A DNA stretch of 40,546 nucleotides, taken from NCBI GenBank assembly GCA_024226335.1, contig JAAELY010000047.1, positions 1-40,546 on the forward strand. Reading direction: 5' to 3'. Positions within the stretch are counted from its first letter, which is position 1. The number at the start of each line of letters is the position of its first letter. The notes beneath the pieces are model-generated. The model saw nothing but the letters and a program-made list of their open reading frames with translations. It made no database searches and was not told the DNA's origin. Of this stretch, positions 1-40,546 are shown one piece after another. A program made the translations under genes and the position numbers. This DNA is from a bacterium. GTDB lineage: Bacteria; Myxococcota_A; UBA9160; SZUA-336.

Positions 1-1176
1 GACCGGAGCAATTCCTCGCTCCAGCGCAGTTCGACCGAAGCGATCCTGAATCTCGTCGACCACGTGATTGAGCTTGCGCCTGCTGCGCCCGGGGGTCTCG
101 AACAGCCCGAGTTGCTCGACCCCGCGAGGTTCGAGCTGTGAGAGAGAAACACCGAGCAGTCGAACCGGTTCCGAAAGACCGGAGCGCGTCAGAAGTTCGC
201 GGGCGACACCGGCGATCTGCGCACCATCGTCGGTGGCCTCCCCTAGCGTGGTCGAGCGCGACAGCAGGGGAAACTTGCCCGCGCCGAGTCTGCGAGCGAG
301 TTTGAGCTTCAAGGTGATGGTGCGGCCGCGCACTTCATCGCGGCGAAGTCGTCGCGCTACCGCCTCCGAATGCGCGCGGATGGCGGTCACCAGACGTCCG
401 CGATCCGCGATGTCCTCGCCGAAGGTATTTTCTTCGCCATACGATTTCGCCTCGCGATAGGATTCGACTTCGCGGGTGTCCTCGCCCCGAGCGAGCCGCG
501 CGGCCGCCGGTCCCCAGTTTCCCAGCGCCGCTTCCAGGGCCGAGTCACTCGTGCGCGCCAGATCGCCGATCGTCGCCACGCCGATGCGCTCGAGGCGGGT
601 GCGCGCCACCGGTCCGATCCCCCAGATGCGCCCGACCGGAAGCGGATCGAGGAACGGCCGCACGCGCTCCGAGCTCACGCTCAACATGCCGTCGGGCTTG
701 GCCAGGTCGCTGGCAATCTTCGCGACCATCTTCACCGGCGCGATGCCCGTGGACACGGCCAGGTCGGTCTCGCGGCGCACTTCGGCCCGCAGATTCGCCG
801 CCGCGGTTTCCGGATGTCCGAGCAGCTTCTCGGTTCCCGTCAGATCGATAAAGGCCTCGTCGAGCGAGAGCCCTTCGACCAGCGGCGAGTAACGGCGAAA
901 GATCTCGAAGATGCGCTTGCTCTCCGTCGCGTACACCGACATCCGACCGCGTACGAAAATCGCGTGCGGACAGCGACGCCGGGCTTCGACGCTCGGCATG
1001 GCCGAGTGGATCCCGAACTCCCGGGCTTCGTAACTCGCCGCCGCCACGACGCCGCGGGTGGACCCTCCCCCCACGAGGACGGGTTTTCCGCGGTATTCGG
1101 GATTGTCGCGCTGCTCGATGGCCGCGAAGAACGCGTCCATGTCCGCATGCAAGATGGTGCGGGGGCCGTCGCTCAG
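1..1176 (-). CDS. dinB: DNA polymerase IV (Y-family), C-terminus cut by window edge
   Basis: Translesion DNA polymerase that copies damaged templates in the cytoplasm. The reverse strand reads HADMDAFFAAIEQRDNP, then GKPVLVGGG, then YEARKFGIHSAMPS, and GLSLDEAFIDLTG. These are the Y-family fingers and palm; the catalytic acidic residues are the Asp of HAD and the Asp-Glu of LDEAF. A helix-hairpin-helix and little-finger region follow, and the frame stays open to base 1, so the C-terminus lies outside the window. The start is not obvious. The only ATG (base 1140) lies after the first catalytic Asp and would remove it. A CTG at 1176 has GGAGG six bases upstream and overlaps the TGA of the preceding gene, giving MSDGPRTILHAD; a TTG at 1152 is the alternative. 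The family is certain; the start is inferred. Confidence 0.9.
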   Translation of the reverse strand, partial: MSDGPRTILHADMDAFFAAIEQRDNPEYRGKPVLVGGGSTRGVVAAASYEAREFGIHSAMPSVEARRRCPHAIFVRGRMSVYATESKRIFEIFRRYSPLVEGLSLDEAFIDLTGTEKLLGHPETAAANLRAEVRRETDLAVSTGIAPVKMVAKIASDLAKPDGMLSVSSERVRPFLDPLPVGRIWGIGPVARTRLERIGVATIGDLARTSDSALEAALGNWGPAAARLARGEDTREVESYREAKSYGEENTFGEDIADRGRLVTAIRAHSEAVARRLRRDEVRGRTITLKLKLARRLGAGKFPLLSRSTTLGEATDDGAQIAGVARELLTRSGLSEPVRLLGVSLSQLEPRGVEQLGLFETPGRSRRKLNHVVDEIQDRFGRTALERGIAPV

Positions 1177-1964
1177 TTCGCGCCTCCGAGAATCAACGGC
1201 AATCCGCCGTCTCCCGAACCGATCACCACGACCTTGGAATTCTGGCTCTGGGCCAGCAGTTCCGTGGCCTCGATACCCTTCCAGCGCAGCAACTGATCAC
1301 TGATGCCCTGCGAGACGATCTTCTGGAAGTCGGCAATTCCCTGCGCTTCGATGCGCTTTCGATCGGCCTCCTGGCGTTCGCGCGCGAGCGTGAATTGCAT
1401 CTTCTCGGAGCGCTGCTCTTCTTCGAGTTTCTCCGAGATGGCGTGCTGCAGCTTCTCAGGCAGATCGACGTTGCGAATCAAGACGGCCTCGACCTCGACA
1501 TGTCGGCCCATCAGGGCCTTCTTGACGCCCCCATCGATCGCGTCCCCGACCTCGTCGCGCTTGGTCGAGTAGATCTCCTCGGGCGTATAGTTTCCGACGA
1601 TCTTCCGCACCTCGCTGCGAACGGAGGGCTTGATGATCGTGTCGTAGTAACGCGGACCCACCGTCTGGTGCAGTGTCGGAAGCTCAGGCTTGAGCGGCCG
1701 GTAGCGGATCGACAGGTCCATGTCGACGGACAGGCCATTGCTGGTCAGGATGTGCAGCTTCTCCGGGCGATCCTGCGTTCGGACGTCATAGACGACCATG
1801 TAGTTCCACGGCGGAACGATGTGTACGCCTTCGCCGAAGATCTCCTTGCTCGTACCGCCGCCGAAACGCTTGAAGAGGACACCTTGACCGCCGGAGTCGA
1901 CCTGCTGGCAGGCAACCCCGGTCAACGCAAATAGTACAATCGCGAGAACACGCGTTCGCTTCAT
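1173..1964 (-). CDS. SPFH/prohibitin-family exported protein
   Basis: 263 residues. The N-terminus MKRTRVLAIVLFALTGVAC is a signal sequence ending in a cysteine, a loose lipobox, so it may be a lipoprotein rather than the usual membrane-anchored prohibitin. Residues ~25-190 carry the SPFH (Band 7) pattern: GQGVLFKRFGGG, GVHIVPPWNYMVVYDVRTQ, then YYDTIIKPSVRSEVRKIVG and VEVEAVLIRNVDLPEKL. A charged helical stretch at ~185-225 (EKLEEEQRSEKMQF, READRKRIEAQG-like) fits the coiled coil through which this family forms rings. Known SPFH proteins scaffold membrane microdomains or restrain membrane proteases; the role here is not shown. The stop codon overlaps the proposed start of the polymerase IV gene, so the two may be translationally coupled. 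Confidence 0.85.
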   Translation of the reverse strand: MKRTRVLAIVLFALTGVACQQVDSGGQGVLFKRFGGGTSKEIFGEGVHIVPPWNYMVVYDVRTQDRPEKLHILTSNGLSVDMDLSIRYRPLKPELPTLHQTVGPRYYDTIIKPSVRSEVRKIVGNYTPEEIYSTKRDEVGDAIDGGVKKALMGRHVEVEAVLIRNVDLPEKLQHAISEKLEEEQRSEKMQFTLARERQEADRKRIEAQGIADFQKIVSQGISDQLLRWKGIEATELLAQSQNSKVVVIGSGDGGLPLILGGAN

Positions 1965-2160
1965 GATTTCCCCTTTGATCGATAGCGTTGTCTAGCGCCT
2001 GGCCCGTTCCGGACCGGCGGTGCCGCGCTCAAATTTGGCGAGGCGGCACTTGCGAGGCCCTCGGAGACGTTCCGGCCAACCTCGACTGTAGATGACGTCA
2101 GCGACAGCCTGACGCGAAGTCGTCCAGGAATCCACCCCTCGCTGCCGATAGGCACTCCAG

Positions 2161-3060
2161 ATGGCAGGGACCTCATCCAGAGCAGCGAATCGGCCCGGCT
2201 TTTCGCCCGGCGGGGAAACGCAGCCAGATCCCACCACATTGATGATCGCCGAGCACCTGGCGTCGATTGGCACGCTGGTGGCGGGCGTCGCCCACGAGAT
2301 CAACAACCCTATCACCTACGTGCTGGGGAACCTGAAAGAGTTGGAACGGCTGTCCGGAGCCATGCGTTCGGCGCTTCAGGTGTACCGGGATCGGCTGAGC
2401 GAATGCCTGGGAGATGCGGCGGAAACGGAAATCGCCGACATCGAGAGCAAGATCGAAGCCGCCGGCGGGGTCGAATTGCTGGACGAACTAATCGAGGACG
2501 CCTCCGAGGGCGCGGTGCGCATCCGCGATCTGGTCCGCGATCTGCTTTCACTGAGCCGCGGATCCGAGCGCTCGACGGCACCCATGCCGATCGAAGAGGT
2601 CCTGGATTCCACACTGCGTCTGGTCTCCCGGCCGCTCTCGGCCCGGGCCGAACTGGTGCGCGAATACCGGGCCTCGCGGCTGATCGAAGCTGATCGCGCG
2701 AAGCTGGGACAGGTGTTCCTCAACCTGATCAACAACGCGATCGATGCCTGTCCGGACGGCGACGAGAGCCGGATCGTGGTGCGAACGAGCGACACGCCAG
2801 ACGGCGTGCGAGTCGAATTCGAAGACAGCGGACCCGGAATTCCGGAGGCGATTCGCCCTCAGGTCTTCGCGCCGTTTTTCAGCACCAAGGAACCGGGCGA
2901 AGGCACGGGCATCGGCCTTTACATCAGCCAGCGGATCGTCGACGATCACGGCGGTTCGATCGGCATCAGCGAATCCGCCTGCGGTGGAACGATCATCTGG
3001 GTCGAGTTGCCGGAAACCCCGGAGCCCACCCGGCACGGAGACTCGAATGGCAACCCGTGA
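2161..3060 (+). CDS. Soluble sensor histidine kinase without an input domain
   Basis: 299 residues. The H-box is LVAGVAHEINNPITYVLGNL, with the phospho-accepting His at about residue 45. It is followed by a long dimerisation helix region and an HATPase_c domain: N-box FLNLINNAIDAC near residue 190, G1 FEDSGPGIPEAI near 225, and G2 TKEPGEGTGIGLYIS near 245. Only about 35 unstructured residues precede the H-box, and there is no membrane segment, PAS or GAF domain. It is therefore a cytoplasmic kinase that must sense through a partner. A TAG stop lies in frame just upstream (2149-2151), so the start is 2161 or later; an ATG at 2242 would remove only the disordered leader. No response regulator is adjacent. 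The stop overlaps the khtT start by 14 bp, arguing for one transcript with the antiporter genes. Confidence 0.88.
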   Translation: MAGTSSRAANRPGFSPGGETQPDPTTLMIAEHLASIGTLVAGVAHEINNPITYVLGNLKELERLSGAMRSALQVYRDRLSECLGDAAETEIADIESKIEAAGGVELLDELIEDASEGAVRIRDLVRDLLSLSRGSERSTAPMPIEEVLDSTLRLVSRPLSARAELVREYRASRLIEADRAKLGQVFLNLINNAIDACPDGDESRIVVRTSDTPDGVRVEFEDSGPGIPEAIRPQVFAPFFSTKEPGEGTGIGLYISQRIVDDHGGSIGISESACGGTIIWVELPETPEPTRHGDSNGNP

Positions 3061-3535
3061 GACTGAGCTTCCCGGCGTCGGAACCAAGCACACACTCGAC
3101 CTGGCCACGGGGGATGAACTCGTGGTCGTGGAACATCGCTCGGGCAACTGGGAACTGGCGCGAAGCGATGAAGAAGGCAACACGAGCTCGATCCTGACCT
3201 TGCAGGGCAAGGAGGCCGGCGAACTCGGACGCATCCTCGCGCACGGCGAGGTCCCGGAGGAGGATCCGCGCAAGCAACTCCTGCTCGACGAGTTCAGCCT
3301 GGAATGGGTGAAGCTGGACGGGGATTCCGCACTCGTCGGCAAGACCCTGATCAGCTCCGACGTGCGCGCGCGCACCGGTGTGAGTGTGATCGCGTTGCTG
3401 CGCGAAGGAGGCTCGCTGCTGAACCCGCCGCCGGAAACCAGTTTCGAAGCCGACGATACGGCGGTGATCATCGGTCGACGGGATCAGGTCGACCGTTTTC
3501 TCGAGACCTTCTCGCCTCCCCGCGACACCCCCTAG
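3047..3535 (+). CDS. khtT: K+/H+ antiporter regulatory subunit KhtT-like
   Basis: 162 residues, starting at ATG 3047 with GGAG about eight bases upstream, inside the 3' end of the kinase gene. The N-terminal half has the KhtT hallmark ETELPGVGTKHTLDL followed by GDELVVVEHRSGNWEL. The C-terminal half is an RCK_C (TrkA-C) domain: LEWVKLDGDSALVGKTL, RTGVSVIALLREG, and FEADDTAVIIGRRDQVDRF. In characterised systems KhtT is the cytosolic gating subunit of the KhtU antiporter and its RCK_C domain binds a nucleotide ligand. The next gene is a KhtU-type antiporter, which supports the assignment. In-frame sequence upstream of 3047 lies antiparallel to kinase coding and does not look like protein. Confidence 0.88.
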   Translation: MATRETELPGVGTKHTLDLATGDELVVVEHRSGNWELARSDEEGNTSSILTLQGKEAGELGRILAHGEVPEEDPRKQLLLDEFSLEWVKLDGDSALVGKTLISSDVRARTGVSVIALLREGGSLLNPPPETSFEADDTAVIIGRRDQVDRFLETFSPPRDTP

Positions 3536-3543
3536 AGCCCGCG

Positions 3544-4692
3544 TTGGAAGGACACCTCTTCCAGTTTGCGCTCCTGTTCGGGGTTCTCGGTCTCGCCGCA
3601 ACAGCGTCGATCTGGCTGCGCTTCCCCGTCGTTCCGCTGTACATCGCTTCGGGGTTGGCACTCGGCACGGTAATCGAGACGAACGAAGTCGTGGAGTTCC
3701 TGGGCTCGCTGGGCATCGTCTTCCTGCTGTTCTCTATGGGGCTGGAATTCTCCGTCGGTTCGGTGGCGCAGACCCCTCGGCGCTTCGCACTGGCCGGCGG
3801 AATCGACCTGATCTTCAACTTCCCGATCGGATTGCTGGCGGGCCTGGCCCTGGGCTGGGGCTGGATCGAGTCCCTGTTCCTGGCGGGGATTCTGTACATG
3901 AGTTCGAGCGCGGTGGTCGCCAAATGCATCGCCGACTTCAGCCGCGCCACCCGGCCCGAAACCGAAACGATTCTGGGAATCATGGTCTTCGAAGATCTGG
4001 CCATCGCCGGCTATCTGCTATTGCTCAACGCACTGGCGATCGGCGGCTCACAGTCCATGGACATGATTGACTACGCCGTGTCGCTGCTCTCGGCGCTGGT
4101 TTTCGTAGGCGTGCTCGTCATCGTATTGACCCGAAAGCTGCAGGAGCCACTCGCGCGCATGCTCGCGACGCGCACCGACGAGAGCTTCACCCTATTGCTG
4201 TTCGCCTTCGTCCTTCTGGTGGCCTCCGCGGCCATCGCCGTCAATCTTTCTGAAGCGATCGGCGCCTTTCTGGCCGGTGTCGTACTCGGCAGTACCGAAC
4301 TCAAGGAACGGGCGGCGAGCACCCTGCATCCGTTCCAGACACTGTTTGCCGCACTGTTCTTCGTTTCCTTCGGCATGGGCATCGAGACCGCCAGCATGGT
4401 CGCCGTCGCGGCACCGGCGATCGTCCTGATCCTGCTCGGCATCGCCACGAAGTCGGTGGGCGGTTATCTGGCGGGTCGAGCTGCGGGACACACCCCTGCG
4501 CAATCTGCTGTCGTGGGCCTTTCCCTCGTGCCAAAGGGCGAGTTCTCGATTCTGATCGCGGGGCTTGCTGCGGGTGTCGCACACGAAGGATCGGACATCG
4601 TGGCCCTGACGGTGATGTACGTGTTTGCACTCTCGATCATCGGTCCCGTGGCGATGCGCGAGGCGGATCGCATCTGGAAGGCAATTACCTAG
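3544..4692 (+). CDS. khtU: K+/H+ antiporter KhtU-like (CPA2 family)
   Basis: 382 residues and strongly hydrophobic, with roughly 10-12 membrane segments. CPA2 features include VPLYIASGLALG in an early helix, GSLGIVFLLFSMGLEFS, MSSSAVVAKCIADF, GIMVFEDLAIAGYLLL (the ED pair lies in the ion-binding helix, as in KefB/KefC) and EAIGAFLAGVVLG. The C-terminal tail lacks the RCK_N nucleotide-binding domain found in KefC; that regulatory part is supplied separately by KhtT just upstream, nine bases away. There is no ATG at the expected position. TTG at 3544 gives MEGHLFQFALLFGVLG and is the first sensible start after the khtT stop, though its ribosome-binding site is weak. Expected to export K+ in exchange for protons under pH or electrophile stress. 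Confidence 0.88.
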   Translation: MEGHLFQFALLFGVLGLAATASIWLRFPVVPLYIASGLALGTVIETNEVVEFLGSLGIVFLLFSMGLEFSVGSVAQTPRRFALAGGIDLIFNFPIGLLAGLALGWGWIESLFLAGILYMSSSAVVAKCIADFSRATRPETETILGIMVFEDLAIAGYLLLLNALAIGGSQSMDMIDYAVSLLSALVFVGVLVIVLTRKLQEPLARMLATRTDESFTLLLFAFVLLVASAAIAVNLSEAIGAFLAGVVLGSTELKERAASTLHPFQTLFAALFFVSFGMGIETASMVAVAAPAIVLILLGIATKSVGGYLAGRAAGHTPAQSAVVGLSLVPKGEFSILIAGLAAGVAHEGSDIVALTVMYVFALSIIGPVAMREADRIWKAIT

Positions 4693-4766
4693 CTCGCATT
4701 TCTGTCCACCACGCGAACTGGCGAGGCAGTACCGATTCGCTCTCGCAGATCGAAGGGTGGCGGTTG

Positions 4767-4795
4767 ACTGGCGACGGGCTCTGCCCGCCGCCAGT
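4767..4795. terminator. Hairpin between convergent genes, likely bidirectional terminator
   Basis: A 29 bp inverted repeat: ACTGGCGACGGGC, loop TCT, GCCCGCCGCCAGT. Twelve of 13 positions pair. It sits between the end of khtU and the end of the convergent gene at 4812. There is no T-tract on either side, so terminator function is inferred from position and stem strength. Confidence 0.5.
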
Positions 4796-4811
4796 GGGTT
4801 GTGAGCGCGAG

Positions 4812-5270
4812 TCAGTCGGTGCTTGGGTCGCTGAACTCCACATCTACGTCCGGGTTCCAGGGGGCGTCTGCATCGTCGGTCCAGATTCGTCCGTGCCCCT
4901 TCAGGCGGGCGACTCCGGCTCCCCTGGCGCGCAGGCGCAGGCGAGCGCCCGCGGCCTTGAAGCGCATGACCTCGTTTGGGCTGGCGAGTACGACACGACC
5001 GAAGCCTTCGAGCAGAACACGTCCACCGTCGAGGGGTGTAACGCGCCCTTGTCCGTCGAGTTCTTCGATCTTCCGCTCGGGTACGATCGCGATGCCAAGA
5101 CCCGCGATGTTCGCCACGCCGCGCATGGTCACCACCGCCAGTCCGTCACCTGCGGCGGCCAGCTCTCCGCGTCCTTCGATGAGCACTGCACTCGCGATAC
5201 CCGCGATGCACAACACGGCGCTCGCAGCGAGTACCGACCATCCCTTTCCCTTGATCTTCCGAAGGCTCAT
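4812..5270 (-). CDS. Exported glycine-rich repeat protein of unknown function
   Basis: 152 residues. ATG at 5270 is preceded by GAGGAGAG. A short basic start (MSLRKIKGKG) leads into one hydrophobic segment (WSVLAASAVLCIAGIASAVL), a signal peptide or a single membrane anchor. The rest is low in charge and built of irregular units of about 20 residues with GxGxL/V spacing: EGRGELAAAGDG, MRGVANIAGLG, LDGQGRVTPLDGG, LEGFGRVVLAS, ARGAGVARLKGHG. This suggests a periplasmic or surface beta-rich fold with stacked strands. The tail is acidic (TDDADAPWNPDVDVEFSD). I do not recognise a named family. It is divergent from bolA. Confidence 0.65.
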   Translation of the reverse strand: MSLRKIKGKGWSVLAASAVLCIAGIASAVLIEGRGELAAAGDGLAVVTMRGVANIAGLGIAIVPERKIEELDGQGRVTPLDGGRVLLEGFGRVVLASPNEVMRFKAAGARLRLRARGAGVARLKGHGRIWTDDADAPWNPDVDVEFSDPSTD

Positions 5271-5400
5271 GCCTCTCTCCTCGTGGTTGTATGCGAGGAA
5301 GAACCGGCGAACCCGGACAAGTTGCGCGCGCGCTCGAGGTTTCCGCGAGTGCGCTACCCTGCACGTCTTCAGCGGTTTCACTCGCGAAAGGTGCGTCCGA

Positions 5401-5703
5401 TTGTCGACGAGCAATCCAGAAGAACTCGGAAGGAAGCGTGTTGCGCGCATTGAAAGCGTTCTTGGCGACGCGTTTGCGCCAACCGTTCTGCGCATCGAAG
5501 ACGAGAGCCACCAGCACCGCGGGCACGCGGGTGCAAGAGGAGGTGGCGGTCACTTCAACGTGACGATCGTCTCAGAAGCCTTCCGCGATCGAAATCGCGT
5601 CTCTCGCCACCGGATGGTGTACGACGTGTTGCGCGCGGAACTCGGAAGCGAGATCCACGCCTTGTCTGTAAAGGCGATGACGGACGACGAAGCTCCGAGC
5701 TGA
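5401..5703 (+). CDS. bolA: BolA family protein
   Basis: About 100 residues. The core RIESVLGDAFAPTVLRIEDES, followed by HQH, GGGGHFNVTIVSEAF, RHRMVYDVLRAELG and IHALSVKAMT, matches the BolA class II KH-like fold, including the DES-H-H motif and the conserved RHRxVY helix. BolA proteins partner monothiol glutaredoxins in Fe-S handling and affect cell shape and biofilm; no glutaredoxin is nearby. No ATG or GTG is available in frame. TTG at 5401, with GAAAGG about nine bases upstream, gives a normal length. The insert HRGHAGARGGGG between the histidines and the following strand is glycine-rich but usual in position. Family confident, start uncertain. Confidence 0.85.
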   Translation: MSTSNPEELGRKRVARIESVLGDAFAPTVLRIEDESHQHRGHAGARGGGGHFNVTIVSEAFRDRNRVSRHRMVYDVLRAELGSEIHALSVKAMTDDEAPS

Positions 5704-6437
5704 GCGGGGGCCGACACCCGAGAGACGGGATCGGACGACCAGGATCCGCCGTGCGCCGAAGCTGGAATCATTCAGCTTCTGCACCGATTTCTCGGTGCGT
5801 TCCTGGGAAGGAATGGAGGGAATTGGGAGTGCCTCGACTCCGGCTCCAGCGCACGATCGGTTCCACCAGTCAACACATGGGATTAGCAGGAGTCGTGCCG
5901 ATCATTATTGGGAACGACGGCTCGGGCAGCGATTCCCGCTGCGGAGCACGAGCTTGAAGCGGATTCTGCCTACAGGCGTTGGATCTGGCCTGGGGATCGG
6001 GAGGTAGTCCACTTCCCTTTCGGAGGCCAACGACCGGCAACTCCGCCCCCCCAAAGTGTCAGTTGTGGTCTGAAGAATGGGTTTGATGCCCAGGAACCCG
6101 AGACGAGGCTGCTTGGCAACGTCGCGGAGCGCGTTTCGAGTGCCTCAGCAGTGCCCCGGGCTCTCGATGAGGCCAGACCCAATCTTCGGACCACCGCTCT
6201 TGAGTTGTTGGTTGGGGGTGCCGATTCCTTGGCGCGGGGGCCCTTCCCATAACGACCGGGACCGATCAGAAGCTGGGAGAGGTTCGAGGGACCACCGGCG
6301 CGGGATGGTCGTCCGATTCGACGTCACCGCTCACCGACCCCATCGTGCCGAGCCAATCGACCCTGGACGCAGAGTTTGATTGGTTGGCCCTCTCACCGTG
6401 CGCGTGTCCGACAGGCGCGTGGGAGGGGCCCTCATCG
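5704..6437. other. ~730 bp region with no supportable gene
   Basis: Open frames here (for example about 114 residues at 5908-6252 on the plus strand) show no recognisable motif, no good ribosome-binding site and no family pattern. Base composition looks more even than in the flanking genes. I see no tRNA cloverleaf, CRISPR array or strong terminator. It may be decayed coding sequence or long intergenic DNA between bolA and the convergent ccmH-like gene. Confidence 0.5.
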
Positions 6438-6965
6438 TCAATCTTCCGGGATTTCCTCGCGCAGCGCCGCCTCGAGTTCCGAGGCAATCGCGGGATCGAT
6501 CTCGGCCTCTTCCTGGCCCCGGGCTCGGATCGTGCGTGAGATCGCAAAGCCCAGCAGGACCAGACCCACGACCAGGATCACGACCGGGCTGCCCCAGCCC
6601 CAGGCGCTCTTCGGGATCGGCTTCACGCGATCGCCAAAACTCGACTCCACGCGGGAGAGAATCTCTTCATCGCTGAGGCCCGCATCGATCCAGGCGCGAA
6701 TCTGATCGCGCGCGGCTCCTGCATTCGGACTCGGGCAATGCTGCAGAGTGCCGGGGCACCACGGGCTCATCAGATTGCTGGAAATATCGTAGGCGCGCTG
6801 TCCCGCCTCCCGCGACCCCATCTCTTGTGACCCGGTCTCTTGTGAACCGGTCTCTTGTGAACCGGTCTCGGCCGTAACACTCGGACTCGCCAGAAGCCCC
6901 GCCGAGCAGACGAAGGCGATCGCGAGAGTAAGTCGGGCGCGCGTGGCAACAGAACGAAACAGCAT
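6438..6965 (-). CDS. ccmH: Cytochrome c maturation protein CcmH-like
   Basis: 175 residues, starting at ATG 6965. A signal peptide (LTLAIAFVCSAGLLASPSVTA) is followed by a low-complexity GSQET repeat segment at about residues 33-55. The CcmH core follows: SSNLMSPWCPGTLQHCPSPN, then ARDQIRAWIDAGLSDEEILSRV and FGDRVKPIP. A membrane segment (VVILVVGLVLLGFAI) and an acidic tail complete the CcmH_N layout. Canonical CcmH carries LRCxxC to reduce apocytochrome c; here the two cysteines are separated by six residues (WCPGTLQHCP). The C-terminal TPR part of fused CcmH proteins is absent. No other ccm gene is nearby. It fits the needs of the many haem proteins encoded here. Confidence 0.82.
   Translation of the reverse strand: MLFRSVATRARLTLAIAFVCSAGLLASPSVTAETGSQETGSQETGSQEMGSREAGQRAYDISSNLMSPWCPGTLQHCPSPNAGAARDQIRAWIDAGLSDEEILSRVESSFGDRVKPIPKSAWGWGSPVVILVVGLVLLGFAISRTIRARGQEEAEIDPAIASELEAALREEIPED
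6821..6865 (-). repeat. Three 15 bp tandem repeats inside the ccmH-like gene
   Basis: The unit TCTCTTGTGAACCGG occurs at 6821-6835 (with C in place of one A), 6836-6850 and 6851-6865, followed by a partial copy. On the coding strand it encodes the repeating pentapeptide GSQET just after the signal peptide. The 15 bp period preserves the frame, so copy-number change by slippage would only alter linker length. Confidence 0.85.
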
Positions 6966-7086
6966 GGTCCCTGAAGGTAACGCTGTCCGGTCCCGGCGCT
7001 CGACCGGAATTCCAATCTGATTGAAAGAATTCACTGGACGAGGTCCTGTGTCCGATATCCCACAGTATGAGGAAGTGGGTTCAATC

Positions 7087-7875
7087 GTGACGACTCTGAT
7101 CGGGATTGCGATCGGAATCGCGTGCATCGCCGGGGGACACCTCCTCGAAGGCGGGAGCATCGCCTCGGTGTCACAACTGACCGCTGCCGTCATCGTGGTA
7201 GGCGGAACCCTCGGCGCCGTGATTGCCCAGTTTCCCGCTGAAGACCTGAAGCGCGCCGTTCGCCAGCTTCGTCTCGTGGTCACCGAGATTGGGCGGCCAC
7301 CGGTCTCGCTCGTCGAGGGAATCGTCAAACTCGCGCGCATCTCTCGGCGTCACGGCTTGCTGGCCCTGGAAGGCGAGGCGGCCCGATTCCAGGATCCCTT
7401 CCTGACCCAGGCGGTTCAGGCGCTCGTCGATGGCCACGATCCAGTCGCGCTTCGCAACATGCTCGAGATGGCGATCGAGCAGGACGAGATGCTCAGAGAA
7501 CCGGGACCGCGTTTTTTCGAAGCAGCGGGTGGCTACGCACCGACTCTGGGCATCCTGGGAGCGGTGCTCGGCTTGATCCAGGTAATGGAGAACCTGGCGG
7601 ATCCCTCGAAACTCGGATCGGGAATCGCCGTGGCCTTCGTTTCGACCGTCTACGGGGTCGGCACCGCGAACCTGATCTTCCTGCCGATCGCCGGAAAGAT
7701 GAAGACCCAGATCGAAGCAGAATCCCTGCGCAAGGAAATGATCCTGGAAGGCGTCTGCGCAATTCGCGAAGGCGTGAACCCGCTGGAGATCGAGAAGCAC
7801 CTGCTTCACTACGTCGGTGCGGAGCCCAAATCCGAGAATTCGAAGGGCAAGACGCAGCGGGGAAAGCGCCGCTGA
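7087..7875 (+). CDS. motA: Flagellar stator protein MotA
   Basis: About 262 residues from GTG 7087. Inner-membrane stator subunit that couples ion flow to flagellar rotation. The first helix is TTLIGIAIGIACIAGGHLLEGG and the second AAVIVVGGTLGAVIAQFP. A cytoplasmic loop follows with the family pattern (LRLVVTEIGRP, RHGLLALEGEA, DPFLTQAVQALVDGHDP), then helices AGGYAPTLGILGAVLGLIQVM and GSGIAVAFVSTVYGVGTANLIFLPIAGKM, whose proline and glycine spacing is typical of MotA. The frame is open further upstream to a TTG at 7021, with GTG codons at 7048 and 7075. 7087 was chosen because MotA proteins normally begin directly with the first helix. motB follows one base after the stop. Confidence 0.92.
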   Translation: MTTLIGIAIGIACIAGGHLLEGGSIASVSQLTAAVIVVGGTLGAVIAQFPAEDLKRAVRQLRLVVTEIGRPPVSLVEGIVKLARISRRHGLLALEGEAARFQDPFLTQAVQALVDGHDPVALRNMLEMAIEQDEMLREPGPRFFEAAGGYAPTLGILGAVLGLIQVMENLADPSKLGSGIAVAFVSTVYGVGTANLIFLPIAGKMKTQIEAESLRKEMILEGVCAIREGVNPLEIEKHLLHYVGAEPKSENSKGKTQRGKRR

Positions 7876-7876
7876 C

Positions 7877-8635
7877 ATGGCACGCCGCAGACCCAAGAAC
7901 ACTTCGAGTGGAACGCAGGATCGCTGGATCCTCTCCTACGCCGACTTCATCACGTTGTTGTTTGCGTTCTTCACCACGCTGTACGCGATGTCAGTGACCG
8001 ACGTAAAGAAAGCGGAACGCCTGGCAGAGTCGTTGCGCGCGTCCTTCGGCGACGCCGTCGTCGATTCGGGAGTCGCGCGGCCGGGTGTATTTGAAACGGC
8101 CGCACTCGACGAACTGGGTCCGGCCGGCAATGGCATCAGCACCGAGCACCAGGAAGTCGAGGAAGAACGCCGCATGGAGGTGCTCGGCAACCGCGTGAAC
8201 GAGATCGCGAAAACCACCGGCGATCCCGACGGTATTCGCGTGCGTCAGAGCGAAGAAGGCCTGGTCATCAGTCTGGCCGACACCTTCTTCTTCGATTCGG
8301 GGGAAAGGCGTATCTCGGCGAAGGCCGTAGAGACGATCCATCGCGTGTCCGAAATGCTGTCCGGAATTCCGAATCATGTGCGCATCGAAGGACACACCGA
8401 CGACGCCAAGGTATCGAGCCGAGTCTATCGCTCGAACTGGCACCTGTCCGTACTGCGCGCAGTCGAAGTCCTGTCGGTATTTGAACGGGCTGGAATTTCC
8501 GCCTACCGGCTCTCCGCGGCGGGCTTTGCCGACCAGCGACCCATGGTGTCCAACACGACGCTAGCGGGGCGAAAGATGAATCGGCGCGTAGACATCGTGG
8601 TCTTGCGCGCCGCAAACGAGGAGCGAGGCGCATGA
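7877..8635 (+). CDS. motB: Flagellar stator protein MotB (OmpA-like peptidoglycan anchor)
   Basis: 252 residues from ATG 7877. A short basic N-terminus leads into the single membrane helix WILSYADFITLLFAFFTTLYAMS, which carries the essential ion-binding Asp in SYADF. A linker of about 90 residues follows. The C-terminal OmpA/MotB domain has LADTFFFDSGERRIS, VRIEGHTDDAKVSS, LSVLRAVEVLSVFERAGI, LSAAGFADQRPM and MNRRVDIVV. It pairs with MotA to form the stator and binds peptidoglycan. Its stop overlaps the start of the next gene (ATGA), indicating translational coupling. No other flagellar gene is in the window. Confidence 0.93.
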   Translation: MARRRPKNTSSGTQDRWILSYADFITLLFAFFTTLYAMSVTDVKKAERLAESLRASFGDAVVDSGVARPGVFETAALDELGPAGNGISTEHQEVEEERRMEVLGNRVNEIAKTTGDPDGIRVRQSEEGLVISLADTFFFDSGERRISAKAVETIHRVSEMLSGIPNHVRIEGHTDDAKVSSRVYRSNWHLSVLRAVEVLSVFERAGISAYRLSAAGFADQRPMVSNTTLAGRKMNRRVDIVVLRAANEERGA

Positions 8636-9564
8636 GCGAGTCCGAAAACGAGGATCTGGTCGATTCCGCCGAACCGCTGGTGAGGGCCCTGCTCGAAGGA
8701 ACGGCCGCGCAGCTGGGGCCTGCACTCGGCGTCGAACTCGAAGTGGGCGATCCCGAGATCGAAGCCGAGACCGAAGCTCCCGAAGGTGAGCTCGCGGTGC
8801 TCGGAATCGCCGTCCAACGCGACGAAACCACCTTTGCGCATATCGAAATCGTGAGCGCCCTGGCCGAAGTCGTCGCTTTCAGCCGACGCATGAGTGGTGT
8901 CGAGGACCCCGACGCGAAGGACGAAGTCGGCGATGACGATCTCGAACCGATCGGTGAGTTGCTGAAACTGGCCGCGAGTGGCATCGGCGAATCGACGAAA
9001 ACACACTTCGAAGAAGAGTTGGGATTCGAGGTCGGGGAGTGGTGGCCTGCCGCGGAACCCGGAGAAAACAGCTTCTCGAAAGGTCCTTGTCTGGTGGGAG
9101 CGGCACCGCTCACCATTCCCGGCGGACCGAGCGTGAATCTGTTCTTCCGCATGGGAGCGACTCTGTTCGGATCCGGCGAAGAGCAGGGCAGCGGCGCCGC
9201 AGATCCGGTCATTTTGCTACTCGACCTCGATGATGAGCTGCGCGAGTCCCTCACCTCTGGGCTCGCCAGTACGGGCAGCGAGGTCGAAGCGGTTTCGAGC
9301 GAGGATGAGGAAATCGAAGAGGCCTTTGCGAACGCCACAGCCATCTTTTTGTCCAGCGAAAAAGAGGGTGTGCTCGCGCTGTGCCGTCGGCTGCGAGAAG
9401 CCAGCGAAACCTGGCGAGTCCCCCTGGTGCTCTGTGTGGCGGAGCCGACCAGGGATACCGTCATCCGCGCACTCGATGCCGGGGTCTCGAATCTACTCTG
9501 CGTCCCCGCTAGACCGGCTGCAATCAAGCGGGCCTTCAGGGCCTCTCTCCCGATAGACGCCTGA
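8632..9564 (+). CDS. Stator-linked two-domain protein: CheX/CheC-like N-terminus and degenerate receiver
   Basis: 310 acidic residues, overlapping motB by 4 bp. The N-terminal ~180 residues (PLVRALLEGTAAQLG, then DDLEPIGELLKLAASGIGES, then VNLFFRMG) resemble in size and helix-strand pattern the CheX/CheC/FliN-type fold, but I cannot show the CheC phosphatase residues; this is inference. Residues ~195-305 look like a response-regulator receiver: VILLLDLDDELRESLTSGLASTGSEVEAV, then LVLCVAEPTRDTVIRALDAGVSNLLCVPARP. Where the phospho-accepting Asp is expected the sequence reads AIFLSSEKEG, so the acceptor is Ser or absent and phosphorylation is unlikely. Its place in the motAB operon suggests a modulator of the stator or of chemotaxis output. 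No named gene recognised. Confidence 0.7.
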   Translation: MSESENEDLVDSAEPLVRALLEGTAAQLGPALGVELEVGDPEIEAETEAPEGELAVLGIAVQRDETTFAHIEIVSALAEVVAFSRRMSGVEDPDAKDEVGDDDLEPIGELLKLAASGIGESTKTHFEEELGFEVGEWWPAAEPGENSFSKGPCLVGAAPLTIPGGPSVNLFFRMGATLFGSGEEQGSGAADPVILLLDLDDELRESLTSGLASTGSEVEAVSSEDEEIEEAFANATAIFLSSEKEGVLALCRRLREASETWRVPLVLCVAEPTRDTVIRALDAGVSNLLCVPARPAAIKRAFRASLPIDA

Positions 9565-9585
9565 TCGATCCCGTCGCAGAAGCCT

Positions 9586-9615
9586 CTCGGAGCCGGGTGC
9601 CCGGCGGGGGCCGAG
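9586..9615 (+). terminator. GC-rich hairpin after the motAB operon
   Basis: CTCGG, A, GCCGGG, TG, CCCGGC, GGGGG, CCGAG forms a strong two-part stem 21 bp after the last gene of the operon. There is no T-tract, so a role in termination or RNA protection is inferred. Confidence 0.4.
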
Positions 9616-9617
9616 AC

Positions 9618-9653
9618 CGGGGCGGGGAAGCCGGACCTCGGGGCGGGGAAGCC
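9618..9653. repeat. Direct repeat upstream of the mutase gene
   Basis: CGGGGCGGGGAAGCC occurs at 9618-9632 and again at 9639-9653, a 21 bp period that is two helical turns. It ends 29 bp before the mutase start codon. It may be a regulator binding site or chance in G-rich DNA. Confidence 0.6.
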
Positions 9654-9682
9654 CAGCCGCGGGACTGCTAAGCTAGGCGATC

Positions 9683-11623
9683 ATGAGCGACCGCCCCTGG
9701 ATTTTTCGCACGTATTCCGGCCATTCCACCGCCGAAGCCTCCAATCGCCTTTACAGGTCCAACCTGGCCAAGGGTCAGACGGGCCTGTCGGTCGCCTTCG
9801 ATCTTCCGACCCAGACCGGATACGACGCCGACCACCCGCTGGCCGCGGGCGAGGTCGGCAAAGTCGGAGTGCCGATCAGCTCGATCGAAGACATGCTGAC
9901 GCTGTTTCAGGACATCCCCCTGGATCAGATGAACACGTCGATGACGATCAATGCCCCGGCCGCCTGGCTGCTCGCTCTGTACATCGCCAGCGCCGAGCGG
10001 CTCGGTATCGCCCGGGATGCGCTTTCGGGTACGACGCAGAACGATATCGTCAAGGAGTATCTCTCGCGCGGGACGTACATCTTTCCTCCACAGGTTTCGA
10101 TGCGCCTCACAAAGGAGATCATCGAGTTCACCGTCGACGAAGTACCGCGCTGGAACCCGATCAATATCTGCTCCTATCACCTGCAGGAAGTCGGAGCCAC
10201 ACCGGTTCAGGAGATCTCCTTCGCGCTGGCCAATGCCATGTCGGTGCTCGACTCGATCGGGCTTCCCGCCGAGCGTATGCCCGCGGTCTTCGGCCGGATC
10301 TCGTTCTTCTGCAACTCCGGCATCCGCTTCATCGAAGAAATCTGCAAGGTGCGCGCATTCACGCGCATGTGGGATCGTATCGGTCTCGAGCGTTACGGCG
10401 TCGAAGATCCGAAGATGCGTCGCTTCCGCTACGGAGTTCAGGTGAATTCGCTGGGACTCACCGAGAACCAGCCCGAAAACAATATTCCGCGCATCGTACT
10501 CGAAGCTCTGGGCGTGACGCTCTCGCGTGATGCGCGCTGCCGTGCGCTACAACTCCCCGCCTGGAATGAAGCCATGGGGCTGCCGCGCCCCTGGGATCAA
10601 CAGTGGTCGCTGCGCATCCAGCAGATCCTCGCTCACGAGACCGACGTGCTCGAGAACGAAGACATCTTCGAAGGCTCCGTCGTCATCGAGCGAAACGTGG
10701 CCGCCATGGAAGAAGCCGCCTGGAAGGAGATCGAGCGCATCCAGGAAATGGGCGGGGCTGTAGTCGCGGTCGAATCGGGTTATCTGAAGCGACAACTGGT
10801 TGAGTCGAATGCCCGGCGTGTTGCAGACATCGAGTCAGGCGAGCGCACCGTGGTAGGCGTGAACAGTCTGCAAGACGGCGAGCCTTCCCCGCTGACCCAA
10901 GGTGCCAGCGGTGGAATCCTGAGTGTCGATGAATCCGCAGAGCGCGAACAGTTGGAACGACTGAACACCCATCGCGCCAGGCGCAGTCAGGCCGACGTAG
11001 ACAGCGCTCTGGCGGAACTACGCGAAGCCGTGCAGAACGGCGAGAATGTGATGCCGCCCTCGATTCGCTGTGCCCATGCAGGCGTGACTACGGGCGAGTG
11101 GGCCGACACGCTGCGCCAGATCTTCGGCGAATACCGCGCTCCGACCGGTGTCGACGCACCACTGCGACTCGCGGAAAGCGATCGCATCAGCCAGTTGCGA
11201 AGACGGGTGGACGAGGTCTCCGCTCAACTGGGTCGCAGGCTCAAGGCGCTCGTCGGCAAACCGGGACTCGACGGACATTCCAGTGGAGCGGAACAGATCG
11301 CCATCTTTGCGCGCGACGCGGGTCTGGAAGTGGTCTACGAAGGCATCCGGCTCACGCCCGACGAAATCCTGACGTCGGCCCAACAGGAGGGTGTCCACTT
11401 GATCGGCCTGTCGATCCTGTCGGGATCTCATCTTTCACTGGTACCGGAGATCGCGCGCCGCGCCGAGATCCCGGTCGTCGTCGGCGGCATCATACCCGAG
11501 GAGGACGCGGCCAAGCTGCGCGCCGAAGGGGTGGCAGCCGTGTACACACCGCGCGACTTCGACGTCGGGCGAATCATCGCCGAGATGGTCGAGATCGTCG
11601 CCGAGGCCAACGGCATTGCCTGA
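9683..11623 (+). CDS. ecm: B12-dependent acyl-CoA mutase, ethylmalonyl-CoA mutase (MeaA) type
   Basis: 646 residues. Adenosylcobalamin-dependent carbon-skeleton mutase with the catalytic barrel (residues ~1-510) and the cobalamin-binding domain (~525-640) on one chain. The N-terminus RPWIFRTYSGHSTAEASNRL, then LAKGQTGLSVAFDLPTQTGY, then TSMTINAPAAWLLALY, is the mutase substrate channel. GLTENQPENNIPRIVLEAL and LPRPWDQQWSLRIQQILAHE match, from memory, MeaA/Ecm better than classic methylmalonyl-CoA mutase. The B12 motif DxHxxG is present as KPGLDGHSSGAEQI, with GLSILSGSH and VVVGGIIPEEDA after it. It would convert ethylmalonyl-CoA to methylsuccinyl-CoA, or methylmalonyl-CoA to succinyl-CoA; sequence alone does not settle the substrate. 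meaB overlaps its 3' end. Confidence 0.88.
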   Translation: MSDRPWIFRTYSGHSTAEASNRLYRSNLAKGQTGLSVAFDLPTQTGYDADHPLAAGEVGKVGVPISSIEDMLTLFQDIPLDQMNTSMTINAPAAWLLALYIASAERLGIARDALSGTTQNDIVKEYLSRGTYIFPPQVSMRLTKEIIEFTVDEVPRWNPINICSYHLQEVGATPVQEISFALANAMSVLDSIGLPAERMPAVFGRISFFCNSGIRFIEEICKVRAFTRMWDRIGLERYGVEDPKMRRFRYGVQVNSLGLTENQPENNIPRIVLEALGVTLSRDARCRALQLPAWNEAMGLPRPWDQQWSLRIQQILAHETDVLENEDIFEGSVVIERNVAAMEEAAWKEIERIQEMGGAVVAVESGYLKRQLVESNARRVADIESGERTVVGVNSLQDGEPSPLTQGASGGILSVDESAEREQLERLNTHRARRSQADVDSALAELREAVQNGENVMPPSIRCAHAGVTTGEWADTLRQIFGEYRAPTGVDAPLRLAESDRISQLRRRVDEVSAQLGRRLKALVGKPGLDGHSSGAEQIAIFARDAGLEVVYEGIRLTPDEILTSAQQEGVHLIGLSILSGSHLSLVPEIARRAEIPVVVGGIIPEEDAAKLRAEGVAAVYTPRDFDVGRIIAEMVEIVAEANGIA

Positions 11624-12584
11624 AGAAGACCTGGACGCGCTCGTCCAGGGGGTCCTCGATGCGGACCACACAGCCATCGCGGCGGCGCTGGATTGCTGTG
11701 AGGATACGCGCCCGGGTGCGCTGAAGACTCAACGCGCATTGATCGGTCGGCTGGAGGCGAAGACGCCCGGTGAACACACGGTGGTCGGACTGACCGGGCC
11801 ACCGGGCGTGGGCAAGTCGACGCTCGCGGGTGCGCTGATCCAGCTCTGGCTGGACGCGGGGCTCGGCGCAGGCATGGTCGCGATCGATCCCACCAGTCGG
11901 CGTTCGGGCGGCGCATTGCTGGGCGATCGCGCTCGTCTGCGCTTCGGCGCAAACCAGCGCGTGTTCGTGCGTTCGATGGCGGCCCGCGACCAACTCGGCG
12001 GTCTTGCGCCCGCCACCCGCGCAGCGGTCGTCGTCTTGCGCGCCGCATTCGACTGGACCCTGGTCGAGACCGTGGGCGTGGGTCAATCGGAAATCGACGT
12101 GGAGACGGTCGCCGATTCGGTGGTGCTCGTCCTGCAGCCTGGATCAGGTGACACATTGCAGTTCATGAAGGCGGGCATCCTGGAAATTCCCGACGTGCTG
12201 GTCGTGCACAAGTGGGATCTGGGCGTCCTCGCGGAGCGCACGAAGTCAGACCTCGAGTCGATGCTGGCGATCGTGGCCGATGATCCGAGAGACTGGACTC
12301 CCCGCGTACTCGGCGTGAGCGCGCTCTCGGGCATCGCAGTCAAAGAACTCGCCGAAACACTGCGCGCGCACCGGGCACACCTCGACGCCTCATCGGAACT
12401 CACGCGCAGGCGCAGCGAGAGTCGAGTGGCGTGGGCCATGGAACTGTACCAGCGACGCTTCGGTGGCGAGGGTGTCGAACGCCTGGGCGGAAACGACGCG
12501 CTGCGGGAACTGTGTGAGTCCTCCGCGGGCAGTGCCCTCGACTGTTTTACTGGTCTCGCCAGTCGAGCAGGATTTTCGACGTAG
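11616..12584 (+). CDS. meaB: MeaB-type GTPase, mutase chaperone
   Basis: 322 residues from TTG 11616, overlapping the mutase stop by 8 bp. G3E-family P-loop GTPase that gates cofactor loading and protects the B12 mutase. The P-loop VVGLTGPPGVGKSTLAGAL lies near residue 55-70. The Mg/switch region is AIDPTSRRSGGALLGDRARL, followed by VFVRSMAARDQLGGL and the G3-like DWTLVETVGVGQSEIDV. The base-recognition motif is odd: VVHKWDLG, where MeaB normally has NKxD, so His replaces Asn. The C-terminal helices (AWAMELYQRRFGG) serve dimerisation. Its 3' end overlaps the convergent pyrE gene by 38 bp. Confidence 0.92.
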   Translation: MPEEDLDALVQGVLDADHTAIAAALDCCEDTRPGALKTQRALIGRLEAKTPGEHTVVGLTGPPGVGKSTLAGALIQLWLDAGLGAGMVAIDPTSRRSGGALLGDRARLRFGANQRVFVRSMAARDQLGGLAPATRAAVVVLRAAFDWTLVETVGVGQSEIDVETVADSVVLVLQPGSGDTLQFMKAGILEIPDVLVVHKWDLGVLAERTKSDLESMLAIVADDPRDWTPRVLGVSALSGIAVKELAETLRAHRAHLDASSELTRRRSESRVAWAMELYQRRFGGEGVERLGGNDALRELCESSAGSALDCFTGLASRAGFST

Positions 12585-13149
12585 CTTCGTCGATGTCCAG
12601 CGTCGAGAGCAGGGCTTCGTAACTCGTGATGGTCTGCCAGGGCACGCCGATCTTTTCGAACTTCTCGTCCGCGGCGGCAAAGCCGTAGGTGAAGATCGCT
12701 TGCAGACCGATCACCTTGCCACCTTCCCGTTGTAGTGCCTCAATCGCGCTGATTGCACTGCCCCCGAGCGAGACCAGATCTTCGATCACGACCACGCGTT
12801 CACCCGAGAGCGGGCGACCTTCGACCTGTTTCTGTTTGCCGTGTTCCTTGGCACTGCCGCGCACGTAGACCATGGGCAGATCGAGGATTTCCGCGACCCA
12901 GGCCGCGTGCGGAATTCCGGCCGTCGCGGTACCGGCGAGCACCTGAACATCGGGGAAACGCGTGCGCACGGCTTCGGCAAGCGCCGAGGCGATGATGCGT
13001 CGCTCCTCCAGACAAGACATGAGAATGCGATTGTCGCAGTAGATCGGCGAGCGCTTTCCCGAAGCCCATGTGAACCACTGCTTTGGATCGGTGCGAAGTT
13101 CGACGGCCCCGATCTCTTTGAGAAGCCTTGCGTAATCCGCGGCGTTCAT
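12547..13149 (-). CDS. pyrE: Orotate phosphoribosyltransferase
   Basis: 200 residues. Converts orotate and PRPP to orotidine 5'-phosphate in pyrimidine synthesis. Key segments: FTWASGKRSPIYCDNR (orotate/PRPP contact), VLAGTATAGIPHAAWVA, MVYVRGSAKEHGKQKQVEG (the catalytic flexible loop with its lysines), and the PRPP motif VVVIEDLVSLGGSAISAI. Start at ATG 13149, which overlaps the adenosyltransferase stop by 4 bp (ATGA), so the two are co-transcribed. A longer frame exists upstream but runs through the adenosyltransferase gene in the wrong frame. Confidence 0.95.
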   Translation of the reverse strand: MNAADYARLLKEIGAVELRTDPKQWFTWASGKRSPIYCDNRILMSCLEERRIIASALAEAVRTRFPDVQVLAGTATAGIPHAAWVAEILDLPMVYVRGSAKEHGKQKQVEGRPLSGERVVVIEDLVSLGGSAISAIEALQREGGKVIGLQAIFTYGFAAADEKFEKIGVPWQTITSYEALLSTLDIDEATSKILLDWRDQ

Positions 13150-13709
13150 CGTTTCCTTCCGACCCATTGAGATTCCTCGACACCCGCGCGGCGATTCGCA
13201 ACTCGCGCCATCATGAACAATAGATCCGACAGCCGATTCAGATAGCGCAAAACGACCTCGTCGACGGCTTCGTTCTCGCTCAACTCGACCACGCGGCGTT
13301 CCGCCCGGCGGCAGACGGTTCTCGCCAGATGAAGGAAGGCCGCACCTCGATCTCCTCCGGGCAGGATGAAATTCACCAGCGGTTCGAGTTCGGTCTCGAA
13401 AGCGTCGATCCAGCCTTCGATCTCGTCCACGTCCTCCTGATTCACACGAGATACGAGCTTGCCCTGCCCCTCGCGAACATCCGCACCCGGAGTGGCCAGT
13501 TCTCCTCCCAGATCGAACAGCGATGTCTGCAAGACTCGGATCTGCTTGTCCAGATCGGCCTCGCCGATCGCGCTTCGAGCCAGTCCGAGAACGGCGTTCA
13601 ACTCGTCGATCTCGCCGAAGGCCTGGACGCGCAGCGCATTCTTGCGCACACGTTCTCCACCGAAGAGCGAGGTCTCGCCGGTATCGCCCCCTTTTGTGTA
13701 CACCTTCAT
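13146..13709 (-). CDS. pduO: Cob(I)yrinic acid a,c-diamide adenosyltransferase, PduO type
   Basis: 187 residues. Transfers adenosyl from ATP to cob(I)alamin to make the cofactor of the mutase at 9.7 kb. The ATP-binding N-terminus is MKVYTKGGDTGETSLFGGERV, with VQAFGEIDELNAVLGLARS next; the second half has FILPGGDRGAAFLHLARTVCRRAERRVV and RYLNRLSDLLFMMARVAN, all characteristic of the PduO/MMAB trimeric family. No Shine-Dalgarno sequence precedes ATG 13709, and a -10-like TATACT ends only nine bases before it (see promoter). pyrE is read from the same message. Confidence 0.94.
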   Translation of the reverse strand: MKVYTKGGDTGETSLFGGERVRKNALRVQAFGEIDELNAVLGLARSAIGEADLDKQIRVLQTSLFDLGGELATPGADVREGQGKLVSRVNQEDVDEIEGWIDAFETELEPLVNFILPGGDRGAAFLHLARTVCRRAERRVVELSENEAVDEVVLRYLNRLSDLLFMMARVANRRAGVEESQWVGRKR

Positions 13710-13718
13710 TGAGGGTCG

Positions 13719-13746
13719 AGTATAACCTCGGTGGCGAGGGGGTCAG
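13719..13746 (-). promoter_or_regulatory. Candidate sigma-70-type promoter for pduO-pyrE, near-leaderless
   Basis: On the minus strand, CTGACC (13746-13741), a 16 bp spacer, then TATACT (13724-13719). The expected transcription start, 6-8 bases past the -10, falls within about three bases of the ATG at 13709. Confidence 0.45.
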
Positions 13747-13747
13747 G

Positions 13748-16069
13748 GTGAGCGTCGAAGAACGACGACTGAACGGATCGGACGGTCGGTACGAGTTCGA
13801 GAGCCCACGGCTCCGGCTTCGGATTGATCCCGGAACCGCTTCGCTCGAGATCGAGGACAAGACCCGTCGGGTCGCCGTACGCGGCTTCGGCCCCAGGGTG
13901 ATCGTGGGCGGTCGAGCGTTTCGGGCAACCTCGGCACGGGAACCGCGCTCAGAATCGGTCCAGACTCCGAACGGACCCGCGACCCGGATCTCGATGCGGT
14001 GTTCGACCGAGCTCGATCTGGAGCTCGAACTGGCCGTCGAAATGAGCGAAAGCACCTCCGGTGTGACACTCGAACTCGCGGTCGAAAACACCGGAGAGTC
14101 CGCACAGCGCATCGGGGCTCTGGAGCCTTTCAGCTGGGAAGAAACCGGAGACTGCGAACTGAAGCTCGAGGGCGATCCTGGAGCCATGCGCTGGTATCGC
14201 ATGGGCTACCAATCCTGGACTCCCGCCGGATGGCTGCGTCTCGACCGGACAGAACGGCGTCCGCGCATCGGACTCCTGCGCGATCTCTACTGCGGTCCCC
14301 TCACGCCTTTCCCGCGGCGCGGTTTTCACGCGTCGGACTGCGCAACCTCGTTGAGAGCGCCGGGCTCGGCGGGTTTGAGCCTCGGGTTCGTCACTCACCG
14401 GAACTATCTCTGTCACATCGGCCTGAGCTGCAAAGGCCCGCGCCCGAGCGCTCTCTATGCACGGGCTTCTCTTGAAGAGCACTCGCTGGCGCCAGGCGAC
14501 CGAACCGTGGGCGAGCGACTCTGGCTCGGTCTGGACGCGGCGGGCGAGGACGGCATTGCCACCTGGGCGCAGCATTGCGGACGCGAGATGAACGTACGGG
14601 TGCCGGACACCACACCTTCCGCCTGGTGTTCCTGGTATCAGTTCTTCACCCGTGTGACGGCACCCGATGTGGTCCGTGCGACGCAACACCTGGCGGACCA
14701 GAAGATCCCGATCGACACGATTCAACTCGACGATGGTTTCCAGGCCGCGGTCGGGGACTGGCGCGAGTGGGATGCGGGGTTTCCCGATGGGATTGCTCCG
14801 ATCGCCAAGGAGATCCGCGCATCGGGCTTCCGGGCCGGTCTCTGGCTGGCACCACTTCTGGTTTCGCGCACCTCGAATACGGCCAGAGAGCACCCGGACT
14901 GGTTGCTGCGCCGTAGCGACGGTAAACCCCGGGTCGCGCTGATCAACAAGGATTGGAAAGGCAAGATCTGTTATGCGCTCGATCCGACGCATCCCGAAGT
15001 GCTGTCCTGGCTCGAGAGGATCGCGCGCAGAGCCCGGAAGGACGGCTTCGACTACCTGAAGCTCGACTTCCTGTACGCGGGAACGCTACCGGGCGAACGC
15101 TACGACCCGGACCTGCCCTCGGGTGCGGCCTACCGGGGCGCGATCGAGGCGATTCGAAAGGGAGCCGGCAAGGCGGCCTTTCTACTGGGGTGCGGGGCGC
15201 CGCTCGGTCCTTCGATCGGATTGTTCGAAGCCATGCGCATTGGCCCCGACGTCGCGCCGTACTGGGCCAGTCCGATCGCCGACCGGCTCTTCGGGGTCAA
15301 AGCCGCGCCCTCGGCCGTGAACGGCCTGCGCAACGTGCTCTCGCGGGCGGCCTTGCACCGGCGGCTGTGGCTGAATGATCCGGACTGTGCGGTCCTTCGC
15401 GACGAAGACACGAAACTCGACACGAACGAGGTGCGAACCCTCGCGGCAACGATCGCGGTATCCGGCGGGTTGCTCGTGCTTTCCGACGACCCCGACAAGC
15501 TGTCGGACGAGCGCGGGCGCCTGCAGTCCCGACTCCTCCCTCCCCTGCCTTTCGTGCCCGAAGTGACCCTTGGCGAAGGCGAGAGTCCCGATCAGCTCAG
15601 CATCGCGTTCCCCGATGGGAGCGTACTGGTACTGCGGGTAAACCTGTCAGACAGCTCCAGAGCTCTGCCGATCGACCCGGTGGCTCTGGGTTTCAAAGGG
15701 TCCGTGAGTGGCTACGACGTCTGGGAGGATCGCCTGCTGGACCTGGCCGAACTCACCGAGCCGTCGCAACCTGAACCCGCGCACGGCTGTCGCCTGGTGC
15801 ACCTGGTTGCCGATAACGACGAGGTCCGAGTGATCGGCTCGACCCTTCACCTGGCTTCGGGCGGATTTGGGGTCGAATCCGTACGACCCGGCACGGAGGG
15901 GCGGGCACAAGTCGACTTGGCCCTGCGGGGCGAACGGCGAGGCAAGCTGATTCTGGCTTTTCCGGGCCGCGCGGATGCAACCCGGGTTCACGTGAGCTTC
16001 AAGGATCGGCTGAGCCTCGAATTGGAAGCGTCAGGGGTTGAGGATGCCTTCGAAGTTTCCGATCGATAG
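13748..16069 (+). CDS. Alpha-galactosidase-type glycoside hydrolase, family GH36
   Basis: 773 residues from GTG 13748, just after a G-rich stretch (GGCGAGGGGGTCAGG) that can serve as ribosome-binding site. An N-terminal beta-sandwich (~1-270) precedes a catalytic barrel beginning at PSAWCSWYQFF, with DTIQLDDGFQAAVGDWREWD and GLWLAPLLVS. The nucleophile is the Asp of DYLKLDFLYAG near residue 438; the acid/base is probably the Asp in MRIGPDVAPYW near 500, following LLGCGAPLGPSIG. A C-terminal beta domain ends the protein. GH36 enzymes release terminal alpha-galactose from oligosaccharides or glycolipids. There is no signal peptide, so a cytoplasmic location is likely. No sugar transporter is adjacent, and the true substrate is open. 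Confidence 0.87.
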   Translation: MSVEERRLNGSDGRYEFESPRLRLRIDPGTASLEIEDKTRRVAVRGFGPRVIVGGRAFRATSAREPRSESVQTPNGPATRISMRCSTELDLELELAVEMSESTSGVTLELAVENTGESAQRIGALEPFSWEETGDCELKLEGDPGAMRWYRMGYQSWTPAGWLRLDRTERRPRIGLLRDLYCGPLTPFPRRGFHASDCATSLRAPGSAGLSLGFVTHRNYLCHIGLSCKGPRPSALYARASLEEHSLAPGDRTVGERLWLGLDAAGEDGIATWAQHCGREMNVRVPDTTPSAWCSWYQFFTRVTAPDVVRATQHLADQKIPIDTIQLDDGFQAAVGDWREWDAGFPDGIAPIAKEIRASGFRAGLWLAPLLVSRTSNTAREHPDWLLRRSDGKPRVALINKDWKGKICYALDPTHPEVLSWLERIARRARKDGFDYLKLDFLYAGTLPGERYDPDLPSGAAYRGAIEAIRKGAGKAAFLLGCGAPLGPSIGLFEAMRIGPDVAPYWASPIADRLFGVKAAPSAVNGLRNVLSRAALHRRLWLNDPDCAVLRDEDTKLDTNEVRTLAATIAVSGGLLVLSDDPDKLSDERGRLQSRLLPPLPFVPEVTLGEGESPDQLSIAFPDGSVLVLRVNLSDSSRALPIDPVALGFKGSVSGYDVWEDRLLDLAELTEPSQPEPAHGCRLVHLVADNDEVRVIGSTLHLASGGFGVESVRPGTEGRAQVDLALRGERRGKLILAFPGRADATRVHVSFKDRLSLELEASGVEDAFEVSDR

Positions 16070-16076
16070 GGGTCAT

Positions 16077-16382
16077 ATGGCAGACGAGAACCAGAATGGA
16101 TCCAGGGCCGCGGTCAACGGCAGCTGCAAAGGCTGCGGTTGCAGATTGGGCTACACCGCCAGCCAGCGGGAGCAGGAGTGGTATTGCTGTGGCGCCTGCG
16201 CCGGTAGCGATCGCTGCTCATGCGGCTGCAAGCCCGAACTCGAACGCGATGAACCCACAGACGTGTTCGTACCCACGAGGCGAATGTTCGCATCCAGGCA
16301 CCCCGACGGTCTGAAGACCACAGCCGACCGGGTGGACAAGATGCGGGCGTTCCCGTTCAGCGACCGCGATCGCGGCCGCTGA
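16077..16382 (+). CDS. Metallothionein-like cysteine-rich protein
   Basis: 101 residues from ATG 16077, seven bases after the galactosidase stop. The cysteine cluster at residues ~17-54 reads CKGCGCRLGY, then WYCCGACAGSDRCSCGCK: nine or so Cys in CxxCxC and YCCxxCA patterns close to bacterial SmtA/BmtA metallothioneins, which bind zinc or cadmium. It is followed by a cysteine-free tail of about 45 charged residues (DEPTDVFVPTRRMFASRH and on) that typical ~55-residue metallothioneins lack. Metal storage or detoxification in the cytoplasm is inferred. The short spacing suggests co-transcription with the hydrolase, an unexpected pairing. Confidence 0.75.
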   Translation: MADENQNGSRAAVNGSCKGCGCRLGYTASQREQEWYCCGACAGSDRCSCGCKPELERDEPTDVFVPTRRMFASRHPDGLKTTADRVDKMRAFPFSDRDRGR

Positions 16383-16414
16383 ACGCGGACAGAAACACGG
16401 CCGGCGTGAGCTGA

Positions 16415-18325
16415 CTAGAGACCGAAGCGCGCGCGGAAGGCCGCGATGTACGCGTCGATCAACGCCTGCAGCCGGGCTCGCTCCGCAGCGTAGTCCGCGT
16501 TGAACGCCACGGTATCGTCCGTATCGATGTCTCCGTCGATGTCGTAGTCGAAAGACTGGCACCTCGCCGAGACCGGAGCGCTGGGATTGAAGAAGATCGT
16601 CCAGCGGCAGACCGCCTGCTGGAACTGATCTGAATGATCGATCATCGCATTGCGGTTCATATCGCCGTGACGTTGATGGATCGTGATGAAGCGATCTGCA
16701 ACGACGTCGGTGTAGGTGGACGAGGTTCCGTCGGTCCACTCGACGTGTAGTTCGTCCAGGGTATCCGACGCGCCGAGGCCGATATGAACCTCCTTCGGCG
16801 TACCCGAAACGAAACTATCACCCGAGAGCAGGTCGCGACGGCGGGTGACACCGCCTGAAGTGGCATAGACCTTGACACCAACACCGTTGCGGTTCTGACC
16901 CATCTTCTGCACGAAGCCGACGCTCAAGTAGTGGCCCTGATCGGTGCTCGTATTCGCGAACAAGCGATGCGCCTCATCGACATTCGTAACGAGCGCATCC
17001 TCATCGCCATCCCGATCGTAGTCGAACGTCACCAGACCTCGGGAGTCCTGCGGAAAGTCCATACCCGTGGGTGTGACGCGGGAGTACATCTGGTTCCCAT
17101 CGTTCATCATGAGGGCCATCGGCTTCATGATGTTCTCGTCCTGTGGGACCATCATCATCAGGAACTGATCCATGCCGTTGGCCGCGAGAATGTCCTGATC
17201 CCCGTCGTTCTCGACGTCGGTGAACTCCACTCCCCAGCCCCAATATGTATGCAACGGCCCGTAGATGAACGTCTCCTTGTCGAAGCGGAGCACGGATTCA
17301 TCGGCGAACTTGTTCACCCAGAGTACGTTGGCACGGTCATGTCCCAGATCGATAACGCTTTGATTGGCGATGTTCGTGGCATAGATATCCAGATCGCCGT
17401 CGTTGTCGAAATCCGTGGCCGTCAAGCCCATATCATTGCCGAGGTGTGGGCTCGGGTTGTACACGCTATCCGTCGCTCTCGTAAAGACACCGCTGTTATT
17501 GACCCAGAATTCATCTTCTGTGTGGTCGATGGCGACGTGAAGATCGGGCCAGCCATCGTCATTGAAATCCGCGAACAACGCGGAGAAGGTGTCGAAGGTA
17601 TTCTTCTCGAGTCCCGCCGCGACCGTGACCTCTTGGAACTTGAAACCGCCCAGGTTGCGGAACAAGAGCAGCGAGCCGGGAAACTGCGGAGCTCCCGTAC
17701 CCGCTTCAAAGGTCCAGTCGGTCGTCACGATGTCCAGCAGACCATCGCGATCGTAGTCGGCCATCGCCATTCCGGCATGCAGATAGCCGATCGGCTGGAA
17801 GCCGGATCCCGCAGTGACGTTGGTAAACGTACTATTGCCGTTATTGCGCAGCAGTTGATTGGGTGGATTGTTGGGATCTCCGTCGTAGTCGTTGACGACC
17901 ACCAGATCGAGATCACCGTCGTCATCCAGATCTGCGAAGCTCGCGATCCGCGAAAGGCCGTCCGTCAGAGCTGCTGTCGCAAGACCGGCCGACGCGGTCA
18001 CATCGCTGAACGTCGCGGAACCCTGATCGAGATTGTTGCGAAACAGGCGGTTCATATGACCGGCAGTTCCGACGAGGTACACGTCGAGATCGCCGTCGTC
18101 ATCGTAGTCATCGACGGCGCCGCCAGCGCCCATGTTTTGCTGCATGAGCGCCTGGGTCATATCGAGATGAGAAAACGGCATGCCGTAGTCACCGACAAAG
18201 TCGATCCCCGACGCGGCCGTCACATCGCTGTACGAAACTGCGCCTAGCGCCGTTCCGGAAGCGAGGACGAAACCCGCCAGTAGTCCACAGATACCACCAA
18301 AGACTTTGCTTGAACGAGTGCCCAT
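16415..18325 (-). CDS. Secreted FG-GAP/VCBS repeat protein with ASPIC/UnbV domain (CRTAC1-like)
   Basis: 636 residues from ATG 18325 with GAGGGAT upstream. A signal peptide (FGGICGLLAGFVLASGTALGA) is followed by many calcium-binding repeats of the form DYDDDGDLDVYLV, DLDDDGDLDLVVV, DYDRDGLLDIVTT, DFNDDGWPDLHVA, DFDNDGDLDIYAT and DYDRDGDEDALVT, which build a beta-propeller. The ASPIC/UnbV segment begins near GQNRNGVGVKVYATSGG and runs through ELHVEWTDGTSS. The C-terminus carries two EF-hand-like loops (GDMNRNAMIDHSDQ and DYDIDGDIDTDD), similar to a dockerin-type module. Likely an extracellular or surface Ca-binding adhesion protein. It stands alone, convergent with the metallothionein gene. 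Confidence 0.88.
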   Translation of the reverse strand: MGTRSSKVFGGICGLLAGFVLASGTALGAVSYSDVTAASGIDFVGDYGMPFSHLDMTQALMQQNMGAGGAVDDYDDDGDLDVYLVGTAGHMNRLFRNNLDQGSATFSDVTASAGLATAALTDGLSRIASFADLDDDGDLDLVVVNDYDGDPNNPPNQLLRNNGNSTFTNVTAGSGFQPIGYLHAGMAMADYDRDGLLDIVTTDWTFEAGTGAPQFPGSLLLFRNLGGFKFQEVTVAAGLEKNTFDTFSALFADFNDDGWPDLHVAIDHTEDEFWVNNSGVFTRATDSVYNPSPHLGNDMGLTATDFDNDGDLDIYATNIANQSVIDLGHDRANVLWVNKFADESVLRFDKETFIYGPLHTYWGWGVEFTDVENDGDQDILAANGMDQFLMMMVPQDENIMKPMALMMNDGNQMYSRVTPTGMDFPQDSRGLVTFDYDRDGDEDALVTNVDEAHRLFANTSTDQGHYLSVGFVQKMGQNRNGVGVKVYATSGGVTRRRDLLSGDSFVSGTPKEVHIGLGASDTLDELHVEWTDGTSSTYTDVVADRFITIHQRHGDMNRNAMIDHSDQFQQAVCRWTIFFNPSAPVSARCQSFDYDIDGDIDTDDTVAFNADYAAERARLQALIDAYIAAFRARFGL

Positions 18326-18645
18326 ATGCAGATCCCTCTTTCCCTGTCCCTTCCACGCCTTCTCGCACCTTCGCCGGCGAACGGGATCGCCGGGCGGTTT
18401 CGAGTTGCACTCCGCTTCAACTCCGAAGAGGTGCGGATGCACCCTTATGAAGTGGCTCCCGATGGGCGAAAGTGACGACAGGACTCAGCTTTTCCGGTTT
18501 CGAACCCATTTTCCATGCGCGCCCATCGCACCGCAAGTTCCATTATGCATTGTGCACCGGGTGCTCTGTGCGGATAGCTGCGCTACGCAACTCGGAGCCA
18601 AGCGAGATGTGCAACTCGTCGGAAAATTCCCCGTCACTACAGGAG
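18326..18645. other. 320 bp intergenic region
   Basis: Lies upstream of the FG-GAP protein gene and downstream of the cytochrome c gene, both on the minus strand. It should hold the promoter of the former, but I cannot pick out convincing -35/-10 boxes, a strong hairpin or a small ORF. Confidence 0.5.
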
Positions 18646-19020
18646 CTACGGGCGAAGGCCGGAGCCAGGAGCCGGACTTTCGAGGTAGGCAGCCAGTCCG
18701 TCGATTTCCGCCTCGAGAAAGGGCAAGGCCACCATCAGCTTGGTGTCCCGTTTGGGTGCGTAGCCCGATGGGTACTCACCGCGCATCACCCGAGCTTCGA
18801 TCAGTTCCCTGGAGCTACCGGCCACGGCCGGCCCGAGGTTTCCGTCGAGCTTGGGGTCCGGGTTGTGACACGCGATGCAATTGATCGTGTAGGTGCGGAG
18901 CCCCTCTTCGAGCAGGCTCTGGGCTGGCTCCGAGCATGCAGTGCTCAACACGATCAGGGTCAACCCAAGGGAAGCGAGAACGAGAGGCAAGATGGAAAAT
19001 TCGGGCCGGGTGCTGAGCAT
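18646..19020 (-). CDS. Monohaem cytochrome c lipoprotein
   Basis: 124 residues from ATG 19020 with CAGGAG upstream. The signal sequence ends in a lipobox (LIVLSTACSEP), so the mature protein is tethered on the outer face of the inner membrane or in the outer membrane. One haem-binding CxxCH (NCIACHNPDP) lies near residue 47. GNLGPAVAGSS and the methionine-containing segment DTKLMVALPFLEAEIDGLAAYL supply the class I fold and probable axial Met. Small lipid-anchored cytochromes of this type shuttle electrons between quinol:cytochrome complexes and oxidases. It could serve the alternative complex III encoded further on, but that is inference. Confidence 0.85.
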   Translation of the reverse strand: MLSTRPEFSILPLVLASLGLTLIVLSTACSEPAQSLLEEGLRTYTINCIACHNPDPKLDGNLGPAVAGSSRELIEARVMRGEYPSGYAPKRDTKLMVALPFLEAEIDGLAAYLESPAPGSGLRP

Positions 19021-19065
19021 GGGGTCTCCTGATTCGAAACCGGAATCTACCCGGCGTCGCATGAC

Positions 19066-19093
19066 TTGTCTCGTGCGGGCCAGTCCCTATCCT
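19066..19093 (+). promoter_or_regulatory. Candidate sigma-70-type promoter for hisI
   Basis: TTGTCT (19066-19071), 16 bp spacer, TATCCT (19088-19093). It is followed 27 bases later by the hisI start codon, with AAGGAG as the ribosome-binding site. Confidence 0.4.
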
Positions 19094-19120
19094 GCCCCGA
19101 CCCTCACACAAGGAGCGAGC

Positions 19121-19540
19121 ATGAACAGCCTCGAAGAAGGTACCGAGATCCAGCTGGACTTTTCGAAGCTGGCCAAGATCGCACAGACGGGTCAGGACGT
19201 TCTGCCGGTCGTGCTCCAGCACGCCGATAGCGGGGAAGTGCTCTACATCGGGTACGCGAACGAACTGGCGTTGGCCGAGACCCGAACCAAGAAGCAGGCG
19301 GTCCTCTGGTCGACTTCGCGAAACGAACTGTGGCACAAGGGTGCGACTTCCGGTGACTTCCTGGAACTGGTCGAGATCCGCACCAACTGCGAACAGAACT
19401 CGCTGCTCTATCTCGTTCGACCCCGAGCCGGCGGTGCGTGCCACACGAAGAACGCCGACGGTGAGACCCGGCCCACGTGCTACTACCGGCGTTTCCTGGA
19501 ATCCGAGCAGATGGAGTTTACGAAACCAGAGCTTCGCTGA
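19121..19540 (+). CDS. hisI: Phosphoribosyl-AMP cyclohydrolase
   Basis: 139 residues from ATG 19121 with AAGGAG seven bases upstream. Opens the purine ring of phosphoribosyl-AMP in histidine synthesis. The family core is present: VLWSTSRNELWHKGATSGDF, then EIRTNCEQNSLLYLV, GGACHTKN and TCYYRRF. It includes the zinc-binding cysteines (NC, ACH, TCYY) and the substrate-binding SR-ELW-KG-TSG. It lacks a fused HisE domain, and no other his gene is adjacent. The last 23 bp overlap the convergent carboxylase gene. Confidence 0.93.
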   Translation: MNSLEEGTEIQLDFSKLAKIAQTGQDVLPVVLQHADSGEVLYIGYANELALAETRTKKQAVLWSTSRNELWHKGATSGDFLELVEIRTNCEQNSLLYLVRPRAGGACHTKNADGETRPTCYYRRFLESEQMEFTKPELR

Positions 19541-22500
19541 GCCAGCGAATCAAGGTCGGGCGCAGCTGCGCCGGCTCGACCAGGGACTCGAGCGATCCGA
19601 CCTCGAGCGCCCGCTCGACGCTGTGAATCGTGTCGAACTCGGTGGCGAGTTCCGCCTGCTTCTCGAGAATCACGTCACTTACGAGTTGGTCGAGTCGGGC
19701 CCTCCGAGCCACGCGCGCGGCCGTATCGACGGCAGTCTCGACGTCGGCCGTCGCCTCGCGCACGCGCGGATCCGCCAGCGCGCGTTTGCGTACGTCCCTT
19801 GCGAAAACGACCGCGGCCGCGGCCGGCCCACCGATGACCGAAGCAAACGAGCCACTCAGCGCACTCGCACGCATCTGCTCGTTCAACTCGCGGGAGAACA
19901 CGACGTAGGCTCCTCCGTGGTACCGCGTGACCACGACGAAGAGCAGCGGTCCTTCAAAGCGGACGACTGCGCGCGCGATCTCCGCACCGTACTCGAGAAT
20001 GCCTCGTTGCATCGATTCCGGAGAACCGTCGAAACCCGAGAGATTCGCCAGCACGACGGCAGCGCGATTCCCGCTCGCCGCATTCAGTGCTCGCGCCACC
20101 TTCTTCGACGATGCGGGAAACAATGTGCCCGCCGTCCAACTCTCTGGCCCGTGGTTTGGTCGATAACCGAGTCGCGGGAGTGAGCGGCTCTCGATACCGA
20201 CTAGAGCGATCGGAAAGCCACCCAGATGCGAATCCCAGGTAATGGCCATCTCGGCACCGGTCCAATCCCGCCAGCGCTCGATAGATCCGGCATCGGCGTC
20301 TACCAGGGCCCGCATGAGCGGGCGCATGGCAAACGGGCGTTTGCGCTCCGCATTGGCCTGGGAAAAGATATCTCCGACGCGCCGGAAGTCCTCTTCTCCT
20401 TCGTAGACCGCTTGGGTGACGTCCCGATCAGCGGGGTCGGTCGTGCGGAAGGGTCGCGGATGCCTTTCGCCGGGCGATCGGTAACTGCACGCGTGGTGTT
20501 CGAGCAGGATCCCGTATGCGTCGGACAGGTCCCGCGCCTGGTGATGCGCTTCGCCGTTCGGTCCCATGATGCGCTCGTAGCCACCAATGCCGACCTCGTC
20601 TTCGGCGGAAACACCGCCGGAAAACTCGAGTGCCGCGCGGCCGGTCAGTACCATCGACGCACCAGCCAACATGATGAGGATGCCCTTCGACTGCAATCCC
20701 ATCGTGGCCAGCGCGTCAAAATAGCTCTGTGCGCCAACGTTGACGCCGGGCAGGATCAGGTTCACCTCACCGCCGGCGTCGGTGAAAGTCACGAGCTTGC
20801 GCACGACACGCGCCGTCGCGTCGAGATTCTCGGTCCCGCTCTCCATGGCAATACGTGCGCCGGAAGAAACGGCGACCCATTCGACGGGAATGCCCTCGGT
20901 CCGGGCGAGTTCCAACGCGGCGACGATACGATCGCATTCCGGAGCGGCGAGTGCGCCCATGTTCCAGGTCGGATCCCCCAGAATCAACACGCGCCGCATT
21001 CCGGTCGGATGTTTGAGCGTCGGTGTACGAATCACCCCGAAGACGACACCGCAGGTGCTCTCGCCGGGCTCGCGCACGACGCGCACAGCACGCCCGTCGC
21101 GCAGATCGTATTCCTCGAAATCTCCCGGCCCGATTGGACGGCCGAGCGCGTGACTCTCGCCCTCGGGTGGAGCCGTGAACAGGCGGATGATCTCGTAGGG
21201 GTAGACGAGGCCGCGCGCACGCGCGGCGGCCACGCGGCGTTCGTAGGGTGTGGCGGGTTCCAGCGGACGGTCGTGAGGCTCGCGAAAACTCCACTGAACG
21301 CGATTCCCCGATGGATTGCCCGCCAGCACTTCGATCTTGCGCGGTCTCTCACCGGGCGCCACGGGATTCACACTCGCGATCCTGACGATGACCTTCTCGA
21401 GACCGAGGTGACCGGTCTCGGGTGATAGACGTCGCAGTGTCTCGGTGAGCAGTGCATCGCTGAGCACGATCGGCGGCCGGACGAACACGTACAGGCGATT
21501 CCACTGCATGCGCCGCGCGGGATCCTGATTTCCCTGGAGCGAGCGCATCGCCTCGATCGCCTCGTGGAAACGCTGTTCGAAAGCGGGGATGCTCGGCTCC
21601 AAAGGAACTCCGGGGCCGAGATCCGTCACCTCCGAGAAGCACAGGATCCGCTGGTCACCGCTTCCATCCCGGGAGCGGCCGGAGAACGCGAGGATACCGG
21701 GAAAACCAGGCGACTCGATGCGCTCGAGATCGAAATTCTCCAGTCGCCAGATCTCAAAGCGCTGCACCTCTTCCACCGACAGCGAGAGTTGGCGGGCTCG
21801 CTCTTCGAGCATCTCGTGCTTGGGCGGCGGAACCAGGGTGAAGTCGAAATCGATCACCGGGCTCGCGCTCTCGGAGTCGCTCGATCCATTGGGTCGCTCG
21901 AACACGCGGAAGCGCGCCTGCGTTGCGAGATCCGCCACCCTCGCGCCGACGGCATTCCTCAACATCGCCAGGCGATCGAGCACTTCGGAAAGATCGGGAT
22001 GTCGCGAAAACGTCTCTCCGGTCTCGCCGAGGCGAATCAATTGCTGCAGTAACGCGCCGACCAGACGGCTGCGCAACATCAGGGTGGTTCGCGTCGCGTA
22101 GATGCGCAGAACCGCGCGCTCGAGCGCATCGTCGGGTGTCAGCCCCTCCACGTCGTAGTGCTTCAGCGTCCTGCGCAGAAGATCCAGGAATTCCGGAGCG
22201 ATACCCGCGCCCTCGGCTGCGATGCGCCGCAGATACATGGTGAGGCGCGCATCGCTAGATGGCCCCAGTTCGTCGCCGGCCAGGCGCGTGGGCGCACGGC
22301 TGAACAGCGCTTCGATATCGGCGAAGATCTCGAGCATCGCCGCGAGCTGTGAAAGCTCCGCGCGTAGTCCGTCAGAGCCAGCCTCGACGGGTGCCTGCAG
22401 AATCTGGATCAATCGATCGGCTCGTTCGGGGTTCACGTCGTAACCCATGAGCAGACGACGCGACTCGGAGCGCAGAGCGTTTGCGCCCCGAATGCGCACC

Positions 22501-24605
22501 GCAGCTGCCGCTTCGCTCGCCTGCGCGAAACCCACCTGCCCGTCCGCGTCGAAGAAAACGTCGAGCGGGTCATCCTCGAGCGGAAGCTCGAGGGCGTCGG
22601 AGGGTTCGGCTTGCACTCGATCGCCGGAACTCGGCTCGATGATCAAGATGACATCCCCGGCGGAAACGCGGTTTCCGGCGCGTGCGACGACTTCGCGTAC
22701 GACTCCCGCCATGGGTGCAAGCAGGGCCGTTTCCGTCTTCATGGCCTCGAACAGACCGACCCGTTGGCCCGCGCGGACGTTGTCACCCGGTTGCACTGCG
22801 ATCTCGATCAAGAGCGCGGGCGCAGGTGCGCGAACCTTGCCCCCGACATCACTCTCGACACGGTGCAGACAGCCATCGATTTCGATTCGCACTTCGACAG
22901 GCGACTGGCTGATCAGGATCTGGAAGCGCCGCTCGGAGAGGATGAGCACACGCGTATGCTTGTCCTGCTCGAGCAGCGTGACCTCCATGACGCGATCGCC
23001 CATGTACACGCGGTAGGCGTTTCCACCGATTGCGAACACACGCAGGCGATAGGGACAACCGGCGTAGACGAGATCGATCTCGACACCCGACGACGCCGGA
23101 ATCTCGCGCGGGCGCCCGCGACCAGCGGCGGTGAAAAAATTCGTCCGCACCGCCTCGCGTTCGCGCTGGTAGACCTGAATGGCGGCAATCAACAGGGCCT
23201 CGATGCAGGGACGCTGTGAGCGCGCGAGATTCGAACTGTCGAGCCAGTCCGTCTGGACACCGCCGCGACGGAAATCGGAGTGATCGAGCACATCCAACAG
23301 GAAACCCTTGTTGGTCATGCCACCTTCCACCACGACGCGGGCATCGCTGACGGCACGAACGAGGCGGGAACGCGCCTCCTCGCGAGTTGAACCGCGAGCC
23401 AGGATCTTGGCCACCATCGAGTCGAACTCAGGTGGAACCGAATCCCCGGAGACGATACCGGAGTCGACCCGGATGCCGGGACCGGAAGGCAGATCCAATA
23501 GCGCGATGCGACCCGGACTGGGCGCAAATTCCGAGGAAGGATCTTCGGCGCACAGACGTACTTCGATCGCACAGCCGCGCTCTGAAGCCGGTTCCTTGGG
23601 CAAGGCGTCACCACGGGCGATCTTGATCTGCCACTTGACCAGATCCACGTCGGTCAGAAGCTCAGTCACTCCGTGTTCGACCTGCAGCCGGGGGTTCACC
23701 TCCAGGAAGTAGAACCCCTCGCTGGTCACCAGGTATTCGCAAGTGGCCACTCCCGTGTAGCCGACCTCGCGCAGCAGGCGCACCGAGGCTTCGCGCAGCT
23801 CGCTCATCAGGGCATCGGGCAGACCGGGGGGCGGCGCTTCTTCGACGACCTTCTGGTGCTTGCGCTGCACGGAGCAGTCGCGGAGCCCGAGTGCCAGTAC
23901 ATTGCCATGCTCGTCGGCAGCCATCTGGACTTCGACGTGACGGGCTCCGACGATCGCCTTTTCGACGAAGAGCGTGCCATCGCCGAAGGAGTTCTCGGCT
24001 TCGGTTTCAGCGCTGTCGAAAACGGCGTCGAGTCCGTCGAGCGATGTGAGCTTGCGGATGCCGCGACCACCGCCACCGGCGGTCGCCTTCAGCATGGCAG
24101 GAAGCCCGATCTGCTCTACGTGTTCGCGCAGGTTCTGGCGCGTTACGGGGCCACTGCTCCAGGGGGAAACCGGTACACCGGCCCGCTCCGCGATGGTTTT
24201 CGACGTAATCTTGTCGCCGAGCGAGCGCATGGTCGCAGCGGACGGACCGAGAAACGCAATATCGAGTGCTTCGAGCTTCTCTACGAAATCCGGTGCTTCG
24301 GCCAGAAAACCCCAGCCGGGCCAGACACTGTCGGCGTGGGTGGCGCGCAGCGCCGCCAGCACGCGGTCGTGATCCAGATAGGCCGGGCGCATCGCGCCCG
24401 AGGGCCCACGGCGCAGGGCCGGACCCAGGGCCAGCGCCTCGTCCGCCTCGCGCACGAAAGGGCCGAAACGATCGGGATCGGTGTAGAGCGCGATCCCGAC
24501 GAGTTCGCTGCGCTCTTCAGTTCGGAGTTCGCGAACGGCGCGAAGACAGCGTGTAGCTGCCTCACCGCGGTTCAAGACAGCGATTCTCTCGACCTTGTGC
24601 CCCAA
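19518..24605 (-). CDS. Single-chain biotin-dependent acyl-CoA carboxylase (BC-BCCP-CT fusion)
   Basis: 1695 residues from TTG 24605, with AGGGG five bases before it. ATP-dependent carboxylation of acetyl-CoA or propionyl-CoA. Residues ~1-445 are biotin carboxylase: IAVLNRGEAATRCLRA, the ATP-grasp glycine loop KATAGGGGRGIRKL, CSVQRKHQKVVEEAPPPG and EVNPRLQVEHGVTELLTDV. A biotinyl carrier domain has its Lys near residue 620 (LFEAMKTETALL). Residues ~660-1080 form a long helical and mixed region (PRKIEVLAGNP near its end) like the central region of eukaryotic acetyl-CoA carboxylase. Carboxyltransferase N and C halves follow (~1100-1640), with GGEVNLILPGVNVGAQSY, GASMVLTGRAALEFSGG, VGIGGYERIMGPNG, and later LANLSGFDGSPESMQRGILEYG and VVVTRYHGGAYVVFSREL. 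Bacteria usually split these over two to four proteins. Substrate not settled. Confidence 0.9.
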   Translation of the reverse strand: MGHKVERIAVLNRGEAATRCLRAVRELRTEERSELVGIALYTDPDRFGPFVREADEALALGPALRRGPSGAMRPAYLDHDRVLAALRATHADSVWPGWGFLAEAPDFVEKLEALDIAFLGPSAATMRSLGDKITSKTIAERAGVPVSPWSSGPVTRQNLREHVEQIGLPAMLKATAGGGGRGIRKLTSLDGLDAVFDSAETEAENSFGDGTLFVEKAIVGARHVEVQMAADEHGNVLALGLRDCSVQRKHQKVVEEAPPPGLPDALMSELREASVRLLREVGYTGVATCEYLVTSEGFYFLEVNPRLQVEHGVTELLTDVDLVKWQIKIARGDALPKEPASERGCAIEVRLCAEDPSSEFAPSPGRIALLDLPSGPGIRVDSGIVSGDSVPPEFDSMVAKILARGSTREEARSRLVRAVSDARVVVEGGMTNKGFLLDVLDHSDFRRGGVQTDWLDSSNLARSQRPCIEALLIAAIQVYQREREAVRTNFFTAAGRGRPREIPASSGVEIDLVYAGCPYRLRVFAIGGNAYRVYMGDRVMEVTLLEQDKHTRVLILSERRFQILISQSPVEVRIEIDGCLHRVESDVGGKVRAPAPALLIEIAVQPGDNVRAGQRVGLFEAMKTETALLAPMAGVVREVVARAGNRVSAGDVILIIEPSSGDRVQAEPSDALELPLEDDPLDVFFDADGQVGFAQASEAAAAVRIRGANALRSESRRLLMGYDVNPERADRLIQILQAPVEAGSDGLRAELSQLAAMLEIFADIEALFSRAPTRLAGDELGPSSDARLTMYLRRIAAEGAGIAPEFLDLLRRTLKHYDVEGLTPDDALERAVLRIYATRTTLMLRSRLVGALLQQLIRLGETGETFSRHPDLSEVLDRLAMLRNAVGARVADLATQARFRVFERPNGSSDSESASPVIDFDFTLVPPPKHEMLEERARQLSLSVEEVQRFEIWRLENFDLERIESPGFPGILAFSGRSRDGSGDQRILCFSEVTDLGPGVPLEPSIPAFEQRFHEAIEAMRSLQGNQDPARRMQWNRLYVFVRPPIVLSDALLTETLRRLSPETGHLGLEKVIVRIASVNPVAPGERPRKIEVLAGNPSGNRVQWSFREPHDRPLEPATPYERRVAAARARGLVYPYEIIRLFTAPPEGESHALGRPIGPGDFEEYDLRDGRAVRVVREPGESTCGVVFGVIRTPTLKHPTGMRRVLILGDPTWNMGALAAPECDRIVAALELARTEGIPVEWVAVSSGARIAMESGTENLDATARVVRKLVTFTDAGGEVNLILPGVNVGAQSYFDALATMGLQSKGILIMLAGASMVLTGRAALEFSGGVSAEDEVGIGGYERIMGPNGEAHHQARDLSDAYGILLEHHACSYRSPGERHPRPFRTTDPADRDVTQAVYEGEEDFRRVGDIFSQANAERKRPFAMRPLMRALVDADAGSIERWRDWTGAEMAITWDSHLGGFPIALVGIESRSLPRLGYRPNHGPESWTAGTLFPASSKKVARALNAASGNRAAVVLANLSGFDGSPESMQRGILEYGAEIARAVVRFEGPLLFVVVTRYHGGAYVVFSRELNEQMRASALSGSFASVIGGPAAAAVVFARDVRKRALADPRVREATADVETAVDTAARVARRARLDQLVSDVILEKQAELATEFDTIHSVERALEVGSLESLVEPAQLRPTLIRWLSEALVS

Positions 24606-24661
24606 CGATACCCCTACGAATGAGCGACGATCCTACCCCATTCGCTGCGTCGAGGCGCACC

Positions 24662-24694
24662 GCTTGCAGCCTGCAAGCTCCCCGGAAAGCCGGG
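24662..24694 (-). promoter_or_regulatory. Two adjacent inverted repeats between actF and the carboxylase gene
   Basis: GCTTGCA, GCC, TGCAAGC (24662-24678) and CCCGG, AAAG, CCGGG (24681-24694). Together they lie 36-69 bp downstream of the actF stop and 57 bp upstream of the carboxylase start. They could terminate or attenuate act transcription, or bind a regulator of the carboxylase. No T-tract follows. Confidence 0.4.
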
Positions 24695-24729
24695 TAAGGG
24701 ATTTCCGCTCAATTCGGGACGCGGAAGCG

Positions 24730-26025
24730 TTAGCTCTTGGCTGGCAGGGCTCCGGGAAAGAAGCGACCGAAGCCGAGGAAACACAGGAAGAACAGGCCGA
24801 GGAAGCCCACGCCGATCCCGAGTTCGAGGATCCCGAACGGTGAAACGGAAGCCCCTTCGAGCACCGCAGCCGGCTTCACGATCGACGGCGTGACCAGGAT
24901 GTAGCGCTCGAGCCAGAATCCGAACACCGATCCCGCTGCGACCGTGCCGAGGATGGCGGGAGTCTTCTTCGGTCGCTGACCGAGAAGTACCCAGAACGGC
25001 ACGATCCAGACCAGGATCCAGGCGAACAGCGTGAGTCGCGCGTACGGTTCCGCCACCCGCTCCCAGAAGCCCTCCATGTACCAGGTGTCCTGGAGGAACT
25101 GCGAACCGAGCCGAGCCTGAATGAATCCCGTCTCTTCGGGAATATTCGCGTACCAGATGACGAAGTACTGCGACCAGAACAGGTACATCCAGAAGATCGA
25201 GAACGCGAAGACCATCTTTCCCAGATCGTGGATTCGATCCGTCGTGATCTCGCCCTCGAAATCCGGGTGATTGCGAAATACCAGGCAGATGATGGTGGTC
25301 AGCGAGATCGCCGAAAGAAAACCACCCCATGCGTAGTAGGCCGGGAACATCGTGCTGACCCACTCTGGTGAGAGCGACATGATCATGTCGATGGCGATCA
25401 GCGAGTAGCTGATTGCAAACGACAGGGCGAGCACTGCGGCCAGCTTGCGCAGGCGGCGCTCGGAGGAAGCACGCTCGTGCTCCTCGCCGCGCCAGCCAGA
25501 GGTCCACGCCTGGAACATCGTCTTGCGAAACCCGGTCGCGTTCTCTCGCGCGTTGGCGAGCATCGGCCGGACGCTCAAATACAGGTAGAACATGGAAATG
25601 AACGTGACCCAGAGCAATGCGATCAGGTCTCGCGTGAACGTAAACCCGGGCTCGAACCAGAACTCCTTGCCCGCGATCGGATGATGTGTCCACTCGAAGA
25701 GTTCGTGACGACCGGCGAAGATCACCGCGAACAGGAGCAGACTGACCGGGATATAGGCTCCCATCGAGTCGACGATGCGATGGATCGGTCCCTGCCAGCG
25801 CGCGTTGGTCAGGCGCATGCCCGCCGAAAGCGCGAGCGCTCCCTGGGAAAGCGACCCCCAGAGCAGCCAGTTGTGCAGGAAGACCCGATAAGTCCGGGCG
25901 CTGGTCTCAGAATCCGAACTCAGCAGGCCGGACAGAAGTGTCACTGCTCCGATCAGAACCATGGCGCCGAAGATGGCGACCGGGGTCATCGGCAGGGACC
26001 GAGGTGTTGCGATGTCGGTACTCAC
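24730..26025 (-). CDS. actF: Alternative complex III membrane subunit ActF
   Basis: 431 residues from GTG 26025, six bases after the actE stop. Polytopic NrfD-family protein with about ten membrane helices, for example VAIFGAMVLIGAVTLLSGLL, LLWGSLSQGALALSAGMRL, IPVSLLLFAVIFAG, FTRDLIALLWVTFISMFYLYL and LAAVLALSFAISYSLIAIDMIMSL. FAFSIFWMYLFWSQYFVIWYANIPEE is the ActF hallmark. It is last in the operon after a second NrfD-like subunit (ActC) and ActD, ActE, which separates ActF from ActC. It probably forms part of the quinol-binding membrane core. Confidence 0.92.
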   Translation of the reverse strand: MSTDIATPRSLPMTPVAIFGAMVLIGAVTLLSGLLSSDSETSARTYRVFLHNWLLWGSLSQGALALSAGMRLTNARWQGPIHRIVDSMGAYIPVSLLLFAVIFAGRHELFEWTHHPIAGKEFWFEPGFTFTRDLIALLWVTFISMFYLYLSVRPMLANARENATGFRKTMFQAWTSGWRGEEHERASSERRLRKLAAVLALSFAISYSLIAIDMIMSLSPEWVSTMFPAYYAWGGFLSAISLTTIICLVFRNHPDFEGEITTDRIHDLGKMVFAFSIFWMYLFWSQYFVIWYANIPEETGFIQARLGSQFLQDTWYMEGFWERVAEPYARLTLFAWILVWIVPFWVLLGQRPKKTPAILGTVAAGSVFGFWLERYILVTPSIVKPAAVLEGASVSPFGILELGIGVGFLGLFFLCFLGFGRFFPGALPAKS

Positions 26026-26031
26026 GACAGC

Positions 26032-26586
26032 TTAGCCCTTCTTGAACAGCGTTCGGAGGTAGTTGACGATGTGCCAGCGGTCATCCGAAGGAATCTGTGG
26101 GTAGCCCGGCATCAACGGTTTGCCGTAGCGGATCTTCGTGTACAGCTGGCCGTCGCTATACGCGACGGTGGTCGAAAGCGGAAACGGCGGCGCCCCTGAC
26201 TTCGCCAGAAGACCGGCAATCGGCGTCTTGTCCGGACTGGCCATCCCGTCGTCCGCGTGACACAGCTCGCAGTAGATCCCGTACATCTTCTCGCCGCGCG
26301 CGATCGACGCCGCATCCGCGGCGACTGGATTGGCGAGGTCCTTGACCTCCGGAGCGAACATGGGCATGGCGGCCATCGGATGGCTGCCGGTGATGCGAGG
26401 CGCTATCCCGCCCACCGGGACCGTGCCCTCGGGCGGCATAAGCGGCTGGATGCCTTCCTGGGCCTGGAGCGCTGGCTGCTCCTTCATCTGTGCAAACCAC
26501 TCAGGAGACACCTGTTCCCAGCAACCAAGGCTGAAAAACACTGTCAGCGCGATCGCGATGACGTAGCTCGGCCTATGCTTCGACAA
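26032..26586 (-). CDS. actE: Alternative complex III monohaem cytochrome c subunit ActE (lipoprotein)
   Basis: 184 residues from TTG 26586, with GGAGG six bases upstream inside the end of actD (14 bp overlap). The signal sequence ends in a lipobox (VFFSLGCWEQ), so it is lipid-anchored on the periplasmic side. PEGTVPVGGIAPR is a typical ActE segment before the haem domain. One CxxCH (YCELCHADDG) follows, and the methionine-bearing TKIRYGKPLMPGYPQIPSDDR, then WHIVNYLRTL, ends the class I cytochrome fold. A longer open frame to 26679 has no sensible N-terminus and only overlaps actD. It transfers electrons out of the complex. Confidence 0.9.
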   Translation of the reverse strand: MSKHRPSYVIAIALTVFFSLGCWEQVSPEWFAQMKEQPALQAQEGIQPLMPPEGTVPVGGIAPRITGSHPMAAMPMFAPEVKDLANPVAADAASIARGEKMYGIYCELCHADDGMASPDKTPIAGLLAKSGAPPFPLSTTVAYSDGQLYTKIRYGKPLMPGYPQIPSDDRWHIVNYLRTLFKKG

Positions 26587-27076
26587 CGCGCACCTCCGTC
26601 GAGCCAGACGTCTGCAACAACTCCTGCGCCTGCGATACCTGGTCGGAGTGACAGCGCACAACGCAACCGAACTCGTCACCGCTGAAGCTCGGCTGGTAGG
26701 CGTCGTGTCCCTTCCGCGAAAGAAAGATTCCGTGAATCATCAAACCGGCAACCGTCAGGATGCCGCCCAGAAGGATATTGAGTTCGAAACCTACGATCGT
26801 ATACGCGGGAATCGAGGCGAACGGCTTGCCCCCGATTACCAGAGGCCAGTCGTACGCCATCCAGATCTGCATCGCGTAGCCGATCGTCACACCCGTGAGA
26901 CAACCGATCAGCGTGTAGAGACGCACGGGACTCGGTCCGCGATCGAGCGCGTGCTCGATGTGATGATTGGGCGAGGGCGTGTAGACCTCGAGATCGTTGA
27001 ATCCCTGTTCCTTGAGGGTGTGAATGGCCTTCACGGTCGCGCCCGGCGACTTCAGAACTCCCAGGACCTGTGCCAT
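26573..27076 (-). CDS. actD: Alternative complex III subunit ActD (DUF3341)
   Basis: 167 residues from ATG 27076, overlapping the actC stop by one base. Pattern of the DUF3341 family: an N-terminal soluble part with VLKSPGATVKAIHTLKEQGF and VYTPSPNHHIEHAL, then two membrane helices (LYTLIGCLTGVTIGYAMQIWM and FELNILLGGILTVAGLMIHGI). The C-terminal soluble tail (DEFGCVVRCHSDQVSQAQEL) is periplasmic or cytoplasmic; orientation is not shown. ActD helps hold the two NrfD-like subunits together in known structures. Confidence 0.92.
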   Translation of the reverse strand: MAQVLGVLKSPGATVKAIHTLKEQGFNDLEVYTPSPNHHIEHALDRGPSPVRLYTLIGCLTGVTIGYAMQIWMAYDWPLVIGGKPFASIPAYTIVGFELNILLGGILTVAGLMIHGIFLSRKGHDAYQPSFSGDEFGCVVRCHSDQVSQAQELLQTSGSTEVRVVEA

Positions 27077-28422
27077 CAGTGTGTCCCTCCGGCGGCAGCC
27101 TCTTCAGCTTCGTAGTGGAGTTCCTTGACCTCCTGGATTGCGATGATCGGGAACATGCGCAGGAAGATCAGGAAGAGCATGAAGAACAATCCGAAGCTCG
27201 CCGCCAGAATCGCCAGTTCGGTAACGCTGGGCACGTAGTAGCCCCAGGCGGCCGGGTCATATTCGTGTGAGAGACCGGTCACGATGATCACGTAGCGCTC
27301 GAACCACATACCGATATTGATGAAGATCGACGTCACCCACATGTAGTAGATGTTCGTCCTCATGGACTTGATCCAGAGCGGCAACGGAACGATCACGTTG
27401 CACGTGATCATGATCCAGGTCGAGGTCCAGTGGTAGCCAAAGCCTCGGAACCAGAAACTCATCTGCTCGTACGGGTTCGCCGAATACCAGGCCATGAAGT
27501 ATTCCATGCCGTAGGCGTACCCGACGATCGACGAAGTAAGCAGGATCATCTTGCCCATATTGTCGAAGTGATCGTCGCGCAGATAAGCCTGAAGTCCGAA
27601 GGCCTGGCGCACGGGCACCAGCACGGTGATGACCATCGCGAGACCGGAGAAGATCGCACCCGCGACGAAATACGGAGCAAAGATCGTGGTGTGCCAGCCC
27701 GGAACCAGCGAGGTCGCGAAGTCCCAGGACACGACGGAGTGAACCGAGAGCACCAGTGGCGTTGCCAGACCCGAAAGATGCAAAACAGCGCGCGAATGAT
27801 GCCGCCACTGTTCTGAGGATCCACGCCAGCCGAGCGCCAGTACGCGATACAGATGACGACGCCAGTCTCGAACCCTGTCGCGCGCAGCCGCGATATCGGG
27901 GATCAATCCGACGATGAAGAACAGGATCGAAATCGTCATGTAGGTATTGATCGCGAACAGGTCCCAGACCAGAGGCGATTTGAAGTTCACCCACAGGCCC
28001 CGCTGATTCGGATACGGGATCATGAAGTAGAACTTCCAGACGCGACCGATATGGATCAGCGGGAACATCGCTGCGATCACGACGGCGAAAACGGTCATCG
28101 CCTCGGCGCCGCGGTTGACGGCGTTGCGCCACTTCGCCCTGAAAAGGTATAGAACCGCCGAAATCAGCGTTCCGGCGTGGGCGATTCCGACCCAGAACAC
28201 GAAGGTCGTGATGTACACGCCCCACATGACCGGATGCATGAGTCCGGTAACACCGAACCCGAAATAGGTCTGGTAGAGGAATGCCGCCAGGCCCAGACCG
28301 ACGAGCAACGCACAGAAGAGTACCGCCAGAACATAGAGCGGCGATGGCGGATCCATGACCCGCAGAATGTCGTCGTTGATCTGGTCAGCCGTTATCGGTA
28401 TCGGTTCGGTAATCGCGGCCAT
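27076..28422 (-). CDS. actC: Alternative complex III NrfD-like quinol-binding subunit ActC
   Basis: 448 residues from ATG 28422, with TAGGGAAG upstream overlapping the actB stop. About ten membrane helices, with YVLAVLFCALLVGLGLAAFL first, then MHPVMWGVYITTFVFWVGIAHAGTLISAVLYL, AMTVFAVVIAAMFPLIHIGR, SVHSVVSWDFATSL, YGMEYFMAWYSANPYEQ and NVIVPLPLWIKSM. HAGT and the conserved His/Asp residues near the periplasmic ends are features of the quinol site in NrfD proteins. It connects the Fe-S subunit ActB with the quinol pool. Strong neighbour support from the intact actABCDEF order. Confidence 0.94.
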   Translation of the reverse strand: MAAITEPIPITADQINDDILRVMDPPSPLYVLAVLFCALLVGLGLAAFLYQTYFGFGVTGLMHPVMWGVYITTFVFWVGIAHAGTLISAVLYLFRAKWRNAVNRGAEAMTVFAVVIAAMFPLIHIGRVWKFYFMIPYPNQRGLWVNFKSPLVWDLFAINTYMTISILFFIVGLIPDIAAARDRVRDWRRHLYRVLALGWRGSSEQWRHHSRAVLHLSGLATPLVLSVHSVVSWDFATSLVPGWHTTIFAPYFVAGAIFSGLAMVITVLVPVRQAFGLQAYLRDDHFDNMGKMILLTSSIVGYAYGMEYFMAWYSANPYEQMSFWFRGFGYHWTSTWIMITCNVIVPLPLWIKSMRTNIYYMWVTSIFINIGMWFERYVIIVTGLSHEYDPAAWGYYVPSVTELAILAASFGLFFMLFLIFLRMFPIIAIQEVKELHYEAEEAAAGGTH

Positions 28423-28427
28423 CTTCC

Positions 28428-31400
28428 CTAAGCCTTCTCGTTCCGGAGAATCTTCTTCTGGTATGAGACTCCGGGACGGGTGTAGAGATGTTCGAGTACG
28501 CGATAGGCACGCTTGTCGTGGCGCAGCTTCGCGACCTCACTGCTCTCTTCCTTGAGATTCCCGAATGTGATCGCCTTGGATGGACAGGCCTGCGCGCAGG
28601 CGATGGTAAAGTCGCCGTCCTGCACGTTGCGCCCCTTCTTTCGGGCTTCGTCGCGACCTTCCGCGATGCGGTGGACACAGAGCGTGCACTTTTCCATCAC
28701 TCCCTTGCCGCGGACCGTCACATCGGGATTGAGGATCAGTTCCTCGGGCGCCTCGTACAATAAGTCGTAGGGGCGGTGATTGAACCGACGCGCCTTGTAA
28801 GGGCAGTTGTTCGAGCAGAAACGGGTGCCGAGACAGCGGTTCGGCACCATGACGTTGAGCCCTTCCGGGTTGTGGTACGTCGCGATGGCCGGGCAGACCG
28901 ATTCGCAGGGTGCGGCGCCGCAATGCTGGCACATCATGGGCTCGAAGCGAACATCGACCTGGTCGTCGGCCGTTTCCACGTAGCGCTCGATGCGAATCCA
29001 ATGCATCTCCCGACCAATGCGCGCGTTTTCCGGACCCACCGTAGGCAGGTTGTTCTCGACATTGCAGGCGACGGTGCACGAGTTGCAGCCGCTGCACTTG
29101 TCGAGGTCGATGTTCATACCCCAGCGATACGGGCTTTCGGGATGCGAGTCCTTGGCCGCATCGTACTCCTTGCGCACCAGGTGGGCCTCGTCGCCCTGGA
29201 TCGGCCCCTTCTTGGCGTGCGAATCACCGGCGTCGCCAGCGTGCACTTCGCCGTGCCCATCGCCATGCCCGGAATCCGCTTTGGCCAGTGCGGCCAGCGT
29301 GGCCGCTTTCGCCATTCCGCGGTTTTCCTGACCGAAGGTGAGCTGCGCGCGCGTCACCAGGCCGCGGGCGCCCGTCTTGGAGACCGAAGCTCGCGTCGAC
29401 AAAAATGCCAGAGCACCGCTGGCCCCATCGAGTCGACCGGGAACCAGGCTCAACGCGTTGACCCCGGTGACTTCGCGCTTGGCGCGATAGTCCAGGAATG
29501 CCGGAGCGTCCGGCTGCCGCGCCATCTGACCCTGGCCGATCTGCAACGCGACGACGCCTTTGCGTATGGCCGCGTGGGGATAAGCCGTGACTTCGACCGA
29601 GCCGCTGTCGGTGGAGATCTTCACCACGTCGCCGACCTGGATGCCCAGTTCGTGGGCCTCGTCTTCGTTGATTTCCGCGTAGCTGCCCCACATGGTCTTG
29701 AGAACCGGGTCGGGGACCTCGTTCAGCGAGGCGAAGCGTGCGCTGCGTCCGTCGTAGAAATGCAGTGAGGGATACACGACCAGCGCCATTCCCCCGGCAT
29801 CGCCAGCCAGTTCGGCCGCTTCGAAACGCAGTTTCGAAATCCCCGAACTCAGACTCACCTGCTCGGCTGGTGCGTCTCCGAACTCGCCGCCTTTTGCCAG
29901 CTGAGCATCGAAACCGGCGCCCCATTTCGCCTTGATCTGATCGCGGAAACCACCGGCGGGCAGCGATCCGCCCTTGCCGAGTGCGCGGCCGATTTCGAGC
30001 AGAAGATCGCCGAGTGCCCGCGTGTCGAAGAGCGGCCGGATCGTCGGCTGCTGCAGGCGACGAATGCCGCTTATCGGCTGGGGATCGCCCCAGGATTCAA
30101 AGGGCGTGTGATCGGGCAAGACCAGATCGGCGAGCGCGGTCGTTTCGTCGTTTGCGCTCGAAAAGCTCACCGTGAAGACGCTGCCGGAGCCCATCGCGTC
30201 GCCGAAGCCGACCTGCGGGGCGTTGTAGACGGGATTCGCGTTGTGCACGAGCAGCACGCTGTCATCACCGCCGCGCAGCTGACCGGCGAGTTCCTTCAGG
30301 TCGGCAAAACGCGCGAGCTTGCTGACGTTGTGATTCGGCCCGAATACGACCGTATTGCCGACGGCGCCGCTGACGTGATTGAGAATCTGGACGGCCGCGG
30401 CGAATGCGGCAGCGTTGGTTCCCTGGACTTCGGCTCCAGGAGGCAGCGCGAGCGGAGAACTGGCGGAGGCAATCCGCTCGGCCAGCGCCTGCAGTTTCGA
30501 TTGATCGATACCGGTTTTGACCGCAACCGCGCCGAGTGAATAGTTCGACAGCAGCGGAGCGAGTACTCCGGCGGTTCCCTTGCGCTGAGCCACCTCGTGA
30601 GCCAGCGCGAGCGCGACCTGAATCTCGGTTCCCGGCTCGGGAGCGATCCACTGCTCGGCATTCGAACCCGAGAGGCCGAGCCGCGGCCCGACAAACGCAG
30701 TGAAACCCTTGCCACCCTCACGCGAAGCCGTGTAACGGATCTGGTTCTGCAGCGGGCTGAGCCAGGTTTCGATGAAATCGGTGCCGAAGGCGACGACGAC
30801 GTCGGCCTTGTCGAGTCGGAAGTCAGGAACGGCATCGGTGCCGAAAACGACGCGATTCGCCTCTCTCAGCGCTTCGTAGGCGAACGGTTCGTAGCGCAGC
30901 CTGTTTGGCGAGCCGATCTCGGCCAGGAACTTGTCGATCAACTCATCGAGCGTGCCGCTCTGCCCGTCGCCGAGAAAGAACACCTTGCCCGGTGCCCCGC
31001 GCAGCTTTTCGACCAGCAGCGCAATGCCCTCATCCCAGGTCGTCGGCTGAAGCGCGCCGTCGGCGTCGCGTCGCATCGGACCCCGAAAACGCGTGGAGTC
31101 GTACGTCCGGTGCAACGAAGCCTGACCGCGTACGCACAGAGCGCCCTGGCTGATCGGGTCGTCTGGATTCCCGTCGACCTTGATCGGGCGGCCCTCACGC
31201 GTCTTGACCGTGATACCGCACGCCGCCGGGCACTCCCGACAGGTCGAATTGTAGTAGGTCGCGAGGCCGGGGACGATCTCTTCGGGCTGGTTCAGATACG
31301 GAACGATCTTCTCGACCGGTTCCTTGCACGCAACGGTGGCCGCGGCCCCAGCCGTCATCCCAACGATCTTCAGGAAATCTCTGCGATCGAGATCGGACAT
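28428..31400 (-). CDS. actB: Alternative complex III iron-sulfur subunit ActB (fused molybdopterin-like and Fe-S domains)
   Basis: 990 residues from ATG 31400. A TAT signal (DRRDFLKIVGMTAGAAATVAC) directs folded export to the periplasm. Residues ~45-690 resemble a molybdopterin oxidoreductase (CRECPAACGITVKTREGRP, GALCVRGQASLHRTYDS), which in ActB proteins binds no molybdenum. Residues ~760-980 are a ferredoxin-type domain with four clusters of cysteines: CSGCNSCTVAC, MMCQHCGAAPCESVCP, CLGTRFCSNNCPYKARRF and CTLCVHRIAEG, then ACAQACPSKAI. Full-length fusion as in characterised alternative complex III. A histidine-rich linker (GHGDGHGEVHAGDAGDSH) joins the halves. Confidence 0.95.
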   Translation of the reverse strand: MSDLDRRDFLKIVGMTAGAAATVACKEPVEKIVPYLNQPEEIVPGLATYYNSTCRECPAACGITVKTREGRPIKVDGNPDDPISQGALCVRGQASLHRTYDSTRFRGPMRRDADGALQPTTWDEGIALLVEKLRGAPGKVFFLGDGQSGTLDELIDKFLAEIGSPNRLRYEPFAYEALREANRVVFGTDAVPDFRLDKADVVVAFGTDFIETWLSPLQNQIRYTASREGGKGFTAFVGPRLGLSGSNAEQWIAPEPGTEIQVALALAHEVAQRKGTAGVLAPLLSNYSLGAVAVKTGIDQSKLQALAERIASASSPLALPPGAEVQGTNAAAFAAAVQILNHVSGAVGNTVVFGPNHNVSKLARFADLKELAGQLRGGDDSVLLVHNANPVYNAPQVGFGDAMGSGSVFTVSFSSANDETTALADLVLPDHTPFESWGDPQPISGIRRLQQPTIRPLFDTRALGDLLLEIGRALGKGGSLPAGGFRDQIKAKWGAGFDAQLAKGGEFGDAPAEQVSLSSGISKLRFEAAELAGDAGGMALVVYPSLHFYDGRSARFASLNEVPDPVLKTMWGSYAEINEDEAHELGIQVGDVVKISTDSGSVEVTAYPHAAIRKGVVALQIGQGQMARQPDAPAFLDYRAKREVTGVNALSLVPGRLDGASGALAFLSTRASVSKTGARGLVTRAQLTFGQENRGMAKAATLAALAKADSGHGDGHGEVHAGDAGDSHAKKGPIQGDEAHLVRKEYDAAKDSHPESPYRWGMNIDLDKCSGCNSCTVACNVENNLPTVGPENARIGREMHWIRIERYVETADDQVDVRFEPMMCQHCGAAPCESVCPAIATYHNPEGLNVMVPNRCLGTRFCSNNCPYKARRFNHRPYDLLYEAPEELILNPDVTVRGKGVMEKCTLCVHRIAEGRDEARKKGRNVQDGDFTIACAQACPSKAITFGNLKEESSEVAKLRHDKRAYRVLEHLYTRPGVSYQKKILRNEKA

Positions 31401-31416
31401 CTTCGCGGGTCCCCGG

Positions 31417-32025
31417 CTAGTGGTGGCAGGCGGCGCAGTCGTCGGGCGCGCCGCTTTCGAGATGGCACTCCATGCACCAGCCCATCTCGAGTTTTGCGGT
31501 CGGCAGATACAGACTGCGGGCCGTATAGCGCGTGTCTTCGGTGAGATAGACGCGTTTCATCTCTTCCACCGAACCGTGACAGGTCTGGCATGCGACTCCC
31601 GACTCGACGTGTCGGTAGTGCTTGAACTGCACGTGCTCAGGGAGATTGTGGATCTTCACCCACGGGATTGACTCGCCTTTGCCGTAGTACTCGTGGATCT
31701 TGGCGATCTCGCCGGCGCTGCCCTCAGTGCGACCTTCTTTGATGAAGTTGTGACAGCCGAGACAGACCGATACCGCCGGCACAGTGGCGTGCTGGCTCTT
31801 GTCGGCGGCGCTGTGGCAATAAAGGCAATCGATGCCGAGATTACCGTCAGGCCGCGCTCCGGCGTGGATCTGGTGGTTGAACTCGATCGGCTGTTCAGGG
31901 CCGGTCAGTTCGTCGGGGGTGTAGTCATAAAGCCCCGCCGCCGTAGCACCGAGGACCACCACGAGGGCGCACAACGCCGAAAGAAGTACAAGTGTCCGCT
32001 TGGGGAAACGCATCTGCGGGCGCAC
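31417..32025 (-). CDS. actA: Alternative complex III pentahaem cytochrome c subunit ActA
   Basis: About 202 residues. One N-terminal membrane anchor (TLVLLSALCALVVVLGATAAG) is followed by five CxxCH sites: CLYCH, CLGCH, CQTCH, CMECH and CAACH, the number found in ActA. First gene of the operon. Two starts are possible: GTG 32025 with TAGG upstream, or ATG 32013, which fits better if the promoter at 32025-32053 is real because its -10 box would cover the GTG. The mature protein is unchanged either way. It accepts electrons from ActB and passes them to ActE or a soluble cytochrome. Confidence 0.93.
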   Translation of the reverse strand: MRPQMRFPKRTLVLLSALCALVVVLGATAAGLYDYTPDELTGPEQPIEFNHQIHAGARPDGNLGIDCLYCHSAADKSQHATVPAVSVCLGCHNFIKEGRTEGSAGEIAKIHEYYGKGESIPWVKIHNLPEHVQFKHYRHVESGVACQTCHGSVEEMKRVYLTEDTRYTARSLYLPTAKLEMGWCMECHLESGAPDDCAACHH

Positions 32026-32053
32026 AATTACCTACAGGGGGCCTACTGGTCAA
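32025..32053 (-). promoter_or_regulatory. Candidate sigma-70-type promoter of the act operon
   Basis: On the minus strand TTGACC (32053-32048), 17 bp spacer, TAATTG (32030-32025). The start of transcription would fall near 32018, giving a very short leader before ATG 32013. It lies just past the terminator of the preceding gene. Confidence 0.45.
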
Positions 32054-32065
32054 GTTAGTCTGCTC

Positions 32066-32097
32066 GCAAAAAAGCAAAACGCAACAATCTGTTGCGT
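32066..32097 (-). terminator. Rho-independent terminator of the histidine phosphatase gene
   Basis: On the minus strand ACGCAACA, loop GAT, TGTTGCGT, then TTTGCTTTTTTG: an 8 bp perfect stem followed by a T-rich tract, eight bases after the stop at 32105. It separates this gene from the act operon. Confidence 0.75.
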
Positions 32098-32104
32098 CAT
32101 TTCG

Positions 32105-32722
32105 TCACGCCATCGACGGGAAACGGAGCATGGGAAACGGGCCAAAGCCGGGTTCTTCGCGGTAGTCCAGCAGTTTGACTACCCCGCAGTGATCGAAGCC
32201 GAAAGGCACGGGAATAGCCGACTCCAGGCCGAGAATCGCTCGAAGCAGCGCATTGAGCAGGCCTCCGTGCGAGACCACCAGCAGGCTGCCGACCTCCTGG
32301 CGCTCGCGCTCGATCCGGGCCTGCGCTCGCCGGACACGCTGTTCGAACTCCTGCGCCGACTCGCCCCCGGGTGCGGTTCGACCGGCGGCCTGCAGGCGCG
32401 CGGCAACACTCCGGCCCAGGCGAAAGTCGTCGGGAAAGCGCAGGCGAGCTTTCGAGAGTTCGAGCCCCTCCAGATCGCCCACCGAGCCCTCCGCAAAATC
32501 CGGATCGATCGCGTGCTCGACCCGACGCCCCTCGAGCAGGATCTCGGCAGTTTCCCGTGCGCGCAGCAGGTTCGAGCTGATACAGCGCTCAAATGGCAGG
32601 TCGCACAGGCGCTTGGAGAGGTCTCGCGCCTGCCTTTGGCCGCGCTCGCTCAGGCCGGTATCACCAAAACAATCGGCGGCCGCGGCCCGATCCTCCCCGT
32701 GACGAACGAAAAAGAGTTCCAC
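32105..32722 (-). CDS. Histidine phosphatase family protein (phosphoglycerate mutase-like)
   Basis: 205 residues. The phosphate-accepting motif is at the very start: MELFFVRHGEDRAAAADC, with the catalytic His in RHG. LSERGQRQARDLSKRL and ISSNLLRARETAEILL are the second conserved arginine region, and SLLVVSHGGLLNALLRAILG holds the second His. EFEQRVRRAQARIERE is the usual helix. The branch acts on small phosphates (cobalamin precursor CobC, ribazole phosphate, sugar phosphates) or phosphoproteins. The B12 genes at 9.7-13.7 kb make a CobC-like role possible, but nothing here proves it. It has its own terminator and lies next to the inverted-repeat element. Confidence 0.85.
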   Translation of the reverse strand: MELFFVRHGEDRAAAADCFGDTGLSERGQRQARDLSKRLCDLPFERCISSNLLRARETAEILLEGRRVEHAIDPDFAEGSVGDLEGLELSKARLRFPDDFRLGRSVAARLQAAGRTAPGGESAQEFEQRVRRAQARIERERQEVGSLLVVSHGGLLNALLRAILGLESAIPVPFGFDHCGVVKLLDYREEPGFGPFPMLRFPSMA

Positions 32723-32744
32723 TGGAGTCGTTCCTCGGAGGCTA

Positions 32745-32906
32745 GTGTCCCGTTCCAGAAGTTCGCTGACTATCTCGGTGCCCGGACGCCACGCTGGCGA
32801 GGCGGGAGGCCGCCGGAGTATCCGTTGCTACTTCAAGGCCTTTCCAACGCAGTCGGCGGGGATGGGCGGGCGTCGCGATAGTCAGCGAACTTCTGGAACG
32901 GGACAT
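32745..32906. mobile_element. MITE-like 162 bp element with long terminal inverted repeats
   Basis: The left arm 32741-32774 begins GCTAGTGTCCCGTTCCAGAA and continues GTTCGCTGACTATC. The right arm 32877-32910 is its reverse complement with one mismatch in 34 bases. About 100 bp of GC-rich sequence without an ORF lie between. Both ends are flanked by TA (32743-32744 and 32907-32908), or by CTAG and TTAG if the repeat is taken to start at TGTCCC. TA duplication is typical of the IS630/Tc1 group, YTAR of IS5; no transposase is present, so it would move only in trans. The right end supplies the stop codon of the alpha/beta hydrolase gene: TAA now, TAG if the element is removed (GCTAGC). Confidence 0.8.
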
Positions 32907-34210
32907 TAGCTCGCGCGGCGGCGCCGGGCGGCGGGCGGCGCGATGGAGCCGTCGTGATCCAGGGCGTACGTCATCAGATTCTTGATGTCGTAGCAGATCT
33001 GCCGAATATCGTGCCCCATGGTCAGATCCAGGTGGCTATTGCCCCGAACCGGACGCCAGAGCAGGTATTCACTCGATGCGCTGCGATACACGTTTCGCGT
33101 CGTACGCACAGAAGCGAGGGGATCCTCGTCGCCGAAGATGATGGCGAGTGGAATGCGAATGCGCGGGAAGGCTGCGGCGATGTCGTGTCTTACTCGATAG
33201 CTCACCAGTTCACCGCGGCGCAGCCAGCGCGCAAACTGCTCGATCGTGGCTCGGGGCTCGTCGGTCCCGCCCTCGCGCAGGAGCGGCCGCAAGGCACCGA
33301 GCGCGACGTTGCGCGGCTGGTAGAGCAGAGGATGGTTGAAGGGAGTCTTGCCGGTGAGCGGTACGTGGACGTTCGTGCGCAGATTGGTTTCCAGCCAGCG
33401 AAACACCCTGCGAAAAGGCAGGCGGTTGAAACGCATGGGGACGAAGGCCTTTGTCGGAGGACTCATGGGCGTCGCCCGCCGCGCGCTGCGTGCTGCCAAG
33501 CGCGCCAGATTCGCTCCAGCCAGTACTGCGTCGATCGCGGGGAAGGCCACCAGCGGCGTCCAGGCAAGAGTCCGCATCCACACGGGCATGCGGGCGAAAT
33601 CCGACGGTGAGCCGATCGTGATCAAGCCCATCAGATCGTCGAACATGGTTCCGTAGGCGTAGCCGAGAATTCCGCCGAGGCTATGGCCACAGAAAAAGAA
33701 CTTCTCGTGCCCGGAAAGGCGCTTGACCGCCTCAGCCGCGGCCGGCAGGTCGTAAAGCAGATACGAGTCCAGATCCCAGGTGTAGTCCACATCCTCGGGC
33801 GGAGCCTTCTTCGCCTTGCGGGCGCGGCGATGCTGAGCCTCGACGCTGCTCTTGCCATGGCCGCGCAACTCGAGCAGGAATACGTCGGCGCCGAAGTACA
33901 GCATGTTCTTGACGAACTGCCCCGCATTCCAGGCGCGCCGATTCTGCGTATAGCCGTGGACAAACAGCAGGGGTACTCCCCAGAGCTGTTGCGGGAACGA
34001 CTGCGGGCGCGGGCGATAGCGCGTCAGCACGAGATGCCAACCGTCTTCGGTTTCGATCGGAATCTCTTCGAGATCGTAGAGATCCGCGAACTCGACCTCG
34101 TCGACGGAGGGTACGGACCAGTGAGCACCGCCGCGAACATCGGCCTGATGCGCGGTTTTCGCACCTCGGGCGCGGCGAGTACGCGCAGTCTGTCGAGCAG
34201 AACGGGTCAC
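32906..34210 (-). CDS. Alpha/beta hydrolase fold protein
   Basis: 434 residues from GTG 34210 with GGGGGGA upstream. The N-terminus is basic and low-complexity (residues ~1-30). The hydrolase fold begins at EIPIETEDGWHLVLTRYRPR, with VPLLFVHGYTQNRRAW, VFLLELRGHGKSS, the nucleophile elbow FFFCGHSLGGILGYAYG (catalytic Ser) and IPLAIIFGDEDPL near the acid. The His is probably that of NSHLDLTMG. There is no signal peptide. It is larger than a minimal esterase and has a cap insertion in the middle (~215-290). Substrate unknown; lipase, acyltransferase or polymer depolymerase are all possible. The stop codon lies at the edge of the adjacent inverted-repeat element. Confidence 0.82.
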   Translation of the reverse strand: MTRSARQTARTRRARGAKTAHQADVRGGAHWSVPSVDEVEFADLYDLEEIPIETEDGWHLVLTRYRPRPQSFPQQLWGVPLLFVHGYTQNRRAWNAGQFVKNMLYFGADVFLLELRGHGKSSVEAQHRRARKAKKAPPEDVDYTWDLDSYLLYDLPAAAEAVKRLSGHEKFFFCGHSLGGILGYAYGTMFDDLMGLITIGSPSDFARMPVWMRTLAWTPLVAFPAIDAVLAGANLARLAARSARRATPMSPPTKAFVPMRFNRLPFRRVFRWLETNLRTNVHVPLTGKTPFNHPLLYQPRNVALGALRPLLREGGTDEPRATIEQFARWLRRGELVSYRVRHDIAAAFPRIRIPLAIIFGDEDPLASVRTTRNVYRSASSEYLLWRPVRGNSHLDLTMGHDIRQICYDIKNLMTYALDHDGSIAPPAARRRRAS

Positions 34211-34311
34211 TTATCCCCCCAACGAGTAGATGCGAAGGTAGCGCGTGCCGGGGTCGGTTCAACGGAGGGACGGGCGCCGTTTCAAGAGTCGTTGCGAGGA
34301 CGTCGCCAGTA

Positions 34312-34701
34312 TCAGCGATAGCCGGGATTCGCGATTGCCAACCGTTCCGCTACATCGAGCCTCAAGTGCTCCAACAGTCGTTCGCGCCAGGGCGAACTCT
34401 CGTCTGCGGCCCCGGAACGAATGCGTTGACACAACTGAACTTCCATCGCCTCGTTGTGTCGATTCAGTTCTTCGGGGTCGACTGTCGACTCGGGTTCTCG
34501 CTCGAGCAGCGCGCACAAACGCGAGTGCCGCTCCGGCAATTGCTCCTGTTCGTTCTCGAGCTCGCGGATCACGATGCCCAGAGCGTTCACCGCCACGCGG
34601 GTGTGGAAACGCTGGACTCCTTCGAGGCCGGGCATCAACTCGTTCTCGAGAAAACCGCTCACTGCCCGCAAGAGATCGTTTCGGCTCGGTCGGTCACCCA
34701 T
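34312..34701 (-). CDS. DUF6285-type small protein
   Basis: 129 residues, entirely helical in pattern. RPSRNDLLRAVSGFLENELM opens it; then RFHTRVAVNALGIVIRELENE and WRERLLEHLRLDVAERLAIANPGYR match the DUF6285 family as I know it (usually next to acyl-CoA dehydrogenases and aminoglycoside-phosphotransferase-like proteins). Function is unknown. Here it sits between an alpha/beta hydrolase and a dienelactone hydrolase, ten bases after the latter, so it may belong to an acyl or aromatic degradation operon. Confidence 0.75.
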   Translation of the reverse strand: MGDRPSRNDLLRAVSGFLENELMPGLEGVQRFHTRVAVNALGIVIRELENEQEQLPERHSRLCALLEREPESTVDPEELNRHNEAMEVQLCQRIRSGAADESSPWRERLLEHLRLDVAERLAIANPGYR

Positions 34702-34710
34702 ACGCGAATT

Positions 34711-35418
34711 CTACGCCTGTAGATGCCGTTCGAAAAATGCGAGGGCGCGTCGCCAGGCATCTTCGCTGGCCTCTGCGCGATACGCCTCCGGACGTGCGTC
34801 ATTCGCGAACGCGTGACCGGCCCCCGGATACGAGACCACCTCGATCTCGTGCGCTGCCCGCAGTGCTTTCAACTGCTCGACGTCGGTCATCGGAATGAAC
34901 TGATCGTCTTCTCCAAACAGCCCGAGCAGTGGACAGCTCAGGCGGCGCAGGGCGTCGAGCGGATGCTCGGGGCTCTGCTCGTCGATGGCATCGGACCGCA
35001 GCATGCCGTACCAGGCAATCGTGGCGCTGATTCCAGCACAGGAGCTCGCAGCCAGGAACGCGTATTTCCCGCCCATGCAGAAGCCGGTCAGCCCGACGCG
35101 CTCCGAAACCTTCTCGCTGGCGTGTAGGAAGTCAATCCCGGCCTGGATGTCCGCGAGGACGCGTTCGTCGGGCAGTTCGCGCATGAACTTGAAAATGCTC
35201 TCGGGACCGCTGATATCCGGCTGGTCCCCGCGCGTGTACAGGTCGAGGGCGAGTGCAGCGTAACCCGCCGCGGCGAGTCGCTTCGCGACGTCGTGGTATT
35301 GCTCGTAGAGTCCGCGAACATCGGGAATCACTACGACACCGGGAACGGGGCGAGCGTGTTCAGGGCCGTAGAAGGCGCCCCGTATCGAGTCTCTCCCGCT
35401 CGGGAACTCGACGATCAC
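34711..35418 (-). CDS. Dienelactone hydrolase family protein
   Basis: 235 residues from GTG 35418, overlapping the methyltransferase stop by 4 bp (GTGA). Single alpha/beta hydrolase domain: VPGVVVIPDVRGLYEQYHDV, LAAAGYAALALDLYTRG, the nucleophile elbow VGLTGFCMGGKYAFLAA with Cys as in true dienelactone hydrolases, PLLGLFGEDDQFIPM with the acid, and VVSYPGAGHAFAND with the catalytic His. Family members open dienelactones in chlorocatechol breakdown or cleave other esters. No other aromatic-degradation gene is in the window. Confidence 0.88.
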   Translation of the reverse strand: MIVEFPSGRDSIRGAFYGPEHARPVPGVVVIPDVRGLYEQYHDVAKRLAAAGYAALALDLYTRGDQPDISGPESIFKFMRELPDERVLADIQAGIDFLHASEKVSERVGLTGFCMGGKYAFLAASSCAGISATIAWYGMLRSDAIDEQSPEHPLDALRRLSCPLLGLFGEDDQFIPMTDVEQLKALRAAHEIEVVSYPGAGHAFANDARPEAYRAEASEDAWRRALAFFERHLQA

Positions 35419-36020
35419 CGCTCCAGATCGTCCCGCTTCCAGACATAGATCTTCATCGGGGGGAGGTTCCAGAAACCGCTGTGGGTTTCGGGGCGGCCGA
35501 AGACGGGCTCGGCAACCCGCGCGACTGCGCTGCGAAACTGGTAGGCGACGAAACGGCCGGTCGGACTCAAAACGCGGCGCGCAGCCTCGAGAGTCTGACG
35601 TCCGACACCCTTCTCCAGGGTCGAAAACGGAATGCCGGAGACGACGAGATCGGCCTCGCTCTCACCTGCCGCGGACAGCGCTTCTTCGATCTCGGTCGCG
35701 CTGCTCTCTGAAACATGGAGACGCGGATCCGGATACGTGTTGCGCAGCATCTCGACGAAGCGGCGATTGATCTCGATCGCAATCAACTTGCCGTCCTTGG
35801 GCATGTGCTCGAGAGTTGGCCGAGTCAACACGCCCGTACCCGGACCGAGTTCGACGATCACGCGCGAATTGGCCACGTCTCCGCACTCCAGCACGCGGCG
35901 CGTGAGGAACTTTGAACTGGGGATGACGGAACCGACTTCTTTGGGGTTTTTCAGGAATCCTCTGAAGAACTCCATTTTCCCCTTTGGGCTCGTTGTCTTC
36001 TCGACACGAATGCTCGCCAT
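35415..36020 (-). CDS. Class I SAM-dependent methyltransferase, phospholipid N-methyltransferase-like
   Basis: 201 residues from ATG 36020 (GAGGCGG upstream). MEFFRGFLKNPKEVGSVIPS, then SKFLTRRVLE, is the entry segment typical of PmtA-like phospholipid methyltransferases. SAM motif I is VIVELGPGTGVLTRP near residue 49; LIAIEINRRFVEMLRNTYP (acidic ribose contact) and ADLVVSGIPFSTLEKG follow. It is also related to KsgA/Erm rRNA dimethylases but lacks their C-terminal domain. A possible role is methylation of phosphatidylethanolamine; substrate inferred only. A longer upstream frame is not protein-like. Confidence 0.8.
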   Translation of the reverse strand: MASIRVEKTTSPKGKMEFFRGFLKNPKEVGSVIPSSKFLTRRVLECGDVANSRVIVELGPGTGVLTRPTLEHMPKDGKLIAIEINRRFVEMLRNTYPDPRLHVSESSATEIEEALSAAGESEADLVVSGIPFSTLEKGVGRQTLEAARRVLSPTGRFVAYQFRSAVARVAEPVFGRPETHSGFWNLPPMKIYVWKRDDLER

Positions 36021-36096
36021 TTGGTTCCGCCTCTGATTCGCTTCTGTTGGGACTGCCTCGGGGACTCCGGGCTTGTATCCCGCTAATCCGGGCGCG

Positions 36097-36855
36097 TCAA
36101 CCGGTGGCCTCGGATCTTTCTTCGCCAGCGTCCGCACCGCACTCGAAACCCGACAGGACGAGTTCCGAAAAACGGTGCAGGAGATCCCTGAGCGAGCGCT
36201 CAGCGACCTCCTGATCTCGCGCCTCCATCGCAATGGCCAGGCGGAGGATCAGTGGACGCAGTGCATGGCGTTGAGGCTCCCGGACCGCGGCCCCCTGGCG
36301 AAAACCGCGTTCTTCGAAGAAGCGGCTGGTCGAATTTGCCAGGATCAACAACACCCGGTTTCCGCTCAGGTCTGCGAGCATCACCTGTAGGTTGCGCAAC
36401 GCATCGGCGAATTGCAGTTCGGACAACTCCGGAGAAGCCGCTGAGCGCAACTCGGCGATCGCCCCCTCGATCTGCGAAGGCGTGGCGCGTTCGATCGCCA
36501 GCCGCAGGATGCCCGGAGCGACGGCCTCACGCATCTCCAGAAGATCGCGAATCAACGGCAGATTGGGTTGCCCCTCCGGGAAAAGCATCTTCCAGACCAC
36601 GTCGAAGCTCGCGTGTCGCGCGTCTCGCACGGTCGTACCCGATCCCTGTTGAACATCCACCAGCCCGAGTTGTTCCAGCTTCTTCAACGCTTCCCGTACA
36701 GAGCTGCGATTGACGCGCAGCTTGACGGCGAGTTCGCGTTCCGGGGGCAGGCGATCACCGGGCTGGAGCGAGCCGTCGAAGATCTGCGACTGGATGCTCG
36801 CCGCCACCTCGTCAGGCAGGACTCGACGCGGAGTTGGCGCATCGATCGACTTCAC
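36097..36855 (-). CDS. FadR/GntR-family transcriptional regulator
   Basis: 252 residues from GTG 36855, which follows AAAGGGGGAAGG. N-terminal winged helix: VLPDEVAASIQSQIFDGSLQ, PGDRLPPERELAVKLRVNRS, then SSVREALKKLEQLGLVDVQQ, GSGTTVRD. The C-terminal FCD-type helical ligand domain covers residues ~85-235, with LIRDLLEMREAVAPGILRLA and the His-rich ALRPLILRLAIAMEARDQEV. Such regulators respond to acyl-CoAs, lactate or other organic acids. It is divergent from the dehydrogenase at 37045, across about 190 bp that should hold the operator; no clear TGGT/ACCA-type repeat was found. Confidence 0.9.
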   Translation of the reverse strand: MKSIDAPTPRRVLPDEVAASIQSQIFDGSLQPGDRLPPERELAVKLRVNRSSVREALKKLEQLGLVDVQQGSGTTVRDARHASFDVVWKMLFPEGQPNLPLIRDLLEMREAVAPGILRLAIERATPSQIEGAIAELRSAASPELSELQFADALRNLQVMLADLSGNRVLLILANSTSRFFEERGFRQGAAVREPQRHALRPLILRLAIAMEARDQEVAERSLRDLLHRFSELVLSGFECGADAGEERSEATG

Positions 36856-37044
36856 CCCTTCCCCCTTTGCACTGTACGCGTGTATCAGACTCCCGGCTGG
36901 CCACACTGTCAAATCGCGTTCCTCGACGGGGAAGCGGGAAAATCAGTGGGGCTTGAAGCAAACCGGCTCAGGCTTCATCATGCTCCACTCCCCACACGCG
37001 TGACCCATCCGGGTGTCCGCGCAAATCCCCCCAGGAGTAAAGCG

Positions 37045-38202
37045 ATGGCCAGAGCCTACTCAATCAGCGCAGATTCGATCGCAGCCGAGCGCGAGCGCGT
37101 CGGCGACGACATGAACAAGTTCGATATTTCCCGCGTCGTTCAGCTCGACGAACTCGAACTCGCCAAGATGCAGGCAAAGGACGTTCATCTGCGCATCCTC
37201 GCGGTTTCGGCGGAGCACAACGTCGACCACGCGGCACTCGCCGACACGGTCGACATCGCGGACCAGCGCGGCGGAAAGATCTTTCCAGGAAATTCGGCAG
37301 TTGGTGAAGTGATGGCGGTGGGAAGCGACGTAACTCGCTTCAAGCCGGGCGACATCGTGCTCACACACTGCAATGGCGACCCCGATCGCTTCGGCTTTCC
37401 CCTGAAGATCTGGGCGTACGACCAGCCGGACTCGGTGGGCTGGTACGCGGAGGAAGCCGTGGTCGGCGAGTGGCAGCTCATCCAGGCACCTCTGGACTGT
37501 GGACTGGACTTCTGGCAGATCGCCGCGCTGCCACTTCGCGCACCGACGGCCTACCATCTGTGGCGACGGGCGATCGGAATGTTCCGGGTCAAGATCCCGT
37601 ACGAGCGCATGGCCCGAATCAACGTGATGGGCTTTGGCGGTGGTGTGAGTGAACTGTTCTTGATGCTCGCCAAGGCTGAAGGGCACGACGCCTTCTTCTG
37701 TTCCGGCAGCCCGGAACGGCGCGCGGCTCTCGAGAAGCAGGGGATCGTCGGAATCGATCAGAAAGCGTTCAACCGCTTCGCAAGCCGCGATGACGTGAAA
37801 GCCTTCTCGAAAGAAGTCAAGAAATTGACCGGCGGTGAGGGTATGCACGCGGTCTGCGATATGTTGCGCGGACCGGTCTTCGGAGCTGGTCTCGCGGCAG
37901 CCGCTCGCGGCGGCGTCAACGTGAGTGCGGGCTGGCAACTCTCCCAGGCCGTCAACTACAACAGCACGATCATGTCGATGAAGCAGGTGACGATCGATCA
38001 CACGCACTACGAAACACTCGAAGGATGTGCAGCGGCTACCGAACTCTACGGTGCCGTGTTCAAGCCGACCGTGCACAAAGAAGTCTACTCGTTCGCGGAT
38101 CTACCGCGCGCAGTTCACGAGATGCACCTGAACACGCAGACAGGAATCCCGATCGTACGGGTCGCCGAGGACATGCCCAAGGTCGTTTCGAAACTGCTCT
38201 GA
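37045..38202 (+). CDS. MDR-superfamily dehydrogenase resembling crotonyl-CoA carboxylase/reductase
   Basis: 385 residues from ATG 37045 with AGGAG seven bases upstream. The medium-chain reductase GroES-like part includes FPGNSAVGEVMAVGSDVTRF and KPGDIVLTHCNGDP. IWAYDQPDSVGWYAEEAVVG and PLRAPTAYHLWRR follow, an order and spacing (HCN, then IW-Y-PD, then TAY) seen in crotonyl-CoA carboxylase/reductase. The NAD(P) site is INVMGFGGGVSELFLMLAKA. Zinc ligands are not evident. A role in the ethylmalonyl-CoA route would fit the mutase at 9.7 kb, but acryloyl-CoA reductase or another alcohol dehydrogenase-like activity is possible. Divergent from a FadR-type regulator. Confidence 0.75.
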   Translation: MARAYSISADSIAAERERVGDDMNKFDISRVVQLDELELAKMQAKDVHLRILAVSAEHNVDHAALADTVDIADQRGGKIFPGNSAVGEVMAVGSDVTRFKPGDIVLTHCNGDPDRFGFPLKIWAYDQPDSVGWYAEEAVVGEWQLIQAPLDCGLDFWQIAALPLRAPTAYHLWRRAIGMFRVKIPYERMARINVMGFGGGVSELFLMLAKAEGHDAFFCSGSPERRAALEKQGIVGIDQKAFNRFASRDDVKAFSKEVKKLTGGEGMHAVCDMLRGPVFGAGLAAAARGGVNVSAGWQLSQAVNYNSTIMSMKQVTIDHTHYETLEGCAAATELYGAVFKPTVHKEVYSFADLPRAVHEMHLNTQTGIPIVRVAEDMPKVVSKLL

Positions 38203-38232
38203 AGGACCTCAGTCCGACATTCTCCGCAGCGG

Positions 38233-38772
38233 TCAGCGGCTCTTCGGTCTCGCGTAGTCGGAACGATCGCTGATACTCTCCGAGAAGTAGCCTTCGGGAA
38301 AGCGCTTTTCCAGCAAGGCCAGCGCCTGGTCGAGGTCCCGCGGACTGTCTCCGAACATCTCGGGACGGGCTGCGGCGGCCGCGCTGCGAATCGGCAACAC
38401 GGCCACCCTCACGTCGCCGACCGAGCGCGCCACCTCTGGGAACTTCGCGAGGTCGGGATTCGCCCTGGAATACGCGCTGATCTCGGTGACGAGTTCGAGC
38501 AGGCTCATGATGTCCTTCTCGAGCTGTGCCAGATCGTCGTGCCAGAGTTTCGGATTCTCGACAGCCGCACGAATCACGTCCCGTTGTTTGAGCACGCTTG
38601 GCCAGAGTTCGGCGGGTTCTCGGGGATTCGCATACTTCTCGATCGGATTCTGCTCCGCAGATTCGCTCTCATCTCCGGGCGTTTCGACCGCAGCGGGCTC
38701 GCAACCGGACGAAAGCAGGAGAAACGGAAGCACGACACACAACCAAGGTTTCATCAGCCCGCACGATTTCAT
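38233..38772 (-). CDS. Lipoprotein of unknown function
   Basis: 179 residues. Two ATGs are close together; 38772 has GAGGAG at the right distance (7 bases), while 38778 is too near it. The signal sequence MKPWLCVVLPFLLLSSGCEP ends in a lipobox. The mature part begins with an acidic linker (PGDESESAEQNPIEK), then helical sequence (ELWPSVLKQRDVIRAAVENP, LAQLEKDIMSLLELVTEISA, PRDLDQALALLEKRF). No family recognised. It is 30 bp from the convergent end of the dehydrogenase gene and divergent from the acyl-CoA ligase gene. Confidence 0.72.
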   Translation of the reverse strand: MKSCGLMKPWLCVVLPFLLLSSGCEPAAVETPGDESESAEQNPIEKYANPREPAELWPSVLKQRDVIRAAVENPKLWHDDLAQLEKDIMSLLELVTEISAYSRANPDLAKFPEVARSVGDVRVAVLPIRSAAAAARPEMFGDSPRDLDQALALLEKRFPEGYFSESISDRSDYARPKSR

Positions 38773-38923
38773 TTCCATTCTCCTCGATGACCGCGGTGCG
38801 CCCGCAGTCCGGACGACGCAGCTTATCGCGCTGTGATCTGGCCGCCAAGCCCGGGCCTGCACAGGGCAAGCCTTTGATAGACTCTTTGGAGATAGACCTC
38901 TCCAGGTCCCGGAGGATTTGAAG

Positions 38924-40411
38924 TTGGCCCTGAATCTCGGTTCGATCCTGGCGACGAGCGCGCGCGACCGCGCAGATCATCCGGCCATCCGCTTGAATGA
39001 CCGGCAGATCAACTACAGCGAACTCGATCGAGCCGCCCGTGGCGTAGCTGCGGGATTGAGGAGTCGGGGCCTCGAGCCGGGAGACCACGTCAGTCTCATG
39101 GTGCCCAACGTACCGGAGTTCACGATCGCCTATTTCGGGATCCTGTACGCCGGTTGCACGGTCGTTCCGCTGAACGTGCTGCTGACGGCTCCCGAGGTCG
39201 AGTATCACCTGACCGACTCCGATTCCAAGCTCTTGATTGCGCACTCGATGTTCGGACCGCCCGCCTCTGCAGGTGCGACTGCGCTCGGAGTCGAGGTCAT
39301 ATGGGCAGACGAGGGCTCGCCGAGTCTCCAGGAACTCGCGGCCTCTAAGCCCGTCGAGTTCCCGATGGCAACCCACGAGAACGACACCGCCGTGATCCTG
39401 TACACCTCAGGAACCACGGGGAAGCCCAAGGGTGCAGAGCTCTCCCACTCAAACTTGTTGCTGAATTGCTCCGCCGTCGTGCCCAGGCTCCTGCCTCTTG
39501 CGACAGACGATGTGGCCCTCGCCACGCTCCCGCTGTTCCATTCATTTGGCCAGACGTGCATCCAGAATGCGACGATCGCGGCCGGTGGCACGATGACCCT
39601 GCTTCCGCGTTTCACACCCGAAGATGCGCTCGAGATCATGCAGCGGGACCGCGTCACGCTGTTCGCCGGTGTCCCCACCATGTATTTCGCCATCCTGAAT
39701 CACGAAGGCGGCGAGAATTACGACCTGTCGAGTCTGCGTTACTGCATGACGGGAGGCGCGGCGATGCCCGTCGAAGTCATGCACTCGTTCGAAAAGAAGT
39801 ACCCGGTGAAGATCCTCGAAGGCTACGGCCTGTCCGAAACATCGCCGGTGGCCAGCTTCAATCGACTCGACAAACCCCGCATACCCGGATCGATCGGTTA
39901 TCCGGTCTGGGGTGTGGAACTCGCGATCTTCGACGAGAAGGACCAACCGGTACCGGAGGGTGAGCCAGGCGAGATCTGCATCCGCGGCCACAACATCATG
40001 AAGGGTTACTTCCAACGCCCGGAAGCCAGCGAAGAAGCTCTGCGCAATGGCTGGTTCCATTCGGGCGACGTCGGCATTCGCGACGCGGACGGATCCTACC
40101 GGATCGTCGATCGCAAGAAAGACATGATCATTCGCGGAGGCTTCAACGTCTACCCACGAGAGATCGAAGAGGTCCTGTACGCACACCCGGCCATCGCGGA
40201 AGCCGCAGTTATCGGCGTCGAACACGAGCGACACGGCGAGGAGATCAAGGCGGTGGTCGCTCTCGCACCCGGGCAATCGGCGAGTGAAGAAGAACTGATC
40301 GCGTACTCGAAGGAACGGCTTGCCGCCTACAAGTATCCGCGCAGCTTCCAGTTCCTGGACGAACTACCCAAGGGCCCCACCGGCAAGATCCTGAAACGGG
40401 AACTCAGCTAG
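38924..40411 (+). CDS. Long-chain acyl-CoA ligase (AMP-forming)
   Basis: 495 residues from TTG 38924, eight bases after GGAGG; a TTG at 38918 is only two bases from it. ANL-superfamily enzyme that activates a carboxylic acid to acyl-AMP and then acyl-CoA. Motifs: AVILYTSGTTGKPKGAELSH (A3), LPLFHSFGQ, EGYGLSETSP (A5), GWFHSGDVGIRD (A7), VDRKKDMIIRGGFNVYPREI (A8), and PKGPTGKILKREL (A10 lysine). Chain-length preference is not readable from this. There is no membrane segment. The stop codon TAG forms part of a CTAG immediately followed by possible insertion-sequence end sequence. Confidence 0.9.
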   Translation: MALNLGSILATSARDRADHPAIRLNDRQINYSELDRAARGVAAGLRSRGLEPGDHVSLMVPNVPEFTIAYFGILYAGCTVVPLNVLLTAPEVEYHLTDSDSKLLIAHSMFGPPASAGATALGVEVIWADEGSPSLQELAASKPVEFPMATHENDTAVILYTSGTTGKPKGAELSHSNLLLNCSAVVPRLLPLATDDVALATLPLFHSFGQTCIQNATIAAGGTMTLLPRFTPEDALEIMQRDRVTLFAGVPTMYFAILNHEGGENYDLSSLRYCMTGGAAMPVEVMHSFEKKYPVKILEGYGLSETSPVASFNRLDKPRIPGSIGYPVWGVELAIFDEKDQPVPEGEPGEICIRGHNIMKGYFQRPEASEEALRNGWFHSGDVGIRDADGSYRIVDRKKDMIIRGGFNVYPREIEEVLYAHPAIAEAAVIGVEHERHGEEIKAVVALAPGQSASEEELIAYSKERLAAYKYPRSFQFLDELPKGPTGKILKRELS

Positions 40412-40546
40412 GGAACCTCTGCACAGGGAGGCTGCGGCTGCGAAGCGCGATGCATCCGCCTGCGCTGCGTCGCGCGACCCTCTGCAGATCTACGGATCTG
40501 CGATCGGATCACCCTTCTTGCTCAGGCGGCGACTCCCGCTTCTCGC
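40412..40546. other. Right-edge sequence resembling an insertion sequence end
   Basis: Begins GGAACCTCTGCACAGGGAGG directly after CTAG (40408-40411). A hairpin GCAGATC, TACG, GATCTGC lies at 40484-40501. On the minus strand a short frame enters from the right and stops at 40522-40524 (reading REAGVAA). This layout fits the end of an IS5-type element with a YTAR target, but the other end lies outside the window. Confidence 0.25.

Follow-up and report, generated by a model that had tools for sequence, protein, structure and literature searches.

The window analysed here, a 40,546-nucleotide stretch from a Myxococcota bacterium, raises the question of how a bacterium comes to carry an acyl-CoA carboxylase built like the eukaryotic acetyl-CoA carboxylase (ACC), and what such an enzyme does in its host. 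The fusion of catalytic parts in eukaryotic ACC has so far been either traced to an event in the eukaryotes themselves or regarded as a legacy of actinobacteria, and Myxococcota have already been discussed for eukaryote-like sterol synthesis. A first-pass annotation had proposed that the biotin carboxylase (BC), the biotin carrier and both carboxyltransferase (CT) halves lie on a single chain with a eukaryote-like central region, that the enzyme may be specific to its lineage and broad in substrate range, and that it may be relevant to the origin of the eukaryotic fusion. The reading that we favour with good confidence is that the reading frame encodes the main ACC of its host, probably acting on propionyl-CoA as well, and that it belongs to a bacterial multidomain family whose homology with eukaryotic ACC extends over the full length, the window's own family within it having lost one part of the central region, CDC1.

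Gene and domain content

The carboxylase is encoded on the minus strand at 19518-24605 by a single uninterrupted open reading frame of 1695 residues. Translation would start at a TTG codon at 24605, with a Shine-Dalgarno-like AGGGG 5 nt ahead of it, and end at the stop at 19518; GC content by codon position is strongly uneven (0.71/0.48/0.74). Eight same-family genomes besides the window's carry the gene. Over the entire chain the full-length copies compared share 62-69% identity, so the gene is real and no artefact of assembly.

Pfam searches placed Biotin_carb_N, CPSase_L_D2 and Biotin_carb_C at residues 5-456, Biotin_lipoyl at 590-656 and Carboxyl_trans at 1202-1649, and found no match between residues 660 and 1200. 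Reading along the minus strand, the chain begins with the BC domain (residues 5-461; 23223-24593), supported by Pfam, alignment and trees, and continues through a BT-like linker (residues 462-586; 22848-23222) recognised by alignment to methylcrotonyl-CoA carboxylase alpha, 3u9s. The biotin carboxyl carrier domain follows (residues 587-660; 22626-22847, from Biotin_lipoyl), in which the motif EAMKT marks Lys623 as the residue carrying biotin (codon 22737-22739). Both CT halves, fused, make up the far end (residues 1145-1690; 19536-21173), as determined from Pfam and PDB searches. The order BC, carrier, CT is that of the single chains of about 200 kDa that characterise this type of enzyme, here with a mass of 185 kDa. 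The reading frame, the Pfam matches, the biotin motif and the same-family copies all bear out the proposal that these parts share one polypeptide. A region between carrier and CT is also present as proposed, but the estimate of ~400 residues was too low, since it spans about 480 (roughly 661-1144).

The central region and the missing CDC1 domain

Used as a single-sequence query against the PDB, the central region returned no match, and neither it nor the window's genome gave a Pfam ACC_central match at the usual threshold. A profile built from the window's sequence and those of 14 class members had nine PDB matches, every one of them the central domain of a eukaryotic ACC (best E 7e-14), and ACC_central was matched by 9 of 15 central regions from the class (best 1.1e-13). 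We modelled the window's 506 central residues with AlphaFold, using an alignment with 34 relatives from the genome scan, and obtained a mean pLDDT of 82. In Foldseek, all 31 PDB chains that this model matched at E < 0.001 were eukaryotic ACC, the best being yeast (4.8e-10), while the next match stood at E 0.08. Over the whole region the TM-scores stayed modest (up to 0.44), which hinged domains and the absence of one of them would lead one to expect; the resemblance lies in the individual domains. For L122, a Myxococcales relative whose central region is full-size (645 residues, pLDDT 87), the corresponding E-value was 6e-23. Judged by profiles and models, the central regions of the window's family and of eukaryotic ACC are homologous, with only CDN, a remnant of CDL and CDC2 kept in the window enzyme. 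The family profile, the ACC_central matches in relatives and the AlphaFold model therefore upheld the suggestion of a eukaryote-like architecture, and the structural comparison that the first-pass annotation had recommended pointed to eukaryotic ACC alone.

The missing part was identified by comparison with enzymes whose central region is complete. In yeast this region consists of CDN, CDL, CDC1 and CDC2, and CDC1, which packs against CDL, contains the regulatory loop with Ser1157 (PMC4833862). The window enzyme has a CDN-like helical part (residues 705-881; 21963-22493, minus strand), recognised by an HMM from relatives, the model and Foldseek, and a CDC2-like alpha/beta domain (residues 947-1144; 21174-21767, minus strand) supported by the same three sources. 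Between them lies a short CDL remnant (21768-21962, minus strand) with the site of ~160 missing residues at about residues 903-936, as seen in alignments and as a gap in the HMM match. The alignment and the models indicate that the window enzyme has no counterpart of L122 residues of about 242-266 and 278-438, stretches that comprise the last part of CDL and the whole of CDC1; the window model contains one alpha/beta domain and the L122 model two.

These ~160 residues are absent from all window-family members that we measured. The spacing between the CDN and CDC2 matches was 62-71 residues in each of the eight, compared with about 215-250 in class siblings, all of which are full. A complete central region including CDC1 was found in 34 of 34 aligned members from other lineages, though it is not given as defining in PMC6491548, and the window enzyme lacks it; it likewise lacks the four-part arrangement of eukaryotic ACC, CDN-CDL-CDC1-CDC2 with the regulatory loop in CDC1. 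Shortened central regions also occur in two further Myxococcota families, f17 (G125, G101, G202, G252, G113 and G097) and f15 (G266) (loci L148-L153 and L164), as read from profile matches alone. The CT tree, of 76 rows, takes no fewer than four changes to account for the short state, each forced by well-supported branches: one in the window's family, one in an f15 member and two in f17 groups that are split by a full-size f24 member. Loss is likelier than gain, so that there were probably at least three losses. The window's family carries a naturally trimmed eukaryote-type scaffold without CDC1, and probably lacks control of the yeast type.

Relationships of the BC and CT domains

The BC domain carries the motifs WPGWG, LGDKI and PWS, corresponding to WxGWG, LGDKI and PWS in eukaryotic ACC, whereas ordinary BCs have HPGYGF, MGDK and PG. 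In the BC trees, ordinary BCs formed one group (support 100/99) and the bacterial multidomain family another, with the eukaryotes on a long branch between them that joins at the base of the multidomain family. PDB alignments served as the source of the eukaryotic sequences, some unaligned stretches of which are absent, and the BCs of pyruvate and urea carboxylases were left out of these trees. Trees that forced the eukaryotes into ordinary BC groups were rejected (AU p 0.0003, 0.001 and 0.02); nesting the eukaryotes within one or the other half of the bacterial multidomain family was not (p 0.13 and 0.15).

For the CT domain, a profile searched against the PDB gave 6e-29 for eukaryotic ACC CT, whereas the best-scoring beta subunit from bacteria reached 6e-14, and the nearest solved structures are those of eukaryotic ACC CT. 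Identity is 54-56% to the nearest relatives (from Actinomycetota, Acidobacteriota and a Myxococcales MAG), about 53-56% to the nearest actinobacterial sequences alone and only about 26% to the yeast CT; where the eukaryotic CT has ELRGGSWVV, the window CT reads RYHGGAYVV. The window CT groups with the actinobacterial multidomain CTs in a single clade that excludes PccB-type sequences (support 100/99). With a PccB outgroup the branches of the CT tree are about 5 changes per column long, so this tree gives nothing firm on where the eukaryotes belong, and we judged their relationship from the BC tree and from similarity. Ordinary bacterial subunits are, by these measures, more distant from both BC and CT than eukaryotic ACC is, with the long branches calling for caution, and both domains branch outside ordinary PccA and PccB in the tree comparison that the first-pass annotation had called for.

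If ordinary PccA and PccB subunits had fused independently to give this enzyme, its likeness to eukaryotic ACC would be convergent. A fusion of this kind was proposed for eukaryotic ACC by Huang et al., as cited in PMC3199775, and the first match of the BC domain in a single-sequence search was indeed methylcrotonyl-CoA carboxylase alpha. Profile, family model and fold nevertheless all show the central region to be homologous to the eukaryotic CD, the three BC motifs are common to eukaryotes and absent from ordinary BCs, the grouping of eukaryotes with ordinary BCs is rejected, and the CT lies nearer to the eukaryotic CT. Tested against this evidence, a convergent fusion is disfavoured and we regard it as barely credible. 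On these grounds common ancestry of the eukaryotic and the bacterial multidomain ACCs is well supported.

A fused eukaryote-like ACC is not an unreported kind in bacteria. SACE_4237 of Saccharopolyspora, purified by Livieri et al. in 2019, is a homodimeric, essential, eukaryote-like ACC that carboxylates acetyl- and propionyl-CoA with similar efficiency, does not accept palmitoyl-CoA and complements an E. coli ACC mutant (PMC6491548). Its family of actinobacterial homodimeric ACCs, through which the comparison with SACE_4237 was made, shares with the window enzyme the arrangement of BC, carrier, central region and CT on one chain, the clustering of CT with eukaryotic ACC and a CD-homologous central region. 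It differs in its length of about 1830-1900 residues, against about 1695 in the window enzyme, where CDC1 is missing along with the last part of CDL; the window enzyme also belongs to a Myxococcota host and a separate clade. Eukaryotic ACC (yeast Acc1, human ACC1) has the same domain order, central-domain homology, BC motifs and CT type, but also the CDC1 domain and regulatory phospho-loop that the window enzyme lacks. Two other bacterial single-chain biotin-dependent acyl-CoA carboxylases, LCC and Shewanella AccS, are without a eukaryote-type central region and have another domain arrangement or order (PMC6491548, PMC11602165). The heteromeric PccAB, MCC and AccABCD systems have homologous BC, carrier and CT chemistry; they differ in their split subunits, ordinary BC motifs and want of a central region, and the window's domains branch elsewhere.

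Proposed function, distribution and origin

In the mechanism that we propose, the BC domain would carboxylate biotin on Lys623 of the carrier using ATP and bicarbonate, the carrier, in a homodimer, would swing to the fused CT, and the CT would pass the carboxyl group to acetyl-CoA, yielding malonyl-CoA for fatty acid synthesis. CDN, the CDL remnant and CDC2 would have no part in catalysis and would serve as a scaffold fixing how far apart BC and CT lie. Carboxylase activity, substrate and dimeric state are in this scheme inferred, as is the role of main ACC. No AccA, AccD or AccB over the cut-off was found in the window's genome, an absence that is uncertain because the draft is in 556 contigs; FabD is present. 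AccA over the cut-off was likewise absent from 79 of 80 relatives. The sole relative with AccA (G067) has only a weak multidomain ACC match, and replacement is possible in either direction. The multidomain enzyme is probably the main ACC, being near universal in a class where canonical AccA hardly occurs.

Other carboxylases in the same genome might supply malonyl-CoA instead, which counts against this role. Contig C49 encodes a heteromeric acyl-CoA carboxylase (BC, carrier-like frame and CT) that looks PccAB-like. Another single-chain enzyme, with BC and carrier on about 1163 aa, is encoded at C318:4410-7490 (L003, L055); it looks LCC-like, and its BC sits on a long branch of the BC tree. The window itself contains a methylmalonyl-CoA mutase gene with a B12-binding domain (9683-11623, plus strand), overlapping a MeaB GTPase gene (11616-12584, plus strand), about 7 kb from the carboxylase, so that propionyl-CoA could be the main substrate. 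On this account the enzyme would mainly carboxylate propionyl-CoA, or another short acyl-CoA, and feed the mutase, and the C49 enzyme would make malonyl-CoA; the separate BC/CT pair on C49 and the similar efficiency of SACE_4237 on the two substrates (PMC6491548) agree with it. The mutase genes, however, lie on the opposite strand with unrelated genes between, the C49 pair is of PccAB-like appearance, and near-universal presence in a class lacking AccA suits an essential ACC better. We therefore consider a mainly propionyl-CoA-directed enzyme unlikely, though worth keeping in view, and prefer the role of main ACC.

Directly upstream of the carboxylase on the same strand, after a 124-nt gap, 24730-32025 (minus strand) holds respiratory-operon genes of the alternative complex III type, comprising a multihaem cytochrome, a molybdopterin/Fe-S protein, NrfD, ActD and a further membrane protein. 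Downstream, 16415-18442 (minus strand) encodes an FG-GAP / ASPIC-UnbV repeat protein.

The idea of a lineage-specific enzyme did not survive a wider search, which found hundreds of relatives across at least three phyla. The genome scan, confirmed with the yeast CT, gave at least 565 relatives, of which 80 were kept, mostly from Actinomycetota, with others from Acidobacteriota and a Myxococcales MAG. We place the window's genome in the phylum of this MAG, Myxococcota, because the sample of that phylum contains contigs and coordinates, such as C324:7169-7525, that also occur among the window's own relatives. Among 80 close relatives of the window's bacterium, 77 had some match, mostly to full multidomain enzymes, the few weak matches being ordinary CTs. 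The multidomain ACC is near universal in the window's class, and patchy elsewhere in Myxococcota. Some class genomes contain two paralogues (G003, C27 and C28, L040 and L041; G014, C4 and C16, L049 and L050). A divergent second copy (B) groups with Actinomycetota and Acidobacteriota, and the window type with the main class copy.

End-to-end homology would also be expected if the gene had moved from a eukaryote into bacteria, and the trees leave the direction of descent unfixed because the eukaryotic branch is very long. Against such a transfer, the bacterial family is old and diverse, extending over three phyla and including, inside a single phylum, full-length CT matches whose identity falls to about 46-50%; the low CT identity to yeast also speaks against it, as do the eukaryotes' position at the base of the bacterial clade and outside it, nesting not being rejected. 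We hold a eukaryotic source to be very improbable, and prefer a bacterial family that shares an ancestor with eukaryotic ACC.

In both the BC and the CT trees, Actinomycetota lie inside one clade and Myxococcota occupy the remaining branches, the window-family clade being distinct from the actinobacterial one. Within our sample, Actinomycetota thus appear nested in a wider Myxococcota diversity. This hints, short of proof under such uneven sampling, that the origin was not the purely actinobacterial one proposed in PMC6491548. We found no earlier report of a Myxococcota multidomain ACC in the open-licence literature; the CDC1-less variant and the breadth in Myxococcota appear to be the new part of a kind that is otherwise known. 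More speculatively, the full-scaffold fused ACC may have diversified first in Myxococcota-like bacteria, with the actinobacterial forms a later offshoot and the eukaryotic enzyme drawn from this stock, and CDC1 may have been discarded independently in several lineages as a dispensable regulatory add-on outside the catalytic scaffold.

The expectation that the locus would bear on the origin of the eukaryotic fusion is supported. Another testable source for eukaryotic ACC is offered by Myxococcota, whose branch of the family is diverse and, in one class, near universal. The CDC1-less variants amount to deletions made by nature: should they prove active, the domain of yeast phospho-control would be unneeded for catalysis. 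The trimmed enzyme of a myxobacterium-related organism therefore bears both on where eukaryotic ACC came from and on which of its parts are dispensable.
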